A DNA stretch of 64,000 nucleotides from Desulfobacula sp. (GTDB taxonomy: Bacteria > Desulfobacterota > Desulfobacteria > Desulfobacterales > Desulfobacteraceae), in assembly GCF_030145145.1 (NCBI RefSeq), contig NZ_JAQYWD010000027.1, positions 27,091 through 91,090 on the forward strand, given 5' to 3'. Shown here in pieces: positions 1-64,000 of the stretch. Within the stretch, counting starts at the first letter, position 1. Each line of letters begins with the position of its first letter. The translations under genes and the position numbers were made by a program. Under the pieces are notes generated by a model, which made no database searches, was not told the origin of the DNA, and was given only the letters and a program-made list of their open reading frames with translations.

Positions 1-791
1 GTTCCCGATCCCAGGTCTTCCATGACCGGTATGGTTTTTGCCTTCCCCAGGACCACCAGATCTTTCAGGGCAACACTGGCCGTAAATCCCTGGATGCTGT
101 AGTTACTGGCATGAACCTTTAAAAAAAGTCCGGTGTTATCTGATATGGCGGTTTCGTAATCCTTCAGGTGGGTTCGGTTTGTGGTGCCCACTTCCTTTAA
201 AATACACCCGCTTTTTGACATCACGTCGGGTATCCGAAAAGATCCGCCGATTTCAACCAGTTCCCCCCGGGATACCACCACCTGGGTATCTTGGGCGATG
301 GTGTTCAAGGCCAGTAAGACGGCACCGGCATTATTGTTGACCACAATGGCGCTTTGGGCACCGGTCAACTCACAGATCAGATCCTCCACGGCTTCATATC
401 GAATGCCCCTTTTGCCGGTGCCAATGTTCAACTCAAGGTTGGAATAGGACTGCGCAATGGTCTGGATATTGTCCAATGCATCCTCGCACAGCAGGGCCCG
501 GCCCAGGTTGGTATGGAGAACCACACCCGTTGCATTGATCACCGGGACAAGCCGGGATCGAATTTTTTGTGTTGCCAGGCGGTATGCCCTGTCAAGGAGG
601 GTGTCATCGGTCATACAGGGGTCACGATCTGCCAGAATGGCCTGTCTTGTATGGTCCAGGGCGTTTCTCAGCGACTCCAGTATCACGCGCCTGGGGATGT
701 CACGGAAAGGGGCCTTTTTTTTTGTAAGTTCCAGCAGATGATCAACACCGGGAAGGGCCTTGAGGTGCATATGTTTGTCTGAAAGTGTCAC
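1..791 (-). CDS. selA: L-seryl-tRNA(Sec) selenium transferase, N-terminal part (cut by window edge)
   Basis: PLP enzyme that converts seryl-tRNA(Sec) to selenocysteinyl-tRNA(Sec) using selenophosphate. About 263 N-terminal residues are visible on the reverse strand. Motifs close to E. coli SelA are VINATGVVLHTNLGRA, VVNNNAGAVLL, VSRGELVEIGGSFRIPDVM, GTTNRT and a KVHASNYSIQGFT stretch. The reading frame runs off the left edge before the PLP-lysine motif (SGDK in E. coli), so catalytic competence cannot be judged. The start is uncertain: GTG at 789-791, five bases after the upstream gene's stop, or ATG at 768-770; neither has a clear Shine-Dalgarno sequence. The tight spacing suggests co-transcription with the CheD-HDOD gene. 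It implies that the organism makes selenoproteins. Confidence 0.93.
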   Translation of the reverse strand, partial: MTLSDKHMHLKALPGVDHLLELTKKKAPFRDIPRRVILESLRNALDHTRQAILADRDPCMTDDTLLDRAYRLATQKIRSRLVPVINATGVVLHTNLGRALLCEDALDNIQTIAQSYSNLELNIGTGKRGIRYEAVEDLICELTGAQSAIVVNNNAGAVLLALNTIAQDTQVVVSRGELVEIGGSFRIPDVMSKSGCILKEVGTTNRTHLKDYETAISDNTGLFLKVHASNYSIQGFTASVALKDLVVLGKAKTIPVMEDLGSG

Positions 792-795
792 TGGG

Positions 796-2187
796 CTATA
801 GTTTCGGCGCTAAAGCCGCATCCTTGTTCAAGTCAGTGATGGGAATGGCATCCACCAGTTCCGGCAGATCCCCCAGGGTAAACCCCAGATGATCAAGGGT
901 CTTCTCAAGGCTTTGGGTCTGCATTTTTTCCATGTCAAATCCGGCATTAAATTTTTCCATGATCAGATCCGCCAGATAGATGATATAGGTAAGATCCGGG
1001 TTTTCTTTTGCCGTTTCCGGTGTATGATGAAATTGAATGGCTTCGGATAATCCATTGGAAAAGTGCCATTTTCTGGCCAGGATAGCCCCGGCCTCGCCAT
1101 GGGTAATGCCCAGTAATTTTTTTTCAAGATCGGTAAAGCTCTGATTTTCCTGGTGTAACCGCCGGAAAAAAAGCGGGGAACTGTCTGCCACGTTTTGATC
1201 CAGGATGACTTTGCCGATATCATGGAGCAATCCTGCGGTGTAGGCTAATTTTATAACGGGCTTGCCGGATCGTTCCGCCAGTTTTTCGGCAATTTTTTCA
1301 GCCGTGGTGGCCACCCCTACGGCATGGAAAAAAAGACCGCCTTTACACAGGGAATACCCTGAATTTCCGGTTTGGCCATAATAATTATTCAGGGCTGCAG
1401 TGATCACAGACTTGATCAACATGCTCTCTCCCAAAAGAAGCACGGCATCTTTCAAGGTTTCGATGCTGACCCTTCCGGCAAACAAAGCGGAATTGCACAG
1501 TTTCAAGGTTTGTCCGGAAAGTACCTGATCCCGGGCCAGTTCATCTGTGATGTCTTCAATCTGGTATTGACCGGACTGAAACAGCCGGAGTATTTTTAAT
1601 GCGGTTTGGGGAATGGGCTTTAATTTTTCAATGGTATCTAAAATATCCGCCAGTGACGGTGCCGTAAAATGGCTCGCCACTTGACCGGTATTTTCCCAGG
1701 CCGGGCTGATAACGGTTTCACCGGTGGCCATGTTTAATTCAAGGGTACAGGTAAAAAATCCGCCGGTTTCCGATCGGATGGTTTCAATCCCCAGGGTTTT
1801 CAGAATAGAGACGGCAATTTCAGCGGATCTTCCTCCAATATCAAGGTTGATGTCCTGTTGGCTGACAGGCCCCATCAAGGCGCCCCCGGCAATGCTGGCC
1901 TTTAAATTTTCCGGGGTTGCCCCCAGTTCTATCAGATCTGTGATGAGCATGGGAACACCGGTGGATGCATATTTTTCCGGAAAAAGCGCACTGACAATTC
2001 CCGGGGGTTCCGGCAGCAGAATATGGATCATACCACCGATCTTTGTTGACGGGTCATACAGAGCAACCCCCAGGCAGGTGCCAAGATATGCCTGGTATAT
2101 CGTTGTTTCGGCTTTGCCGGTTTTAAATTGACCTGCGGCAATGTGTTCGATTCTCTGGTATGTCATCCTGGAATGGTTTGCCCCCAT
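796..2187 (-). CDS. CheD-HDOD fusion protein (receptor glutamine deamidase domain plus HDOD signalling domain)
   Basis: A 463-residue two-domain protein. Residues about 10-165 resemble CheD, the chemoreceptor glutamine deamidase: YLGTCLGVALYD carries the expected nucleophilic Cys, GGMIHILLP the His, and there is a late IGGRSAEIAV segment and an ETGG. Residues about 180-400 form an HDOD domain (LADILDTIEKLKPIPQTALK, then a retained HDIGK metal-binding-type motif, which many HDOD proteins lack). No membrane segments. It lies between ilvN and selA on the same strand, with no chemotaxis genes in view, so it may modify or sense receptors elsewhere. The start could instead be the ATG at 2166, which has a weak CAGG just upstream. 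The domain calls are firm; the role is inference. Confidence 0.85.
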   Translation of the reverse strand: MGANHSRMTYQRIEHIAAGQFKTGKAETTIYQAYLGTCLGVALYDPSTKIGGMIHILLPEPPGIVSALFPEKYASTGVPMLITDLIELGATPENLKASIAGGALMGPVSQQDINLDIGGRSAEIAVSILKTLGIETIRSETGGFFTCTLELNMATGETVISPAWENTGQVASHFTAPSLADILDTIEKLKPIPQTALKILRLFQSGQYQIEDITDELARDQVLSGQTLKLCNSALFAGRVSIETLKDAVLLLGESMLIKSVITAALNNYYGQTGNSGYSLCKGGLFFHAVGVATTAEKIAEKLAERSGKPVIKLAYTAGLLHDIGKVILDQNVADSSPLFFRRLHQENQSFTDLEKKLLGITHGEAGAILARKWHFSNGLSEAIQFHHTPETAKENPDLTYIIYLADLIMEKFNAGFDMEKMQTQSLEKTLDHLGFTLGDLPELVDAIPITDLNKDAALAPKL

Positions 2188-2252
2188 ATTATATAAATTC
2201 AGTCTTTAGATATCATTAATGGGCCACAAGTTTCAACTCATACTGCATTTTT

Positions 2253-2753
2253 TTATTTTGGGTCTGGGTCTGGGTCCTTATAGAGGGCCAATACCCCGGA
2301 TCTTGCCAGCTTTTTAATGCCAAAGGGGGCCAGTTTCTCCAGCAGCACATCAATGGTCTCTTCGTTACCGGTGACTTCGAAAATACAATTGTGGGCACCG
2401 GCATCCATTATTCGACCCTGGCAGTCGGTGACAATCCGGGTGACGGCATCCCGGGTTTCCGGTGTTATGGTAACACAAACAAGGGCCATTTCCCGTTTTA
2501 CAGCCGCTTCTCCGGTCATGTCCCGCAACTTGATGACATTCACCAGGCGCCGGATCTGCTTCATGCAGTTCGCTAATTGGAGGGGATTGGCGGTGGTGGT
2601 AATGGTGATCCTGGACATTTTCGGATTGGCGGTGGGGGCCCCGCAAATGGTTTCAATATTGTACCCCCGGCCGGCAAAAAGCCCTGTGATTCTGGCGGTT
2701 ACACCGGGTTCATTTTCCACCAGCATGGTCAATATGTGTTTGTTCGGTTTCAT
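2253..2753 (-). CDS. ilvN: Acetolactate synthase small (regulatory) subunit
   Basis: Regulatory subunit of acetohydroxyacid synthase, the first common step of branched-chain amino acid synthesis; it binds valine and stimulates the catalytic subunit. The 166-residue length is normal for IlvN/IlvH. The N-terminal ACT domain is clear (ILTMLVENEPGVTARITGLF, then GRGYNIETI), followed by the conserved C-terminal half (DAGAHNCIFEVTGNEETIDV). An odd acidic tail, DPDPDPK, is encoded by a short GGGTCT-type tandem repeat near 2262-2279. No large subunit (ilvB) or ilvC is next to it in this window, although these usually flank it. The gene ends about 65 bases before the CheD-HDOD gene and probably shares its transcript. 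Confidence 0.94.
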   Translation of the reverse strand: MKPNKHILTMLVENEPGVTARITGLFAGRGYNIETICGAPTANPKMSRITITTTANPLQLANCMKQIRRLVNVIKLRDMTGEAAVKREMALVCVTITPETRDAVTRIVTDCQGRIMDAGAHNCIFEVTGNEETIDVLLEKLAPFGIKKLARSGVLALYKDPDPDPK

Positions 2754-3089
2754 TGTCTGAATTTTGTATCAATCCTTTCAGGATTTGTAAAGTTAAGAAT
2801 AGGGAGAACAGCCATTCTCATTATGGCGATAATGCAAGCCCATTGTCCGGGGACATCACAAAGAATTTTTCTTCTGGTGAACGATTTGGACTATGGTTCA
2901 GCTGGGCAGTGCTGCGGCATCCGTTCCGATAAACATCGCTGAATGGTTAAAACCGAACAGGTAGAAGGATTTCACCTTGACTTTTGTCGGAGGTTCTGAT
3001 CAAGATAGAGCGATTTCGAAAAAATAGTCGTGATGGATTCACCATATGATTTGACTGAAAAGGCTTGGCAAAGCGTTGGTACTCAATAA
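2754..3089. other. Divergent intergenic region, no gene recognised
   Basis: A 336-base spacer between divergently transcribed ilvN (minus) and the GGDEF-EAL gene (plus). No open frame with family resemblance and no convincing terminator or riboswitch fold was found by eye. A TTGACT occurs near 2978, but no good -10 lies at the right distance. It must carry the promoters of both flanking operons. Confidence 0.5.
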
Positions 3090-5294
3090 ATGAAACACGC
3101 CATTGATTTTAACCATCAGAATATGGCCCCCTATGTTCGTATGCTGCGGTCGGTGCTGGGATCGGACCTGGTTTGCGCGATCATTGATGAGCATTATCAA
3201 CCCCTTTGGCAGGCCGGTGGTGACGATGGCGATCCCATGGAGGGGCTGCTTGGCCGGTTAAAAGACACGCCCCTTCATCCCGGGAGCTTATCTGAGAGGA
3301 TCAGCGCAGGTTGTCCTGAAAATCGCCTTACCCTTATCCAAGACCTTGATCTGGAATATATTGACGGGGAACTGTATTTCATCGGACTTGTTGCCCGGGG
3401 CACCCCGGAATTTTCCAGAGCCGATATGTTTCAAGATTATTTTTCCGATGTGGTCGCCTGCATCTGTTCCCAGTATAACCTGCGCATGGAAAACGACAAC
3501 ATGGTTCAAGAGTTGTCCCAGCGCTATGAAGAACTGAATTTTCTTTACCAGACGGAGAACCCAAACAACGAAACGGAGACCAGCGAAGAAAGCCTTGGGG
3601 ATCTGGTCAAGGAGATGACGGAATTCATGGATGTGGAGGCCGCCTGTTTATGGCTTCCGGACATGGGGTACTGGTTTTTCCACATGGCCGGGAGGACCGG
3701 GGACATTGACAATGAAACCCACATCCGAAATTGGGTAACCCCCTTGTTTGAAACCATCAAGAAAACCGGTCAGCCCATGGTTGTCAACAAACACGGGAAC
3801 ATCATCCAGGACTCAAGTGCAAGTGTATTGTCGGCAGAGGTGATGATGGTTTTTCCGGTTTTGAATTCCGATCTTCAGGCCATGGGCCTTATCGGGTGCC
3901 TTCGCAGGCGGGGGGGGCGGGCGTTTGTCACCGGAGACCAGAAACTGATGGAAGTGACGGCCCGGCGGGTCAGGAAAATTATCCATTCAGACCTGGACGA
4001 CTTGACCGGTCTGGCCAACCGGGTTGGTTTTGAAAAAAAACTGGAAGAGCTGGTGTCTGATCCTTCCCAGATCAGGCGGGCCGCTGCCGTCAGTCTGTTC
4101 AATATCGATCAATTCAAATTATTAAATGATGCCTATGGGATGGCAGCCGGTGATGACGTCCTGAAACAGGTGGCCGTTGTTTTAAAAACCCATTTCAGAG
4201 ATCAGGATTTTCTGGCCAGGATCAAAGGAGATGAATTTGCCGTGATCCTGTTTGACCTTCACAGTGTGGCGCATGGTCAAGAGGTGTTGGAGCGGATCAG
4301 AAAGCAGTTTAGCCGGCAGCAATTCATGTTCCAGGATACCCGTATCCATATTAAGGTGCGAATCGGTATGGTCCCTATCGCCTGGCCCATCAAGGAAATA
4401 TCCGACGTCATTGCCAAAGCGGAAATTGCGGTTCAGTCGTCCCGGGAAAGGGGGGGGGACACTATCAGTGTTTACACGGAAGGGGATAGCAGATTAGCTG
4501 AAAAGCAGACCCAGGCCCGCACGGCCACCCAGATCGAAACCCTGGTGGAGAATCGTCAATTTGTTCTTTTCTGTCAGCCGGTCGTCCCCCTGCAGGGGGG
4601 GCGGATGCATTATGAAATACTGATCCGGTTAAAAGATGAAAAAGGAAATATAATAGCGCCGGGTCAGTTTTTACCGGCAGCAGAACGGTATAACAAAATG
4701 CCCTTTATCGATCAATGGGTTCTTGAAGAGACCTGCAGACTTCTGAAAGCGTCAGAACCCTTTCTATCCGCTGTCAATATCAGCTGGGCCGTTAATCTTT
4801 CAGGCCAGTCCCTGCAGGACGAGGTGTTTTTAAAATATTTTCTTTCGTTTTTGTCCCAACTGCCGTTCCCGGCATCCTGGCTCAACTTTGAAATCACGGA
4901 AACGGTGGCCATCCGGAATTTTGATCGGGTCATCCATGTGATGGACCAGATAACCCGCATGGGGTTTGCCATTTCCCTGGATGATTTTGGTTCAGGATAC
5001 AGCTCTTTCGCATATTTGAAGCAGCTGCCCATATCTTTTTTAAAGATTGACGGCATGTTTGTGCAACACTTGCACACCGATACCCTGGCCCAGGTGATGG
5101 TGACGTCCATTGCCACCATTTCAAAGCATTTGAAAATCAAAACCATTGCTGAATTTGTGGAAAATGAAAAAATTCTTGATTTTTTGCGCCGGGGGGGAAT
5201 TGATTATGCCCAGGGCTATCATACCGGGAAACCCTTTCCGTTGCGGGATGCCCTGGAAAGGATTCAACAACAGGATGTTTGCCGGGAAACCTGA
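3090..5294 (+). CDS. GAF-GGDEF-EAL protein, probable c-di-GMP phosphodiesterase with degenerate GGDEF
   Basis: A 734-residue cytoplasmic signalling protein. Residues about 150-295 look like a GAF domain. A GGDEF domain starts at DDLTGLANRVGF (about residue 303), but its signature is IKGDEF, so the first Gly of GGDEF is Lys. The EAL domain from about residue 483 keeps the elements expected for catalysis: YEILIRL (EAL-type Glu), VNLSGQSL, FEITET, LDDFGSGYSS, LKIDGMF, AEFVEN and AQGYH. The likely role is hydrolysis of c-di-GMP, with the GGDEF part perhaps acting as a GTP-binding regulator. Several long G runs lie in the coding sequence (9 G at 4450-4458). It heads a stretch of plus-strand genes leading into the kinase and pilus operon. 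No clear Shine-Dalgarno; the next in-frame ATG is at 3123. Confidence 0.88.
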   Translation: MKHAIDFNHQNMAPYVRMLRSVLGSDLVCAIIDEHYQPLWQAGGDDGDPMEGLLGRLKDTPLHPGSLSERISAGCPENRLTLIQDLDLEYIDGELYFIGLVARGTPEFSRADMFQDYFSDVVACICSQYNLRMENDNMVQELSQRYEELNFLYQTENPNNETETSEESLGDLVKEMTEFMDVEAACLWLPDMGYWFFHMAGRTGDIDNETHIRNWVTPLFETIKKTGQPMVVNKHGNIIQDSSASVLSAEVMMVFPVLNSDLQAMGLIGCLRRRGGRAFVTGDQKLMEVTARRVRKIIHSDLDDLTGLANRVGFEKKLEELVSDPSQIRRAAAVSLFNIDQFKLLNDAYGMAAGDDVLKQVAVVLKTHFRDQDFLARIKGDEFAVILFDLHSVAHGQEVLERIRKQFSRQQFMFQDTRIHIKVRIGMVPIAWPIKEISDVIAKAEIAVQSSRERGGDTISVYTEGDSRLAEKQTQARTATQIETLVENRQFVLFCQPVVPLQGGRMHYEILIRLKDEKGNIIAPGQFLPAAERYNKMPFIDQWVLEETCRLLKASEPFLSAVNISWAVNLSGQSLQDEVFLKYFLSFLSQLPFPASWLNFEITETVAIRNFDRVIHVMDQITRMGFAISLDDFGSGYSSFAYLKQLPISFLKIDGMFVQHLHTDTLAQVMVTSIATISKHLKIKTIAEFVENEKILDFLRRGGIDYAQGYHTGKPFPLRDALERIQQQDVCRET

Positions 5295-5355
5295 CCTGAA
5301 AGCGGGTGGAAACCGGTTTGTTTGCAATATATAGGGTGTTATTTCAAGTTGTTGC

Positions 5356-7203
5356 ATGCGTGTATCGGATGTAAATGACACTGCGGAGCCTTGTTTGCCC
5401 ATGAGATATAAAAAAAATATGATACTGCTGCTCTTTGCCTTGCTGCTCATCGGTATCGTCATGACCGCCTATGCCCGGTTTAAATACCAGGTGGGAAAAG
5501 AGACTCACCAGATCAGGGCCAGCGGCCAATCCCTGGTAAAACTGGTGGGCCTTGCCTATAATGGCACAGGCGAGGATGTCGACAAGCATCTTTTTTACCG
5601 GGAACTGTCCCATCTCTTATCCAGTCGGAAATTTGACTATGTGGTAATTCAAGACAAAAACAAAGACACCCCCATTATTTCATTTTTCCTGGAGGATATT
5701 CAAAACAACATACCCAGGACCGTTGCGCTCAGCTCATTGCTCAGTCCCGGTTTTTTAATGCAGGATTTCATCCTGTCCGATGGCACCCCCTGCATCGAGT
5801 TTTCCCGGCCGATTTATAAAAATGGGAGTCCAAAAGTGGTGGTCCGGCTCGGAAAGGTTCAGGCGGACGACACCTTTTTCACCCTGGAAAATTTTATGAT
5901 CCCATTCCAGTTGGTGGTTTTTATTCTCATGGCCCTGGTCTTTGGATACTATTGGTTTTTTTTATTGTTAAAACCCCTTGAAAAAATCAATACGGCAACG
6001 GATCTTGCCGCGACAGCGCCCCAACAGGGCAATGTTCAGGCCATTGTGGGTGAACTGGAAACCTTTTTTAAGACCACCCATGACCGCCTGTCTTGGGCAG
6101 AACAGGAAGCCCAGCAGCTGACGGCCAAACTAAAAGTGCTAGAGTATGAAAATCATCAAATGTTTGATATTTTTAACCGCCTTGATTTTGGTATTCTCAT
6201 GGTGGATATCAAGGATACCGTGTTTTTTATCAATGATTATCTGTTAACCCTCCTGGGCATGGATCGAGAAAATATTCTGCATCACCCCATTTCAGATATT
6301 CAGGGTCATGACGCGTTCATCGCCTTTATCCAGCAGCAGCACCTGATGGATCAGGACCATGGTATGGCACGCCTTGAAGTTGTCTTTCCCGAGGGTCAAC
6401 CCGGTCAGTTTTACCAGGCCACATCCCAGTCATTAACCGATCCGGACGGGGCCCTGTTTGCCCGCTTGATAAAGGTGGTCAACGTTTCCAGGGAAAAAGA
6501 ATCTGAAAAGTCCCGACAGGATTTTGTCAACCATATTGCCCATGAGTTGCGAACACCCCTCACCAATATAAAAGCCTACAATGAAATGATGATGGAAGGG
6601 GAAATCAGTGACCTGGAGATGCAGAAAGAATTTTTCAATACCATCAATGATGAGACCAACCGGCTGGATCGACTGATCAAGAGTATTTTAAAGCTGGCCG
6701 AAACCGAGATCGGTCAGGTGACCATGAAACAGGAGATCGTGAAGGTCCAGTGGCTTTTGGAAAGCTGTCTGGATTCCGTTGAAGCGGTTGCCCGGGAAAA
6801 AAGTATTGCCTTAAAGACCCTTCTGCCGGACAATATGCCGTCCCTTTCCGGAGACAAGGAAATGCTCAAATCCGCATTGATCAACGTCATGGGCAATGCC
6901 GTGAAATACACACCGGAATCCGGATCAGTGAGCGTTACCATCCGGGAAACCCCTGAAACCATTGTGTTTGAAATTAAAGACACGGGATTCGGTATCAGCC
7001 AGCAGGATCTGCCCCATATTTTTGAAAAGTTCTACCGATCTGAAAACAACCAGGTGGCTGAACAGGTTGGTAATGGCCTGGGGCTGGCCATTACGGCTGA
7101 AATTATCAAAAATCACAATGGGATGATCGAGGTTGAAAGTGAGCCCGAACAGGGCAGTCATTTTATTGTCACCCTGCCAAAAGGGAATGTGAGTATTGGA
7201 TAA
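5356..7203 (+). CDS. Membrane-bound sensor histidine kinase with PAS domain
   Basis: A 615-residue kinase. A hydrophobic segment (about residues 20-42) and a second at about 180-205 bracket a periplasmic sensor region of about 135 residues. A linker and PAS-like domain (about 270-375) follow, then a HisKA box HIAHELRTPLTNIKAYN carrying the phospho-accepting His and an HATPase domain (NAVKYTPESG, DTGFGISQQDLPHIFEKFYR, GNGLGLAI). The ATG at 5401 (MRYKKN directly before the first membrane helix) is an equally likely or better start than 5356. Its end overlaps the downstream receiver gene by 8 bases, so the two form a translationally coupled pair. The stimulus is unknown; its position directly before the pilus operon suggests control of surface assembly, but that is inference. 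Confidence 0.9.
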   Translation: MRVSDVNDTAEPCLPMRYKKNMILLLFALLLIGIVMTAYARFKYQVGKETHQIRASGQSLVKLVGLAYNGTGEDVDKHLFYRELSHLLSSRKFDYVVIQDKNKDTPIISFFLEDIQNNIPRTVALSSLLSPGFLMQDFILSDGTPCIEFSRPIYKNGSPKVVVRLGKVQADDTFFTLENFMIPFQLVVFILMALVFGYYWFFLLLKPLEKINTATDLAATAPQQGNVQAIVGELETFFKTTHDRLSWAEQEAQQLTAKLKVLEYENHQMFDIFNRLDFGILMVDIKDTVFFINDYLLTLLGMDRENILHHPISDIQGHDAFIAFIQQQHLMDQDHGMARLEVVFPEGQPGQFYQATSQSLTDPDGALFARLIKVVNVSREKESEKSRQDFVNHIAHELRTPLTNIKAYNEMMMEGEISDLEMQKEFFNTINDETNRLDRLIKSILKLAETEIGQVTMKQEIVKVQWLLESCLDSVEAVAREKSIALKTLLPDNMPSLSGDKEMLKSALINVMGNAVKYTPESGSVSVTIRETPETIVFEIKDTGFGISQQDLPHIFEKFYRSENNQVAEQVGNGLGLAITAEIIKNHNGMIEVESEPEQGSHFIVTLPKGNVSIG

Positions 7204-7582
7204 CGCCAACAGAACCATTTTGATCGTGGATGATGAAGTCCATATTCGACGGATTCTGGAGTTGAAATTCAAAAATGCCGGATTTCGGGTGCTGGCAGCC
7301 AAAAACGGACAGGAAGGGCTTGATCTGGTTCACAAGGAATCACCGGATGCGGTGATATCCGATATCAACATGCCCAAACTTGACGGCAAAACCTTTTGCC
7401 TGATGACGGACCCCTTAAAACAGCAGCGGCCGTTTCTGACCATCATGGTCACGGCCAGAATTCATCCCGAGGATCAGGTGTGGACCGAACAGCTGTGCGA
7501 TACCGTGCTGATTCAAAAACCCTTCAGTCCTGCCAGAATTCTTGAAACCGTTTATGACTATTTTTCAGCAGGGGGCCTTTGA
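7196..7582 (+). CDS. Single-domain response regulator (CheY-like receiver)
   Basis: A 128-residue receiver with no output domain. It has the acidic pair in ILIVDDE, a phospho-acceptor Asp in VISDINMPKLDG, a conserved Thr (MVTAR) and the Lys in IQKPF. The start is TTG at 7196, overlapping the kinase gene by 8 bases. It is the obvious phosphorylation partner of the upstream kinase. With no DNA-binding domain it must act by protein-protein contact, and the STAS protein encoded next (TGATG overlap) is a candidate member of the same relay. Confidence 0.9.
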   Translation: MDNANRTILIVDDEVHIRRILELKFKNAGFRVLAAKNGQEGLDLVHKESPDAVISDINMPKLDGKTFCLMTDPLKQQRPFLTIMVTARIHPEDQVWTEQLCDTVLIQKPFSPARILETVYDYFSAGGL

Positions 7583-7935
7583 TGACAGCTGTTGCATCCA
7601 GTGGTGCCGTCCGGGATATTACCATTCGAAATATTAATGGACGCACCGTCCTGTCCCCCCAGACCTCTTTGACCCATAAAAATTGTGACCAGCTTGAAAC
7701 ACTGTTTAACGGACTGCTCAAACGGGAGGTGATGGAAATGGTTGTGGATTTTACCCGGGTTTCTTTTCTTGACAGCCGGGCATTGGAACTGATGGTGGAC
7801 ATGCAGACCCAGCTTCAGACAAAGGGGGGGAATCTGAGCCTTTCCAATCTGAACGAAGTGTGCCGGGATATCCTGATCTGTGTCAGATTGATCAACCGGT
7901 TTAAAGTGATGGCAAAAGTACATGGCAGTTCATAA
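7582..7935 (+). CDS. STAS-domain protein (anti-sigma factor antagonist-like)
   Basis: About 117 residues forming one STAS domain. The conserved signature around the phosphorylatable Ser is visible as VSFLDSRALELMVD, preceded by a beta strand MVVDFTRV. Family members are switched by serine phosphorylation and bind anti-sigma kinases or other partners. The ATG at 7582 overlaps the stop of the receiver gene (TGATG), indicating translational coupling. The kinase-receiver-STAS order resembles partner-switching modules, but no anti-sigma kinase or PP2C phosphatase is encoded nearby. Confidence 0.85.
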   Translation: MTAVASSGAVRDITIRNINGRTVLSPQTSLTHKNCDQLETLFNGLLKREVMEMVVDFTRVSFLDSRALELMVDMQTQLQTKGGNLSLSNLNEVCRDILICVRLINRFKVMAKVHGSS

Positions 7936-7965
7936 AGGGCCGGTTTTTTATCGGCAATTCACCCC

Positions 7966-9684
7966 ATGGCCATAAAAAAACAGATCATTCCCAAGCGGAT
8001 GAAGCTTGGCGAGATGCTGATCCTCAAAGGGAAATTGACACCGGAACAGCTGTACCAGCTGCTTCAGGTGCAGAAGCAGTCCGGCCAGAGCCTGGGCCAT
8101 CTGTTGGTGGAAGAGAACATCATTACCGAAGAGGAGCTGAACCAGACCTTGGGCGAACAGTTGGGCATCCCCCATGTCTGGATTCGCAAGGGATTGGTGG
8201 ATCCCGCCATCGTCCATGTCCTCCCCAAGCCCAAAGCCCTTCAATATAATGTCATTCCCATGTTCAAGGTCCATAATGTCCTGACCCTGGCCACCAGTGA
8301 TCCCTATGATTTTTTCAAGCAGGACAAGATCTCTGAAATCACCGGTCTGGACATCCAATTGGTGCTTTCAAGAACCGAAGACATTCAGGCGGCCATTTCA
8401 GAGTGCTACCAGGGAGAGGTGGACATTGAAGATGTCATGTCCAGCCTGGAAGACGGCGAGCTTGATGTTGTGGAAACGGCTGTGGAATCTTCCATACGGG
8501 AAATTGCCGAAATGGCCGAAGGCAGCCCGGTCATAAACCTGACCAACCTGATTCTCCTCAAGGCCATCCGTTCCAATGCCAGTGATATCCACATTGAACC
8601 CCAGCAGCAGTATTTCAGGGTCAGGGCCCGGATTGACGGCGTGCTGTATGAATTGATGACCCATCCCATGGAACGGCATTCAGCGGTCGTGTCCCGGCTT
8701 AAAATTATGGCCAACCTGGATATCTCGGAACGTCGGATGCCCCAGGACGGCAGGCTTCAGGTGAAGGTGGACGGCCATCCGGTGGATTTGAGATTTTCTT
8801 CCATGCCCGGATATTTTGGTGAAAAGCTGGTCATCCGTATCCTTGACCGGAGTAAAATTATTCTGGATATTAACCGCCTGGGATTTGATCCGATGCTGTT
8901 GACACGGTTCAAACACCTGGTCAGACAGGCCTATGGCCTGATCATTGTCTGCGGTCCCACCGGCAGTGGGAAAACCACCACCTTGTACGCCGGCACCAGC
9001 ATGCTCAATACCCCGGATAAAAATATTGTGGCCATTGAAGATCCGGTGGAGTACCAGCTGGAGGGCGTGAATCAGACCGCTGTGAATTCTGCCATCGGCC
9101 TTTCCTTTGCTAAGATTCTCAAGCATGTGCTGCGCCAGGATCCGGATGTCATCCTTCTGGGGGAAATCCGGAACCGGGAAACCGCAGAAATTGCCATTCA
9201 GGCCTCCTTGACCGGTCATCTGGTCCTGACGACCCTCCATACCAATGACAGCCCCAGTGCCATCACCCGGCTGCTGGAAATGGGGATTGAACCCTATCTC
9301 ATCTCTTCGGCCCTGCTGGCCTCCATTGGGCAACGGCTGGTGCGGTCCATCTGTCCCAGCTGTAAAACCGACTATTATCCCCCCAAAGCGGCTTTGAAAA
9401 CCCTGGGCCTGGCGGAAACCGACACGGCAAAATTTTTCCGGGGCAAGGGCTGTTCCGACTGCCTGGATTCCGGTTTCAAGGGCCGCATCGGGATCCATGA
9501 GATCCTTGAAAATGACGATGAACTCCAGCGGCTGATTTTGACCAATCCCACCATTGACCGGATCAAGGCATATCTCAAGAGCATTCACCATACGTCCCTG
9601 CGGGCTGACGGGTTTAAAAAAGTCATCCAGGGCCACACCACCATTGAAGAAATTCAACGGGTTACCCTGATAGAAGAAGACTGA
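7966..9684 (+). CDS. Type II secretion / type IV pilus assembly ATPase (GspE/PilB/MshE-like)
   Basis: A 572-residue hexameric motor ATPase that powers pilin or pseudopilin assembly from the cytoplasm. The N-terminal 150 residues form an MshEN-type domain (LGEMLILKGKLTPEQLYQLL), a fold known to bind c-di-GMP in MshE, which fits the GGDEF/EAL proteins encoded nearby. The ATPase core has Walker A GPTGSGKTTTLYAG (about residue 328), an Asp/Walker B region ILLGEIRNRETAEIA and a His box TTLHTNDSPSA. A zinc tetracysteine is present (CPSC at about 463 and CSDC at about 496). It is the first gene of an eight-gene assembly operon, four bases before the gspF/pilC-like gene. Confidence 0.94.
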   Translation: MAIKKQIIPKRMKLGEMLILKGKLTPEQLYQLLQVQKQSGQSLGHLLVEENIITEEELNQTLGEQLGIPHVWIRKGLVDPAIVHVLPKPKALQYNVIPMFKVHNVLTLATSDPYDFFKQDKISEITGLDIQLVLSRTEDIQAAISECYQGEVDIEDVMSSLEDGELDVVETAVESSIREIAEMAEGSPVINLTNLILLKAIRSNASDIHIEPQQQYFRVRARIDGVLYELMTHPMERHSAVVSRLKIMANLDISERRMPQDGRLQVKVDGHPVDLRFSSMPGYFGEKLVIRILDRSKIILDINRLGFDPMLLTRFKHLVRQAYGLIIVCGPTGSGKTTTLYAGTSMLNTPDKNIVAIEDPVEYQLEGVNQTAVNSAIGLSFAKILKHVLRQDPDVILLGEIRNRETAEIAIQASLTGHLVLTTLHTNDSPSAITRLLEMGIEPYLISSALLASIGQRLVRSICPSCKTDYYPPKAALKTLGLAETDTAKFFRGKGCSDCLDSGFKGRIGIHEILENDDELQRLILTNPTIDRIKAYLKSIHHTSLRADGFKKVIQGHTTIEEIQRVTLIEED

Positions 9685-9687
9685 TTC

Positions 9688-10785
9688 ATGGCCATTGCCA
9701 TTCAAAAAAAAATTGCACCCGTCAAATCAAAGCAACGGCATTCCCGTGTTTCAGTTAAACCCAAGGAGATTATTTTTTTTCTCACCCAGCTGTCCATGAT
9801 GCTGGAAGTGGGCATTTCGGTGAGCAAATCCATTGAAACCATTGCCCATCAGACCCCCCATGCCGGGTTCAAGTCTGTTCTGCTCACCATGAAGGATACC
9901 ATTGAAGATGGTCAACAGCTTTCCGATGCCATGGCAGCGCATCCCGGTATATTTAAACCGGTGTATGTCAATATTATCCGATCCGGTGAAAGCGGCGGAT
10001 TCCTGGTCCGGGTCCTGGCCAATGTCATTGAAATCCAGGAGAAAAACCAGGGCGTGTTCGACCAGGTGAAGACGGCCCTGATTTATCCCATGGTGCTGTG
10101 CTGCCTGGCCCTGGTGGTGACCCTGTTTGTTCTGGTGGGGATCCTGCCGAAATTCATGGTTTTTTTTGAGAATAAAATCGATCTCCTGCCGTTTTCCACC
10201 CGGGCCATGATGGCCCTCAGCCGGGGATTGCATGAGTATTGGTGGGCCGGTATCCTGGTGCTTGTGGGCGGGGGCGTGGCCCTGCACCGGTATCTGTCGT
10301 CTTCAACGGGGCGGTCCCACATGGACTGGCTGCTCATCCATCTGCCCATTGTATCAAAGATCAGCCATAATATTTATACCGGGCTGTTTCTTCGCATCCT
10401 CGGGAATATGTTGGACAGCGGGGTGTCCCTCAAAGAAGCATTGTCCATTGCTGCAAAATCAATGACCAACCAACATTACAAGGCCTTTGTAGACAAGATT
10501 TCGGACAATATCGAGCGGGGCCAGAATTTTTCCCTGGGATTTTCAGCAAATCGCCATATCCAGGATTCCGTGAAACAGGTGATAGCCATTGGGGAAGAAG
10601 TGGGCAAGCTGCCCCTGGTCATGGTCCGGCTGGCCCGGTTCTATGAACAGGAAATTGAACAGGACTTTAAACGGCTGACTTCCCTGATTGAGCCGTTGGC
10701 CCTGGTGTTTATGGGGGGGGCCGTGTGGATGATTGTATCAGCGGTTATCCTGCCCATGTTCCGACTGGCCGGTGCGGTCAAGTGA
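9688..10785 (+). CDS. Type II secretion / type IV pilus inner-membrane platform protein (GspF/PilC-like)
   Basis: A 365-residue polytopic platform protein that couples the motor ATPase to pilin assembly. Two T2SSF repeats are visible: the first at about residues 25-150 (FFLTQLSMMLEVGISVSKSI, IRSGESGG), the second at about 230-355 (FLRILGNMLDSGVSLKEAL, IAIGEEVGKLP). Membrane helices lie near 130-155, 175-200 and 340-362. Length is slightly below the usual 400 residues, mainly at the N terminus. It follows the ATPase gene by three bases and is followed by a 170-base gap holding a tandem repeat, which may make the downstream pseudopilin separately regulated. Confidence 0.93.
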   Translation: MAIAIQKKIAPVKSKQRHSRVSVKPKEIIFFLTQLSMMLEVGISVSKSIETIAHQTPHAGFKSVLLTMKDTIEDGQQLSDAMAAHPGIFKPVYVNIIRSGESGGFLVRVLANVIEIQEKNQGVFDQVKTALIYPMVLCCLALVVTLFVLVGILPKFMVFFENKIDLLPFSTRAMMALSRGLHEYWWAGILVLVGGGVALHRYLSSSTGRSHMDWLLIHLPIVSKISHNIYTGLFLRILGNMLDSGVSLKEALSIAAKSMTNQHYKAFVDKISDNIERGQNFSLGFSANRHIQDSVKQVIAIGEEVGKLPLVMVRLARFYEQEIEQDFKRLTSLIEPLALVFMGGAVWMIVSAVILPMFRLAGAVK

Positions 10786-10874
10786 CAGGGGGTGGCCTGG
10801 CGAAAAGGGTTTGTTTGCATTAAGTCCTTGCGTTGCCGGTGTTTTTGTGGTGTAAGAGAAAGCAGGGTCATAAG

Positions 10875-10914
10875 AAATAAAGAAATAAAGAAATAAAGAA
10901 ATAAAGAAATAAAG
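10875..10914. repeat. 8-bp tandem repeat, five copies of AAATAAAG
   Basis: Five perfect head-to-tail copies of AAATAAAG, preceded by a partial unit (TAAG), in the gap between the platform-protein gene and the pseudopilin gene, ending about 40 bases before the pseudopilin ATG. Repeats of this kind upstream of surface-structure genes are known to change copy number by slippage and alter promoter spacing or leader structure. No well-matched -10/-35 pair was found around it, so any effect on expression is inference. Confidence 0.9.
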
Positions 10915-10955
10915 TCGATACGGGAAATGTTTCATTTTGTGAGGAGAGTGAGCGC

Positions 10956-11495
10956 ATGAAAAATTGTATGTTTGGGACACTATGCATCTGGAAACAAAAA
11001 GGATTTACCCTCATTGAAATTTTAATTGTCGTGATGGTATTGGGGATTCTGGCCATGATCATTGTTCCCCAGATAACGGTATCCACACAGGATGCCAAGG
11101 AAAGCACCCTGGCCACCAATATTTCAGCCTTGAGAAATGCCATTGAGCTGTATTACCTCCAGCACAACAATGTTTACCCGGGGGGGACGAAAAACACCGG
11201 TGCTGCTCTTGGCAATGCCGACGATTCGGCCCTAGCCTTTGTGGAGCAGCTGACCCAGTATACCGATGCCACCGGCAAGGTGGCAGTGGCCTACAATGCC
11301 ACCACTGCCCCATTCGGACCCTATTTAAAGGGCGGGTCCCTGCCCACCAATCCGTTCAATGACAAAAATGATGTGGTCTGCAATATTACAGAGACCAGTA
11401 TTCTCGTCAAAACCGCCACCAGTGCCACCGGCTGGCTGTTTTATGTCAAAACCGGCAATTTGATTGCCAATGACGGGGCCCATACCAACCTTTAG
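10956..11495 (+). CDS. Major pseudopilin/pilin (GspG-like)
   Basis: A 179-residue prepilin with a 16-residue leader ending in Gly, then the canonical class III signal G^FTLIEILIVVMVLGILAMI; Glu is at position +5 of the mature protein. The hydrophobic N-terminal helix is followed by a charged alpha-1 segment (KESTLATNISALRNAIELYY) and a glycine-rich globular domain, as in GspG or type IVa pilins. It is the main structural subunit candidate of this operon. A Shine-Dalgarno-like GAGGAG lies about 13 bases upstream. The 8-bp tandem repeat immediately upstream could vary its expression. Confidence 0.92.
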   Translation: MKNCMFGTLCIWKQKGFTLIEILIVVMVLGILAMIIVPQITVSTQDAKESTLATNISALRNAIELYYLQHNNVYPGGTKNTGAALGNADDSALAFVEQLTQYTDATGKVAVAYNATTAPFGPYLKGGSLPTNPFNDKNDVVCNITETSILVKTATSATGWLFYVKTGNLIANDGAHTNL

Positions 11496-11504
11496 GGCTT
11501 TCTG

Positions 11505-12566
11505 TTGAAAAAATATCCCATTGCCATTGATTTTGACAGACAACACGTTTCTGCCCTTCAATTACAGCCCTTAAAAGACCGGGTGGGCATCCGGGCCATT
11601 TTCCGGCAGCCGCTGGATCCCGGGAAACAGGGGGACGGTTCCCGGGACAAGTTGAATCTGTTGTCCGGGTTGCAGACGCTGAAACGTGCCAGGGGGTTTT
11701 CCGGTAAACGGGCCGTGATCCACCTGCCCCTGGACCAGGCCCTTTGTTTCCCCGTGGAGGTTCGTGTAAAGAACGATGAGAGCCTGGATGAGGCCATCCT
11801 CCTGGAGGCCGGGAAAAATCTACCCTATCCCATTGAAGATGCGGTGATTGACTACCCCTCCCTTAGCCCCACGGCATCCGCCCATCATCACATCGCCACC
11901 CTTGTGGCAGCCAAACGGCAGGAGGTGCTGGAACTCTTGACCACCTGTCGGCAGGCCGGTTTCTCCATTGATGCGGTTGATTTCAGTCCCATTTCTCTGA
12001 TCCGGTTGCACCATTTTTTATTTGAGCCTTTGGAAAAGCCCTGCATTGTCTGTTATGTGGGGCACCAGCAATCCTTTTTACAGGTGATAAACCAGGACCG
12101 GATGTATGCGTTCAGCAAGTTTTCCTGGGGAAAGGACGCTTTGGTGGATAAGGTGAATCAAACCCTGGGGCTCAGTGACAAGGTCACCAGTGCTGTTGAC
12201 CTGCTCCAGACCTATGGCATTTCCGAGGGGGCGGATCATCCGGGGGATGAAAAGATCGCCCGGATTGTGGCCCGTATCCTTGCCCCGGCCATTGAGGAGC
12301 TGGTGTTTGAATTTCATAAAGTCCTGGGGTATGCCCGCACAAAGGAAAATGTTCATGACATCGGCCAGGTCTATTTTTACGGATTTGCTTGTCTGATCAA
12401 GGGGCTGGATGCCTATGTTGAGAAATGGCTCAATATTCCGGCTGTCCAGGCGGATATGGGGGACAGGATTGAATCGGCCAGACAAATGGCATCATTGACC
12501 CCGGACCAGGCAGCCGGGTTCTGTCCCGTCCTGGGGCTGGCCATGAGGAAAATTCCATGGCTTTAA
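11505..12566 (+). CDS. PilM/GspL-type actin-fold assembly protein
   Basis: A 353-residue cytoplasmic protein of the PilM class. The N terminus (YPIAIDFDRQHVSALQL) and the later VCYVGHQQSFLQVI segment are phosphate-loop-like elements of the actin/FtsA fold. There is no membrane anchor, so it resembles PilM/MshI rather than full-length GspL. It would bind the cytoplasmic N terminus of the PilN-like protein encoded next. The start is TTG at 11505, ten bases after the pseudopilin stop. Its last codons overlap the next gene by 10 bases, so translation is coupled. Confidence 0.82.
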   Translation: MKKYPIAIDFDRQHVSALQLQPLKDRVGIRAIFRQPLDPGKQGDGSRDKLNLLSGLQTLKRARGFSGKRAVIHLPLDQALCFPVEVRVKNDESLDEAILLEAGKNLPYPIEDAVIDYPSLSPTASAHHHIATLVAAKRQEVLELLTTCRQAGFSIDAVDFSPISLIRLHHFLFEPLEKPCIVCYVGHQQSFLQVINQDRMYAFSKFSWGKDALVDKVNQTLGLSDKVTSAVDLLQTYGISEGADHPGDEKIARIVARILAPAIEELVFEFHKVLGYARTKENVHDIGQVYFYGFACLIKGLDAYVEKWLNIPAVQADMGDRIESARQMASLTPDQAAGFCPVLGLAMRKIPWL

Positions 12567-13174
12567 TCGACATCAACATGATGCCGTGGGATGTATTGGA
12601 AAAAACCACGCGGTTTCGCCATATCCGGTTCTGGGCAAAATGCCTGATGCTGGTGATTTTTTTCCTGGGGATCAGCTATGGGGTCCTGCACCAATGGATG
12701 GCCGTCCAGAAAAAACAAGGACCGTCCCAGGTGAGTGCCGGCAGGGACCCGGTCGCTTCAAAGATGATGACCATCCGTCAGTTGCAGGATCAAATTCAGG
12801 CCATTCAGGAAAAAAACCGGTCCCTTTCCGCCCTGGTCCGGGGGCAGCTGTTTTTTGACATCATGGGGACGTTTTCCAGTTGTTTGAACGATGAAACATG
12901 GATCACAGCGCTTTCCATACAACAGGACCCGGAAAAATCCGACACTGCCAGGCTGGAATGTGAGGGGACGTCATGGAATCATCATTCTCTGGGTCTGTTT
13001 TTAAACCGTCTCTCCCAGACGCCCCGGATCCGGCAAGTGGTTCTGGGAAATGCCCATAACACCGACGGGACACTCCCTGCTGCAGCCACTGCAGGTGCTG
13101 AATTCCCAGGCGCCGTCCGGTTTAAGATATCCGCAACAATGAGGGGACTCTCTGACAATGACCCTTCAAATTAA
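12557..13174 (+). CDS. PilN-like inner-membrane alignment protein
   Basis: A 205-residue bitopic protein. A short cytoplasmic N terminus with the PilN hallmark INMMPW (family consensus INLLP) precedes one membrane helix (about residues 27-48), a coiled-coil-like stretch (RQLQDQIQAIQEKNRSLSAL) and a ferredoxin-like periplasmic domain (about 95-200). PilN binds PilM through the N-terminal motif and pairs with PilO. Both neighbours are those expected partners: the PilM-like gene overlaps it by 10 bases and the PilO-like gene by 17. Confidence 0.85.
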   Translation: MALIDINMMPWDVLEKTTRFRHIRFWAKCLMLVIFFLGISYGVLHQWMAVQKKQGPSQVSAGRDPVASKMMTIRQLQDQIQAIQEKNRSLSALVRGQLFFDIMGTFSSCLNDETWITALSIQQDPEKSDTARLECEGTSWNHHSLGLFLNRLSQTPRIRQVVLGNAHNTDGTLPAAATAGAEFPGAVRFKISATMRGLSDNDPSN

Positions 13175-13691
13175 ACATCTGGACCTGGGTGCGGGTCTGG
13201 TTTTGATGGTCACAGTGATCCTGGGTGTTTTTTTTATCTATCAGGCTTATGAATCCGGCCAGAAAGACATTCAATTGAAACGTCACCTGCTGTCTAAACA
13301 AACAACGGATTTGACAATCGTGGAAAATAATCTGACCCTTCTCCAGGGGGTGCTGGCGGACAGCCAGGCCATATTGACCCGTCTGAACCAGAGAATTCCC
13401 CGTACTGCCGGGGTCGGGGATCTGCTAACCGTGATTCATGAGCAGATCAACCAGCGAAATATTGTTTTGACCCAGTTCAGCCATAAACCCCCGGAAAAGA
13501 TTTCCCGGTATCAGCGCATTCCCCTTCACCTTATCCTGGAAGGCAAATTTCTTGCATTGTATCACCTGGTGCATGATGTTGAAACCTTGAACCGGTTGGT
13601 CATTATCGAATCCATCCGGATCACAACATCTGAAAAACAGGGTGTCTGCCGGATGGAATTAATGGCCAATGTATTCCAGGAAGGATTGTGA
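13158..13691 (+). CDS. PilO-like inner-membrane alignment protein
   Basis: A 177-residue protein with an N-terminal membrane helix (about residues 12-34), a coiled-coil stalk (QLKRHLLSKQTTDLTIVENN) and a periplasmic domain containing the PilO-type core (VGDLLTVIHEQINQRNIVLT, then HLILEGKFLALYHLVHDVE). PilO with PilN forms the inner-membrane alignment subcomplex linking the motor to the secretin. It overlaps the PilN-like gene by 17 bases, and the PilP/GspC-like gene follows. The assignment rests on domain pattern and operon position; the sequence itself is not highly conserved. Confidence 0.85.
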   Translation: MTLQIKHLDLGAGLVLMVTVILGVFFIYQAYESGQKDIQLKRHLLSKQTTDLTIVENNLTLLQGVLADSQAILTRLNQRIPRTAGVGDLLTVIHEQINQRNIVLTQFSHKPPEKISRYQRIPLHLILEGKFLALYHLVHDVETLNRLVIIESIRITTSEKQGVCRMELMANVFQEGL

Positions 13692-13725
13692 TTGCGGGAT
13701 ATTACTGAAATGAGAGCCCTTGGCC

Positions 13726-14286
13726 ATGCGTGAACAAAAAAAAATAAAGCAGGTGGCCATGGGGGTGGTTTCCCTGATTTTTGTGATCACCGCCTATGTC
13801 ACTTTTTTCAAAGCACCACCGAAAAGCAGGCCTTCCCTGCCTGGCCCGCCGGTTCAGGGCATCCAGGCGTTGGATGGACCGGAACAGGGGCCGGATATCA
13901 AAACATCGGATACCGTGGTCATGGCCATCCCCCCCAACGGAAAACCAACGAAGGTCTTTCAGCCGTCCATCCGGGATATTTTCCAGGTGCCCAGGGCCAT
14001 GGAAATGGCATCATCTCAAAAGGCTTCACCCCCAAAAGAGGCCTCCCAAAGCAGGACTGAAAAAGAAACACCCCTGTCAAACCAGGAACGGGATGCCATC
14101 AAAACTGCCCTGGCGTTTAAGGGGGCTATCCTGCATGGCAGCCGGTCCGTGGCCATCATCAACCATTCATTTTTCCGCATCGGAGACCGTATTAACGGAT
14201 ATCAGGTGATCTCCATTTCCGAAAAAGAAGTCAAGATTGCCTCCACCCGGGGAAAAATAACTTTAGAGATTCTAAAATATGATTAA
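13726..14286 (+). CDS. PilP/GspC-like periplasmic linker protein
   Basis: About 186 residues: an N-terminal membrane anchor (about 12-30), a long Pro-rich flexible stretch, and a C-terminal small beta domain (ILHGSRSVAIINHSFFRIGD, then INGYQVISISEKEVKI) typical of the GspC/PilP homology region that contacts the secretin. The protein would bridge the inner-membrane PilN/O complex and the secretin encoded next. The start may be ATG at 13726 (GAGAG upstream at 13712) or TTG at 13720. It overlaps the secretin gene by 8 bases. Confidence 0.78.
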   Translation: MREQKKIKQVAMGVVSLIFVITAYVTFFKAPPKSRPSLPGPPVQGIQALDGPEQGPDIKTSDTVVMAIPPNGKPTKVFQPSIRDIFQVPRAMEMASSQKASPPKEASQSRTEKETPLSNQERDAIKTALAFKGAILHGSRSVAIINHSFFRIGDRINGYQVISISEKEVKIASTRGKITLEILKYD

Positions 14287-15562
14287 ACCATCTGTCTGCT
14301 CGTTGATCATTGCCGTTTTCCTGGTGACGATGTCCTGTCCCCTCTTTTGTGAGGAACGTCAATGGCCGCTCCAGGAAAATACCCATCCGGTGTCACTGAG
14401 TTTCAGGGACATGGATATCCGGGATGCGTTTTCCTCCCTGGCCATGGAGTTCAAGACCAATATGGTGCTGTCCTCGGAGGTCAAAGGCCCCATTACCCTG
14501 CATATCTTTGATACGACCCTGGAAGAGGCCATCTCCACCATTGCCCTGGCCGGGGGGTTTACGGCTAAAAAGGACGGTCATACCTTTCATGTGTTTAAAA
14601 CCGATCTTCACCCGACAGCCGACAAAACAGATCCCCGGGTGTTTGAAACCCGGATTTTTAAATTGAATTATGTGGACATGGAAAAGATCAAGGAGACCTT
14701 GAACGCCTTGCCCGGACTTCAGCCCGTTGAAGTCCATGACGCCACCAAGTCCATCTTTGTGGAGGACACCCGGGAGAATGTTCAGAAAATTGAGCGGGTG
14801 CTCAACTTCCTGGATGCTGTGCCCAAACAGGTGTTGATTGAGGCCCGGATTCTGGAGGTGACCCTCACCGATGACATGTCCTATGGGGTGGACTGGAAAA
14901 GTATCTGGGGGGATGTGAATATGGCCACCAACGGGTTTTCCAGCGCCATTCTTCCGGATGGCCCAAACACGTCGCCGGTGGGCCTTGTTGGAAAAGGGGG
15001 GTTTGCCAACCTTTTTTCCCGGGTGGGCAGCGACCATTATATCTCCATGGCCATTGATGCCCTCAAGGAAAAAACAACGGTGAATACGGTTTCCACCCCC
15101 AAGATTCTGGCCATAAACGGCCGGTCGGCCCGGGTCCAGGTGGGGGGCCAACAGGGGTATAAGGTCACCACCAGCAACCAGGGCATTTCAACGGAATCGG
15201 TTCAGTTCATCAACACCGGTGTGATTCTTGAAATTACCCCCCACATTGATCAGGACAACAATATCCTGTTAAATGTCATGCCCACCATTAACACGGCAAA
15301 ACTTGAAAATGATATTCCAGTGGTGAGTTCCACCTCGGTGTCCACCTGGCTGGTGGCCCGGGACGGTGAAACCATTTTCATCGGCGGCCTCATTGAGGAC
15401 ATTGATACCCACACCCGGCAGCAGGTACCGATTCTCGGGGATATCCCGTTGCTGGGGAACCTGTTCGGGCGGACCGTTACCAATAAAGCCAAAAGTGAAC
15501 TCGTGGTCCTTATCACCCCCCGGATAATAGACAACGCCAAATATATCGTTCAACCGGATTAA
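14279..15562 (+). CDS. Short secretin (PilQ/GspD/MshL-like outer-membrane channel)
   Basis: A 427-residue secretin with a signal peptide (about residues 1-24). An STN/N0-like region (VSLSFRDMDIRDAFSSLAME) and an N1-like module (IFKLNYVDMEKIKETLNALP) are followed by the secretin beta-barrel domain (LIEARILEVTLTDDMSYGVD) and the C-terminal signature VPILGDIPLLGNLFGRT with ELVVLITPRII. It is much shorter than GspD (about 650) or PilQ (about 700), with only one N-domain repeat, as in MshL-type secretins. No lipobox is evident, so a pilotin may be needed. It is the last gene of the assembly operon. Confidence 0.9.
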   Translation: MIKPSVCSLIIAVFLVTMSCPLFCEERQWPLQENTHPVSLSFRDMDIRDAFSSLAMEFKTNMVLSSEVKGPITLHIFDTTLEEAISTIALAGGFTAKKDGHTFHVFKTDLHPTADKTDPRVFETRIFKLNYVDMEKIKETLNALPGLQPVEVHDATKSIFVEDTRENVQKIERVLNFLDAVPKQVLIEARILEVTLTDDMSYGVDWKSIWGDVNMATNGFSSAILPDGPNTSPVGLVGKGGFANLFSRVGSDHYISMAIDALKEKTTVNTVSTPKILAINGRSARVQVGGQQGYKVTTSNQGISTESVQFINTGVILEITPHIDQDNNILLNVMPTINTAKLENDIPVVSSTSVSTWLVARDGETIFIGGLIEDIDTHTRQQVPILGDIPLLGNLFGRTVTNKAKSELVVLITPRIIDNAKYIVQPD

Positions 15563-15741
15563 ACCGGATCGTTTTATGATCGTCAACTGACAATTTTCTC
15601 CGCAGTCCCCCCCGACTCCCGCCGGATTTATCTTTGTACCAGCCTTCTGCTGGTGGTTACACCATCCTCCCATTAAAATCGGTTAATCCATATCCATTGT
15701 CTTTTTCCATGGATGTTGGGCAGCGGTTAAAAAAACACAGG

Positions 15742-15769
15742 TTACCGTTAAAATCACTATTGCTATATT
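15742..15769 (+). promoter_or_regulatory. Possible sigma-70 promoter of the efflux operon
   Basis: TTACCG at 15742-15747 and TATATT at 15764-15769, separated by 16 bases, lie about 50 bases before the outer-membrane efflux gene. The -10 is good, the -35 is poor. The 258-base gap from the secretin stop supports an independent promoter somewhere here. Confidence 0.3.
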
Positions 15770-15820
15770 CCTGCTGAAGGCTTAATTTAGACTTTTTAAA
15801 CCTTGATGGAAAGAGGACCG

Positions 15821-17230
15821 ATGAGATCTGTTTTTTGGGTTGTTCTGGCCAGTATACTGTTGTTTTCCGGTTGTAAAACCCTTGAACCCGAACCCCGCCC
15901 CCCGCTTCCCATAATAATACCCGACCATTTTTCCATGGATCAAGGCGGCACTGAAACCATGGAGAGCTGGTGGCAAATCTTTGGCAGTGATGAGCTCAAT
16001 GCCTTGATTCAGGATGCCCTGAACAATAATTTTGATTTAACGACCCTGGCGGCAAAAACGGCCCAGGCCGAAGCCCTGGTTAAAAAAGAGAATGCTGCTT
16101 TTTTCCCAGATCTGGGGTTCTCGGCGGGTGGCCAGAAACGCGGCACCCAGGTGAAACAGGGCGGTAAACGTGCGGTTTTTGATGACACCCATTCCTGGCA
16201 GGGGACCTTGAGCGGGTCCTATACGGCAGACGTCTGGGGGGAAACCGCCGCGGGTAAACAGGCCCGAATGGCCAGTTTAAAGGCTGCCGAACTGGCATTC
16301 AGAACGGCTGCCCTGGAAGTGACGGCCGGGATAGCCGAAACCTGGGTTGATATCATTTCCGTCCGGAACAAGAACCGCATCCTGGACCACCAGATCCAGA
16401 TCAACCAGACCCTGTTGAAACTGCAACGCTTACGCTTTGTTAATGGAAAGGCAAATGCCCTGGATGTGTCCCAGCAGAGGGAAGCCCTGGCCGAGGCCAG
16501 TTCCCAGGTCCCCCTGCTGGAAAAGCAGGAACGACTGTTGTTAAACCACCTGGCCTTTTTGTCCGGGAAAACACAGGTGGATCCCCTTCAGGTAACCACC
16601 CCCCTTCTGCCGGAACCGGTGCCCCTTCCCCGGGTGGGGATTCCATCGGAACTGCTGAAAAACCGGCCCGATATACAGGCGGCCAGAATGCGATTGTCTT
16701 CAGCACTTTGGGAGGTGACCGCCGCCAGGGCAGATCTTTTACCCACGTTTAACCTGACGGCCCAGGCCCTGTTTTCCAGTGGGACTCTGGATCTGTTGTT
16801 CCAAAACTGGGTGGCCACCCTGGCCGCCAGCATTGCCGGTCCCCTGGTGGATGGGGGACTGCGACGGGCTGAGCTGGACCGGGTTCAAGCCGTGGTTGAC
16901 GAAACCGTATCCGTTTATGCCCGGACGATAGCCCAGGCCATCTTTGAGGTGGAAGACCTTTTGGTGACGCTCCAGAAACAGGCAACCTATATCCGATTAC
17001 TGGAAGAAGAACTTGAGGTGGTTCGCCTGACCTTGAAAGATGCCAGGGTCCAATACCAGAATGGTAAAAGCAGTTATCTGGCCTATCTCATTGCCTGGAC
17101 CAGCATTGAACGGCTGGAAAGACAATTGGTGGGGGAGCGGGCAACGCTGGTCAAAGAGCAGATCAAACTTTACCGGTCCCTGGGATGGACAATGGTTCCT
17201 GAATTGAAATACATTCGAGACGTAAGATAG
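15821..17230 (+). CDS. Outer-membrane efflux lipoprotein (TolC/NodT/OprM family)
   Basis: About 469 residues. It is the outer-membrane channel of a tripartite drug or solute efflux pump. A lipoprotein signal ends in LLFSGC, so the mature protein should be acylated on Cys. Two outer-membrane-efflux repeats are present (SWWQIFGSDELNALIQDALN near the start, LLPTFNLTAQALFSSG in the second half, and the diagnostic NRPDIQAARMRL). The start is placed at ATG 15821 because an AGAGGA Shine-Dalgarno sits just upstream; an ATG at 15803 would swallow this site. The adaptor and RND genes follow directly in one operon. Confidence 0.92.
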   Translation: MRSVFWVVLASILLFSGCKTLEPEPRPPLPIIIPDHFSMDQGGTETMESWWQIFGSDELNALIQDALNNNFDLTTLAAKTAQAEALVKKENAAFFPDLGFSAGGQKRGTQVKQGGKRAVFDDTHSWQGTLSGSYTADVWGETAAGKQARMASLKAAELAFRTAALEVTAGIAETWVDIISVRNKNRILDHQIQINQTLLKLQRLRFVNGKANALDVSQQREALAEASSQVPLLEKQERLLLNHLAFLSGKTQVDPLQVTTPLLPEPVPLPRVGIPSELLKNRPDIQAARMRLSSALWEVTAARADLLPTFNLTAQALFSSGTLDLLFQNWVATLAASIAGPLVDGGLRRAELDRVQAVVDETVSVYARTIAQAIFEVEDLLVTLQKQATYIRLLEEELEVVRLTLKDARVQYQNGKSSYLAYLIAWTSIERLERQLVGERATLVKEQIKLYRSLGWTMVPELKYIRDVR

Positions 17231-17263
17231 GGGTTGAATAGATGAAAAGGTGGCTGAATTAAG

Positions 17264-18448
17264 ATGAGTGAGCGTAAAACAAAAGGGTCTGCACTCCGTC
17301 TGCTGATTCGCATTGCCGTGCCGGTCTGCCTGATCCTAGCAGGGGTGGCAGGATTTAATTATTTCAAGTCAAGGGAAGTGACACTCAAACGAAAACCGCC
17401 CCTTCGGCAGGCTGCCGTGGTAGAGACCCTTACCCTGGAACCGGGGAATTATCAAAGTTATGTTACGGTCATGGGGAAGGTCATGCCGGACAAGGAAATC
17501 ATATTAAAAGCCCAAGTGTCCGGAGAAGTGGTGTCCATTTCTGAAAAGTTTGTCCAGGGCGGGTTGATGAAAAAGGGAGAGACCCTTCTGCGGCTGGAAG
17601 ATTCAGATTATCAAATAGCGGTTCAAAAAGCCCAGAGTGCTGTGAATAAGGCCCTGTCAGACCTGGCCATTGAAAGAGGCAGCCAGCTCATCGCAAAAGA
17701 GGAGCTCAAATTGATTAATGAGGTTTCCCCGGTGGAGATGACGGGAACAGATCTGGCGTTGCGCAAGCCCCAGCTGGTCCAGGCAAATGCGGTGGTGGAG
17801 AGTGCCCGGGCAGACCTTGAACAAGCCCGGTTGAACCTGTCCCGGACCCGGGTCCGGGTGCCGTTTAATGCCCTTATCCTTGAAAAACAGGTGGATTCAG
17901 GGTCCCTCGTGCCTGCCCAGGGCACCCTGGCCACCCTGGTGGATGTGGATGCATACCAGGTTGAAGCCGTGGTGCCGCCGGACCGGCTGGCCGCCCTCAG
18001 GATCAATGAAACAACCGGCAGTGAGGCCATTATTCATTCCCAGTACTCGCAACAGACCTGGAAGGGCAAGGTGGTTCGAACCACCGGGAAAATAACCGAC
18101 AAAAGCCGGATGGCCGGGGTCATTATCCTGGTGGCCGATCCCCTGGGCTTAAAGGGGACAGACAAGCGACCGCCCCTTCTGCTGGCGGATCATGTGGATG
18201 TCCGGATCATGGGACCCCGCCTGGAAAATGTCTTTTCCTTACCCCGATCCCTGCTCAGAGACGGGAACACGGTGTGGGTGTACCGTTCCGGGGTCCTTGA
18301 AATCAGAGCGGTGGGCCTTGCCTGGAAAGAAGACGGGGTGGTGTATGTCAATACCGGTATTCGTACCGGGGATGCCGTGATCACATCGGATCTGCCGGCA
18401 CCGGTGAAAGGAATGGCCCTGCAGTCGGCATCCGGAGGCCGCCCATGA
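17264..18448 (+). CDS. RND efflux periplasmic adaptor (membrane fusion protein, HlyD/AcrA family)
   Basis: A 394-residue adaptor anchored by an N-terminal hydrophobic segment (about residues 13-30). The lipoyl/barrel-sandwich halves (VMPDKEIILKAQVSGEVVSI and LILEKQVDSGSLVPAQGTLA) flank an alpha-hairpin of about 90 residues, followed by the beta-barrel and membrane-proximal domains. It links the inner-membrane RND pump to the outer-membrane channel encoded just upstream. Its stop overlaps the RND gene start by 4 bases (ATGA). Substrate is not predictable. Confidence 0.92.
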   Translation: MSERKTKGSALRLLIRIAVPVCLILAGVAGFNYFKSREVTLKRKPPLRQAAVVETLTLEPGNYQSYVTVMGKVMPDKEIILKAQVSGEVVSISEKFVQGGLMKKGETLLRLEDSDYQIAVQKAQSAVNKALSDLAIERGSQLIAKEELKLINEVSPVEMTGTDLALRKPQLVQANAVVESARADLEQARLNLSRTRVRVPFNALILEKQVDSGSLVPAQGTLATLVDVDAYQVEAVVPPDRLAALRINETTGSEAIIHSQYSQQTWKGKVVRTTGKITDKSRMAGVIILVADPLGLKGTDKRPPLLLADHVDVRIMGPRLENVFSLPRSLLRDGNTVWVYRSGVLEIRAVGLAWKEDGVVYVNTGIRTGDAVITSDLPAPVKGMALQSASGGRP

Positions 18449-21400
18449 CCCAGGGTGCGGATCCCCGGAAATTTCGAGGCCCCATTGCCTGGATGGCCGG
18501 CAATACCGTGGCCGCCAACCTGGTCATGGCCGTACTGCTGGTGGGCGGACTGTTTATGGGGTTTAGCATCACCCAGGAGGTGTTTCCGGAATTCAGCCTT
18601 GACCGGGTGACCATTTCTGTGGCCTATCCCGGTGCCAGTCCCGAAGAGGTGGAAAATGGTATTATCCGTGCCATTGAGGAGGCGGTGCAGGACCTGGAAG
18701 GCATTGATGAAGTGACGGCCACGGCCAGTGAGGGGGTGGCGTTTATCAGCATCGAAGCCCTGGAAGGAACCGATATCAATCGGCTGTGGCAGGAGATTAA
18801 AAGTGAGGTGGACCGCATCAATACCTTTCCGGATGAATCCGAAGATCCCCAGGTGATGATCGCCGCCAGGAAACGCGAAGTCCTCCGGGTGGCCCTGTAC
18901 GGGGACGCGTTGGAAACAACCCTGCGGGCCCTGGCCGACCAGATCCGGGATGAGCTGCTCATGGATGAGGGCATCACCCAGGTGGAACTGGAAGGGGTTC
19001 GGGACCGGGAGATTCAAGTGGAAATTTCCCAGCAGACCCTGCGGCGGTTCGGCATTACCCTTCAGGATGTGGCCATTATCATCTCCAGGGCATCGGTGGA
19101 ACTGGGGGGCGGCAGCATCAAAACCCGGGGGGGCGATATCCTTCTGCGGATCAGGGACCGCAAAGACTATGCCAGGCAATATGCCAGGCTTCCGATCATT
19201 ACCCTGGAAGACGGATCCAGTGTATTGCTGGAAGATATGGCAACCGTGACCGAGGGTTTTGAAGATACGGACAATTGGGCGTCCTTTAATGGCAAGCGGG
19301 CCGTCATCATAGAGGTCTACCGGGTGGGGGATCAGACGCCGACCCAGGTGGCAACGGCAGGCAAAGCCGTGATCCAGCGCATCAATCGGTCATTGCCCGA
19401 GGGGGTCAGCCTCACCGTTTTAAGGGATTTATCCAAAATCTTTGCCCAGAGAGCGGATCTGTTGCTGCGGAATGGCTATTTCGGGCTGGGGCTGGTCTTT
19501 TTTTTCCTGGCCCTGTTCCTTGAAATCCGGCTGGCCTTCTGGGTCAGTCTGGGGATCCCCATCTCTTTTTTAGGGTCTTTTCTTTTTTTATCCCCCACGA
19601 TGTTTTCCATTAATATGATCAGCATGTTTGCGTTTATTGTGACCCTGGGAATTGTGGTGGATGATGCGGTGGTGGTGGGGGAGAACATTTATTTTTGTCG
19701 ACGTCAGGGACTGCCGTTTCTAACGGCGGCCATACAGGGAACCCGGAGCATTGCCATGCCCGTGGTCTTTAGTGTGATTACCAATATGGTGGCCTTTGTC
19801 CCGTTGCTGTTTGTGCCGGGCTTTATGGGAAAGGTGTTTAAAACCATTCCCATTGTGGTGATTGCCGTGTTCGGGGTCTCTTTGATTGAGAGCCTGTATA
19901 TTTTGCCGGCCCATTTAAGTCATAAAAGCCGCCGGCCCTTATTTTTTCCCCTGAATTATCTTGAAAAATGGCAGGAACGGTTCAGCAAAGCCTTTGAAGC
20001 CTTTGTCAAAAAGAAATACGGCGGGGTGTTGTTCTGGCTGCTGCATCATCGCTATGCAGTTATTTCCCTGGGGATTGCATTGCTCCTGATCTCGGCCGGT
20101 TATGTGTCTTCCGGTCGCATGGGCATGGAGATGTTTCCCAAGGTGGAGTCTGATTATGCGTTTTGTGAAGCGTTCCTGCCCTATGGATCCCCCGCCCGGA
20201 GCTTGACCGCTGTTGAACAGCAATTGGTTCAAATGGCCCAGCAGGTGGTGGCTGACAATGGCGATCAGGATCTGTCCACGGGTATTTTTTCCCAGGTCAG
20301 TGATAACCGGGTCCGGGTCAGAATTTATCTGACCGATCCGGATGTACGACCCTTGAATACCTCCCAGGTCACCCATCTATGGCGACAAAAGACAGGGGTC
20401 CTTCCCGGGGTTGAGACCCTTACCTTTGAGTCCAACCGAGGGGGGCCGGGTTCCGGGAAAAATCTCACCGTCAGCTTGAGTCACCGAAACAAGGCGTATC
20501 TGGACCGGGCAGGGGAAGACCTTGCCCAAAGCCTGTCCGAATATCCCATTGTCCATGATATTGATGACGGATCTGCCAAGGGGAAAAAACAATTTGATAT
20601 CACCGTGAGCCCGGCAGGCAAACAAATGGGACTCACCTCCCGGGAAGTGGCCAACCAGATCCGTCATGCCTTTCAGGGGGTCGCGGCCGTGAAAAACCAG
20701 CGGGGAAGAAGTGAGGTCACGGTCCGGGTCCGGTTACCGGCGACAGAACGCATGTCTGAAGCCACGTTTGAAGACCTGGTGCTCCAGGCACCGGCCGGGG
20801 AGATTCTGCTGCGCAATGCCGTAGATACCCTTGCCGGCAGGGCCTATACAACGATCATAAGAACCAATGGGAAACGCGAAATTTCCGTTACCGCCAATGT
20901 CCGGCCCCCTTCCCAGGCGGAAAATATTGTAACAGATCTGAAAAAGGATATCCTGCCGGCGCTGCTGGGCAAATATCCCGGGTTGTCGGTTAGTTTTAAG
21001 GGCCGTCAGGCAGATCTCCGGGAAAGTGTCTCGGCCCTGCTAAAGGGCCTGGGACTTGCATTGCTCTGTATTTTTGCCCTTTTGGCCATCCCGTTTAAGA
21101 GCTATCTGCAACCGTTTATCATTATGTTCTGTATCCCTTTCGGGATGATTGGGGCCATTGCCGGTCACCTGATCATGGGGTATTCCCTTTCCGTCATGAG
21201 TTTGTTCGGGCTGGTGGCCATGTCCGGGGTGGTGGTGAATGATTCGCTGGTGTTGATTGATTTTGCCAACCGACGGTATCGCCAGGGGGTGCCGGTGCTG
21301 TATGCGGTTCATGCCGCAGGGATTCAGAGATTCCGGCCGATTTTGCTGACCACGTTGACCACCTGCGGCGGGTTGGGGCCGATTATCCTGGAGACCTCCC

Positions 21401-21582
21401 GCCAGGCAAGATTTATGATCCCCATGGCCATTTCCCTTGGGTTCGGCATTTTGTTTGCCACCTTTATTACCCTTGTGATGGTGCCTTGCCTTTACATGAT
21501 CCTTGAAGATATGAAACGCCTGTTTATCCCGGCAAAACAATTGCCGGAACCGGCATACGCACCAGAGGAACAGGAGATATAA
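18445..21582 (+). CDS. RND family efflux transporter, inner-membrane pump
   Basis: A 1045-residue AcrB/MdtB-like proton-driven pump with twelve membrane segments in two halves. Typical elements are the first helix after residue 20, the periplasmic porter loop (VAYPGASPEEVENGIIRAIE), the TM4 region with adjacent acidic residues (VTLGIVVDDAVVVGENIYF) and the second half ending with SGVVVNDSLVLIDFANR and RPILLTTLTTCGGLGPII. The DD pair of TM4 is intact, consistent with proton translocation. Closest in style to the COG0841 members of anaerobes. It completes the tripartite operon; no adjacent regulator is visible. Confidence 0.94.
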   Translation: MTQGADPRKFRGPIAWMAGNTVAANLVMAVLLVGGLFMGFSITQEVFPEFSLDRVTISVAYPGASPEEVENGIIRAIEEAVQDLEGIDEVTATASEGVAFISIEALEGTDINRLWQEIKSEVDRINTFPDESEDPQVMIAARKREVLRVALYGDALETTLRALADQIRDELLMDEGITQVELEGVRDREIQVEISQQTLRRFGITLQDVAIIISRASVELGGGSIKTRGGDILLRIRDRKDYARQYARLPIITLEDGSSVLLEDMATVTEGFEDTDNWASFNGKRAVIIEVYRVGDQTPTQVATAGKAVIQRINRSLPEGVSLTVLRDLSKIFAQRADLLLRNGYFGLGLVFFFLALFLEIRLAFWVSLGIPISFLGSFLFLSPTMFSINMISMFAFIVTLGIVVDDAVVVGENIYFCRRQGLPFLTAAIQGTRSIAMPVVFSVITNMVAFVPLLFVPGFMGKVFKTIPIVVIAVFGVSLIESLYILPAHLSHKSRRPLFFPLNYLEKWQERFSKAFEAFVKKKYGGVLFWLLHHRYAVISLGIALLLISAGYVSSGRMGMEMFPKVESDYAFCEAFLPYGSPARSLTAVEQQLVQMAQQVVADNGDQDLSTGIFSQVSDNRVRVRIYLTDPDVRPLNTSQVTHLWRQKTGVLPGVETLTFESNRGGPGSGKNLTVSLSHRNKAYLDRAGEDLAQSLSEYPIVHDIDDGSAKGKKQFDITVSPAGKQMGLTSREVANQIRHAFQGVAAVKNQRGRSEVTVRVRLPATERMSEATFEDLVLQAPAGEILLRNAVDTLAGRAYTTIIRTNGKREISVTANVRPPSQAENIVTDLKKDILPALLGKYPGLSVSFKGRQADLRESVSALLKGLGLALLCIFALLAIPFKSYLQPFIIMFCIPFGMIGAIAGHLIMGYSLSVMSLFGLVAMSGVVVNDSLVLIDFANRRYRQGVPVLYAVHAAGIQRFRPILLTTLTTCGGLGPIILETSRQARFMIPMAISLGFGILFATFITLVMVPCLYMILEDMKRLFIPAKQLPEPAYAPEEQEI

Positions 21583-21585
21583 CCC

Positions 21586-24021
21586 ATGAGTACGTTGAAT
21601 TTAAACCGGGTCATGACGCCTCAATCCATTGCCGTGGTCGGGGCCAGCCCCAGGAAAGGCAGTGTGGGCGCAGTGATCATGGAAAACCTCATGGCCGGAG
21701 GATTTGCCGGAGAAATTTTCCCGGTGAATCCAAAGCATGCGGGTGTACAGGGGATTCAGACCTGGGCGGATGTTGCGGATCTTCCCCAGGCAGTGGACCT
21801 GGCCGTGATTGCCACCCCCATTGCCTCGGTCCCGGATATTCTTGAGGCCTGCAGCCGCAAACGGATGGGGGGCGCCGTGATTATTTCAGCCGGGGACAGT
21901 CTCTCCCGGGATCCGGAAAAAAAAATAACCGAACAGATCCGGGAGATCTCCCAAAGAACAGGACTGAGGGTCATTGGTCCGGACAGTGTCGGCATCGTGA
22001 ACACGGCCCGGGGAATGAACACCAGTATCATGCATCGGATCCCCCTGCCCGGTAAAATTGCTTTTTTATCCCAGAGCGGTGCGGTCTGCTCGTCTGTCCT
22101 GGATATGGCCCTGCGGGAAAATGTTGGATTTTCCCATTTTGTAAACCTGGGATCCATGCAGGATGTCTGTTTTGCCGATATGTTGGATTTCCTCGGGTCG
22201 TTATACGAGGTGGAGAGTATTGTCATGTACGTGGAACGGCTGGTGGATATTCGAAATTTCATGAGTGCGGCCCGGGCTGTCTCCCGGGTCAAACCCATTA
22301 TCGCATTGAAATCAGACCGGTCCGGTCCCCATATCCTCCCTTGTGAAGATGATATTTATGAGGCGGCTTTCAAGCGGGCAGGGATCCTGCGGGTCAGTGA
22401 ACTTGAAGAATTGTTTGATTGTGCCCAGTTTCTGGCAAAGCAGAAACGTCCCCGGGGGTCGAGACTGGCCATTGTTTCCAATGGCAGCGGGATCGGGGTG
22501 ATGGCCCAGGATGCCCTGGCCCGGCACGGGCTTAAGCCGGCAGACCTGTCTGAGAAAACCCTTGGTGACCTTGAAAATGTATTGAAAAAAAAATGGAGCC
22601 AAACCAATCCCATTGATCTGTCCAGAAGCGCATCCGACACCCATTATCTTCAGACGGCTGCCCTGTGCATGAATGCCCCGGAGATTGATGGCCTGTTGCT
22701 GTTGAGTTCTCCCGTGGGCACCTATGATTCCGAACCCCTGGCAAAGGAATTGGCCCTGCTGTTGAAAACCAGTCCCTGCCCCGTGTTTACCTCCTGGATG
22801 GGGGGGTTGGACGTTGATCGGTCCCGGGCGATTTTCAACCAGGCCGGCATGGTGAGTTATGAAACCCCTGAACGGGCCGTCCGGGCCTTTGTAAACCTGT
22901 ATCAGTATGGGAAAAATATAGAAACGCTTCAGGAAATTCCCTACCGGACAGACACACGCCTGAATGTCAACCGGGTGAGGGCCCGGGAGATTATTCAACA
23001 GGGGCTAAAGATCCGGGGGGGACATCTGCCGGACCTCCTGGCAAAAGACCTGGTGGCCGCCTATGGCATTCCTGTAGTGGCCAGCCGGACAGTGGGTATC
23101 CCGGATTATGAGTTGACCATCAGTGCCCAGCGCCATCCTGCGTTTGGCCCGGTGATCCGGTTTGGCCTGGGCGGTATCATGACGGATGTGTTCAAGGATG
23201 TGTCCATGGCATTTCCCCCCCTGAACCGGCAGCTGGCCCGAACCGCCCTGGAAGAGACACGGATTTCAAAAGTGTTTGCCGGGTATCGGAAGATTGAACG
23301 ACTGGACATGGCAGAGCTTGAAGAAATCCTGATCCGGTTGAGCCGGCTGGTGACGGATTTTCCGGAGATAGCAGCCATTGATATCAACCCGGTGCACGTA
23401 AAAGCGGGGCAAATGATGGCCGCCGGTGGCCGTGTGATCGTGGAGAAAACCCGGTTGAAATCGCCAGCCCATCTGATCATCAGCCCCTATCCCTACTGGC
23501 AGGAAACCGTTGTCCGGATCCGGGGGGATGAATCTCTTTTTGTCCGGCCTGTCCGTCCCAGTGATGCCCAGCAGATGATTGATCTGTTTGATGAACTGTC
23601 CCCGGAAACCGTGTATTTAAGATTTTTTTCCCCCATTAAAGAGATGTCCAGGTCCATGCTCATTAAATTGAGCCAGATTGATTATGACAGGGAAATCGCC
23701 CTGATGGCGTTTTCCGGAACTTCAGCGGACAGAAAACTTGTGGGGGTGTCCCGTATTATCTTTTTGCCCGATGGTAAACACGGCGAATTTGCCATTGTCC
23801 TGGCGGATGCGTATCACGGAAAAGGCCTGGGGAAAAAACTGCTCCACCATGCCCTGGTCTGTGCCCGGCAATACGGCCTTGAGCAGGTTTGGGGACCGGT
23901 GATCACCACCAATTCCCCCATGCTCAACCTGGCCAGGAACCTGGGGTTCAGGGTTGTAAGAGACCTGGATTCATCAGAATACAAAGTGATTCTTGACCTT
24001 GAGAATCTGGGGAAACTTTAA
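21586..24021 (+). CDS. Pat-like protein acetyltransferase: acyl-CoA synthetase (NDP-forming)-like region fused to GNAT domain
   Basis: 811 residues. CoA-binding Rossmann domain (residues about 8-130, SIAVVGASPRKGSVG), succinyl-CoA-ligase-like domain (about 150-290, AFLSQSGAVCSSVLD), a remnant ATP-grasp region (about 480-640) and a C-terminal GNAT domain from about 650 (VRPVRPSDAQQMIDLFDELS, then DAYHGKGLGKKLLHHAL). The loop that in true ADP-forming acyl-CoA synthetases carries the phosphohistidine (ASHTGA-type) is missing: KSDRSGPH runs directly into IYEAAFKRAG. The ATP-grasp N-terminal lobe is also shortened, going from IPVVASRT almost directly to AFGPVIRFGLGG. This matches Pat/PatZ lysine acetyltransferases with a dead ligase better than an acid-CoA ligase. 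It follows the RND gene by three bases. Confidence 0.85.
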   Translation: MSTLNLNRVMTPQSIAVVGASPRKGSVGAVIMENLMAGGFAGEIFPVNPKHAGVQGIQTWADVADLPQAVDLAVIATPIASVPDILEACSRKRMGGAVIISAGDSLSRDPEKKITEQIREISQRTGLRVIGPDSVGIVNTARGMNTSIMHRIPLPGKIAFLSQSGAVCSSVLDMALRENVGFSHFVNLGSMQDVCFADMLDFLGSLYEVESIVMYVERLVDIRNFMSAARAVSRVKPIIALKSDRSGPHILPCEDDIYEAAFKRAGILRVSELEELFDCAQFLAKQKRPRGSRLAIVSNGSGIGVMAQDALARHGLKPADLSEKTLGDLENVLKKKWSQTNPIDLSRSASDTHYLQTAALCMNAPEIDGLLLLSSPVGTYDSEPLAKELALLLKTSPCPVFTSWMGGLDVDRSRAIFNQAGMVSYETPERAVRAFVNLYQYGKNIETLQEIPYRTDTRLNVNRVRAREIIQQGLKIRGGHLPDLLAKDLVAAYGIPVVASRTVGIPDYELTISAQRHPAFGPVIRFGLGGIMTDVFKDVSMAFPPLNRQLARTALEETRISKVFAGYRKIERLDMAELEEILIRLSRLVTDFPEIAAIDINPVHVKAGQMMAAGGRVIVEKTRLKSPAHLIISPYPYWQETVVRIRGDESLFVRPVRPSDAQQMIDLFDELSPETVYLRFFSPIKEMSRSMLIKLSQIDYDREIALMAFSGTSADRKLVGVSRIIFLPDGKHGEFAIVLADAYHGKGLGKKLLHHALVCARQYGLEQVWGPVITTNSPMLNLARNLGFRVVRDLDSSEYKVILDLENLGKL

Positions 24022-24104
24022 GGCGGATAAGGCGCTCAAGCCCCCCTCTGTGTTGGGAGGGTAAAAAGATGCAGGGAATTTTTATATAAAAATGCGACAT
24101 CAGA

Positions 24105-24286
24105 GCCCCCGACGGGCCATGGGATCGGCCCGTTCGGACCCAAAGGCGATCCGCCCATTTGCCCTGCCGGGCGTTAAGAAGCGCAGGCTGTTTGAGGACA
24201 CACCTGCCCGCAGTTCCTGCGCTTTAGACCGGTAGGGCAAATGGGCCGCTGACGGTCCGGGGCCGATCCCATCGCCCGTCGGGGGC
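24105..24286. repeat. 182-bp nested palindromic element
   Basis: Three nested inverted repeats. The outer arms, 24105-24129 and 24262-24286, are 25 bases with one mismatch; middle arms 24153-24170 and 24229-24246 are 18 bases with one mismatch; the inner arms AAGCGCAGG (24179-24187) and CCTGCGCTT (24216-24224) are perfect. The whole could fold into a long branched hairpin. It is GC-richer than its surroundings and fills most of the gap between the Pat-like gene and pyrF. No coding function seen; it looks like a mobile palindromic repeat or non-autonomous element. Confidence 0.85.
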
Positions 24287-24361
24287 GGCATAATACCATT
24301 TTCGTTATTGGTTGTGCCGTCAGGGCATAGCAGTTATTAGCGGTTAAAAAAGGATATTGAT

Positions 24362-25093
24362 ATGCACAAACACGGTAAGGATTATATTGTGTTTCCATTG
24401 GATTTTTCTTCCTTAAAGGAGGCAAAAGCCTATGTGAAACTTCTGGATGGATGGGTGGGGATGTTTAAAATCGGGCTGGAACTGTTCATTGACCAGGGTC
24501 CGTCCGTGGTCCGGATGATCCGAAAACACAGTGGGGCCAAAATATTTCTGGACCTGAAACTGCATGATATCTCTGCCACGGTTCACCGGGCCATGGCACG
24601 GGTGGCAGACCTGGGGGTGGATCTGGTCACGGTCCATTGTTCTTCTTCGGCGGCCATGCTGGAACGCGCCGTTGAAGGGGCAAAAGGGGACACCCGGGTT
24701 CTGGGGGTGACCCTGTTGACGGATAATGACCGGGAAACCCTTGAGGCCGCCGGATTTAAAGACCGGTTTGTACAGGATCCCCGCCTTCTGGTCCTGCACC
24801 GGGCCCGGATGGCCTATGAAGCCGGGTGCAGCGGGGTGGTGTGTTCCGGCCGGGAAGTCCAGCAGATCAAACAGCAGTTTGGACGAGACTTCCTGGCGGT
24901 CACACCGGGGATCCGGCCGGCATGGAGCCTGGTGGAACAAGATGATCAAAAAAGGATTACCACCCCGGGGCAGGCCGTTGCCCTGGGCAGTGACCTGATT
25001 GTCATCGGCCGGCCCATACGGGATGCCCAGGACCCTGCCGGGGCAGCCCAAACCGTTATTCAAGAGATTGAAGTCGCCTTGCGCCAGCCTTAA
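24362..25093 (+). CDS. pyrF: Orotidine 5'-phosphate decarboxylase
   Basis: A 243-residue TIM-barrel enzyme for the last step of UMP synthesis. The catalytic signature is clear: FLDLKLHDISATVHRAM (Lys and Asp of the D-x-K-x-x-D motif), then the phosphate-binding VTPGIRPA and LIVIGRPI. Length is normal for the PyrF type I family. It stands alone on the plus strand after the palindromic element and converges with the aspartate kinase gene, from which it is separated by about 20 bases holding a likely terminator. Confidence 0.95.
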   Translation: MHKHGKDYIVFPLDFSSLKEAKAYVKLLDGWVGMFKIGLELFIDQGPSVVRMIRKHSGAKIFLDLKLHDISATVHRAMARVADLGVDLVTVHCSSSAAMLERAVEGAKGDTRVLGVTLLTDNDRETLEAAGFKDRFVQDPRLLVLHRARMAYEAGCSGVVCSGREVQQIKQQFGRDFLAVTPGIRPAWSLVEQDDQKRITTPGQAVALGSDLIVIGRPIRDAQDPAGAAQTVIQEIEVALRQP

Positions 25094-25126
25094 CCGGTGC
25101 CATTATTTCCGGGGTTATTTTTCTTT
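25091..25126 (+). terminator. Probable rho-independent terminator after pyrF
   Basis: TAACCGG (25091-25097, overlapping the pyrF stop) pairs with CCGGGGTTA (25109-25117) with a small bulge, followed directly by TTTTTCTTT. It overlaps the end of the convergent aspartate kinase gene. Confidence 0.5.
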
Positions 25127-26335
25127 GTCCAGTCCAAATGCCGAGTGGAGGGTTCTCACTGCAAGTTCAGCATATTTTGCCAGGATGACGCAGGAAATTC
25201 TGATTTCGGACGTACTGATTAACCGGATGTTGATATTCTCCGATGCCAGGGCCTGAAACATGGTGGCGGCTACACCGGAATGACTTTTCATTCCCAGTCC
25301 GATCACCGATACCTTGGCAATCTCAACTGCCGTCAGAATTTCATGGGCCCCCACCTCTTTTCCCACCCGTTCTGAAATTTCCCTGGCCCGTTCAAAGTCA
25401 TCTTTGGTAACCGTAAAGGTCAAATCGGTTTCACCCCCCGAGCGGGTGTTCTGGATAATCATATCCACACCAATCTCTGCCTGGGCCAGGGGAGAAAATA
25501 TTTTTGCGGAAATACCGGGCTGATCCGGCACCTTTTTAAAGGTGATTCTTGCCTCATTCATATCACAGGTAATACCGGATACCACCACACTTTCCATATC
25601 TGAACTCTCATTGACGACCATGGTTCCTTTCTCCTCATTAAATGATGACCGGACATGCACAGGGACATTATATTTTTTGGCAAATTCAACGGAACGGATT
25701 TGAAGTACCTTGGCACCCAATATGGCCATTTCAAGCATTTCTTCATAGGATATTCTGTCGATTTTTCTGGCACTGCTGCAAATTCTCGGGTCAGTGGTGT
25801 ACACACCGTCTACATCGGTAAAAATTTCACAGACATCGGCTTTCAGGGCGGATGCAATGGCCACGGCCGACGTGTCTGAGCCGCCCCGGCCAAGGGTGGT
25901 GATGGCACCGTCTTCGTCCGCACCCTGGAAACCGGCAACCACTGCAATGTGGCCGTCGGCCAGGGCATGGAGGATGTTGGTGCCGTTAATATCCATAATT
26001 CTGGCCTTGCCTGAAATTTTGTTTGTCTGAATGCCGGCCTGGAATCCAAGAAACGATTTTGCCTTGTATCCCCTGGATTTGAGGATCATGGCCAGCAGTG
26101 CTGCCGTTGTCTGTTCACCCGTGGCCAACAGGACATCCAGTTCTCTTTTGTCAGGTGTTTTTGAGGCTTGTTCGGCAAGACGGATAAGACTGTCGGTCAC
26201 ACCTGACATGGCCGACAGGACCACCACGATCTGGTCGCCCTGGTCCTGGGATTTCTGGACCCGGTCTGCCACCCGGTTGATATGTTCAATGTCTGCAACA
26301 GACGTCCCACCATATTTTTGTACGCGTAAAGCCAT
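25115..26335 (-). CDS. lysC: Aspartate kinase (monofunctional, with tandem ACT domains)
   Basis: 406 residues, phosphorylating aspartate at the head of Lys/Thr/Met synthesis. The kinase domain has the N-terminal [15 protein letters not shown], a conserved [13 protein letters not shown] and [14 protein letters not shown]. The ACT region from about residue 265 contains [20 protein letters not shown] and [14 protein letters not shown], typical of lysine/threonine-inhibited class II enzymes. It lies downstream of nnrE/D and tsaE on the same strand, with a 29-base gap after tsaE, so the three are probably one transcript. Confidence 0.95.
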
Positions 26336-26364
26336 AACAACTCCGATAGAGTAAATAGGTTAAA

Positions 26365-26829
26365 TTATGGAAACAATCTGCTTAACAGATTTGTTCCCGA
26401 TTGTCCAGAGGCAAAAACAGATATTTTTCGGTTATAGTGGTCATCAAATGTAAACCGTATTTCAAGATCAAATTGAAAGGAAATCTCCGCCAGGATCCCG
26501 GGCCACTCTACCACGATAACATGGGTGTCATCCACCAGGTCATCAAACCCGATGTATTCCAGTTCCTCCACAGATCCGAGCCGGTAAAGGTCCAGGTGGC
26601 AGAGGGTTAAGGTCTGGGCCGGATACTCATTGATAAGGGTGTAGGTCGGACTTGTGATATAGGTTTTTTCACTGATACCCAGTCCTTTGGCAAGTCCCTG
26701 GACAAAGGTGGTCTTGCCGGCGCCCAGATCACCGATCAGGGCGATGGACACCCCTTGGGAAATGCCTTTGCCCACCGCCTCTCCCAGTTCAAGGGTCTGT
26801 TGGGCACTTGTTGACGTCAGGGGGTTCAC
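26365..26829 (-). CDS. tsaE: tRNA threonylcarbamoyladenosine biosynthesis ATPase TsaE
   Basis: 154 residues, the usual TsaE size. Walker A GDLGAGKTTFVQGLAKGLG, the switch-like SPTYTLINEY and a HLDLYRLGSVEELEYIGFDD segment are diagnostic. TsaE with TsaB and TsaD makes the t6A base at position 37 of ANN-decoding tRNAs. The gene overlaps the 3' end of nnrE/D by 4 bases (ATGA), a very common neighbourhood in bacteria. Confidence 0.95.
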   Translation of the reverse strand: MNPLTSTSAQQTLELGEAVGKGISQGVSIALIGDLGAGKTTFVQGLAKGLGISEKTYITSPTYTLINEYPAQTLTLCHLDLYRLGSVEELEYIGFDDLVDDTHVIVVEWPGILAEISFQFDLEIRFTFDDHYNRKISVFASGQSGTNLLSRLFP

Positions 26830-28391
26830 AACAGATCCTGATGAATGGTCCGGGGAATACGCTGGACCATATCAGTGGCCAGGAACCCGAACCGCCCCAT
26901 GTCCCGGGACAGATGATCCGCACACAACCCATGGATGTAAACACCGGCAAGGCTGGCCTGTTCCGGGGAGAATCCCTGGGCACAGAAGCCGGCGATCATA
27001 CCGGTCAGTACATCTCCCATTCCGCCACAGGCCATGCCGGGATTCCCGGTGGGACAGACATAGGATCGGCCATCGGGAAGGCTGACAATGGTCTGGGCGC
27101 CTTTCAGCACCACAAGGGTATCAAATGCCCTGGCAAATTTTGAGGCCCTGCCGATCCTGTCTGCCTGGATTTCTGAGACGGTTACCCCACACAGCCTTGC
27201 CATTTCACCGGGGTGGGGGGTGATGACGGCCGGGACTTTTTTCTCGTTCAACACATCTGGGGTATCTGCAATCCCGTTGAGGGCATCCGCATCCAGAATC
27301 AGGGGGACCTCACTGGTTTGAATGAGGGCCTGGACCAGTTGCCGGGTGCCCGCCCGGGTGCCGAGACCCGGACCCAGTGCCAGGGCCTGTTTCCCCGTTA
27401 AAAGGGTTTGAATCTCCGCCAGACAATGATCGGATAAATACCCTTTTTCCCGTTCCGGTAACGGGCAGGTCATGGGTTCTAAGACCAGGGATTCCATGAT
27501 GGGATTGAGGCTCTGGGCCACCCCCAGGGTGACCAGTCCGGTTCCGCACCGCATGGCCGCATTGGCGCAAAGGGCTGCAGCGCCGGTTTTTCCCACTGAA
27601 CCGGCAATCACCAGCAGATGACCGTAACTGCCTTTGTGGGTCTGGAACCCCCGGGGATGAAACCAGGCTGCAATATCCTTTTTTTCCATCACGGAGAGGG
27701 AAATATTTTTTTCCCGGGCAATGAAATGGGGAATACCAATATCAATGACCGCAAGATCACCGGTGTAGGTCTGTCCCGGATAGAGAATCTGGCCCCGCTT
27801 GGCGGCGGCAAACGTGGCCGTGGCATCGGCCTTCACCGCAACCCCCTGGGGCTGACCTGTATCCGAATGAAGGCCTGAAGGAATATCCACTGAAAAAACG
27901 GGATTTGGGGAGGCATTCATCAATTCAATGGCTGCCTTGAAAATTCCCCGGACCGCTGAATTCAGACCGGTTCCCAACAGGGCGTCAATGAAAAAATCAT
28001 GATGAAGCATCTTTGTTTTATGGTGTTCAAACGCCTCGGCATCCGGTATTTCAATGAGGGAACAGGCCGGGGATCGATCACATAGTTTTTCAACAAGATC
28101 CATATTGTTTTTTGCATCTCCGGCGACCTTATGCTTGGGCGACAATAAAAAAACAGTGACGGGAATGCCCTTTTCCATTAATAACCGTGCCATGACAAAT
28201 CCATCTCCGCCATTATTTCCCCGGCCGGCCATCACGGCAATTTTCTTTGCGTGAAGCAGACCAAATTTTCTAATCAGAAAATCAAAGGCGCCCCGTCCTG
28301 CGGTTTCCATTAAAACGCGTCCGGGAATGCCAAAAGATTCGATGGTCTGTCGGTCCATATCCTGCATTTGATTCGCGGTAACAAGTATCAT
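26826..28391 (-). CDS. nnr: Bifunctional NAD(P)HX epimerase / ADP-dependent NAD(P)HX dehydratase
   Basis: About 521 residues that repair hydrated NAD(P)H. The N-terminal half is the YjeF_N epimerase (GRVLMETAGRGAFDF, MAGRGNNGGDGFVMARLL, VDIPSGLHSDTG). The C-terminal half is the carbohydrate-kinase-fold dehydratase (GSYGHLLVIAGSVGKTGAA, VITPHPGEMARL, GMGDVLTGMIAGFCAQG). The start is set at ATG 28391 because GGGAGGAAA lies just upstream; a longer frame from 28424 would overlap this site. First gene of the nnr-tsaE-lysC run. Confidence 0.95.
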   Translation of the reverse strand: MILVTANQMQDMDRQTIESFGIPGRVLMETAGRGAFDFLIRKFGLLHAKKIAVMAGRGNNGGDGFVMARLLMEKGIPVTVFLLSPKHKVAGDAKNNMDLVEKLCDRSPACSLIEIPDAEAFEHHKTKMLHHDFFIDALLGTGLNSAVRGIFKAAIELMNASPNPVFSVDIPSGLHSDTGQPQGVAVKADATATFAAAKRGQILYPGQTYTGDLAVIDIGIPHFIAREKNISLSVMEKKDIAAWFHPRGFQTHKGSYGHLLVIAGSVGKTGAAALCANAAMRCGTGLVTLGVAQSLNPIMESLVLEPMTCPLPEREKGYLSDHCLAEIQTLLTGKQALALGPGLGTRAGTRQLVQALIQTSEVPLILDADALNGIADTPDVLNEKKVPAVITPHPGEMARLCGVTVSEIQADRIGRASKFARAFDTLVVLKGAQTIVSLPDGRSYVCPTGNPGMACGGMGDVLTGMIAGFCAQGFSPEQASLAGVYIHGLCADHLSRDMGRFGFLATDMVQRIPRTIHQDLL

Positions 28392-28625
28392 GGGTTTCCT
28401 CCCTTGATCGAATAATGTGTTCACCTGTAAATCCAGATTATCTTACATGATTTTACGGTAATTTAAACCCCTTTAACGGTTAAAATTTTTTCCAAAGAGA
28501 ATCCGTTATTGAATAATCGCCGGAGATGTATTAATAATATGCTTACTCAAATTTTTGATGTTGAATGGATGACAGGATTTGTGGGGTCTTTCCCGTTGAT
28601 AGTGCATTGAACCAAGAGGCTCAAG

Positions 28626-30260
28626 ATGACGCATAAACCGGCTTATGAAGAATTAGAAGAAAAAATTCGGTTTTTTGAATCGGAAACCGCCAAAAGAAAA
28701 AAACTGGAGGCAGAACTTCATGAAAAAAGTCAACGTCTGATTGATACCAATAAAAGCCTGGAAAAGGCCATGTTTGTCTCCAATCAAATGACCGCAGATG
28801 CTGAAATCAGGAACTACCAGCTGGAACTGGAAATTCAACAGAGAATCCATTCTGAAAATATCAATAAAGCCATTTTTAAAATTTCCAATGCCATCAATAC
28901 AACCGAAAGCCTGGTTGACCTCTACCGGGAGATCCATCAAGCCCTGAAGGGGGTCATGGCGGTCAATAATTTTTTTATCGCCACCTATGATCAAAAAAAA
29001 GACCTTGTGTCCTTTCCCTATCTCGTGGACAATCAAGGGGATGCACCGCCTTTTTTATCGGATATCAGCCTGAAAAAAGGATCCCTGACACGGGCGGTCA
29101 TTGTTTCTGAAAATCCGGTATTTATAACACAGGATAAATCGATTAAAGGCGATGGGTCCATTGATCTGGAAGCCTGTCTGGGGGTTACGCCCCAGGCATG
29201 GCTCGGTGTACCCTTAAAGATAAAAGGCGACGTGATCGGGGTAATGGCAACCCAGAGTTATACCGATAAAAATCAGTACTCCCTGTCGGATCATGATATT
29301 TTTGTGTCCGTATCAGAACAGGTGGCCCTGGCCATCGAGCGGAAACGCGCCAATGAAGCCTTATTGGAGAGTGAGAAAAAGCACAAAACCATATTGGCCA
29401 GTATTGAGGATGGATATTGTGAAGTGGACAAAACCGGTTTGTTCACGTTTGCCAACGAGGGCATGTGCAAAATTACCGGGTATACCGGCCAGGTATTGCT
29501 GGGGATGAACAGCATTGACATGCTTTATCCTAAAGATAAAGATCGGGTGATGAACGTCTTAACCCAGACGTATCACTCGGGTGGATATTTGACGGAACTG
29601 ACCTATCGAATGGTTCGAAAGGACAGGTCCGTCAGGCATGTTGGCGTCTCCGTATCCATCATGACGGGAATTGGGGGCAAAAAGATCGGATTCCGGTCGG
29701 TGGTAAGGGATATTGACAAACGAAAAAAAGTTGAAGAAGAGCTGATCTATACGGCTTCCCATGATGCACTGACCGGCCTGAACAATCGAAAAGCATTTTA
29801 TGACTATTTTGATCGCTGCCAGCAGCGATCAAACCGGGAAAACAACAAAATCGCCCTGTTTTTTCTCGATATTGATCGATTCAAACGGGTGAATGATACC
29901 CTGGGCCATGAAGCGGGTGACGCGCTGCTCAAGGAGATTGCCAACCGGTTAAAAACATCCCTGAGAAAAACAGATTTTATTGCACGGATGGGGGGCGATG
30001 AGTTTATCATTCTTATTGATACACATTTGAGTTTTCAGCCTGAAACCGTGGCCCAAAAAATTGTATCCCTGTTGTCCGCCCCCTACCACATCAACCATCA
30101 TACCATTGACTATATTTCTTCAAGCCTTGGTGTCAGTATCTTCCCGGATGATTCAACCGATGTGAATGAATTAATCAATATGGCTGACAAAGCCATGTAT
30201 CGTGCCAAGCAAATGAAAAATCAATACCGGTTTTTTTTCCGGCCGGGCCCAGAGGAATAA
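28626..30260 (+). CDS. Diguanylate cyclase with coiled coil, GAF and PAS domains
   Basis: A 544-residue cytoplasmic protein. An N-terminal coiled coil (EELEEKIRFFESETAKRKK onward) is followed by a GAF domain (about 75-240), a PAS domain (about 250-370) and a GGDEF domain (about 380-540: HDALTGLNNRKAFYDYFDRC, then ARMGGDEFIIL). The active-site GGDEF is intact, so it should make c-di-GMP. No inhibitory RxxD five residues before GGDEF is seen. It is transcribed alone, divergent from nnr; its product is a plausible ligand for the MshEN domain of the pilus ATPase. The sensed signal is unknown. Confidence 0.92.
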   Translation: MTHKPAYEELEEKIRFFESETAKRKKLEAELHEKSQRLIDTNKSLEKAMFVSNQMTADAEIRNYQLELEIQQRIHSENINKAIFKISNAINTTESLVDLYREIHQALKGVMAVNNFFIATYDQKKDLVSFPYLVDNQGDAPPFLSDISLKKGSLTRAVIVSENPVFITQDKSIKGDGSIDLEACLGVTPQAWLGVPLKIKGDVIGVMATQSYTDKNQYSLSDHDIFVSVSEQVALAIERKRANEALLESEKKHKTILASIEDGYCEVDKTGLFTFANEGMCKITGYTGQVLLGMNSIDMLYPKDKDRVMNVLTQTYHSGGYLTELTYRMVRKDRSVRHVGVSVSIMTGIGGKKIGFRSVVRDIDKRKKVEEELIYTASHDALTGLNNRKAFYDYFDRCQQRSNRENNKIALFFLDIDRFKRVNDTLGHEAGDALLKEIANRLKTSLRKTDFIARMGGDEFIILIDTHLSFQPETVAQKIVSLLSAPYHINHHTIDYISSSLGVSIFPDDSTDVNELINMADKAMYRAKQMKNQYRFFFRPGPEE

Positions 30261-30339
30261 AATCTGCAACCGTCCCCTGTTTTGACGGCCGCCTGTCCTG
30301 GCCTCTTTTCCCGGGCCGTTATTATGCCGGACACAGGTT

Positions 30340-30368
30340 TTGACTTTTCAATGGAAAGTGACTATATT
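30340..30368 (+). promoter_or_regulatory. Sigma-70-type promoter for ispF-cysS
   Basis: TTGACT (30340-30345), a 17-base spacer and TATATT (30363-30368) make a near-consensus housekeeping promoter about 54 bases before the ispF start. This is the best sigma-70 match noticed in the window. Confidence 0.75.
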
Positions 30369-30421
30369 ATGCTTCACTTTTTTTAGGACACAGGCATCAA
30401 TGAAAGGCAAACGGACAGGAT

Positions 30422-30949
30422 ATGGAAATACCTGAGGTTAAAATCGGTTCCGGATATGATGTTCACCGGCTGGTATCGGGCCGGAAGTTGATCATCGGTG
30501 GTGTCCATATTGACTTTCACCGGGGCCTGGCCGGTCATTCCGATGCCGACGTGTTGGTTCATGCCGTGTGTGATGCGATTCTGGGTGCGGCAGGACAGGG
30601 GGATATCGGCGATCATTTCCCGGATACAAATCCTGCCTATAAAGGCATTTCCAGTATGATCCTGCTGGAAACGTGTGCGGCATTGCTGGCCAGTGAAGGA
30701 TATGCCGTAGCCAATATGGATTGCATTGTGTTTGCCCAGGTTCCCCGGATCAGTCCCTACAAGCGGCAAATGGAAGAAAATATTGCCCGGGCGTTGAAAA
30801 TGGCGTCCCACCTGGTGAATGTAAAGGCCACCACCACTGAAAAACTGGGGTTTGTTGGAAAAGAGCAGGGCATTGCCGCCCAGTGCACGGTATTGGTCAC
30901 CGCCATCCCCAAACCAGACACCAGGGAAACCTATAATGGGAACGAATAG
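30422..30949 (+). CDS. ispF: 2-C-methyl-D-erythritol 2,4-cyclodiphosphate synthase
   Basis: 175 residues. It closes the cyclodiphosphate ring in the MEP isoprenoid pathway. Metal and substrate residues are in SGYDVHRLVSGRK (Asp, His), GHSDADVLVHAVCDAILGAA and GDIGDHFPDT; the late VNVKATTTEKLGFVGKEQGI is also diagnostic. A weak ACAGGA precedes the ATG. The cysS gene follows by 15 bases, a pairing common in many bacteria. No ispD partner is encoded in the window. Confidence 0.95.
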   Translation: MEIPEVKIGSGYDVHRLVSGRKLIIGGVHIDFHRGLAGHSDADVLVHAVCDAILGAAGQGDIGDHFPDTNPAYKGISSMILLETCAALLASEGYAVANMDCIVFAQVPRISPYKRQMEENIARALKMASHLVNVKATTTEKLGFVGKEQGIAAQCTVLVTAIPKPDTRETYNGNE

Positions 30950-30964
30950 AACAGGAAAAATAGA

Positions 30965-32398
30965 ATGGGTTTAAAAGTATATAATACCTTGCATGGTAAA
31001 AAAGAAGAATTTGTCCCCTTGACAAAAGGGCGAGTCAAAATGTACGTCTGCGGTCCCACTGTATACGATACCAGCCATATCGGTCATGCCCGTTCCGTTG
31101 TGGTGTTTGATACGATTTTCAGATGGTTGACCCGGCTGGGGTATGCGGTTACCTATGTGAGAAACTTTACAGATGTGGATGATAAGATCATTAAAAAATC
31201 CAATGAGCTGGGGGAAGCGTGTTCAGCCATTACGGAAAAATATATTGATGAATTCCACGCGGAAATGGATGCCCTCAATGTGTTGCGGCCCAGTGTTGAA
31301 CCCAAGGCCACCGAGCATATTCCGCATATTATTAATTTTATCCGGATGCTCATTGACCGGGGCAAAGCCTATTTTGTCGACGGGGCCGGGGTTTATTTTT
31401 CCATTGATGGCTTTAAGGAATATGGTAAATTGTCCGGCCGGAATCCCGAGGACATGCGGGCCGGGTCAAGAATCGCCGTGGATGAACAAAAGAAAAACCC
31501 CCTGGATTTTACCGTGTGGAAACCGGCAAAGCCGGGGGAGCCTTTCTGGGAAAGCCCCTGGGGCAACGGCCGGCCGGGCTGGCATATCGAGTGTTCGGCC
31601 ATGAGCTATGAATACCTTGGGGAAGGATTTGATATCCATGGGGGCGGCAAAGACCTGATCTTCCCCCACCATGAAAACGAGATCGCCCAGAGTGAGGCGG
31701 TCTTTGGCCGGCAATTTGTCAAATACTGGATTCACAACGGGTTTGTGGACATTAACAATGAAAAAATGTCAAAATCCCTGGGCAATTTCACCATGATCAA
31801 GGAAGTGCTGGACACGTATCCCCCTGAGGTGATCCGCATGTTCCTGTTGTCCAATCATTATCGCAGCCCCATTGATTACAGTGAAGATTCCATGAGAGAG
31901 GTTTCCATGGGGCTGGACCGGATTTATGCCTTTCTTGAACGACTGGAAAACGCCGGTGTAACCGGTGACGGGTCTCAAACGGGCGCGTTGTGGGATGATT
32001 TTTCCCATGCCATGAACGATGATTTCAATTCAGCAAAGGCCCTGGGCGATGTGTTTGATGCCGTCAAAAAAGGGAACCGGCTGCTGGATGATGTTCATGA
32101 CAGGCCGGATGACGATGTCCTGAAATCCTTAACCCTCGTTTATACCGATATTCGGGCCATCTCCCGGATCCTGGGGATATTTCTACTGGACCCCCATACC
32201 TATTTCACCGATAAAAAAGAAAAGGGCATGGCCGACCAGGCCATTGATCCCCTGGAAATCGAAGACTTGATCCAGCAGCGGGCAGATGCCCGGGCGAACA
32301 AGGATTTTTCCCGGGCGGATGAGATCCGGGACCAGCTGCAACGCCGGAACATTGTCCTGGAGGATGGCCCCCGGGGAACCACCTGGCGAGTGGAATAG
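30965..32398 (+). CDS. cysS: Cysteinyl-tRNA synthetase
   Basis: A 477-residue class I aminoacyl-tRNA synthetase. The HIGH-type signature is TSHIGHARS within [16 protein letters not shown], and the KMSKS signature is EKMSKSLGN. The zinc-binding Cys and His residues are in place ([30 protein letters not shown]). The C-terminal DALR-type domain is present. Downstream of ispF in the same transcript. Confidence 0.97.
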
Positions 32399-32419
32399 AC
32401 CTTTCTATATCCCCTTGAA

Positions 32420-33094
32420 ATGCATCCTTTTTCACACAGCCCTTATCGATCCGGCCCCATTCACCGATCCTGCCGGAAAATTTTTTGTTATGGCTCGATT
32501 GCCGGTATGACCCTTGTGGAAGTGATGATCGCAGTGATGATATTAGGCATTCTCATGACCGGTTTGACACAAATTTTCGGCACGCTCACCCGGTCCATGC
32601 AGTTTGCCGATGATCATTCCCAGACCAACGGGACCGCGTATTTTGCCATGGCCCGGATGGTCAGTTTCGTTGCGGGTACCGATGAGATCCAGATGCCTGG
32701 CGATGATGCGGCCGAGCATGATCAGTTGATCGTGGCAGAGCGGATCCTGGACCTGGTCGACAACACCCGGGCAGCCGGCAGCGATGGGATCCCGGATGCC
32801 GATACCGATGGGGACGGCCTGGTGAACGAGGGCGGGGGCGATGTGAAAGAGTATGTGTCCTTTGCGCTGGACAAGACCGATCCGGACAATTGGAAACTGG
32901 TGGAAACCCTCCCGGATTATCAGACCGCGGATACCGCCGATACCCGATCCCCCCAGGTCATCTGTGAACATGTCACCGGCTTTGTCACCCAACAGCTGAC
33001 CCCCGGTGTGGTGCGCATCCGCCTGGCCACCGGGAAAAATGCCATGGCCGCTGTCCTGGAAAACCGGGCCCTGGCCCGGCTGCTCACCCCCTGA
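32420..33094 (+). CDS. Minor pseudopilin-like protein (GspJ/PilW/MshO type) with EF-hand-like loop
   Basis: 224 residues with a 29-residue leader ending in Gly and a class III prepilin motif G^MTLVEVMIAVMILGIL; Glu +5 is present, while Met replaces the usual Phe at +1. A loop at residues 126-137 reads DADTDGDGLVNE, matching the canonical EF-hand calcium loop (Asp at 1, 3 and 5, Gly at 6, Glu at 12). It probably belongs to the tip complex of the pilus/pseudopilus encoded at 8-15.6 kb or with the three minor pilins at 37.3-39.7 kb, although it is separated from both. It starts 22 bases after cysS and may be co-transcribed with it. Confidence 0.82.
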   Translation: MHPFSHSPYRSGPIHRSCRKIFCYGSIAGMTLVEVMIAVMILGILMTGLTQIFGTLTRSMQFADDHSQTNGTAYFAMARMVSFVAGTDEIQMPGDDAAEHDQLIVAERILDLVDNTRAAGSDGIPDADTDGDGLVNEGGGDVKEYVSFALDKTDPDNWKLVETLPDYQTADTADTRSPQVICEHVTGFVTQQLTPGVVRIRLATGKNAMAAVLENRALARLLTP

Positions 33095-33111
33095 AATGCC
33101 ACTGGTTCCTG

Positions 33112-34800
33112 TTATTTTTTTTTCAGTTTTGCCCAGGCATCCCTCAAGGTCACGGTCCGGTTAAATACAGGGTGATCCCCAAGGATGTCTGTTGAGCCTT
33201 GGTGCGCTGAATCCAGGCAAAAGTATCCCAGCCGTTCAAACTGGTACACGGTTTCAGGGGCTGCCTCCCCCAGGCTTTTCTCCAGCTTGCAGGATGCCAG
33301 GGTTTCCAGGGAATCGGGATTTAAGTTTTCAATAAAATCCTGTTTGTTTTGTTCCGGGTTTTCATCTTTAAACAGCCGGTCATAGAGATTGACACGGGCA
33401 TCAATGGCATCTGCTGCATTGACCCAGTGAATCGTGCCTTTGACTTTCCGGCCGTCCGGGGCATTGCCCCCTTTGGTGGCCGGGTCATAGGTGCAGATCA
33501 GTTCGGTTACCTTACCATCAGGGTCTTTGATCACCTGTTTGCAGGTCACAAGATAGGCATACCGCAACCGGACTTCCCGGCCGGGGCCCAGGCGGAAGAA
33601 TTTTTTCGGGGGCGCCTCCATGAAATCATCCTGTTCCACATAAATTTCCCGGGAAAAGGTGATGGTTCGGGTGCCCATTTCCTGTTTCTGGGGATGGTTT
33701 TTGGCCACCAGCTCTTCAGTCCGATCCTGGGGATAATTTTCAATGGTGACCTTTAGGGGCTTTAATACGCCCATGACCCGGGGGGCTGTTTCGTTCAGGT
33801 CATCCCGTAAACAACTTTCCAACAGCCCCATATCAATGCGGCTGTCTTTTTTGGAAACGCCGATAATATCACAGAACTGCCGGATGGCCGAAGGGGTATA
33901 GCCCCGTCTTTTCATTCCTTCCAGGGTGGGCAGTCTGGGGTCGTCCCAGCCCTGGACATGGTTTTCTTCCACCAGTCGCTGCAGTTTCCGTTTGCTCAAC
34001 ACGGTAAAGGTGATGTTCATCCGGGCAAATTCAATCTGCTGGGGGTGGCAGGGGGTTTCAAGCTCGTCCAGGATCCAGTCATACAAAGGCCTGTGATCCT
34101 GAAATTCAAGGCTGCACAACGAATGGGTGATGCCTTCCAGGGCATCGGAAAGACAATGGGTAAAATCATACATGGGATAGATGCACCATTGATCCCCGGT
34201 CCTGGGATGGGAGGCTTTTTTCACCCGGTAAATGATGGGATCCCTGAGGTTGATATTGGGGGAGGTCATGTCTATTTTGGCCCGGAGGGTATGCTCGCCT
34301 TCACCAAACTCACCCGCTTTCATCCGGCCGAACAGGTCCAGGTTTTCTTGTACTGATCTGTCCCGGTAAGGGCTGTTTTTGCCCGGTTCGGTCAAGGTGC
34401 CGCGGTATTCCCGAATATCGTCGGCCGTCAGGCTGCACACATAGGCTTTGCCTTTTTTGATCAGCTGGACGGCAAAATCATGGAGTCGGTCAAAATAGTC
34501 CGAGGCAAACAAGGGGGTGCCATAGTCAAATCCCAGCCAATTGACCGTTGATTTGATGGAATCAATATAGACCTGCTTTTCTTTTGTGGGATTGGAATCA
34601 TCAAACCGTAAATTGCACCTGCCATTAAACTTGCCGGCCATATTGAAATTCAGACAAATGGATTTAGCATGGCCGATATGAAGATATCCGTTGGGTTCCG
34701 GTGGAAAACGGGTGACGACCTTTCCCTGGTTTTTATTGTTGTTTATATCTTCTGTGATAATTGATTCAATAAAATGTCCCTTTTTAATGTCTGCGTCCAT
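33112..34800 (-). CDS. glnS: Glutaminyl-tRNA synthetase
   Basis: 562 residues, class Ib synthetase. HIGH-type motif in PPEPNGYLHIGHAKSICLNF and KMSKS-type VLSKRKLQRL are present, and the anticodon-binding beta barrels extend to the C terminus (EVRLRYAYLVTCKQVIKDPD). The direct GlnRS route implies that Gln-tRNA is not solely made by the GatCAB amidotransferase. Convergent with the pseudopilin gene (18-base gap). A 143-bp palindromic repeat lies just upstream of the start. Confidence 0.96.
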   Translation of the reverse strand: MDADIKKGHFIESIITEDINNNKNQGKVVTRFPPEPNGYLHIGHAKSICLNFNMAGKFNGRCNLRFDDSNPTKEKQVYIDSIKSTVNWLGFDYGTPLFASDYFDRLHDFAVQLIKKGKAYVCSLTADDIREYRGTLTEPGKNSPYRDRSVQENLDLFGRMKAGEFGEGEHTLRAKIDMTSPNINLRDPIIYRVKKASHPRTGDQWCIYPMYDFTHCLSDALEGITHSLCSLEFQDHRPLYDWILDELETPCHPQQIEFARMNITFTVLSKRKLQRLVEENHVQGWDDPRLPTLEGMKRRGYTPSAIRQFCDIIGVSKKDSRIDMGLLESCLRDDLNETAPRVMGVLKPLKVTIENYPQDRTEELVAKNHPQKQEMGTRTITFSREIYVEQDDFMEAPPKKFFRLGPGREVRLRYAYLVTCKQVIKDPDGKVTELICTYDPATKGGNAPDGRKVKGTIHWVNAADAIDARVNLYDRLFKDENPEQNKQDFIENLNPDSLETLASCKLEKSLGEAAPETVYQFERLGYFCLDSAHQGSTDILGDHPVFNRTVTLRDAWAKLKKK

Positions 34801-34846
34801 TTATCTGTTTATCCTTGCAGTTAGTGTTGAATTTAAAAGTTCTTAT

Positions 34847-34989
34847 CTCAACTTTCGGACGTTAGCTTTAATCGACGGGGTCAGGCTTTTTTTATGGTGC
34901 TTTTTATCACTATTTCATAACCAGACAGGTAAAAAGTGCCATAAGGAAAGCCTGACCCCATGTAAAAATGGCCAACTCCGAAAGTTGAG
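34847..34989. repeat. 143-bp palindromic MITE-like element, copy A
   Basis: Perfect 13-base terminal inverted repeats, CTCAACTTTCGGA at 34847-34859 and TCCGAAAGTTGAG at 34977-34989. Inner inverted repeats GGGGTCAGGCTTT / AAAGCCTGACCCC are perfect and a further stem around TTATGGTGCTTTTTA has two mismatches. The flanks are TTCTTAT and CTCTTAT, a 7-base target duplication with one difference. Copy B at 41802-41944 has the same length and is nearly identical. It encodes no transposase. Confidence 0.88.
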
Positions 34990-35103
34990 CTCTTATTTAT
35001 CACAGTTTTGATTTGAGAGGCAAACACTATTGCGTTTTATCATGAGAAGTGGTGTTCTTTTCCTGTCTTCCGGCATGGTTTTGGTGTAGGATAGGAGGGA
35101 ACA

Positions 35104-35182
35104 AGGTCAGGCTTTTTTTGGGGTGAAGGCGATCATTATCCCGTGCTCAGCCGGGAAAAAAATAATAAAGATGGCCTGACCT
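35104..35182. repeat. Hairpin related to the GGTCAGGC repeat family
   Basis: AGGTCAGGC (35104-35112) and its complement GCCTGACCT (35174-35182) enclose about 60 bases upstream of slyX. The arms share the core of the inner stem of the 143-bp element; the outer CTCAACTTTCGGA ends are absent. It may be a solo or decayed relative. Confidence 0.6.
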
Positions 35183-35227
35183 CATTTGTTGATGACCCCA
35201 ATTTATGTGTCTGGAGAAAAATTGAAA

Positions 35228-35437
35228 ATGAATGAAGACCGCCTGGTGAAAATTGAAATAAAGATTGCCTTTCAGGAAAAGACCATCAAAGACCTGAACG
35301 ATGTCCTTTACGAACAGCAGCAGGAGATCGAAAGACTCGGTTTCATCGTTAATACCCTGGTCAAGCAGCTGAAAGCGGTCTCGGAATTCGTCCCGGGAAG
35401 TGCTGCACCGGCAGATGAACAGCCGCCCCATTACTAG
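35228..35437 (+). CDS. slyX: SlyX family protein
   Basis: 69 residues from ATG 35228, with a GGAGAAA about 10 bases upstream; the 42 bases before it look non-coding. The sequence is a single coiled coil with the SlyX pattern (RLVKIEIKIAFQEKTIKDLN, then VLYEQQQEIERL) and the family's typical C-terminal PPHY. SlyX function is not established. It lies alone, convergent with the ABC-F gene, with a terminator between them. Confidence 0.88.
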   Translation: MNEDRLVKIEIKIAFQEKTIKDLNDVLYEQQQEIERLGFIVNTLVKQLKAVSEFVPGSAAPADEQPPHY

Positions 35438-35442
35438 CCGCC

Positions 35443-35479
35443 AAAAAAATAACCCCCTGGCGCCGGGTGTAATGGGGGG
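35443..35479 (-). terminator. Rho-independent terminator after the ABC-F gene
   Basis: Read on the minus strand, a C5-6 run (35474-35479) pairs with a G5 run (35453-35457) around a GC-rich loop, followed by TTATTTTTTT (35450-35443). It sits between the convergent ends of the ABC-F and slyX genes. Confidence 0.65.
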
Positions 35480-35496
35480 CCTTTAAAAATGTGGCT

Positions 35497-37125
35497 TTAT
35501 GCTGCCGCCTTTTGGGCCAACATCTCCCGGATTTTAGCCACTTCCGTATTGGCCAGATATTCGTCAAAGCTCATGAGCTGATCAATGACGCCACCGGGGG
35601 TGATCTCGATGATCCGGTTGACCACGGTATTCACGAACTCGTGGTCATGGGAGGTGAACAGGATCACCTCCGGGTATTTGACCAGGCTGTCATTTAAGGC
35701 GGTGATGGATTCCAGGTCCAGGTGATTGGTGGGTTCATCCAGTATCAGGACATTGGATCCGGCCAGCATCATCCGGGAGAGCATGCAGCGGACCCGTTCC
35801 CCCCCCGACAGGATATTGATCTTTTTCAAGGCCTCTTCCCCGGAAAAGAGCATCCGCCCCAGGAAGGTCCGGGCAAAGCTTTCTCCTTCTTTGGGAGGCG
35901 CAAACTGCAGGAGCCAGTCGATGAGGTTTTGGTCACCAGTGAAAAACGCGCCGTGTTCTTTGGGAAAATAGGAATGGGAAATGGTGACGCCCCAATTAAA
36001 ACTACCGCTGTCCGGTGCCATCTCTCCGGCCAGGATCTGGAAGAGGGTGGTCTTGGCCAGGCTGTTTGTACCCAAAAAGGCGATTTTATCCCCGTTGTTC
36101 ACAACAAAACTCACGTTGTTCAATACCTTTTCTCCATCAATGGTCTTGGTGAGTCCGTTGACTTCCAGGATGACATTGCCACAGGCACGTTCCGGCTGAA
36201 AGCTGATAAAAGGATATTTTCTGGAGGATACCGGCATGTCTTCAATGGTGAGTTTTTCCAGGAGTTTTTTCCGGGAGGTGGCCTGCTTGGATTTGGAGGC
36301 ATTGGAACTGAACCGCTGGATAAAGGCCTTCAGGTCATTGGCCCGGTCCGTGGTTCGTTTGTTGTCCGCCTGTCGCTGCTTCAGGTTCAGTTGACTGGCC
36401 TGGTACCAGAAATCGTAGTTGCCTGCGTATACTGATATTTTGTTAAAGTCAATGTCAGCAATGTGGGTGCACACCTGGTTCATGAAATGGCGATCATGGG
36501 AGACCACAATGACCGTGTTTTTGAACCGGTAGAGAAAGTCCTCCAGCCAGGCAATGGACCGGATGTCCAGGTTGTTGGTGGGCTCATCCAGCAGCAGGAC
36601 GTCCGGGTTTCCGAACAGGGCCTGGGCAAGGAGGACCCGCACTTTTTCTCCGCCTTCCAGTTCCTTCATTCGCTTTCCGTGGGCGGCTTCGAAAATCCCC
36701 AGGCTGTTCAGGAGTACGCCGGCTTCCGACTCGGCTTCATAGCCGTTCATCTCCCCGAATTCGATTTCAAGCTCCCCGGATTTAATGCCGTCGGCCTCGG
36801 AGAAATCCGGTTTGGCATAAAGGGCATCCCGCTGGCGCATGGTATTGTACAGCTTTTCATGGCCCATGATCACCGTGTTTAAAACCGTGTCCTCGTCAAA
36901 GGCAAAGTGGTCCTGTCGTAACATGGCGATGCGCTCCCGGGCGCCCACAAAAACATCTCCCGAGTCCGCTTCGATATCCTTGGCAAGGATTTTTAAAAAG
37001 GTGGATTTCCCCGCACCGTTGGCGCCGATGAGTCCGTAACAATTGCCCGGTGTAAACTTTATATTAACGTCTTTGAACAGGACCCTCTTGCCATAGGCCA
37101 GGGTGATGTCACTTGTGCAAATCAT
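35497..37125 (-). CDS. ABC-F family ATPase (YbiT-like, ribosome-associated)
   Basis: 542 residues with two nucleotide-binding domains and no membrane segments, closely following E. coli YbiT (IAMLRQDHFAFDEDTVLNTV, VIMGHEKL). The first domain has Walker A GANGAGKSTFLKIL and LLDEPTNNLD. The inter-domain linker contains FIQRFSSNASKSKQATSRKK. The second Walker A reads GTNSLAKTTLFQIL, with Ala for the usual Gly before Lys; its signature LSGGERVRCMLSRMM and DEPTNHLD are intact. ABC-F proteins act on the ribosomal E site in translation regulation or antibiotic protection. Monocistronic, with a terminator after it. Confidence 0.93.
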   Translation of the reverse strand: MICTSDITLAYGKRVLFKDVNIKFTPGNCYGLIGANGAGKSTFLKILAKDIEADSGDVFVGARERIAMLRQDHFAFDEDTVLNTVIMGHEKLYNTMRQRDALYAKPDFSEADGIKSGELEIEFGEMNGYEAESEAGVLLNSLGIFEAAHGKRMKELEGGEKVRVLLAQALFGNPDVLLLDEPTNNLDIRSIAWLEDFLYRFKNTVIVVSHDRHFMNQVCTHIADIDFNKISVYAGNYDFWYQASQLNLKQRQADNKRTTDRANDLKAFIQRFSSNASKSKQATSRKKLLEKLTIEDMPVSSRKYPFISFQPERACGNVILEVNGLTKTIDGEKVLNNVSFVVNNGDKIAFLGTNSLAKTTLFQILAGEMAPDSGSFNWGVTISHSYFPKEHGAFFTGDQNLIDWLLQFAPPKEGESFARTFLGRMLFSGEEALKKINILSGGERVRCMLSRMMLAGSNVLILDEPTNHLDLESITALNDSLVKYPEVILFTSHDHEFVNTVVNRIIEITPGGVIDQLMSFDEYLANTEVAKIREMLAQKAAA

Positions 37126-37150
37126 GGTTGGTTGGTTTCCTTATTTTATT

Positions 37151-37183
37151 AAACAGAAAACCACAGGACGGATCCTGTGGTTT
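37151..37183 (-). terminator. Rho-independent terminator after the minor-pilin operon
   Basis: AAACCACAGGA (37158-37168) and TCCTGTGGTTT (37173-37183) form a perfect 11-bp stem with a 4-base loop. On the minus strand it is followed by TTCTGTTT. It lies between the end of the minor-pilin genes and the start of the ABC-F gene. Confidence 0.75.
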
Positions 37184-37255
37184 CAAAATCGGCTGTAATA
37201 TATCATTTTTTCCGATAAAAGAAAACCCCTGTTTTTGCCTTGGGTTCCCGACGGA

Positions 37256-37849
37256 TCATTGAATGGTGATATGGCCGCTGATACCGCTCACCCGGATGGT
37301 CCGGGTCTGGCTGCCGGCGGCTATCACATAGTCAACATCGGCAATCCGTTCGTTTCCGACCCCATCAAAGGTCAGTTTGACCGGTCCGGACAGAATCGTC
37401 ACGGTTTCCAGGCCCGGCACGGTGTCAAAGTCAATGGTATACCAGCTGTTTGTCAGCGGGTGAAGGACCACGCCGTCGGCATTGACCGGCGGGGTATTGT
37501 TCAGTTGCAAGGGGGGCACTGCATTGGGGTACGGGGCCGTGTCCACGATCGCGAAGCTGTTGTTTGCCGTTGAAAGGGTCAGCTTAAACGGTCGCTGGTA
37601 GCGCCTGGAAAGGGATGCCGCGTATTCGACCCCCGAGACCATGATTTGGCAGGCACGGAACAGTCGCCGGTCCAGCGTCCAAGTGTTGACGGTGGCAAAG
37701 CTCGCCATGCCTAAAATACCAATGATCATAATGACGATCATCAGCTCCAGCAGGGTAATTCCCCTTGAACAGGATGCCGGGACAAGGCCGGGGCCTGGAA
37801 ACCCGACCGGTTTCAGCCATGATGTTTTCCGACGCAACCGGTTGTTCAT
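37256..37849 (-). CDS. Minor pseudopilin (GspH/FimT-like)
   Basis: 197 residues. A long 30-residue leader ends in Gly, followed by G^ITLLELMIVIMIIGILGMAS with Glu at +5. The body (VSGVEYAASLSRRYQRPFKL, then NSFAIVD) resembles GspH/FimU proteins, which form the tip complex of a pseudopilus or pilus. It is directly adjacent to the next minor pilin gene upstream (stop and start abut at 37849/37850) and is the last gene before the terminator. Confidence 0.85.
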   Translation of the reverse strand: MNNRLRRKTSWLKPVGFPGPGLVPASCSRGITLLELMIVIMIIGILGMASFATVNTWTLDRRLFRACQIMVSGVEYAASLSRRYQRPFKLTLSTANNSFAIVDTAPYPNAVPPLQLNNTPPVNADGVVLHPLTNSWYTIDFDTVPGLETVTILSGPVKLTFDGVGNERIADVDYVIAAGSQTRTIRVSGISGHITIQ

Positions 37850-38281
37850 TTAAAAATCTGCCTTCAGGGTTTTAAAGACAATGGTGTCCAGGGTGACTGA
37901 AATTTTTATCAGACCACCAATACCGCTGCTGGCATCCGTGATGCTCACCTCCGGTACATACGTCTGGCCGTTAAAACTGACGGTTTCCTGGGCAGTGGCC
38001 GGTCCGCCTAGGACAGCGGCAAGCGAAGTCGGGTACCCCATGTGGGGGTACAGGGTAGCGTAGGACAGCCCGGTCAGCCGGTTCAGGGTTCCCTGGGCCC
38101 CTGCCGTCATCACTGCCCTGCGGTGCTGGTCGGCCATGGCAGCAAATGATGGGAAAAATGAAGAGATCATGGGGCCGATGGCAATGGCCATCAAAAGAAT
38201 CACGATCATCAGGTCCATCATGAGGAATCCCCTGATTTTGACACGGTTTTTTACAGGCGGTGGGCAGGGCAAAAAAGGCAT
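37850..38281 (-). CDS. Minor pilin-like protein with non-canonical prepilin site (GspI/PilV-like)
   Basis: 143 residues. An 18-residue basic leader ends RVKIRG and is followed by FLMMDLMIVILLMAIAIGPM. This is a prepilin-like hydrophobic helix, but position +5 is Asp instead of the nearly invariant Glu. The small globular domain has no clear family match; GspI or PilV type is inferred from size and position. Three bases separate it from the NHL-pilin gene upstream, and it abuts the GspH-like gene downstream. Confidence 0.72.
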   Translation of the reverse strand: MPFLPCPPPVKNRVKIRGFLMMDLMIVILLMAIAIGPMISSFFPSFAAMADQHRRAVMTAGAQGTLNRLTGLSYATLYPHMGYPTSLAAVLGGPATAQETVSFNGQTYVPEVSITDASSGIGGLIKISVTLDTIVFKTLKADF

Positions 38282-38284
38282 TAT

Positions 38285-39721
38285 TTAATAAATTTCCTCC
38301 ACAATGGTAAAGACGGGCTCCGGGGTTGTCGGGGCGTAGTGAATGTTCTGGGGGCCCTTGAGCATTGCATCCACCGCAGGTCCGCCGTCACCTGAAAACC
38401 CGATCAAACCGTTTCCGGCTAGGGTGGTGATAATCCCGGTGGCCCCGTCCACCCTTCGGATGCGGTTGTTGCCCGTGTCTGAAATGTAGATGTCACCGTT
38501 GGCAAAGCCCAGGGCGCCTGCGGATAATTTGATCATTGCCAGGGTGGCCGGGATATTGTCCCCGTTATACCCGAGTGACCCGACAATCCCTGCCACCGTT
38601 GTCAGCGTGCCCGTGGCAGCATCGATTTTTCGAATAACAGCATTTCCCGTATCTGCTATAAAGAGGTTGTCCTGGCTGTCAGCCGTGATGGTCCCCGGTG
38701 TTTGGAGCCCGGTGATGAGGGTGGTGATGATGCCGGTGGTGGCATCCACCCTTCGGATGCAGTTGTTGCCCGTATCTGAGATAAAGACATTGCCCGAAGA
38801 ATCCACGGTCACCCCCTCGGGTTTTTTCATTGTTGCGGCCGTGGCCAGGCCGCCGTCACCCGTGTAGCCCAGCGTGCCGCAAATGCCGGCAACCGTGGTG
38901 ATGATGCCGGTGGTGGCATCCACGCGACGGATACAGGAGTTGAGGACTTCCGTAAAAAAAAGATGGCCGTTTCCATCAAGGTCCATGGCCTGGGGGCTTT
39001 TGATCTGTGCATCCAGGGCCGGGCCATTGTCCCCTAAGGTACCGACTGTGCCGGTACGGTTCACCAGAGGGGAGATGATGCCTGTTATGGCATCCACCCG
39101 TCGAATTCGATTGTTCCCCGTGTCTGCAATAATGACATTGCCGTCAAGGTCACCCACCACGCCCGCAGCCCTTGAGAGCAGGGCATCAATGGCCGGACCG
39201 CCGTCTCCGGTATCGCCGATTCTGGTTCCCTGGCCGGCCAGGGTGGTGATGATGCCGGTGGCCAGATTAATCTTACGAATGCAGGAATTGCCCGAATCCG
39301 CAAAATAGACCGAGAGGAAGTCCGGGGGCTGGGCAATCCTGATCCCCACCTGTTCAACCTGTGTTCCCCCCAACAGGCCTGCACTGACCATCACAACATC
39401 TTCATACCCCCCAAGGGAACAGGTGAGCGCCTTGAGGGTATAGGTCTTCCCGTCAAAGACAAACGGCTCTCCATTGGCTGCTGTTCGCCAGTCCGGATCA
39501 TTTTTCAACTGCCAGACGGCATAGGCCCTGGCCGCCTGTTGTCCAAACGCCGTGTGGATGGTTGATGCATGATTTGCGCTGATCCGGGTTTCCATGAAGG
39601 TACTTTGGTTCAGGGTCATTGCCGTGAGGCTGAGTACCATGAGGATCCCCATCATCATGCTCACAAGGATAAAGCCGCCGGTGGTGCGGGCCATCAATAT
39701 GTTACGATTGGGTTGTTGCAT
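38285..39721 (-). CDS. PilX-like minor pilin fused to a six-bladed NHL beta-propeller
   Basis: 478 residues. The N terminus (leader of 16 residues ending GG, then FILVSMMMGILMVLSLTAMT and STFMETRISANHAS) follows the PilX/MshP pattern: a hydrophobic helix and an AFGQQAARA stretch. From about residue 133 six NHL-type blades follow, each with a core like SDTGNNRIRRVD, an ATGIITT strand and a G-x-GDGG loop. Propellers of this type are usually extracellular ligand- or protein-binding domains, so this may be a tip adhesin or sensor on the pilus. It starts 37 bases downstream of the adenine-deaminase-like gene and heads the three minor-pilin genes. Confidence 0.85.
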   Translation of the reverse strand: MQQPNRNILMARTTGGFILVSMMMGILMVLSLTAMTLNQSTFMETRISANHASTIHTAFGQQAARAYAVWQLKNDPDWRTAANGEPFVFDGKTYTLKALTCSLGGYEDVVMVSAGLLGGTQVEQVGIRIAQPPDFLSVYFADSGNSCIRKINLATGIITTLAGQGTRIGDTGDGGPAIDALLSRAAGVVGDLDGNVIIADTGNNRIRRVDAITGIISPLVNRTGTVGTLGDNGPALDAQIKSPQAMDLDGNGHLFFTEVLNSCIRRVDATTGIITTVAGICGTLGYTGDGGLATAATMKKPEGVTVDSSGNVFISDTGNNCIRRVDATTGIITTLITGLQTPGTITADSQDNLFIADTGNAVIRKIDAATGTLTTVAGIVGSLGYNGDNIPATLAMIKLSAGALGFANGDIYISDTGNNRIRRVDGATGIITTLAGNGLIGFSGDGGPAVDAMLKGPQNIHYAPTTPEPVFTIVEEIY

Positions 39722-39758
39722 GCCTTCCTTTGTCTCATCTCAACTGACAGATCCTGTT

Positions 39759-41555
39759 TCATTCGTTGTTATGCGCCATGCCATCTCCCCGGACAAAAAG
39801 CCCCCGCGTTTTCCCGTCTTTCAGGTTGAAAAGCCCTAGCTCACAGATCCTTAAATAGGGAATGGCCGTACTGGTACTGGTCACCAGGGACAAGAGGGGA
39901 TCTTCAAAAATACATCCCAGGTCTTTGGCTGCCTGGTTCACCTGGTTCGTCTTTTGGGCAACCTTTTCCACGGGAAGGTCCGACATCAGTCCCATAATGG
40001 GCATGGGCAGTTCCGCCACCACCCGGCCCCGGGCTGTGACAACGGCCCCTCCCTGTAATTCTGTGATCCGGTTCACGGCCAGGGCCATATCTGTTTCATC
40101 TGCACCCATAACCGTGATATCCCGGGTGTCCCAGGAGCCACTGGAGGCAATGGCCCCCTGTGTCATGCCCACCCCTGAAACCAGGCCGGTAAAGCAGTTG
40201 TTTGATCCAGTGACCCGATCCAGGGCCGCAATCTTGATCGTATCCGTTTCAATATCCGCCGGGATTCGGCCGTCAACCACCGGCATGGACCGTATGGTTT
40301 CCCGGGTGACCAAAGGGGTCAGTTTTTCAATGATCCGCACATCCACCTGTTCCAATCCCGGGGGCGCGGATATCATAAAATCCTCGGCAGAAAAGATTTT
40401 TTCCAGGTTCACCGTGTTCAGGCTTTTCTTTGAATACCCATGGACCCTTGGCGAAACAACACATTTTCCCTCCCTGGCAACAACGCGTCCATTGCTGATC
40501 ACCCATAGCGGTGCGATGTGCCGGATATCGGGGATGATACACAGGTCGGCAAACCGTCCCGGTGCAATCCCCCCCACCATATGATCCATCCCAAAATGCT
40601 CAGCCACGTTCAATGTCACCATTCTGACGACATCCACAGGGTTAAATCCCAGGTCAATGGCTTTCTGGGCCACATATTCCATGGTGCCTTTTTCCAGGAG
40701 AAATTCCGGGGACACACTGTCGGTTACCAGGATCAGCCGCCTCAGATCCACCCCCTCGTCCTTTAGGGGGGAAATTGTTTCAAGATCCGCTCGAATCCCC
40801 CCTTCCCGGACCATGACATAGAGCCCCATCCTTAATCGTTCCAGGGTCTGGGCCATATCAATGGGTTCATGACAGGAGGACACCCCGGTCCCCACATAGG
40901 CGGCCAGTTTTCCCCCCTTTGCACCGGCAGAATGGCCCTCCACGGTCTTTCCCAGCGCCAGGGCCTGGTTCATAAAGGGCAGAACCGCGTCCGGCTCATG
41001 GAAGACCGACTGCCAGTAGACCTCTCCCAGGCCCAGCACGTCATCCCGGTTTAACAATACCGCCATTTCCGCCGCAGAGATCCTGCCGACGTTTTTGCTG
41101 GGGGAAACCACCATGGGTGCTGTGGCGAAAACCTTGATGGGCTGGTCCTGGTAGGAATCCATAAAATCCATGATGCCGTCGATCCCGGTAATGGGAAAGG
41201 CCGTCTCCAGTGCTTCCGTCACCAGGCAGGTGGTACCGCCGGCCATGGCATACGTCAAGAATTCGCTGGCAGAAAAATAATTGCCCAGGTGGGTATGGCC
41301 GTCAATCAACCCGGGTATGACCGTCATGCCCCGGGCATCAATGATTTGCGTATCCGGCCCTGTCCGGGAGTCTGCATCTCTTGTGATACAGGCGATCCAT
41401 TTGTCCTTGATGCAGATGGCATGATCCGCTATGATCTCGCCGGTATACACATTTAACATCCGGCAGTTGGAAACCACCAGATCCGCGGGTTGAATTCCCA
41501 CCGCCACATCCATTAATGCTTTTTGGTCTTTATTACACAACAGTTTTCGTTTCAT
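39759..41555 (-). CDS. Adenine deaminase family amidohydrolase
   Basis: About 598 residues of the COG1001 family, which deaminates adenine to hypoxanthine. The metal-binding HxH is in PGLIDGHTHLGNY, with further ligand candidates in VLGLGEVYW, VEGHSAGAKGGKL, SSCHEP and LVTDSVSPEF. The C-terminal adenine-deaminase domain is present (ALAVNRITELQGGAVVTARG, then LPMPIMGLMSD). The HTHLGNYFSASEF segment differs from the HVHIESSM of well-studied enzymes, so another substrate is possible. The start may be ATG 41555 or 41564; a longer frame to 41642 reads an unlikely basic N terminus. Confidence 0.8.
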   Translation of the reverse strand: MKRKLLCNKDQKALMDVAVGIQPADLVVSNCRMLNVYTGEIIADHAICIKDKWIACITRDADSRTGPDTQIIDARGMTVIPGLIDGHTHLGNYFSASEFLTYAMAGGTTCLVTEALETAFPITGIDGIMDFMDSYQDQPIKVFATAPMVVSPSKNVGRISAAEMAVLLNRDDVLGLGEVYWQSVFHEPDAVLPFMNQALALGKTVEGHSAGAKGGKLAAYVGTGVSSCHEPIDMAQTLERLRMGLYVMVREGGIRADLETISPLKDEGVDLRRLILVTDSVSPEFLLEKGTMEYVAQKAIDLGFNPVDVVRMVTLNVAEHFGMDHMVGGIAPGRFADLCIIPDIRHIAPLWVISNGRVVAREGKCVVSPRVHGYSKKSLNTVNLEKIFSAEDFMISAPPGLEQVDVRIIEKLTPLVTRETIRSMPVVDGRIPADIETDTIKIAALDRVTGSNNCFTGLVSGVGMTQGAIASSGSWDTRDITVMGADETDMALAVNRITELQGGAVVTARGRVVAELPMPIMGLMSDLPVEKVAQKTNQVNQAAKDLGCIFEDPLLSLVTSTSTAIPYLRICELGLFNLKDGKTRGLFVRGDGMAHNNE

Positions 41556-41801
41556 GCGATTCATTTTCCAGTGCGGTCTTAAATTTATTTTCAGCCTTTT
41601 GTATTGCCTGGCTATCCATATCATAAATGTTGTAAAATTCAATGGCTATCTAGTGACTGGCGGTTTGGATACACGGTTTTTCAGAATCCGTCCGGGAAAA
41701 CAACGCCTGGGGGCACTCTTTTTTTCCCACCCCGGAAAAAGTTTCCGATCCAGGCACCACATCTGCCCTTGCTATTTTACAACGATCCGGTTTATAGAAA
41801 T

Positions 41802-41944
41802 CTCAACTTTCGGACGTTAGCTTTCATCGACGGGGTCAGGCTTTTTTTATTGTACTTTTTATCACTATTTCATAACCAGGCGGGTAAAAAGTGCCATAAA
41901 AAAAGCCTGACCCCATATAAAAATGACCAACTCCGAAAGTTGAG
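41802..41944. repeat. 143-bp palindromic MITE-like element, copy B, with perfect 7-bp target duplication
   Basis: Same 13-base terminal repeats as copy A (CTCAACTTTCGGA and TCCGAAAGTTGAG) and the same inner GGGGTCAGGCT stem, with about nine scattered substitutions over 143 bases. It is flanked by TAGAAAT on both sides (41795-41801 and 41945-41951), a perfect 7-base direct repeat. It occupies the spacer between the adenine-deaminase-like gene and the two-component system, at the left edge of the AT-richer aromatic-degradation island. The rest of the 41565-42047 spacer shows nothing recognisable. Confidence 0.92.
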
Positions 41945-42047
41945 TAGAAATTTAATCAGCGTGTAAGTCGCTATTATAAAATGGGCTCGATTATTGACGA
42001 CAGGATTAAACTTGATACATGATAACCGGTTGAACAAAGAAGGATCA

Positions 42048-43607
42048 ATGAAATTTACGGATCAGAGTCCCCAGAGATCAAAACTGCCTGAAGGCAGCGA
42101 TCTCAACTGGAACCAACTCATTCTGGGCATGAGAAAGACGACCAAAGAGTTTGTTGAAAACGTTCTTGAAAATATTATAGAGTCCATTGTGATAACAAAC
42201 CTGGACGGATACCTGGTTTTTTTTAACCGGTATTCAGAGCAGATGTTCGAATTTAAAGCCCATGAAGTGCTGAATCAGCATATTGTCATCCTAGGGGCAA
42301 AAACACCAGACATTTTAAAACAAATTAAAAACAATCAAACCTTTAACGGAGAGATAATCCTTAAAACAAAATCCGGCAGGCATTTTCCGGCACATGTGAG
42401 GTGTGTGCCCCTTAAAAATGATAAAGACAAGCCTATTGCCATGGTCGGAGTGGCACGGGATCTAACCAGAGAAAGGGAAAAACAACGGATTGACACTGAA
42501 ATGGCCCGGTTGAAAGAGTTTAACGACAGCCTCATCGAGTCCCTGAACGATGGAATTCAAATCATAAACTTTGAGGGCAATATTGAGTTTGTTAACAAAC
42601 AACTGGCCAATTTTTTAGGGTATGAACCTGATGACCTTTTAGGCGAACACTATACAAAAATTGTGACAATTGAAGACCGACCAATATTTCAAAATTTAAT
42701 CGATTCACCAACAGATTCCAAAGTAAAAGCGACTTTTGAAACCAGTTTTATTTCTAAATCCGGTAAAAGAATTCCTTTTTTTGTGGGGAGTTCACCTCTA
42801 AAAGGGAGCCGGGTGTCGGGCATTGTAACTGCAGTAACGGATATCTCTGAAACTCAGAAATTAAAAGAAGAGTTGTTTCAGTCTGAAAAAATGTCTTTAA
42901 TAGGAACGCTTGCCAGTGAAGTAGCGCATGAAATAAATAATCCACTTGGCGGACTAATCATTTCTGTTCAAATGCTTATAGAGGATATTGAAAAAGGTGA
43001 GCTGGATCTTAAAATGGCCAGAGAGGAACTTTTAGGTATTGAAAATGACGCCCGCCGCTGCAGAAACATAACCAGAAAATTACTTGATTTTTCACGTCGC
43101 AAGCCGGAAGGACGCAAACCCTTAAATCTGAATAAACTTATTGAAGCCTCCCTTATCCTTGTCCAGCGTCAGGCAGAAATTGAAAATATAAATTTCATCA
43201 AAAACTATTATGAAAAATTACCCTCGGTATGGGGAAACTCAAACAGTCTTCAACAGGTAGTAATGAATCTGGTTAAAAATGCCTGTGATGCCATGCCAAT
43301 GGGGGGACAAATAATTATTACCACCGAAGTATTGGATATCGGAGAACAAAATCCATGGATCCGAATGTCAATTGCAGATACCGGACCCGGCATTTCCAGT
43401 GATCACAAAGACATGATTTTTGACTCTTTTTTTACAACCAAGGAAGGGGGTAAAGGAACCGGACTTGGACTTGCTGTTAGCAAACGGATTGTCGAAGAAC
43501 AGGGAGGGAATATGACCTTTGAAAATGGCAAAGGGAAAACCGGTGCTATTTTTTATGTTTTGCTTCCCAGTTTACCCGAGTATAAATCGGAGAATAGTCA
43601 TGACTGA
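42048..43607 (+). CDS. Soluble PAS-PAS sensor histidine kinase
   Basis: 519 residues from ATG 42048 (AGAAGGA just upstream); an earlier in-frame ATG at 41994 lacks a Shine-Dalgarno. No membrane helices. Two PAS domains (about 30-145 and 160-275) carry FFNRYSEQMFEFKAHEVL and FVNKQLANFLGYEPDDLLGE; HisKA follows with ASEVAHEINNPLGGLI, then the HATPase (NLVKNACDAMPMGG, DTGPGIS, GTGLGLAVSKRIVEEQGG). It is of the NtrB/AtoS type. Its end overlaps the regulator gene by 8 bases, so the pair is coupled. The PAS domains could sense an aromatic ligand or redox state; which one is unknown. Confidence 0.93.
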   Translation: MKFTDQSPQRSKLPEGSDLNWNQLILGMRKTTKEFVENVLENIIESIVITNLDGYLVFFNRYSEQMFEFKAHEVLNQHIVILGAKTPDILKQIKNNQTFNGEIILKTKSGRHFPAHVRCVPLKNDKDKPIAMVGVARDLTREREKQRIDTEMARLKEFNDSLIESLNDGIQIINFEGNIEFVNKQLANFLGYEPDDLLGEHYTKIVTIEDRPIFQNLIDSPTDSKVKATFETSFISKSGKRIPFFVGSSPLKGSRVSGIVTAVTDISETQKLKEELFQSEKMSLIGTLASEVAHEINNPLGGLIISVQMLIEDIEKGELDLKMAREELLGIENDARRCRNITRKLLDFSRRKPEGRKPLNLNKLIEASLILVQRQAEIENINFIKNYYEKLPSVWGNSNSLQQVVMNLVKNACDAMPMGGQIIITTEVLDIGEQNPWIRMSIADTGPGISSDHKDMIFDSFFTTKEGGKGTGLGLAVSKRIVEEQGGNMTFENGKGKTGAIFYVLLPSLPEYKSENSHD

Positions 43608-45012
43608 GAATTTTAAAATTTTAGTTGTAGATGACGAAGATTCCGTTCGTAAACGCTGCATCCGGCTTTTATCCAGGCAGGGATATAATGTGATTGGTGC
43701 TTCCGACAGTTCAAGTGCTTTGTCACTGCTGCAAAACCAAAGAACAGGGTTCGATCTGTTACTTGTGGATATCCGGATGCCCGGGATGGACGGTATCCAG
43801 CTGTTGAAAAAAATAAAGACGCAAAGACAATCTATAGAAGTCATCATCATGACAGGTTATGCTACAGTGGAAACTGCTATAAAATCAATGAAATACGGCG
43901 CCTTTGATTATCTTACCAAACCCTTTGACAAAGATGAACTGCTGCACGCAATCGATAAAATTGTTAAAATAAAATCGTTGCAGCAAGAAATCAAAGAACT
44001 CAAAAGCCAACTCACAAAGACCAATGAAAAACCCATAGTCATTGGAAATTCTTCAGCCATGAATAAGGTCATGCGGGTCATTGAAAAAGTGTCCCCTGTA
44101 GACTCTAATATCCTTATCCAGGGAGAAAGCGGAACGGGAAAGGGGTTTGTTGCAAAAGCGATTCATGCCAGGAGTAAACGAAAAAAACACCCCTTTGTTG
44201 TGGCGGACTGTGCTGCATTATCAGGTAATATATTGGAAAGCGAACTTTTCGGTCACGTTAAAGGTGCTTATACCGGTGCACATGCCGACCGCGAAGGATA
44301 TTTTAAAAGGGCGGACAAAGGCACATTGTTCCTGGATGAAATTGGGGAAGTGCCATTGGATTTGCAGGGAAAATTGTTAAGGGTCGTTCAAGACAAAGCT
44401 TTTGTAAAATTAGGTTCCACAGAAATGATTAAAGTCGACACCCGTATTATTGCTGCTACCAATCGCAATCTGGAGGACATGGTTTCAAAAGGTGAGTTCA
44501 GAGAAGATTTGTTTTATCGCTTAAATATTATCACACTGTCTTTGCCGGCTTTAAGAGAAAGGCGGGAGGATATCCCCTTACTAGCAAGACATTTCCTGAA
44601 ATGGTATACAGCAAAGCTCAATTTTGATACGCTTTTTCTTCCAGATGAAGTTCTGGAAACGATTGTTGCCTACGACTGGCCGGGCAATATCCGTGAATTG
44701 GAAAATGCCATGCAGCGGGCGATTGTTCTGGCGGAAAATAACACCTTATCCATTGACGGTTTATTCCCGGCCCGGGTTGAAAAAGATCAGGTTTGTTTTA
44801 ATTACTCTGATCTCCTTAAAAAGAAAATAAGCTATCAGGAAATGAAGCAGGATGTCCTGCAGAACTTTACGAAAGAATATCTGACTCAGTGCCTTATTTT
44901 TCATAAAGGCAATATCACAAATGCCGCAAAGACCATGGGCATGCGCCGGACGTCGCTTCAGCGGCTGGTGAATCAAACCGGCCTCGACAGCCAGTTGTTT
45001 AAAAATCAGTAA
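43600..45012 (+). CDS. Sigma-54-dependent response regulator (NtrC family)
   Basis: 470 residues from ATG 43600. Receiver domain (ILVVDDEDSVRKRC, phospho-Asp in LLVDIRMPGMDG, Lys in YLTKPFDKDE), AAA+ domain with Walker A GESGTGKGFVAKAIH, a GAYTGA loop that contacts sigma-54 (standard GAFTGA with Tyr), Walker B GTLFLDEIGEVP and the Arg-rich RELENAMQRAIVLAE, then a Fis-type helix-turn-helix (NITNAAKTMGMRRTSLQRLV). It is translationally coupled to the upstream kinase. A sigma-54 promoter lies 109 bases after its stop, ahead of the hydroxybenzoyl-CoA reductase genes, making it the likely activator of the catabolic island. Confidence 0.95.
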   Translation: MTENFKILVVDDEDSVRKRCIRLLSRQGYNVIGASDSSSALSLLQNQRTGFDLLLVDIRMPGMDGIQLLKKIKTQRQSIEVIIMTGYATVETAIKSMKYGAFDYLTKPFDKDELLHAIDKIVKIKSLQQEIKELKSQLTKTNEKPIVIGNSSAMNKVMRVIEKVSPVDSNILIQGESGTGKGFVAKAIHARSKRKKHPFVVADCAALSGNILESELFGHVKGAYTGAHADREGYFKRADKGTLFLDEIGEVPLDLQGKLLRVVQDKAFVKLGSTEMIKVDTRIIAATNRNLEDMVSKGEFREDLFYRLNIITLSLPALRERREDIPLLARHFLKWYTAKLNFDTLFLPDEVLETIVAYDWPGNIRELENAMQRAIVLAENNTLSIDGLFPARVEKDQVCFNYSDLLKKKISYQEMKQDVLQNFTKEYLTQCLIFHKGNITNAAKTMGMRRTSLQRLVNQTGLDSQLFKNQ

Positions 45013-45043
45013 CCCCAAAAGAGGCAGCAGTGTTTCCTTCAAA

Positions 45044-45057
45044 GAGGCACCTGCCTC
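45044..45057. promoter_or_regulatory. Candidate upstream activator site (palindrome)
   Basis: GAGGCACCTGCCTC, inverted halves GAGGCA and TGCCTC around CC, with an extra half-site GAGGCA at 45021-45026. It lies about 65 bases upstream of the -24 element of the sigma-54 promoter, within reach of an NtrC-type activator. No T-run follows, so it does not look like a terminator. Confidence 0.4.
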
Positions 45058-45120
45058 AATAACCGCCCGTTGACATCCCCAAAATGCCCTATTTTTAGAG
45101 GGTTAAGCCAGACCGCCGGG

Positions 45121-45136
45121 TGGCATATCTTTTGCT
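45121..45136 (+). promoter_or_regulatory. Sigma-54 (-24/-12) promoter of the aromatic catabolic operon
   Basis: TGGCATATCTTTTGCT. The GG of -24 and GC of -12 have exactly the spacing of the consensus TGGCACG-N4-TTGCW, and 9 of the 12 defined positions, including all the key ones, are kept apart from the C and G after TGGCA. Transcription should begin near 45147, about 40 bases before the first structural gene. An NtrC-family activator is encoded immediately upstream. Confidence 0.75.
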
Positions 45137-45187
45137 TTGTCTTCAGATAGTTTCCGAATAACCTATCCTGTAAATAAAGGAATTATT

Positions 45188-46195
45188 ATGTATTTACCAA
45201 AATTCACGCTTGAAAGCCCCAAATCAATAGAAGAAGCGGTGGTCCTCCTGGGTTCCGGTGAGGGCACCAAACTTTTATCAGGTGGTACGGACCTTTTCCC
45301 AAGAATGAAATATAAACTTTGTTCTCCAGAGGTCCTTATAAGCCTGAAAGGCTTGCCATCGGCTACTCCCCAAATTGATGAAGACGGTAAATTGATTATA
45401 GATGCCAAGATGTCTTTGACAACAATCACGCTTTCTTATGAAATCCGGGAAAAGGCGCCTTTGTTAGCGCTGGCGGCCCAAAAAGTTGCCACCCGTGAAA
45501 TAAGAAATATGGGGACGCTCGGTGGTAATATCTGCCAGGAAACTCGATGCCTTTACCTGAACCAAACGCATACGTTTCAATTTACAGAGCCTTGTTTGAA
45601 GCGCGGCGGAAAAGAATGCTATTTCGCTCCTAAAGGGAAAAAGTGCTGGGCCACCTTCATGTCTGATATTGCGCCGGCACTTTTTTGTCTTGATGCAAGG
45701 GTGATTATTGCAGATTCAAATGGTGAGCGAGAAATAAAAATCGAAGACGTTTATACCAACGACTCCCTTAAACCCTTATCACTAAAACCGGATCAAATTA
45801 TCACAAAGATTATTGTACCGGAAACACAGGGCTTGTCCGGGAGTGGATTTGCAAAATTTACCGTAAGGGAAACCATTGAATTTGCAGTTGTAAATGTCGG
45901 GGTTTTTTTAGAAGCAGAAAAAGACCTTAAAACCTGTAAACAGGTGAGAATTTCAGTGGGAGCAATCTTTGGGGGACCCCAGAGAGCATTGGAAGCCGAA
46001 GACTGGCTGGCAGGAAAAAGCTTGTCCCAAGAGAACATAAACACAGTTTCACAAAAAGTTGCCAGGTCTTTAAAAATAATATCCCACCATGGGTATTCAA
46101 AAAGCTATCTAACCGAGTGCTTGAAAACTCAATCAAGGCAGGCCCTTAACGATGCTGTAAAAGGACTCACTGATCAAAGTAACAAGGAGGGGTAA
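45188..46195 (+). CDS. hcrB: 4-Hydroxybenzoyl-CoA reductase-type beta subunit (FAD and extra [4Fe-4S])
   Basis: 335 residues from ATG 45188 (AAAGGAA upstream). FAD-binding subunit of a xanthine-oxidase-family molybdoenzyme: LLSGGTDLFPRMK and TREIRNMGTLGGNI bind FAD. An insertion after the FAD motif holds Cys121, 136, 144 and 153. The spacing (15, 8, 9) nearly equals that of the Cys122/138/146/155 ligands of the extra [4Fe-4S] cluster in Thauera aromatica HcrB, as I recall them. This loop is a hallmark of hydroxybenzoyl-CoA reductases, which run electrons toward the substrate, unlike xanthine dehydrogenases. It is first in the operon behind the sigma-54 promoter. Confidence 0.88.
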   Translation: MYLPKFTLESPKSIEEAVVLLGSGEGTKLLSGGTDLFPRMKYKLCSPEVLISLKGLPSATPQIDEDGKLIIDAKMSLTTITLSYEIREKAPLLALAAQKVATREIRNMGTLGGNICQETRCLYLNQTHTFQFTEPCLKRGGKECYFAPKGKKCWATFMSDIAPALFCLDARVIIADSNGEREIKIEDVYTNDSLKPLSLKPDQIITKIIVPETQGLSGSGFAKFTVRETIEFAVVNVGVFLEAEKDLKTCKQVRISVGAIFGGPQRALEAEDWLAGKSLSQENINTVSQKVARSLKIISHHGYSKSYLTECLKTQSRQALNDAVKGLTDQSNKEG

Positions 46196-46197
46196 GG

Positions 46198-46689
46198 ATG
46201 ACAACAACGCATAAAAAAAGAATCATTGAACTGACAGTTAATGAGGAAACGTATGAGCTGGCAGTTGAGTGTCAGGAAACACTGCTGGACGTATTACGCA
46301 ATAATTTGGGGTTGACGGGGACTAAAGAAGGATGCGGTACGGGTGAATGTGGCTCCTGCACCGTATTGCTGGAAGGAGAACCGATATTGGCCTGCCTGAT
46401 GCTGGCAGTTGAATGCGAACATAAAAAAATCGAAACCATTGAGGGACAATCTATTAATGGTGATCTGACACCGGTCCAAGAAGCTTTTCTCGAAAAAGGG
46501 GCCGTACAATGCGGCTTTTGTACATCTGGTATGGTGATGGCCTCTACGGATCTATTAAAAAGAAATCCTGATCCCAGCAAAGAGGACATCATGGAGAGCC
46601 TGGGAGGCCATCTATGCCGCTGTACGGGATACAATAAAATAATGGAGTCTGTGCAGCATGCTGCAAAGCTGAATAGAGACAACACCTAA
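46198..46689 (+). CDS. hcrC: 4-Hydroxybenzoyl-CoA reductase-type gamma subunit (two [2Fe-2S])
   Basis: 163 residues, equal to the known HcrC size. The plant-type [2Fe-2S] ligands are Cys46, 51, 54 and 66 (GCGTGECGSCTVLLEG), and the second cluster uses Cys105, 108, 140 and 142 (VQCGFCTSGMVM and CRCTGY). It feeds electrons from the cluster/FAD chain to the molybdenum site. A strong GGAGGGGTAAGG Shine-Dalgarno overlaps the hcrB stop; the alpha subunit gene follows by 12 bases. Confidence 0.92.
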   Translation: MTTTHKKRIIELTVNEETYELAVECQETLLDVLRNNLGLTGTKEGCGTGECGSCTVLLEGEPILACLMLAVECEHKKIETIEGQSINGDLTPVQEAFLEKGAVQCGFCTSGMVMASTDLLKRNPDPSKEDIMESLGGHLCRCTGYNKIMESVQHAAKLNRDNT

Positions 46690-46701
46690 AGGAGCATGAA
46701 A

Positions 46702-49032
46702 ATGAGTGAGTTGGATTATGTCGGAAAACGAATGTTGAGAAAGGATGGTCCGGACAAGGTAACAGGCAAAGCAATCTACACAGTTGACATAAAACTAAAG
46801 GGACAGTTGGTTGGAAGGATACTCAGAAGCCCTCATGCCCATGCACGGATCCTGGACATTGACACCCGCCTTGCCTTGGCGGTGCCGGGTGTAAAAGCCG
46901 TGATTACCGGTAAAGATACCCTGGGCATAAAACATGGCTTTGTTGAAACACCTCGTTATCCAGCGGATCAATATCCCCTGGCAATGGACAAGGTTCGATT
47001 TATTGGTGAAGAAGTTGCTGCAGTGGCAGCCACGGATGTGTATGCCGCGGACGAAGCACTGAGGTTAATAAAAGTGACATATGAACCTCTGCCTGCGGTC
47101 TTTGATCCTGAAGACGCCATGATGCCGGGGGCACCGGAAATTCATCCTTCTCATCCCAAAGTAAAAGAGGATCTGGTCAATATCGGCGGTAAAACGACTT
47201 CGGGCTGGGGTGATGTGGAAGCAGGGTTTCAAGAGGCTGACTATGTGAGGGAGGACCGGTTTGAAAGCCATCTGAGGACCCACGGATTCCTTGAGCCCCA
47301 CGCCACTGTGGCCAGCTTTGAGGCAGACGGAAAGTTGAATGTGTGGACATCGTCCCAGGGCCCGTTCATCAAACGGGCAAAAATCGCCAGAACCCTGGGA
47401 CTTCCACAATCATCCGTAAGGGTGAAAAAAGCCTATGTCGGGGGTGCCTTTGGAGGGAAGATAGATCTATACACCCATGAATTCTGTGCAGCGCTTCTAT
47501 CCATGAAAACGTCCAGACCCGTGGAGATCATTGCCACCCGGGAAGAGATATTCACTGCCTATCGTCACGGTCAACCCATGATTGTAACGGTAAAAACCGG
47601 TGTTAAAAAAGACGGTACCATCGTGGCACAGCAATTCAAAACCATCAATAATTCAGGAGGCTATCGCGGCAGCGGCGTGGTCGTCATTTTTCTGGTGTGG
47701 GGGTTTGCAATGGCTCCCTATCGAATTCCCCATATGAAATATGAAGGATACTCCGTTTATACCAACAACCCGATTCGATCTCCGCAAAGGGGGCATGGTG
47801 CGCCCCAGATGCGATTTGCAGTGGAATCTCAACTGGACATGATTGCGGCTGAACTGGGCATCAGCCCCATTGACATTCGTCTGAAAAATGCACGGGTTTC
47901 AGGTGAAATGCTGCCCAATGGAGATAATGTGCATAATTGCGGTCTCACGGATTGCATTCTGGATATTGCCAAGCACACGGATTTTACAGCAAAATTCGGG
48001 AGCACCCGAACTGAAAAAAAAGGACGATATCAGAAAGGCATTGGTATTGGGGTCAGTGCCTACTTCGGGGGATCATTGATTTACCCCAACAGTTCGTCTG
48101 TCATTGTAAAAATGAACGATGACGGCAGTGTCTCCCTGCTGACCGGTGCCCTGGATATCGGACAGGGAGCAGAAACCATCCTGTGCCAGATTGTTGCTGA
48201 AGAACTTAAAATCCCCATGGAAGAGGTTCAGGTGTTTGCGGCCGATACTGAAACCACCCCCGTGGACATTGGGGTGTGGATCAGCGGCAATGCCTATGTA
48301 ACTGGTAATGCCGCCCGTGAGGCAGCCGGTGACGTCCGTCAAAAATTGATGACGCTGGCTGCCGAAGAACTCAAAGCCGACATTGAAGACCTGACATTCC
48401 AGAACAAACGCATCTATATATCCGGCCAGCCGGAACGTTCATTATCATATGAAAAACTTGTGGCTTTAAGCATTCTGAAACATAGGGGGGATCCTGTCAT
48501 TGGAAATGGGCATTGGCGTACGATGCGGGATGAACCTTTCCACCCGAGTCTTGCAACGACAAAGGGAAGATGGACTGAAAACTATGCCTTTGACGCCCAG
48601 ACAGCTGAAGTGGAGGTGGATACTGAGACGGGGAACATCCGTCTGCTGAAGGCCGTGACCGCTCATGACTGTGGATTTCCCATCAACCCCCTTCTGGTGG
48701 AAGGGCAGATTGACGGTCAGGTATCCATGGCCCTGGGTCATGCCTTTATGGAAGAAATAATGATGGAGAAAGGTCGTACCCTGAATCCGAGCTGGCTGGA
48801 TTACCGGATGCCCTCCATCTGTAATATTGCGGACTCAGAACACATCGACGTGATCACGGAACGTTACCAGGTCGGGAAACCTTACCGGACCAAGGAGGTT
48901 GGTGAAGGCTATGTGTCCGCCATCCTGGCAGCCATTGCCAATGCCGTATACGACGCTGTAGGTGTAAGGCTTTATTCAACGCCGTTTACACCGGAAAAAG
49001 TTTTGGAAGGGCTAAATAATATAAATCTTTAA
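46702..49032 (+). CDS. hcrA: 4-Hydroxybenzoyl-CoA reductase-type alpha subunit (molybdopterin)
   Basis: 776 residues from ATG 46702; an ATG at 46696 touches the AAAGGAG site and is unlikely. Molybdenum-cofactor subunit of the xanthine oxidase family: GGAFGGKIDLYTHEF (about residue 246), the later GALDIGQGAETILCQI, and KEVGEGYVSAI with the active-site Glu. Together with the beta and gamma genes it forms a complete alpha-beta-gamma enzyme expected to remove a ring hydroxyl reductively from hydroxybenzoyl-CoA. Exact ring position (4-hydroxy, or 3,4-dihydroxy as in protocatechuyl-CoA) is not readable. No gene for molybdenum-cofactor insertion is intact nearby. Confidence 0.9.
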   Translation: MSELDYVGKRMLRKDGPDKVTGKAIYTVDIKLKGQLVGRILRSPHAHARILDIDTRLALAVPGVKAVITGKDTLGIKHGFVETPRYPADQYPLAMDKVRFIGEEVAAVAATDVYAADEALRLIKVTYEPLPAVFDPEDAMMPGAPEIHPSHPKVKEDLVNIGGKTTSGWGDVEAGFQEADYVREDRFESHLRTHGFLEPHATVASFEADGKLNVWTSSQGPFIKRAKIARTLGLPQSSVRVKKAYVGGAFGGKIDLYTHEFCAALLSMKTSRPVEIIATREEIFTAYRHGQPMIVTVKTGVKKDGTIVAQQFKTINNSGGYRGSGVVVIFLVWGFAMAPYRIPHMKYEGYSVYTNNPIRSPQRGHGAPQMRFAVESQLDMIAAELGISPIDIRLKNARVSGEMLPNGDNVHNCGLTDCILDIAKHTDFTAKFGSTRTEKKGRYQKGIGIGVSAYFGGSLIYPNSSSVIVKMNDDGSVSLLTGALDIGQGAETILCQIVAEELKIPMEEVQVFAADTETTPVDIGVWISGNAYVTGNAAREAAGDVRQKLMTLAAEELKADIEDLTFQNKRIYISGQPERSLSYEKLVALSILKHRGDPVIGNGHWRTMRDEPFHPSLATTKGRWTENYAFDAQTAEVEVDTETGNIRLLKAVTAHDCGFPINPLLVEGQIDGQVSMALGHAFMEEIMMEKGRTLNPSWLDYRMPSICNIADSEHIDVITERYQVGKPYRTKEVGEGYVSAILAAIANAVYDAVGVRLYSTPFTPEKVLEGLNNINL

Positions 49033-49115
49033 TCAATATAATAATTTATTTAATAAATTGAAAATAATAGACTGTTTTTAATGAGCTAGATAAAAATATG
49101 GGGGATGATTAGAAT

Positions 49116-51287
49116 ATGTTAAAAGACAATTATACCACTTTTATGTATGATGAAAAATTAGACTTAGACAAGACAGATTATTGGATTTATTGTGCAGCCG
49201 ATACCCCTCCTGGGAGACCTCGCACGCCCATGTTCGACTGGGTCTTTATGAATTCAAGCAATTGGGGAGCCAATTACGCCTGTTACAAGATATCAATCCC
49301 CTCTGCAAATAGTATAGCCTTCAGATCATACAACGGTTATGGATTTATGACAGTGACTCTGCCAGCATCGGAAGATGAAGTCAAAAGGCGTTCTGCTAAA
49401 TTTAAAACAGCTTTAGGCTATCTGATCCAAAATTATGACCAGCTCTGGGCGGAAGCAAAATTAAAATTGATAGGTTATACCAAAAAACCAAAAGAATTTG
49501 ATTTCGATAATGCTAGTTGGTTCGAAATGAGTCAACTTTTCAGAGATAGAATGAGCGCTACACGGAAAATGTACGAAATAGTATACTATTTTTCGGAAGG
49601 GCTGGGTACAACATATCTTTTATTCGTTGATCTTTGCAAAAACATGTTGGGAATTGATGAATCAGAACCCCTATTTCGAAAACTTTTTACTGGATTGCAA
49701 AATGCCACCTCCTCAACCTCCTTGGTCGAAAAAGGCTTACACAGGCTGTCTCAAAGGGCTAACGAATTAGGCCTTGCCAATGTTCTCATAGAAAATAAAC
49801 CTGAGGAAGTTGTTTCTCAAATGGAAAGGACTGAATCCGGGCAGCTGTGGAATAAGGAACTCATTGAATTCCTAAATATCCATGGGTGGAGATGCCTAAT
49901 TGAGTCAGACTATATAACACCAACTTGGGTTGAAGAACCCTCGCTTGCGATAGTGCATATTCAGCAATATTTAAATAAAGGTCCGGATTTTGAACTCGAC
50001 TTGATGATCGAAAGAGAAGCAAAAGAAAGGGAAAACGTAGAAAAAGAGTTGATTGAGAAAGTCCCCTTAGACCAAAGGGATTGGTTCGAGACTCTTTTAA
50101 GGATAGCACAGCAATTTACCATATGGCGATTAGAGCATATTTACTATTGTGAAGTTTACCAGCATGCAATAACTCGTCATGTCTTAATGCAAATTGGTAC
50201 CAAAATTTCTAAGGTTGAATGTATTGAAAGAGCTGAAGATATCTTTTTTCTCGTCCCCGAAGAACTCTATAAAGCATTAATTCACCCAGAGTCATGTAGT
50301 CTTAAACCGCTTGTAAGGAACCGTAAGACTAAATGGGAAGAAAATAAAAAAATCATCCCTCCTCCCCTTTTTTCTAAGATTGATCCTGATCAAGCGGCCA
50401 ATCTATTTCTTAAGTCCAAGGATCCGATGGCAATAGAACTTGCGATAGGGATGACGAGTTTAATCAATACGAAACATGAAGTAAATTTGGGCGGGCAGAT
50501 TGCTTCCATGGGTATCGCTGAAGGACCGGCAAGGGTAATTCTTTCCGCCGAACAGTTGGGTGAGATTCAGGAAGGTGATATTTTAGTTGCACCAATATTC
50601 CGGTCCAGTTGGAGCCCTGTTTTCCCTCTGATCAAAGGAGCCGTCATTGATAGAGGTGGTATTCTGTCAGATGCGGCAATTCTTGGACGAGAGTATGGCA
50701 TTCCGGTGATCACCAATGTTATTGATGGTTCATTAAAAATTAAGACCGGCCAACGTATAAAAATCGATGATAGCTTAGGGGCTGTTCTAATTGTTAGTCC
50801 TTTAGAAGGAAAGAAACTCCTTATCGTAGACGATGAAGCTGACATACTTGACACCTTGGAAGATTTACTACCAATGTGTGAATTAACCAAGGCTGATACA
50901 TTCCAAAAGGCAAAAACGCTTCTGGAAAACGAACAATTTGATTTGGCAATTTTGGATATAATGGGGGTTAAAGGCTATGACCTTTTGGCAATTGCTAAAA
51001 AGGAAAAAGTGATGTCCGTAATGCTAACGGCCCATGCATTATCCCTCGATAGTACTGTACGTGCCTACAAAGAAGGAGCCGTTTGTTATGTTCCAAAAGA
51101 AAAATGTTTCGAAATTGAAGATATTTTAATAGATATTTTTGAAAGCAAAGGAAAACAGGAGTTTTTTTGGTCACGCTGGCTCGACAGATTTGGCCCATTT
51201 TACGACAGTAAATTTGGACTTGGATGGCAAAATAAGCATAAAGAATTTTGGGAAATATTTAAGAAAACAACTCCTCTTGATTTGTGA
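49116..51287 (+). CDS. Phenylphosphate-synthase-alpha-like protein with His-to-Asp mobile domain and fused receiver domain
   Basis: 723 residues. Residues 1-450 resemble the large N-terminal part of phenylphosphate synthase alpha. Residues about 460-565 are a PEP-utilising mobile (swivelling) domain, but the motif that normally reads G-G-x-x-x-H is GGILSDAAILGREYGIP: Asp519 replaces the phospho-carrier His. A full CheY-like receiver follows (LLIVDDEADI, phospho-Asp614 in AILDIMGVKG, MLTAHA, YVPKEK), then a 45-residue aromatic-rich tail. It cannot act as the usual phospho-His carrier, so it may be a regulatory or structural paralogue of the active alpha subunit at 55629-57293. The start follows a GGGGGA-like site; the DNA is AT-rich. 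Confidence 0.82.
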   Translation: MLKDNYTTFMYDEKLDLDKTDYWIYCAADTPPGRPRTPMFDWVFMNSSNWGANYACYKISIPSANSIAFRSYNGYGFMTVTLPASEDEVKRRSAKFKTALGYLIQNYDQLWAEAKLKLIGYTKKPKEFDFDNASWFEMSQLFRDRMSATRKMYEIVYYFSEGLGTTYLLFVDLCKNMLGIDESEPLFRKLFTGLQNATSSTSLVEKGLHRLSQRANELGLANVLIENKPEEVVSQMERTESGQLWNKELIEFLNIHGWRCLIESDYITPTWVEEPSLAIVHIQQYLNKGPDFELDLMIEREAKERENVEKELIEKVPLDQRDWFETLLRIAQQFTIWRLEHIYYCEVYQHAITRHVLMQIGTKISKVECIERAEDIFFLVPEELYKALIHPESCSLKPLVRNRKTKWEENKKIIPPPLFSKIDPDQAANLFLKSKDPMAIELAIGMTSLINTKHEVNLGGQIASMGIAEGPARVILSAEQLGEIQEGDILVAPIFRSSWSPVFPLIKGAVIDRGGILSDAAILGREYGIPVITNVIDGSLKIKTGQRIKIDDSLGAVLIVSPLEGKKLLIVDDEADILDTLEDLLPMCELTKADTFQKAKTLLENEQFDLAILDIMGVKGYDLLAIAKKEKVMSVMLTAHALSLDSTVRAYKEGAVCYVPKEKCFEIEDILIDIFESKGKQEFFWSRWLDRFGPFYDSKFGLGWQNKHKEFWEIFKKTTPLDL

Positions 51288-51388
51288 TTTTATAAAAGCA
51301 AATAGGGATATAATAAAATGATTAAATTTAAGTTATTTATTAAATTAAAATAGATTCCAAATTATGATCTAAAGAGGAGAAATAAAAA

Positions 51389-52450
51389 ATGACTGATGGA
51401 AATGAATGGATAAAGTTCTTTGAAGAATGTGGTCGTAACGACACTTCCCTTGTCGGAGGCAAATGCGCCAACTTGGGAGAAATGTGTAAGATTGGGGTGC
51501 CGGTTCCCCCAGGATTCGCGATTACGACGAAAGTTTATGATACTTTTTTAAATGCAACAAATATTGCAGGAAAAATAAAAAAATATATTGATGAATCCAT
51601 TTCTAACCCAACTACAATGGAAGAGCTTAACAAAATGGCAAATGATTTACAAAGCTTTATTTTGGCAGGAGAAATACCAGAAGAACAATCGGCTGCTATA
51701 TCAGATGCATATGACTCCTTGTGTCAAAAGCTTGGGATAAGTGATGTTGCTGTTGCTGTTAGGTCTAGCGGAGTTGCTGAAGATTCTGCTACAGCAAGCT
51801 TCGCTGGTCAATATGAGTCCTATCTTAATGTTATAGGAAAGGAATCTCTATTTAAAAATATTAAGGAATGTTGGGCCAGTGCTTTTTCACCACGCTGTAT
51901 CTCTTATCGTATCCATAATGGTCTTGGACTTTTTGCTGGTTCGATTAGCGTGGCAGTACAAAAGATGGCCAAATCACGTTCGGCAGGGGTAGGATTCACG
52001 GCTAACCCAAATACCGGGGATAGAGGGAAAATCGTTATTGAGGGCAACTGGGGAACCGGTGAAAGTGTTGTTCAAGGAATATCAAAGGTAGATATCTTTT
52101 CAGTATCTAAAGAAACTTTAGAAATAGTTGAACAACAGATAAACAAAAAAACAAGGCAAATTGTGATAAAAGAAAAAGGGATTTTAGAGATGGAAATTCC
52201 TGAAAATCAACAATCTTTGCCGTGCTTAGAACCCGAAGAGGTAAAATTATTGGCTAAAATCGCAAGAGATACAGAATTGCATTATGGGGTTCCTTTAGAC
52301 ATAGAATGGGCTGTGGACGTTGAGCTTGAATTTCCTGACAATATTTTTCTCGTACAAGCTCGACCAATCACTGCCATTATAGAAAAAAAGAGCTCTACTG
52401 AAACAATTCTTGATATGGCCTGCAGTCGCTTATTCCCCAGCAAAATTTAA
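51389..52450 (+). CDS. ppsB: PEP synthase/PPDK N-terminal ATP-binding protein (phenylphosphate-synthase-beta-like)
   Basis: 353 residues, only the ATP-grasp nucleotide-binding part of PEP synthase, the size of phenylphosphate synthase beta of Thauera. Visible motifs are VGGKCANLGEMCKIGVPVPP, VAVRSSGVAEDSATASFAGQ (ATP phosphate loop), MAKSRSAGVGFTANP and the C-terminal YGVPLDIEWAVD with IFLVQARPI. It should transfer the beta-phosphoryl of ATP to the mobile-domain His of an alpha partner encoded separately. AAAGAGGAG lies 11 bases before the start. It sits between the two alpha-like genes. Confidence 0.85.
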   Translation: MTDGNEWIKFFEECGRNDTSLVGGKCANLGEMCKIGVPVPPGFAITTKVYDTFLNATNIAGKIKKYIDESISNPTTMEELNKMANDLQSFILAGEIPEEQSAAISDAYDSLCQKLGISDVAVAVRSSGVAEDSATASFAGQYESYLNVIGKESLFKNIKECWASAFSPRCISYRIHNGLGLFAGSISVAVQKMAKSRSAGVGFTANPNTGDRGKIVIEGNWGTGESVVQGISKVDIFSVSKETLEIVEQQINKKTRQIVIKEKGILEMEIPENQQSLPCLEPEEVKLLAKIARDTELHYGVPLDIEWAVDVELEFPDNIFLVQARPITAIIEKKSSTETILDMACSRLFPSKI

Positions 52451-52503
52451 GGCTATTAAATAAGCCCTACAAACTTATACACAGAAACATTGAGGTATCG
52501 GTA

Positions 52504-53763
52504 ATGACTAAAACGATAGTAGTAATAGGGACTTTGGATTCCAAAGCAGAAGAGGTGCTTTTTGCAAGGAATCAAATTGTACAGAGGGGTTATAAGCCGA
52601 TTGTTGTTGATTTGAGTGTCGGGAGTAAACCGGCTGTTCAAGGTGATATTACCTGTGAACAGGTTGTTAAGGCGGGTGGAGGAGATATCCATGACATTTG
52701 GGGCAATCCTGACAGGCCCAGAATTAACAAGATGGTAACCGATGGCGCCATAAGTGAAGCTTGTGCACTCTACAATGCCGGAAAATTGGATGGGATCATC
52801 GGTATCGGGGGTGCAGGCGGTACTCTTATTGAGACAGATATCATGAAATCACTCCCTTTTGGAGTACCTAAATTCATGGTTTCGAGCAATGCGGGCGCAC
52901 GGGGTTTTGCTTCAAGGTATTTCGGCACGAAAGATATTACGATGATGCACACTGTTGCGGATATTGCCGGACTAAACAGAATGCTGAAATCCTTGCTTTG
53001 CCAGGCTATTGCCGCAATCTGCGCAATGTCAGAAATCTCCGCACCATTGGCATCCAAAAACGGCACAACCGAGAAAAGACAGAAAACAATTGCATTGTGT
53101 GAACTTATGCTCAGTGCCAAAAGCGTTCAGCATATTAAGAAACTCTTGGAAGATCAGGATTATCAGGTGATTGTATTTATGGCGACCGGGGTGGGGGACA
53201 CAGCTATGGAGGAACTGATTGATGAGGGGTTTTTTGATGCTGTGATAGACCTTTCGCCGGGCGGAATACTGGATAGCATCATCGGGGGGACCCGTAAGGC
53301 TTGTTCACAAAGATTGGAAACAGCAGGTAGCAAGGGTATTCCACAAGTCATTGCTCCAGGCGGATTAGACTTTATTACCCCGTCCCGGTCTAGATACAAA
53401 CCGGAGTATGACGTACGAAAAAGGTTTGAACCTGATAAGCTGAGGTTACAAATTCGCTCAAGCAAGGATGAGCTTATACAGTGCGCGAGAATTATTGCCA
53501 AAAAACTGAATAAATCCAAAGGTCCCGTTAAATTTCTGATTCCCTTAAAAGGATGGTCGAGAATCGATGGGCCTGGAAGGCCCCTTGATGATCCTGAAGC
53601 CATCAGCGCATTTTCTAAAGAATTAAGGGAAAACTGCAAACCGGAAATTGAGGTTGTGGAAATTGATGCCTGGATCGAAGATTCAGAGTTTGGTTTTGCG
53701 TTGGTGGAAGCCCTTAATGGAATGACAAACAAAGAACTAAACGCTGGCGAGCTTACTTACTGA
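52504..53763 (+). CDS. UPF0261 / Tm-1-like ATP-binding domain protein
   Basis: 419 residues, the full family length. N-terminal segment TIVVIGTLDSKAEEVLFARN, the glycine-rich IGIGGAGGTLIETDIMKSLP and VSSNAGARGF, a mid HTVADIAGLN, and a C-terminal half with MATGVGDTAMEELIDEGF and FLIPLKGWS. The family (homologous to the N-terminal part of plant Tm-1) binds nucleotide; its bacterial function is not established. Here it is embedded between the phenylphosphate-synthase-like beta gene and the CoA ligase gene, which suggests a role in the same pathway. Confidence 0.88.
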   Translation: MTKTIVVIGTLDSKAEEVLFARNQIVQRGYKPIVVDLSVGSKPAVQGDITCEQVVKAGGGDIHDIWGNPDRPRINKMVTDGAISEACALYNAGKLDGIIGIGGAGGTLIETDIMKSLPFGVPKFMVSSNAGARGFASRYFGTKDITMMHTVADIAGLNRMLKSLLCQAIAAICAMSEISAPLASKNGTTEKRQKTIALCELMLSAKSVQHIKKLLEDQDYQVIVFMATGVGDTAMEELIDEGFFDAVIDLSPGGILDSIIGGTRKACSQRLETAGSKGIPQVIAPGGLDFITPSRSRYKPEYDVRKRFEPDKLRLQIRSSKDELIQCARIIAKKLNKSKGPVKFLIPLKGWSRIDGPGRPLDDPEAISAFSKELRENCKPEIEVVEIDAWIEDSEFGFALVEALNGMTNKELNAGELTY

Positions 53764-53892
53764 TAACGGATTATCATTAGAAGGCCTTGTCGCCTAAATT
53801 TGAAAATCTTTAACTTTAACCTGATTGTCATCGATCGTTCTGGAAAAAATGATTTATTAACATTTAATTAGTATAAACAAAGGAGGAATACC

Positions 53893-55548
53893 ATGAGGCC
53901 CACAAGATTCACCGATGATATGATCAAAGAATATACAGAAAAAGGTTATTGGAAGGAAACTACCTACGCTGATCTTTATGAGCGCAATGCTAAGGAATAT
54001 GGCGATAAGGTTGCACTTGTGGATGATTCCGGCCACAGACTTACCTGGGCTCAAGCAAACCAGGCCATAGACAGACTCGCTCTGAAATTGGTGAAATTGG
54101 GATTTGAGAAGGATGATATCCTTGTGATCCAACTGCCGAATCGAGTCGAAGTTGTATTGCTTCTCGCAGCCTGTGAAAAAGTAGGGATCATTTCTTCTAC
54201 TCTTGTAAGAACTTTGCGTCATAAAGAGATCGAATATTTACTCAAGATTACAGAAGCAAAAGGCTATGTCAGTGTTTGGAAGTTCAGAGATTTTGATTAC
54301 TACGAAATGGTTCAGGATATACGTTCCGATTTGCCGAAATTGAAGTACATTTTTACTTGTGGGGATGAAACACCTGAGAAAGCAATAAGTATTGATGAGA
54401 TTTTAAATGAACCTCTTGAAGAGAAGTATTCTATTGAAGAATTTAAAAAGCGTCAAATCCGGTTCGATGAGGTGGGTTGGCTCGGGCTCACCTCTGGAAC
54501 CACCGGTTTCCCGAAAATAACTCAAACACCCATGGCGCTTGCTACATCCGTCGCCCCTTCCCACATGTCTAAGATCAAAATGACAGGTGATGATGTTGTA
54601 GGGGCCCTTTGCCCGGTTTCCGGCGCAGCAAGAGGCCTGTTGCGATTTAACCCTTTTGTTGGTGCAACGGGTGTTCTCATGGAGCATTTTGATGCTGAAA
54701 AAGCGTTCAAATTAATCGAAACTGAGAAAATTACCATACCGATGATGGTGCCCGCGCAGTTGGCAATGATGGCTCAAAATCTAAACTATACCAAATATGA
54801 CTTAAGTTCATTACGCGTTTTTCAGGTTTCTGGCGCCCCCCTTCCGCCTCATGTGGCAAATGATGTGGAAAAGAAATTCAATTGTATGGTGATTAATCAT
54901 TACGGTGGAATGGATGCCGGTTCCGTAGCAAGCGTTGATGTTGATGATTCTCTTGAAGTACGCCGGTTTTCCGTGGGGAAACCTCATCCAGGCAATGAGG
55001 TAAAATTGCTTGATGACGACGGGAAGGAAGTCGGGGTTGGAGAGGTTGGAACTGTCTATTTTCGAGGACCCACCTCTGTTGGCGGCTACTTTAAAGATCC
55101 TGACATGACAAATGAAGCTTGGGGAACCGGCTTTTTTTGTATGGGTGATCTAGCGAAAAAGGATGAGAAAGGGAACCTGTATGTTGTCGGTCGGAAAAAG
55201 GATTGCATCATTCGAGGAGGATATAATATCTACCCTACTGAAGTGGAAAGCATCCTTACGACACATCCAAAAATCGTGGCTGCAGCCCTTGTAGGGTATC
55301 CTGATCCAATAATGGGGGAAAGGGCTTGTGCTTATGTTGTTGTCAAAAAAGGTGAGATATTCAGTTTTGATGAAATGGTGGCATTCTTTAAAACTAAGCA
55401 GATTTCAGCCAATAAAACTCCGGAACGAATGGAAATAATAGACGAAATGCCGTTGGTAAGTGATATGAAGTTAGACAAAAAGGTGCTGAAGGAGGATATT
55501 CTCAACAAGGTAAAGGCCGAGGAAAAAGGTAGTAATATAAAAAGTTAG
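53893..55548 (+). CDS. Acyl/aryl-CoA ligase (AMP-forming)
   Basis: 551 residues of the ANL superfamily. The phosphate loop is LTSGTTGFPKITQTP, with the adenylate motif HYGGMDAGS, the hinge GDLAKKDEKGNLYVVGRKKD and a C-terminal Lys in VSDMKLDKKVL. Related to 2,3-dihydroxybenzoate-AMP ligase and cyclohexanecarboxylate-CoA ligase types. In this context it would activate the carboxylated phenol (a hydroxybenzoate) to its CoA thioester, the substrate of the reductase encoded upstream. AAAGGAGG precedes the ATG by about 7 bases. Substrate is inferred from context only. Confidence 0.88.
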   Translation: MRPTRFTDDMIKEYTEKGYWKETTYADLYERNAKEYGDKVALVDDSGHRLTWAQANQAIDRLALKLVKLGFEKDDILVIQLPNRVEVVLLLAACEKVGIISSTLVRTLRHKEIEYLLKITEAKGYVSVWKFRDFDYYEMVQDIRSDLPKLKYIFTCGDETPEKAISIDEILNEPLEEKYSIEEFKKRQIRFDEVGWLGLTSGTTGFPKITQTPMALATSVAPSHMSKIKMTGDDVVGALCPVSGAARGLLRFNPFVGATGVLMEHFDAEKAFKLIETEKITIPMMVPAQLAMMAQNLNYTKYDLSSLRVFQVSGAPLPPHVANDVEKKFNCMVINHYGGMDAGSVASVDVDDSLEVRRFSVGKPHPGNEVKLLDDDGKEVGVGEVGTVYFRGPTSVGGYFKDPDMTNEAWGTGFFCMGDLAKKDEKGNLYVVGRKKDCIIRGGYNIYPTEVESILTTHPKIVAAALVGYPDPIMGERACAYVVVKKGEIFSFDEMVAFFKTKQISANKTPERMEIIDEMPLVSDMKLDKKVLKEDILNKVKAEEKGSNIKS

Positions 55549-55628
55549 ATATTCAAGCCGGTCTATACCACAGCGGAACAGATGAAGGGTTGGAACTTAG
55601 TTTTAATTTTTTTAGAAAGGAGATCGAA

Positions 55629-57293
55629 ATGCATTACGGAAGAACACAAATGCCATGGGAAATTACGGATTATGATCTGGAACACTATCCGGTTTGGGTG
55701 CGTACGCCAGCCCATACTGAGCCAGTCATGACACCCCTGTATTGTGAATTTTGGTATGGATACATGGTCGATGGCATACGTCGGGGTTGTGGAAAAAATT
55801 CACTTCCAACTACTTTGGGCTATTTCTGGAAATTATACAAGGGCCATGGTTACCTAACCCGAGGCATCCCATTGACGGAAGAAATTCCGCAGCGCGAGGC
55901 CAAATATCGAGAAAAGATGGCTGAAATCATAGAAGATCCTTTCGGATACGCTGATAAGCTGTTTGTTAAATTCGATGAGCTAATGGCCCCTTTCTCCAAG
56001 ATGAATATAGAGCAACTGTCGCGGGAGGAGCTCATAGATCATATACATGATATCATCGACTTGCATATAAAAAGCATTGCTCATTACTTTGACGGATGGT
56101 TCGCCATTACACCACTGCCCGGACTTTTCCAGCAGCTTGCAGGGGATTTAGCTGGCCTTGAACCTACTGATCCCCTCTATTCCAAATTGACCATCAGCAC
56201 CGGTAATCCTCTTTATCAATCCAACAGTGGAATTGCTGACCTTGCCCGCCTCGCTTTGGATTTAAAGCTGGATAAATATTTCAAACTGTCTGATAAAGAT
56301 GTTTTGAAAGCGCTGGAACAGGATGAGGTGGGAAAAAAGTGGCTGAATTCCATGGATAAATTTTTAGAAATCAACAAGTGGAAGTTGCTACGTATGTATG
56401 AATTCTGCGAGCCTGGATGGTATGATAAACCCGCATTACTTGTAGCAGACATAAAACGATATATGGAAGTAGGCGGCGTTCATAAAATTGACGAAGACCG
56501 TGATAAAAAGAAAGAGGAAAGGGATTCATTGACCAAAGAGTTTCTGAGTAAAATTCCCGAAGCTCAGAGGGGGTTGATGGAAAAACTGCTTGTGTGCTCT
56601 CGTGCTGCCAATTACTGGAGTGAGGGATCAGCCTGGCATGGTGAGTTTAAACGAATGGCATTTGGAAGACGATGTTTTATTGAATGTGGCAAGAGATTGG
56701 TACAGGATGGTGCCATTGAAAAAGTTGACGATATTTTTATGCTCTTTACCGACGAAATCATTAGTACTCTCGGGAACAGAGAGAAAGGACGTTATATTCA
56801 ACTCATCAACGAGCGCAAAAAAGAATGGGAAGGTTATAAAGCTCTTACACAAAAACAAGATGAAATTCCATCCTTTTTGGGCGATCCTAATCAAATACCA
56901 GAAATGCTCCGACTGGATCCGACACTATCAGTGAGCATTTCACAACCGAAAGAAAATGCAGAGAAAGTTGGCGCCTTGTGTGTCGGTGGTGCTGGAAGTC
57001 CTGGTATTGTTGAGGGTGTTGCGCGCGTCATTTGGGATGAGACACATTTTGACGAGATTAAAAAAGGTGAGATCATGGTATGTCCTATGACGAGTGCTAC
57101 ATGGACACCATTGTTCGGTATTATCAAGGCTCTGGTCTGTGATAGCGGAGGATCATTGTCCCACCCGGTAATTGTAAGTCGGGAATATGGTCTCCCGGCC
57201 GTCGTAGGAACTGGAGACGCTACCCAAAAGATCCAAACAGGAGACAAACTCAGAGTGGATGGGGATTTGCTTAGGGTTTATAAAATTTCCTGA
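55629..57293 (+). CDS. ppsA: Phenylphosphate synthase alpha-like PEP-utilising protein (catalytic His intact)
   Basis: 554 residues from ATG 55629 (AAAGGAG upstream); a longer frame from TTG 55590 is less likely. The alpha-helical N-terminal region carries a Trp- and Tyr-rich segment near residues 15-45, then a linker and the mobile domain from about 430. His512 lies in GGSLSHPVIVSREYGLP, the normal site of phosphorylation in PEP synthase, PPDK and phenylphosphate synthase. It should accept phosphoryl from the beta-like protein and pass it to a phenolic hydroxyl. It is a paralogue of the His-less receiver fusion at 49116-51287. No third (CBS-type gamma) subunit is seen in the window. Confidence 0.85.
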   Translation: MHYGRTQMPWEITDYDLEHYPVWVRTPAHTEPVMTPLYCEFWYGYMVDGIRRGCGKNSLPTTLGYFWKLYKGHGYLTRGIPLTEEIPQREAKYREKMAEIIEDPFGYADKLFVKFDELMAPFSKMNIEQLSREELIDHIHDIIDLHIKSIAHYFDGWFAITPLPGLFQQLAGDLAGLEPTDPLYSKLTISTGNPLYQSNSGIADLARLALDLKLDKYFKLSDKDVLKALEQDEVGKKWLNSMDKFLEINKWKLLRMYEFCEPGWYDKPALLVADIKRYMEVGGVHKIDEDRDKKKEERDSLTKEFLSKIPEAQRGLMEKLLVCSRAANYWSEGSAWHGEFKRMAFGRRCFIECGKRLVQDGAIEKVDDIFMLFTDEIISTLGNREKGRYIQLINERKKEWEGYKALTQKQDEIPSFLGDPNQIPEMLRLDPTLSVSISQPKENAEKVGALCVGGAGSPGIVEGVARVIWDETHFDEIKKGEIMVCPMTSATWTPLFGIIKALVCDSGGSLSHPVIVSREYGLPAVVGTGDATQKIQTGDKLRVDGDLLRVYKIS

Positions 57294-57447
57294 GCTAACA
57301 ATGAAACAATTGTTTGAAATTTAGAGCACAATCTATTTTTTTAACTTAGCTGCTGACTAATTTGGGGATTCATTTTCTATTAGTTTGTAGCTCTTAATAT
57401 CCTCTCTCCTTAAATTAAGGGGGTGTGGGGCATCAAAGGATTCAAAT

Positions 57448-58869
57448 ATGAACGATTTACGCGATTTCTTGGCAAAGTGTAAAGAAAAAGGAGAGTTGCA
57501 CACAATTAGTGCAGAAGTGGATTGGAATTTAGAGCTTTCTCACGTGGCCAAATTAAATGAAGAGGCTGGGGGGGCAGGTCTTCTTTTTGAAAATATAAAG
57601 GGTTATGATATTCCAGTGTTTACCAGTGCTTTTACTACGTCATCTCGTATGGCAATAGCATTACGCCAACCGAGCCAATATTCCATGTCCAATCTTGCCC
57701 GAGAGTGGATGCTTTTAACTACAAAGGAGCTTATCAAACCCAAATTGGTTGATAGTGGTCCAATAATGGAAAATATTATTGAGGGCGATCAAATCAATTT
57801 GCTGGATTTCCCTGTACCTTTTTTTAATAAATTGGATGGTGGTAGATTCATCGGGACAGCCGTATATCTTATCACCAAGGACCCAGACACTGGATGGGTA
57901 AACCTTGGAACTTACAGAATGCAATTATATGATAATGATCGTTGTGGCGTTCAGATGATAAAGGGGAAACATGGGGACCTAACACTCAGGAAATACAAAG
58001 AAATGAACAAAAAGATGCCTGCCATAGCTGTTATTGGAGGCGATCCCCTTTTGTTTCTGGTTGGAAGTAGTATGATTCCCTTCCAAACTGATGAGTACGA
58101 TGTCGTGGGAGCGTTACGGGGAGAACCTTTGGACATAATTGAAAGCGATCTTACAGGCCTGCCATTACCGGCACACGCCGAAATTGCACTGGAAGGGGAG
58201 ATTGATCCGAATGATTTTATGGAGGAGGGTCCTTTTGGGGAGTACACCGGTTATTATTCAGGTGAGCCTACACTCAAAACCTATCTAAAAGTTAAAAGAG
58301 TATTGCATCGTAATAACCCTATTTTTTGGGCGTGTATCGTTGGAAGACCGATTAATGACGTTTGTATGATACAATCATTAAACCGTACTGCCAGCCTGTG
58401 GGCAGACCTGGAAACAATGAAGATTCCCGGCATAAAATCAGTTTATATCCCCGCTTCATCCAGCGGTCGGTTTTGGGCTGTAGTGTCTGTGCAACAGCTT
58501 TATCCCGGCCATTCAATGCAGGTAGGTACTGCCGTTATCTCCACAACTACAGGCAGTTATGGACTCAAGGGAGTTATCGTTGTAGAAGATGACATTGCAG
58601 CTGATGACTGGGATCAGGTATTATGGTCCCTTTCAGTAAGATATGACCCCAAACGAAGCACCCAAATTATCAATCGAGGACGTTCGACATCTTTAGACCC
58701 AGCACTTCCGATTGACTCCAGACAAATCGTTTCTCGAATCATTATGGATGCATGCACTCCGTTCGAATGGGAGGATAAACCCAAATCAGTATTGTTGGAT
58801 AAGGATATGTTGGAACAGGTACGGAAACGCTGGAAAGAATTTGGGTTTGAATACGAGCCTTCTTTTTAG
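57448..58869 (+). CDS. UbiD-family prenylated-FMN (de)carboxylase
   Basis: 473 residues. The catalytic Arg is probably Arg157 (GTYRMQL), and the Glu pair is Glu260 and Glu265 in EGPFGEYTGYY, matching Arg173, Glu277 and Glu282 of fungal Fdc1. Prenyl-FMN and metal contacts are expected around DNDRCGVQMIKGKHGD. Members carry out reversible aromatic (de)carboxylation, including the alpha and beta subunits of phenylphosphate carboxylase. As the last gene of the island it would carboxylate the phosphorylated phenol to a hydroxybenzoate. Neither ubiX (the cofactor prenyltransferase) nor further carboxylase subunits are visible here. Confidence 0.9.
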   Translation: MNDLRDFLAKCKEKGELHTISAEVDWNLELSHVAKLNEEAGGAGLLFENIKGYDIPVFTSAFTTSSRMAIALRQPSQYSMSNLAREWMLLTTKELIKPKLVDSGPIMENIIEGDQINLLDFPVPFFNKLDGGRFIGTAVYLITKDPDTGWVNLGTYRMQLYDNDRCGVQMIKGKHGDLTLRKYKEMNKKMPAIAVIGGDPLLFLVGSSMIPFQTDEYDVVGALRGEPLDIIESDLTGLPLPAHAEIALEGEIDPNDFMEEGPFGEYTGYYSGEPTLKTYLKVKRVLHRNNPIFWACIVGRPINDVCMIQSLNRTASLWADLETMKIPGIKSVYIPASSSGRFWAVVSVQQLYPGHSMQVGTAVISTTTGSYGLKGVIVVEDDIAADDWDQVLWSLSVRYDPKRSTQIINRGRSTSLDPALPIDSRQIVSRIIMDACTPFEWEDKPKSVLLDKDMLEQVRKRWKEFGFEYEPSF

Positions 58870-58942
58870 ATTGATCATGAGAAATACTATTTGGGCTTGA
58901 TCCTAACTTCGCCCACTTGTCGTAATTGATGGTTCGACGGGG

Positions 58943-59049
58943 TCAGGCTTGTGTTATTGGAGGCTGGATCTTTTATCAGGGTCCATGCTTTTGACAACAG
59001 ACTGTAATAGCAAAGAAATTCAGCAAAAGCGTCAATAACGCAAGCCTGA
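58943..59049. repeat. 107-bp hairpin related to the GACGGGGTCAGGCT repeat family
   Basis: TCAGGCTTGTGTTATTG (58943-58959) and CAATAACGCAAGCCTGA (59033-59049) pair over 17 bases with one mismatch. The left arm is preceded by GACGGGG, so 58936-58950 matches the inner stem of the 143-bp MITE-like copies. It sits just after the UbiD gene at the right edge of the catabolic island. Confidence 0.7.
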
Positions 59050-59106
59050 TAATCATATAAAGGGCCTAACAAGAAAACAAGTGCTGACTTCCATTCTCTT
59101 TTACAA

Positions 59107-59164
59107 GCTTTGGCCCACCACCCAGGGGAATTTTTTGTGGTTCCATTGGGTGGTGGGCCAAAGC
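59107..59164. repeat. Perfect 18-bp inverted repeat (hairpin)
   Basis: GCTTTGGCCCACCACCCA (59107-59124) and its exact complement (59147-59164) with a 22-base loop. No T-run follows on either side within a few bases, so a simple terminator is unlikely. It may be an end of an insertion element. Confidence 0.75.
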
Positions 59165-59198
59165 ACGAGCAAAAAAATGAAGTGACACCTCCCTAACT

Positions 59199-59444
59199 AT
59201 GGCATGGCAAAAACAACAGATACCAGTAATTGTCGATTCCTGCTGGAAAACAATCAATAAAATCAACCCGAATATCGTTATTGATGCAACAATCGCAAAA
59301 AGAAACCTCGGAACCAATGTTGACGAAGCCTTTCTTGTTATCGGCGTCGGTCCAGGGTTTAAAGTAGGTCTGGATGTCCATATGGTGATTGAAACAAATC
59401 TCGGACACAATTTGGGTAGGGTTGATAAGATGCAAATACTGTAA
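59199..59444 (+). pseudogene. Fragment resembling a selenium-dependent molybdenum-hydroxylase accessory protein (YqeB/EF2563 family)
   Basis: 81 residues that look like an internal piece of the YqeB/EF2563 family: DATIAKRNLGTNVDEAFLVI, then GVGPGFKVGLDVHMVIETN and GHNLGRV, ending soon after. The normal protein is about 260-270 residues, so both ends are missing. There is no Shine-Dalgarno before the ATG. Its presence beside a molybdenum hydroxylase operon suggests that the island once carried a maturation gene that has decayed. The family call is from memory of conserved motifs and is moderate. Confidence 0.5.
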
Positions 59445-59835
59445 CGGTTTCAAAAGGTCTATTTTTTTTCCATTTTCATCATATCGTATATAAAATCAAT
59501 GTGTTATAAACATAGTATTCTGATAGCATAGTTGCAAAATACTGTAAGGCACAAAGCCATTAATAAACCGACCATTTTAAAAAAAAGTTCTAAAAGCAGA
59601 ATCAGCTATATACAGCGCAACTCGCAACATATATGATCATCATGAAAAATACTAACCCATCTTTTCGAAAAAATAGCCAGAAACTGCTATTTTTACTCAT
59701 ATTTTATGGCACCACAAAAAAATATTATAATAAAATCAGAATATTACAAGTCAGACTTGTAAGATCTCAAAAAGTAAGGGGTAGCAAAAAAAAAATTATA
59801 GACAATCTTGAAGCACTATGCTAAATGCATAATGC
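59445..59835. other. AT-rich non-coding stretch
   Basis: About 390 bases of low-GC DNA between the accessory-protein remnant and the first transposase remnant. A 63-codon frame at 59633-59824 is composed of low-complexity Lys/Ile/Asn residues and has no Shine-Dalgarno; it is not supported as a gene. Insertion-element end sequences probably lie here, but no clear terminal repeat was identified. Confidence 0.5.
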
Positions 59836-60450
59836 ATGAGTGCAAGAAAATTAATATCCCAAATACCTGAAGAAGAAATCACCCCATTTACAGCTGTTTT
59901 ATTGGAAATAATTCAAACCCAAGCAGAAGAGATTCAAGGATTAAAAGATGAGATCGCCAGATTGAAGGGCCAAAAACCCAAGCCAAAAATCAAGCCCTCC
60001 AACCTTGTTAAGAACACAGAGAAACCCAAAAAAATAAACCCATCGCCAAGAGGAAAACGATCCAAAACCAGACATCTTGTAATTCACGAAGAACATGAGT
60101 TAAAACCTGAAAACCTTCCGCCAGGATCCAAACTGATTGATTACAAGGATTTCGTTGTACAGGATATTATCTTCACCAACTGGAATATCCTTTATAGGCG
60201 GGGTCGCTGGAAAACTCCTTCTGGGAAATTCATTACGGCGAAATTACCGAAAGATGTAAACGGTCATTTCGGAGCGGGTTTACAATCATTCGTTTTATAT
60301 CAAAACTATGGTTGCCTGGTTACCCAACCTTTAATAATCGAACAACTGCGTGAAATCGATGTTGATATTTCAAAAGGCGCATTGATTCATTTTAAATGTA
60401 ACCAAAATGATTTTATTGCCTCACGAATAATGTTACCCAAAGTATTATAA
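59836..60450 (+). pseudogene. IS66-like transposase, N-terminal remnant
   Basis: 204 codons. The N terminus MSARKLISQIPEEEITPF, a leucine-zipper-like stretch (EIIQTQAEEIQGLKDEIARL), a basic KPKPKIKPSN linker and the segment AGLQSFVLYQNYGCLVTQPL with REIDVDISKG match the first part of an IS66-like transposase of about 450-500 residues. After the ISKG motif the similarity stops and the frame closes, so the DDE catalytic domain is lost. Confidence 0.75.
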
Positions 60451-60475
60451 AATATAATGTGGAGGGTGATGGAAG

Positions 60476-60799
60476 ATGAGGCTATCAATGAGTTTTCAAG
60501 GAAGAATTGAATTGTTGGCGCAGGTTGCCCCAAGGTATCGAGAGGCAAACAAAAAACAAAAATCATTAATTTTAAACGAATTCATCACATCAACCGGATA
60601 TGCTCGAAAATACGCTATTCGTTTATTATCTTCACCTGTTATTGCAATAAAGAAAAAAATAAAAAGGCCAAGAGATAGATTTTATAACGAAACCGTCCAA
60701 CAAGCATTGAAGGTAGCATGGGCTGCAGCAAACTATATTGCATCCAAACGACTCGCGCCATTTCTGAGAGCGATCACGATAATCCATGGACAAGTTTGA
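60476..60799 (+). pseudogene. Transposase (integrase-type, ISNCY-like), N-terminal remnant
   Basis: 107 codons: LLAQVAPRYREANKKQKSLI, then EFITSTGYARKYAIRLLSSP and YNETVQQALKVAWAAANYIA. This is the helix-rich N-terminal region of a family of DDE transposases of about 400 residues; the catalytic part is absent. It begins with a GGAGGGTGATGG Shine-Dalgarno region. It is cut on the right by the next element, whose last gene ends at 60842. Confidence 0.65.
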
Positions 60800-60841
60800 A
60801 CGGTAAATCAAGGTGCTATATGAAATTGAAGGCCTCATATT

Positions 60842-61630
60842 TTAACCGATAATTGCCTCAGCTTTAAGCAACGTCCTGTTCAGATATTGTGTTCTTTTCC
60901 GAGAACCGGCATGGTTATTCCAATCCTGCCTTTCCTCTATAATACGATTGTAGATTTCAGTTCTGGTAAATCCTCTTCGATAAAGGGCCAAAGCATATGC
61001 AAAATCAGTAGCAGATTCATTACCCTTATTATAAAGGGATCGGGTAAGATTATCGTTATGACACACTCCCCCCTGGGGTTGATGGGGAAAAGGCCTTTTT
61101 GAACGTGAAGACAACTCAATTTTCGGGATGTCCGCTTGACGACTCCAGTCAACCCATATGAGTTTCGCCAGTGGATATTGTCCTGAAGCCATTCTGTGCT
61201 TTGCTTTTCTGTTTCTGAACCCGGGGCATCTGCCCCATCGATTTTTGGGGTCTGCACCTGGATCACTATGCAGTTTATCCAGCCAATACCGTTTTTCAGT
61301 AAGGTTCAATGGGCGGGCACTGTGAATCCAGACCTGATAATTGCCGGGGGAGGTTTCTATAACCATCCTTCCGGGTTTAAAAAAATCTGGGCTGGATTTA
61401 TGATGCCGGATGAGCAGATCAATATCCAAATCGTCTGCGAGAAAATAGTAAGGCTGGATGACAGGATCTTGTTTAAGCAGGATGTGTCTGCCGCCGGCAT
61501 TTTCAGCTTTAAGATAGGGGATGTTTTTAGGGGAAGATGAGACAGGCCACCTGCCGGTTGTTTCATCAAGGACCGCCAGGCTGAAACGGTTTTTAAAGTA
61601 ATTGCCTATTTTCCATAAAATCCTTTCCAT
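60842..61630 (-). CDS. RepB-like DNA-primase domain protein of a transposon
   Basis: 262 residues. DDLDIDLLIRHHKSSPDFFK and YQVWIHSARPLNLTEKRYWL, with CPGFRNRKAKH, resemble the catalytic core of RepB-type primases of mobile elements. The C-terminal part is helical (TDFAYALALYRRGFTRTEIY). It is the last gene of a minus-strand group with a small protein, an ExeA-like ATPase and a truncated transposase, and probably belongs to that transposon. Its role in transposition is unknown. Confidence 0.65.
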   Translation of the reverse strand: MERILWKIGNYFKNRFSLAVLDETTGRWPVSSSPKNIPYLKAENAGGRHILLKQDPVIQPYYFLADDLDIDLLIRHHKSSPDFFKPGRMVIETSPGNYQVWIHSARPLNLTEKRYWLDKLHSDPGADPKNRWGRCPGFRNRKAKHRMASGQYPLAKLIWVDWSRQADIPKIELSSRSKRPFPHQPQGGVCHNDNLTRSLYNKGNESATDFAYALALYRRGFTRTEIYNRIIEERQDWNNHAGSRKRTQYLNRTLLKAEAIIG

Positions 61631-61669
61631 TGAGATGGGCCCGGACTTTGAGGTCCGGGCGTATGTTGT

Positions 61670-61852
61670 TTAGAACCGTTCGTCGCAGTCTATAGGGCTA
61701 TCTTCTGACTGCTTTTCCTTTTGGAACTGCCTGAAGGCCCGATATTCCATACTCACGCTTTTAAGTCCGGTGAGGATCATGTCCCGGATAAGATATTCCA
61801 TTTCCATGGTGATTTCCTCCAATGTAATGTCAGGATCATCATAAATACTCAT
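61670..61852 (-). CDS. Small hypothetical protein of the transposon
   Basis: 60 residues, acidic and helical (ITLEEITMEMEYLIRDMILT), with no recognised family. It is kept as a probable gene because it fits exactly between the ATPase gene (9-base gap) and the primase-like gene (39-base gap) on the same strand. Confidence 0.5.
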   Translation of the reverse strand: MSIYDDPDITLEEITMEMEYLIRDMILTGLKSVSMEYRAFRQFQKEKQSEDSPIDCDERF

Positions 61853-61861
61853 ATTATTCTC

Positions 61862-62689
61862 CTATGATTTCTTGTTGGGTGGTTGCCTGGAAAAGACTTC
61901 TATGAAAAGTTTTTCATCCAGCTGGCTGAGTTCTTTTTCAATCCCAGAGGTCAGCAGTTCTGCAGCCATGTTGTTCAGGACCCGTAAATTGCCGGCGCAA
62001 TGGTCTACAACAGTTTTTATAAGGGTTTTCGTCATTAAGTGCGGCGCACCGGCCTGGTTCAAACAGTGCCCCATATAATCCAGAAGATCGTCACGGGTAT
62101 AAGGGTCCAGTTTCAGCCGGAACTGCATCCGACTTCCCAGCGATACCAGGGTTCTTGTTCTGAACCGATCCGGAAGTCGATCGTCACCGCAAATCACGGT
62201 GGTCAACAAATTTTGGGAGTCAAATTCAACGCTGTTTAACAAACGCAATTCGTTTAAACATCCGCTGAGCATCTCCTGGGCTTCATCTATGAGCAGGATG
62301 GGCCGGAACAAGGTTGTTTTTACATGATTTTTCCAGCGCTCCCGAAGATCCTTGAACCCACCGTACCGGTTGGCAGGGCTTAAATTGACACCGAACAAAA
62401 CCCCCATTTCCCGGTAAAAGTCACTGACACTGCTTTGGGGACGTTCCATCACTCCTACAATCACCTCATCCAGTTTACTGAACTGGTGGGCAATGATCTG
62501 CAGTGTCTTGGATTTACCAAGACCGGGTTCTCCACTGATCAAAGCAAAGCCCCCATTCATGGTCATGTTCTCAAGACGGAAAATAAAACTGTTCATCTGG
62601 GGAGGATGCCACAACGCTTCAACAGGGATATTGGGCAAAAAGGGGTTCCATTTAAGGCCGTAATAGGCCAGAAGTTGTTTGTTGTTCAT
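61862..62689 (-). CDS. ExeA/TniB-like AAA ATPase of a transposon
   Basis: 275 residues. Walker A GEPGLGKSKTLQII, Walker B PILLIDEAQEM and a sensor region TTVICGDDRLPDRFR; the start YYGLKWNPFLP is typical of ExeA-family proteins. In Tn7/Mu-type and related elements such an ATPase selects the target and stimulates the transposase. It overlaps the end of the transposase gene by 4 bases, forming a coupled pair. Confidence 0.85.
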   Translation of the reverse strand: MNNKQLLAYYGLKWNPFLPNIPVEALWHPPQMNSFIFRLENMTMNGGFALISGEPGLGKSKTLQIIAHQFSKLDEVIVGVMERPQSSVSDFYREMGVLFGVNLSPANRYGGFKDLRERWKNHVKTTLFRPILLIDEAQEMLSGCLNELRLLNSVEFDSQNLLTTVICGDDRLPDRFRTRTLVSLGSRMQFRLKLDPYTRDDLLDYMGHCLNQAGAPHLMTKTLIKTVVDHCAGNLRVLNNMAAELLTSGIEKELSQLDEKLFIEVFSRQPPNKKS

Positions 62690-63282
62690 GATTCTCCTTT
62701 GGGAAGATAGGCTGGCGGCATGCCGCTTTGGGCATACTCGGCCATCAGTTTTCTTAATAATGCGGGCTCGGATTTTTTCAATGTTTCATCCGGCAGGACG
62801 GTATGTTCAGGTCTGGATTTAAGCTTCCGTTTTCCTGAAGCATTTTTGATTTTGTCCTGGGGATAGATGGACGCAATTTTTTTGCCTGTTCTTTGGTCCA
62901 TGAGCCAGGCCATGGATTTATCCCAATTGGTAAAACAGACATACAATTGCGGGATATGGTGGAATCGGGATGGAATCTCAAACCTTATTCCGTTTATGGA
63001 CACGGTACCGTCAGATTTTCGCTGCTTTCTGGATTCGCAGACCGTAAAGGCGAACCGCATTTGTTCTTCACCCGGTGCCGGCCGGGAAACATCTTTGCTT
63101 TCAATCATGCGTTGAACAGGAGACGTGCCGATGTCACGATGCTTGGTTTTGTTATATTCCATCTCGATCCAGGCCTGACTGCTGTGATTGAGATATTCCA
63201 AAGTTAAAGGATCTACCCGGGTCAGCATGGCCATCAAGCGACCTTCAAGGGTGCCCCAAAAGGCCTCCTGCTTACCATTTTG
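62686..63282 (-). pseudogene. DDE transposase, C-terminal remnant
   Basis: About 199 in-frame codons, beginning within QNGKQEAFWGTLEGRLMAML, which is the end of an integrase-type DDE core with its final Glu region, followed by WIEMEYNKTKHRDIGTSP and a Mu-type C-terminal domain. The frame upstream is broken by unrelated DNA at about 63283-63312, where an inverted repeat of a recombinase element begins. The transposase is therefore truncated and its element should be immobile by itself. Confidence 0.8.
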
Positions 63283-63394
63283 ATACTTATGTGGCTGAAC
63301 ACATAAGTATCATTATGTGGCGTTTAAATTTATGTGGTGCAACATGTGGAATGTCTTTAGCCAAAAAGAAATAAGCTTATATTGCGCCACATAA
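63281..63394. repeat. Cluster of TTATGTGG motifs, probable recombinase-binding end
   Basis: A perfect 13-bp inverted repeat, TGATACTTATGTG (63281-63293) and CACATAAGTATCA (63300-63312), then TTATGTGG at 63313-63320 and 63330-63337, and the inverse CCACATAA at 63387-63394. Iterated short motifs in both orientations next to a tyrosine-recombinase-like gene are what recombinase binding sites look like. It marks the point at which the transposase remnant is interrupted. Confidence 0.6.
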
Positions 63395-63447
63395 GTTTTC
63401 GTTTAATGATGAGTCTCCATTTAACCCTATATAAAAGGAGGTCCATC

Positions 63448-63696
63448 ATGTTTGAAATCTTATTCAAAAGGCCAACAACAGTAGCCCGATATCGTGCGGC
63501 GCCATTTTCAAAAGCCAGGGAGCAATTCCTCGAATTATGCGCGGAAAAAGGATACTCTCACGCCATGTTGAAAAAAATCGCATGGATATTGTATTCGATA
63601 ACGCCCAGAATCGACATGAAAAATGGTAAAGTAACAGCACGTGCCATTGAACAGGCTGTAGACCCCCTGTGTCAGGATAGATGTCGCCTCAATTAA
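63448..63696 (+). pseudogene. Tyrosine recombinase, N-terminal remnant
   Basis: 82 codons from ATG 63448, preceded by a strong AAAAGGAGG. YRAAPFSKAREQFLELCAEK, GYSHAMLKKIAWILYSIT and VTARAIEQAV match the N-terminal DNA-binding region of integrases found in transposon-like tyrosine-recombinase elements. The catalytic domain (R-H-R-Y) is missing, since the frame stops after 82 residues and another transposase begins. Confidence 0.6.
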
Positions 63697-63727
63697 AAAT
63701 TAAATCGGGGGCATTGAGGTGATAAAC

Positions 63728-63919
63728 ATGGGATATTCTATCCAATTAAAAGAAGCTGTGTTAAAAAAGGTTTTACAGGGAAACAAACCCCATTATGAAA
63801 TCGCAAGAGAGTCAGGAGTTGGTCGGTCTACAATCGGCAAATGGTTAAAAGAGTGTAAACAAAACGGAAACATAAAATTCAGAGCTCCTGACATTAAGCT
63901 TCAAAAAGCCTTATTTTAA
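63728..63919 (+). pseudogene. Helix-turn-helix transposase N-terminal fragment
   Basis: 63 codons from ATG 63728 (GAGGTG upstream). YSIQLKEAVLKKVLQGNKPH, then YEIARESGVGRSTIGKWLKE is an IS3 OrfA-like or related helix-turn-helix. Too short for a whole OrfA (about 90-100 residues); a truncated or frame-shifted element end is likely. Confidence 0.55.
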
Positions 63920-63929
63920 AGGGTTTTAC

Positions 63930-63958
63930 TTGACTTTTGGGTAAAAATATCGTAGGTT
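63930..63958 (+). promoter_or_regulatory. Possible sigma-70 promoter for the gene at the right edge
   Basis: TTGACT (63930-63935), 17 bases, TAGGTT (63953-63958). Good -35 and spacing, weak -10. Confidence 0.35.
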
Positions 63959-63985
63959 AAGCTGCATCCAAAAAAGGAAAATATA

Positions 63986-64000
63986 ATGCTTCAAACCTAC
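63986..64000 (+). CDS. Start of a gene cut by the right edge
   Basis: ATG at 63986 with AAAAAAGGAAAA about 7 bases upstream opens a frame beginning MLQTY. Only five codons are visible, so no product can be named; a transposase is plausible from the surroundings. Confidence 0.35.

Follow-up and report, generated by a model that had tools for sequence, protein, structure and literature searches.

Genes of the locus and build of the fusion protein

The window, a stretch of 64,000 nucleotides from Desulfobacula sp., carries at 49116..51287 of the forward strand (ATG at 49116, stop codon ending at 51287) a gene for a protein of 723 amino acid residues, which is like the alpha subunit of phenylphosphate synthase, has lost the catalytic His and has a receiver domain joined on. 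An RPH-like substrate-binding/helical part (residues 1-483; 49116..50564) is followed on the same strand by the swivel (PEP-utilising mobile) domain (residues 484-551; 50565..50768), as located by PF00391 and the alignment, by the receiver domain (residues 569-662; 50820..51101; PF00072) and by a conserved helical C-terminal tail (residues 684-723; 51165..51284), which is common to separate receivers. The matches to PF00391 (E = 1.9e-14) and PF00072 (E = 1.3e-8) both exceeded the curated Pfam cut-offs, and they were the sole domains found in this protein (P0001) at E values up to 0.01.

The RPH-like substrate-binding part with the swivel fold is that of dikinase alpha subunits, and the gene is encoded together with that of an ATP-grasp beta subunit (51389-52450), as is also the case in two other genomes, G567 and G815, but the phospho-carrier His in the GGxxxH motif of such alpha subunits is missing. 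The motif is GGILSDAAILGREYGIP, with Asp519 (codon 50670-50672, forward strand) at the position of the catalytic His, whereas the alpha paralogue of the same operon has His512 in the motif GGSLSHPVIVSREYGLP. This difference had been given in a preliminary description of the locus and was found again when both motifs were re-read. At the positions where active-type relatives have His29 and Glu339, the fusion protein of the window has Asp and Leu. The receiver has the acidic pair Asp572-Asp573, the phospho-acceptor Asp614, Thr638 and Lys661, and the (beta-alpha)5 order is present in the AlphaFold models (two models; pTM 0.63 and 0.74). Its completeness, with Asp614, Thr and Lys, had also been claimed beforehand and is borne out by the open reading frame and by the Pfam match above the cut-off; the loss of the acidic pocket, which had been named as counter-evidence, was not observed, the acidic pair being kept.

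The neighbouring genes described below are all on the forward strand. The gene of a sensor kinase with the Pfam domains PAS-PAS-HisKA-HATPase (41994..43607) overlaps that of an NtrC/AtoC-type sigma-54 activator (43519..45012), which has its own receiver according to domain scans. A sigma-54 -24/-12-like site with one mismatch, TGGCATATCTTTTGCT, lies at 45121..45136 on the same strand; its position is the sole argument for it, and such sites were not enriched in the window (28 found versus 36 expected). Because the two genes overlap and the sigma-54-like site precedes the first gene of a molybdenum (Mo) enzyme, the first job of the kinase and activator is probably transcription. The preliminary description had proposed that the kinase (given there as 42048-43607) perhaps acts as a gate through the receiver of the fusion protein. 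We found no tie between them, and the kinase gene overlaps that of an activator with a receiver of its own.

The Mo enzyme genes encode an FAD subunit (45188..46195; PF00941), a 2Fe-2S subunit (46198..46689; domain scans) and a Mo subunit (46696..49032). The nearest models of the FAD and Mo subunits are the beta (TIGR03195) and alpha (TIGR03194) subunits of 4-hydroxybenzoyl-CoA reductase, respectively, both with scores below the cut-off, and for the FAD subunit the ATG at 45188 is a likelier start than the listed TTG at 45137. Downstream of the fusion gene are the genes for the beta subunit, a full-length ATP-grasp protein of the Pas-beta/PpsB-like type (51389..52450; PF01326 and matches to PDB sequences), a UPF0261 protein (52504..53763; domain scan and gene order), an acyl/aryl-CoA ligase (53893..55548; domain scan and gene order), an active-type, Pas-alpha-like alpha subunit (55629..57293; domain scan) and a UbiD-type carboxylase (57448..58869), the family of which was assigned from the cluster match given below, not from a family scan. 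The His of the active-type alpha is residue 512 when counted from the ATG at 55629 and residue 525 when counted from the TTG of the listed frame (55590-57293).

The fusion gene is co-directional with the genes of the beta subunit and of an active-type alpha in all three genomes with readable flanks. The operon context is taken from these three, namely the window, G567 (the near-twin of P0018) and G815, and the flanks of P0002-P0017, P0019 and P0020 are not included in it. In G815 (locus L152), where the fusion protein has Glu in place of His, its gene comes before that of an unfused alpha with His, which is 42% identical to the pseudo-alpha of the window, and this in turn before that of the beta subunit.

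Fused relatives and loss of the catalytic His

A single search of 5.8 billion proteins, in which scoring was limited to the 7,994 candidates sharing most words, gave 60 matches, and at least 19 of these, including the window's own protein, are full-length proteins with both domains. Whole-genome searches added the fused proteins of G567, which is a near-duplicate of P0018 (8 residues differ), and of G815. The resulting alignment of 102 rows contains 21 fused and 80 unfused rows; P0021, which ends before the motif, was left out of the His count. At the His position, the fused rows have Ser (seven), Asp (six), Asn (four), Glu (two), Gly (one) and His (one), that is, 20 of 21 are without His, and 79 of the 80 unfused rows have His, the exception being P0022 with Pro. 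The association of His loss with fusion (Fisher's exact test, P = 6.5e-19) ignores shared ancestry, and on the tree described below the His/non-His label can be explained by two changes only, one of them in P0022. All 21 fused rows, with identities to the window protein as low as 47%, have the five receiver residues and a full-length frame.

The residue at the His position had been proposed as a point to be tabulated across homologues, with retention of His in all of them as the outcome that would speak against the idea; the counts above went the other way. A sequencing error or a chance fusion is ruled out by the 21 fused rows. The replacement of His by Asp in particular did not hold for the family, in which the position is occupied by Ser, Asp, Asn, Glu or Gly, and this variety makes a chemistry specific to Asp unlikely.

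Fused genes were found in three of the sampled genomes: in the window's own genome only in the draw from the order (389 genomes), in this genome and G567 in the draw from the phylum (395 genomes), and in G567 and G815 among 85 genomes of the order of G567, a second search of which gave no further fused genes. These draws are overlapping samples with E cut-offs of 1e-70 (order), 1e-70 (phylum) and 1e-140 (order of G567), at which remoter genes are missed, and matches for which no locus was fetched were called unfused by frame length. Among 72,556 plasmid records (tblastn), 168 had some match and none had a match covering 80% of the fusion protein.

The conservation of other residues was compared between 47 rows (46 with His, including the fused P0003, and P0022 with Pro) and the 19 fused rows without His (P0001-P0019 except for P0003, together with G815; the near-copy from G567 was omitted). 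In the former group 92 columns are conserved at 95%. Of these, 49 have stayed the same in 18 or all 19 of the fused non-His rows, and 12 have done so in no more than five. His29 and Glu339 are present in every one of the 47 rows (100% conservation); among the 19 fused non-His rows, His29 and Glu117 have gone from all 19, Glu339 from 18 and His156 from 16. Five distant alphas (the Pas-alphas of the window and G567, P0046, L147 and L076) have His29, Glu339 and His519; at the position of Glu117 all of them have Lys, and two have Tyr in place of His156. Judging from this conservation, His29 and Glu339 are putative active-site residues. P0003, which is fused and has His, keeps His29, Glu117, His156, Glu339 and His519, and Glu339 is still present in P0006, which is among the first branches after P0003. 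Within the swivel region (residues 484-560), 13 of the 27 conserved columns show no change in 18 or more of the 19 fused rows without His.

Because the His position is variable and further conserved residues are lost, the fused non-His proteins are, on the evidence of their sequences, a clade of pseudoenzymes in which Asp is not special. With the catalytic His lost, the fusion protein is predicted to be inactive and unable to carry phosphate from ATP. Replacement of the equivalent His by Gln (H581Q) in HpeH was reported to leave no detectable activity (PMC12167813).

A phylogenetic tree was reconstructed from 49 hand-chosen rows of the 102, with the receiver excluded, by a quick method without bootstrap. 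One change suffices for the fusion on this tree. The 19 non-His fused rows group together on a branch with an SH-aLRT support of 99, to which neither P0003 (fused, His) nor P0020 (unfused, His) belongs; a branch separating all 20 fused rows from the others has a support of just 49. The pseudo-phosphocarrier with a complete receiver that the preliminary description had seen in a single protein is thus represented by a well-supported group. The simplest history suggested by the tree is that the fusion occurred once, apparently before the loss of His, since one fused member (P0003) still has it, and that the position then drifted among Ser, Asp, Asn, Glu and Gly with the receiver intact. An earlier fusion, with the receiver lost again in the lineage of P0020, is also conceivable, because the tree gives little support (49) to the placement of the root of the fused group.

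The aniline cluster of Desulfatiglans anilini and separate receivers

The gene order of G567 (locus L131) is the same as that of the window, namely Mo subunit, fusion protein, beta subunit, UPF0261 protein, ligase, alpha subunit and UbiD. The respective identities to the window proteins are 80, 48 (60 for the receiver), 62, 66, 75, 79 and 79%, where the value for the Mo subunit refers to its last 297 residues, at which the contig of G567 begins. The fusion protein therefore evolves faster than its operon mates (62-80%). In the published aniline (ani) cluster of Desulfatiglans anilini, the locus tags are 03866 for a CO-dehydrogenase-type subunit, 03868 for Pas-beta, 03870 for a ligase, 03871 for Pas-alpha with His512 and 03872 for Ppc-beta (PMC7500099).

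G567 is very probably D. anilini, because three of its features equal the published figures: the His of the Pas-type alpha at 512, the His of the phenol-type alpha at 571 (from the chosen ATG) and the identity of 51.71% between the UbiD of the phenol cluster and the UbiD on L131. The last value alone does not single out one gene, as another UbiD of G567 gave 51.72%, and the two alphas of G567 are 25.5% identical over aligned pairs (21.4% over all columns), which is near and not equal to the published 26.73%. Resting on this identification, the agreement in gene order makes it very likely that the window operon is the counterpart of the ani cluster (phenylphosphoamidate synthase). The genes of the window for the Mo subunit, the ligase (putative 4-aminobenzoyl-CoA ligase) and UbiD (Ppc-beta) would take the positions of 03866, 03870 and 03872, respectively, and from their order the UPF0261 gene would correspond to 03869 and the fusion gene to 03867.

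Because of this match, the substrate of the kinase of the window operon is likely to be aniline rather than phenol. The step that would be gated, given as aromatic phosphorylation in the preliminary description, is most likely the phosphorylation of aniline. According to the published study, Pas-alpha and Pas-beta also phosphorylated phenol in vitro and, together with two carboxylases and without the fusion protein, sufficed for the formation of 4-aminobenzoate in vitro, and its authors suggest that the turnover of aniline in D. anilini may be lower than that of phenol in Thauera aromatica because a gamma subunit is missing (PMC7500099).

The receiver with its tail matches eleven other places in the window's own genome at identities of 34-52%, and eight of these matches lie in frames of 165-206 amino acid residues. 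All 85 receiver ORFs compared, which come from 89 loci, have the five residues (DDDTK); 79 of these ORFs are short (225 residues or less) and six are longer, four loci with an ORF missed by the caller were omitted, and the search pattern used for L013-L092 itself required Asp614. In most loci the genes next to the receiver gene are other, unrelated ones, and the receiver may therefore usually act with a different partner. Of 73 receiver loci (L020-L092), 10 have a gene for a beta subunit or a phenol-type UbiD no more than 6 kb away, in seven of them UbiD directly upstream, and as an internal control the beta/UbiD matches by distance were 14 within 3 kb (378 kb of sequence), 2 at 3-6 kb (282 kb) and none beyond (274 kb).

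The order alpha (with His), beta and receiver was found in seven of seven loci (L013-L019), a figure that is biased since these loci were found via the receiver pattern. Among 15 unfused alpha-beta loci picked from genome matches (L132-L146), one (L141) has the receiver in the stretch read. No such receiver was found in the stretches read of the phenol cluster like that of D. anilini (L162) or of the phenol-like cluster in the window's genome (C71, L147), and both stretches stop at the cluster or close to it. Taken at the level of sequence, the receiver is a mobile component of aromatic-kinase operons, some sister operons encoding a receiver of this kind as a small protein of its own, and the clusters without it and the single case among 15 unfused loci suggest that not all such kinases need it. 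Kinases similar to that of the window lie within 3 kb of separate receivers in at least 3 of 82 loci, a lower bound as only 37 of the 82 loci reach 3 kb on both sides.

A possible regulatory subunit of an aromatic kinase

We propose, holding the chances to be about even, that the fusion protein serves the neighbouring kinase for aniline, which is of the Pas-alpha/Pas-beta type, as a third subunit with a regulatory role and is set by phosphorylation of its receiver. The pseudo-alpha would pair with the active alpha or dock on beta; pairing with the active alpha is proposed because the characterised alpha HpeH is partly dimeric, being a mixture of monomer and dimer (PMC12167813). A histidine kinase, or the phospho-His of the active alpha, would phosphorylate Asp614, and the receiver with its helical tail would then shift the pseudo-subunit and turn the ATP-dependent phosphorylation of aniline up or down. 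We favour stimulation upon phosphorylation, in the role of the Thauera gamma subunit, and the sequence is compatible with either sign. The docking surfaces may have changed, because no more than 49 of the 92 conserved columns have stayed the same in 18 or more of the 19 fused rows without His. A more general proposal, which we put forward more tentatively, is that degraders of aniline, and perhaps of other aromatics, may use two-component signalling to regulate the first step, which is costly in ATP, directly at the enzyme. This would be done by a pseudo-subunit that arose when a receiver was fused to a working alpha, which then lost its active site, and that turns phosphorylation of the receiver into a change of kinase activity; it would be the missing gamma-type subunit.

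A dead alpha could also lower the activity by sequestering Pas-beta or aniline until it is released by phosphorylation of the receiver. Docking on beta could outlive the loss of His, as 13 of the 27 conserved swivel columns are kept, but HpeH and HpeI were reported not to form a stable complex (PMC12167813), so that competition would be weak, and we consider such a decoy unlikely. That the gene is a relic being lost would agree with the fast divergence of the fusion protein and with the drift at position 519, but it is very unlikely because all 21 fused rows, even at 47% identity, have a full-length frame and the five receiver residues. It is hardly credible that Asp519 itself receives the phosphoryl group as an acyl phosphate in a different catalysis: six of the 21 fused rows do have Asp, but in 14 others the residue is Ser, Asn, Glu or Gly, further conserved residues have been lost as well, and the H581Q form of HpeH is inactive (PMC12167813).

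The source and the target of the signal might also be other than we propose. If the phospho-His of the active alpha passed its phosphate to Asp614, the receiver could report a kinase that is charged and not discharged, as in the absence of aniline, and feed this information back. The few receivers near kinases like that of the window (at least 3 of 82 loci) leave the phosphodonor open, and transfer from His to Asp is ordinary receiver chemistry; however, receivers usually dock on the helix bundle of histidine kinases and we know of no precedent for such a read-out by the phospho-His of a kinase, and we regard it as quite unlikely. We give similarly little credence to a role in transcription, in which the dead alpha would bind aniline and, via its receiver, compete with or feed the sensor kinase/NtrC pair, thereby tuning sigma-54 transcription. 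The sensor kinase, the NtrC-type activator and the sigma-54-like site (45121-45136) are indeed directly upstream, but the changes of His29, Glu339 and, in most rows, His156 make binding of an aromatic doubtful, and this arrangement is known in the window only, the upstream region of G567 being beyond its contig. The regulatory subunit set by its receiver remains the reading that we prefer.

Comparison with known systems

The gamma subunit of phenylphosphate synthase (PpsC) has CBS-type domains, which were absent from the fusion protein as judged by the domain scan, without a direct comparison with the PpsC sequence. The likeness to the gamma subunit of T. aromatica is one of proposed role, that of a third, non-catalytic, stimulating subunit, no relation in sequence being evident; the gamma subunit has a size of 24 kDa and is stimulating, and its exact function is stated as unknown (PMC6114531). 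In the HpeHI, CreHI and PpsAB dikinases, the alpha subunit consists of substrate-binding and swivel domains and the ATP-grasp beta subunit is separate, as here, whereas the window protein is without the catalytic His and has a receiver added (PMC12167813). The authors of that study infer that HpeHI-type enzymes are without the phospho-Thr control of PEP synthase, and the accessible part of their article contains no mention of a receiver or response regulator. Rifampin phosphotransferase (RPH; PDB 5fbt) differs in having ATP-grasp in one chain, the catalytic His and no receiver. Single-domain response regulators are alike in the receiver and tail, but the receiver of the window is fused to a dead enzyme subunit.

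As seen through G567, the ani cluster of D. anilini has the same order with neighbours that are 62-80% identical and with the fusion gene at the position of 03867. This locus was outside the assayed proteins, and neither it nor the terms 'response regulator' and 'two-component' occur in the accessible main text of that study (PMC7500099). Nothing on the fusion protein was found in the accessible parts of two articles on benzene (PMC13101534, PMC13416013), and no description of a protein combining an alpha-like part with a receiver was found in the open-licence literature as far as it was accessible, in line with the earlier remark that no described protein of such build was known. The fusion gene, adjoining that of Pas-beta and outside the published assay, is a concrete candidate for a regulator of aromatic two-component kinases, and the ordered series from unfused with His through fused with His to fused without His may serve as a model for the rise of a pseudoenzyme regulator. 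The enzyme family is a known one and what is new is the signal-linked pseudo-subunit; if the proposed role is true, the output of a two-component system would be a metabolic kinase complex, neither DNA binding nor the making of a second messenger.

Exceptions at the catalytic histidine

The fused relative P0003 retains His29, Glu339 and His519, residues kept by active-type alpha subunits; it is apparently a live alpha subunit carrying a receiver, and thus an intermediate. Among the 80 unfused rows compared, the only exception at the catalytic His (1/80) was the alpha subunit P0022, in which the residue is replaced by Pro.

Signs of acquisition and the locus in G815

The G+C content of the window drops at 42 kb, from about 0.52 to 0.38-0.48 in the stretch 42000-64000, and downstream of the operon containing the fusion gene lie genes for a primase of the RepB type (60842-61630) and an ATPase of the AAA_22 family (61862-62689). 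Because of this fall in G+C content together with the two downstream genes, the cluster looks acquired.

Transposase-like ORFs (named by eye) also adjoin the fusion gene in another genome, G815 (locus L152). At this locus, the genes of the dead alpha (lacking the catalytic His), an active-type alpha and a beta subunit are followed by ORFs resembling, by eye, old-yellow-enzyme flavoproteins and a molybdopterin oxidoreductase, hinting at a different substrate for the trio.

Small receivers with a helical tail

Separate small receivers whose helical tail is conserved and rich in Trp form a family, which occurs at 11 further places in the window's genome (L003-L011 and two more) and has many members in other Desulfobacterota. 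CoA-ligase-like genes were near them in 16 of the 85 neighbourhoods (five neighbours on each side; genes named by eye). Receivers of this type, which is otherwise desulfobacterial, also lie on contigs titled Bacteroidales and Euryarchaeota (L023 and L037), which are possibly misbinned.

The phenol-type cluster and UPF0261 genes

Elsewhere in the window's genome, on contig C71 (L147), lies a second cluster, of the phenol type. It encodes alpha, beta, UbiD, ligase and UPF0261, with no receiver of the tailed kind within the stretch read. The UPF0261 gene recurs among the aromatic phosphorylation/carboxylation operons examined, in those of the window (52504-53763), L058, L060, L076, L084, L090-L092, L131 (the aniline-type cluster of genome G567), L147 and the D. 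anilini-like phenol cluster (L162).
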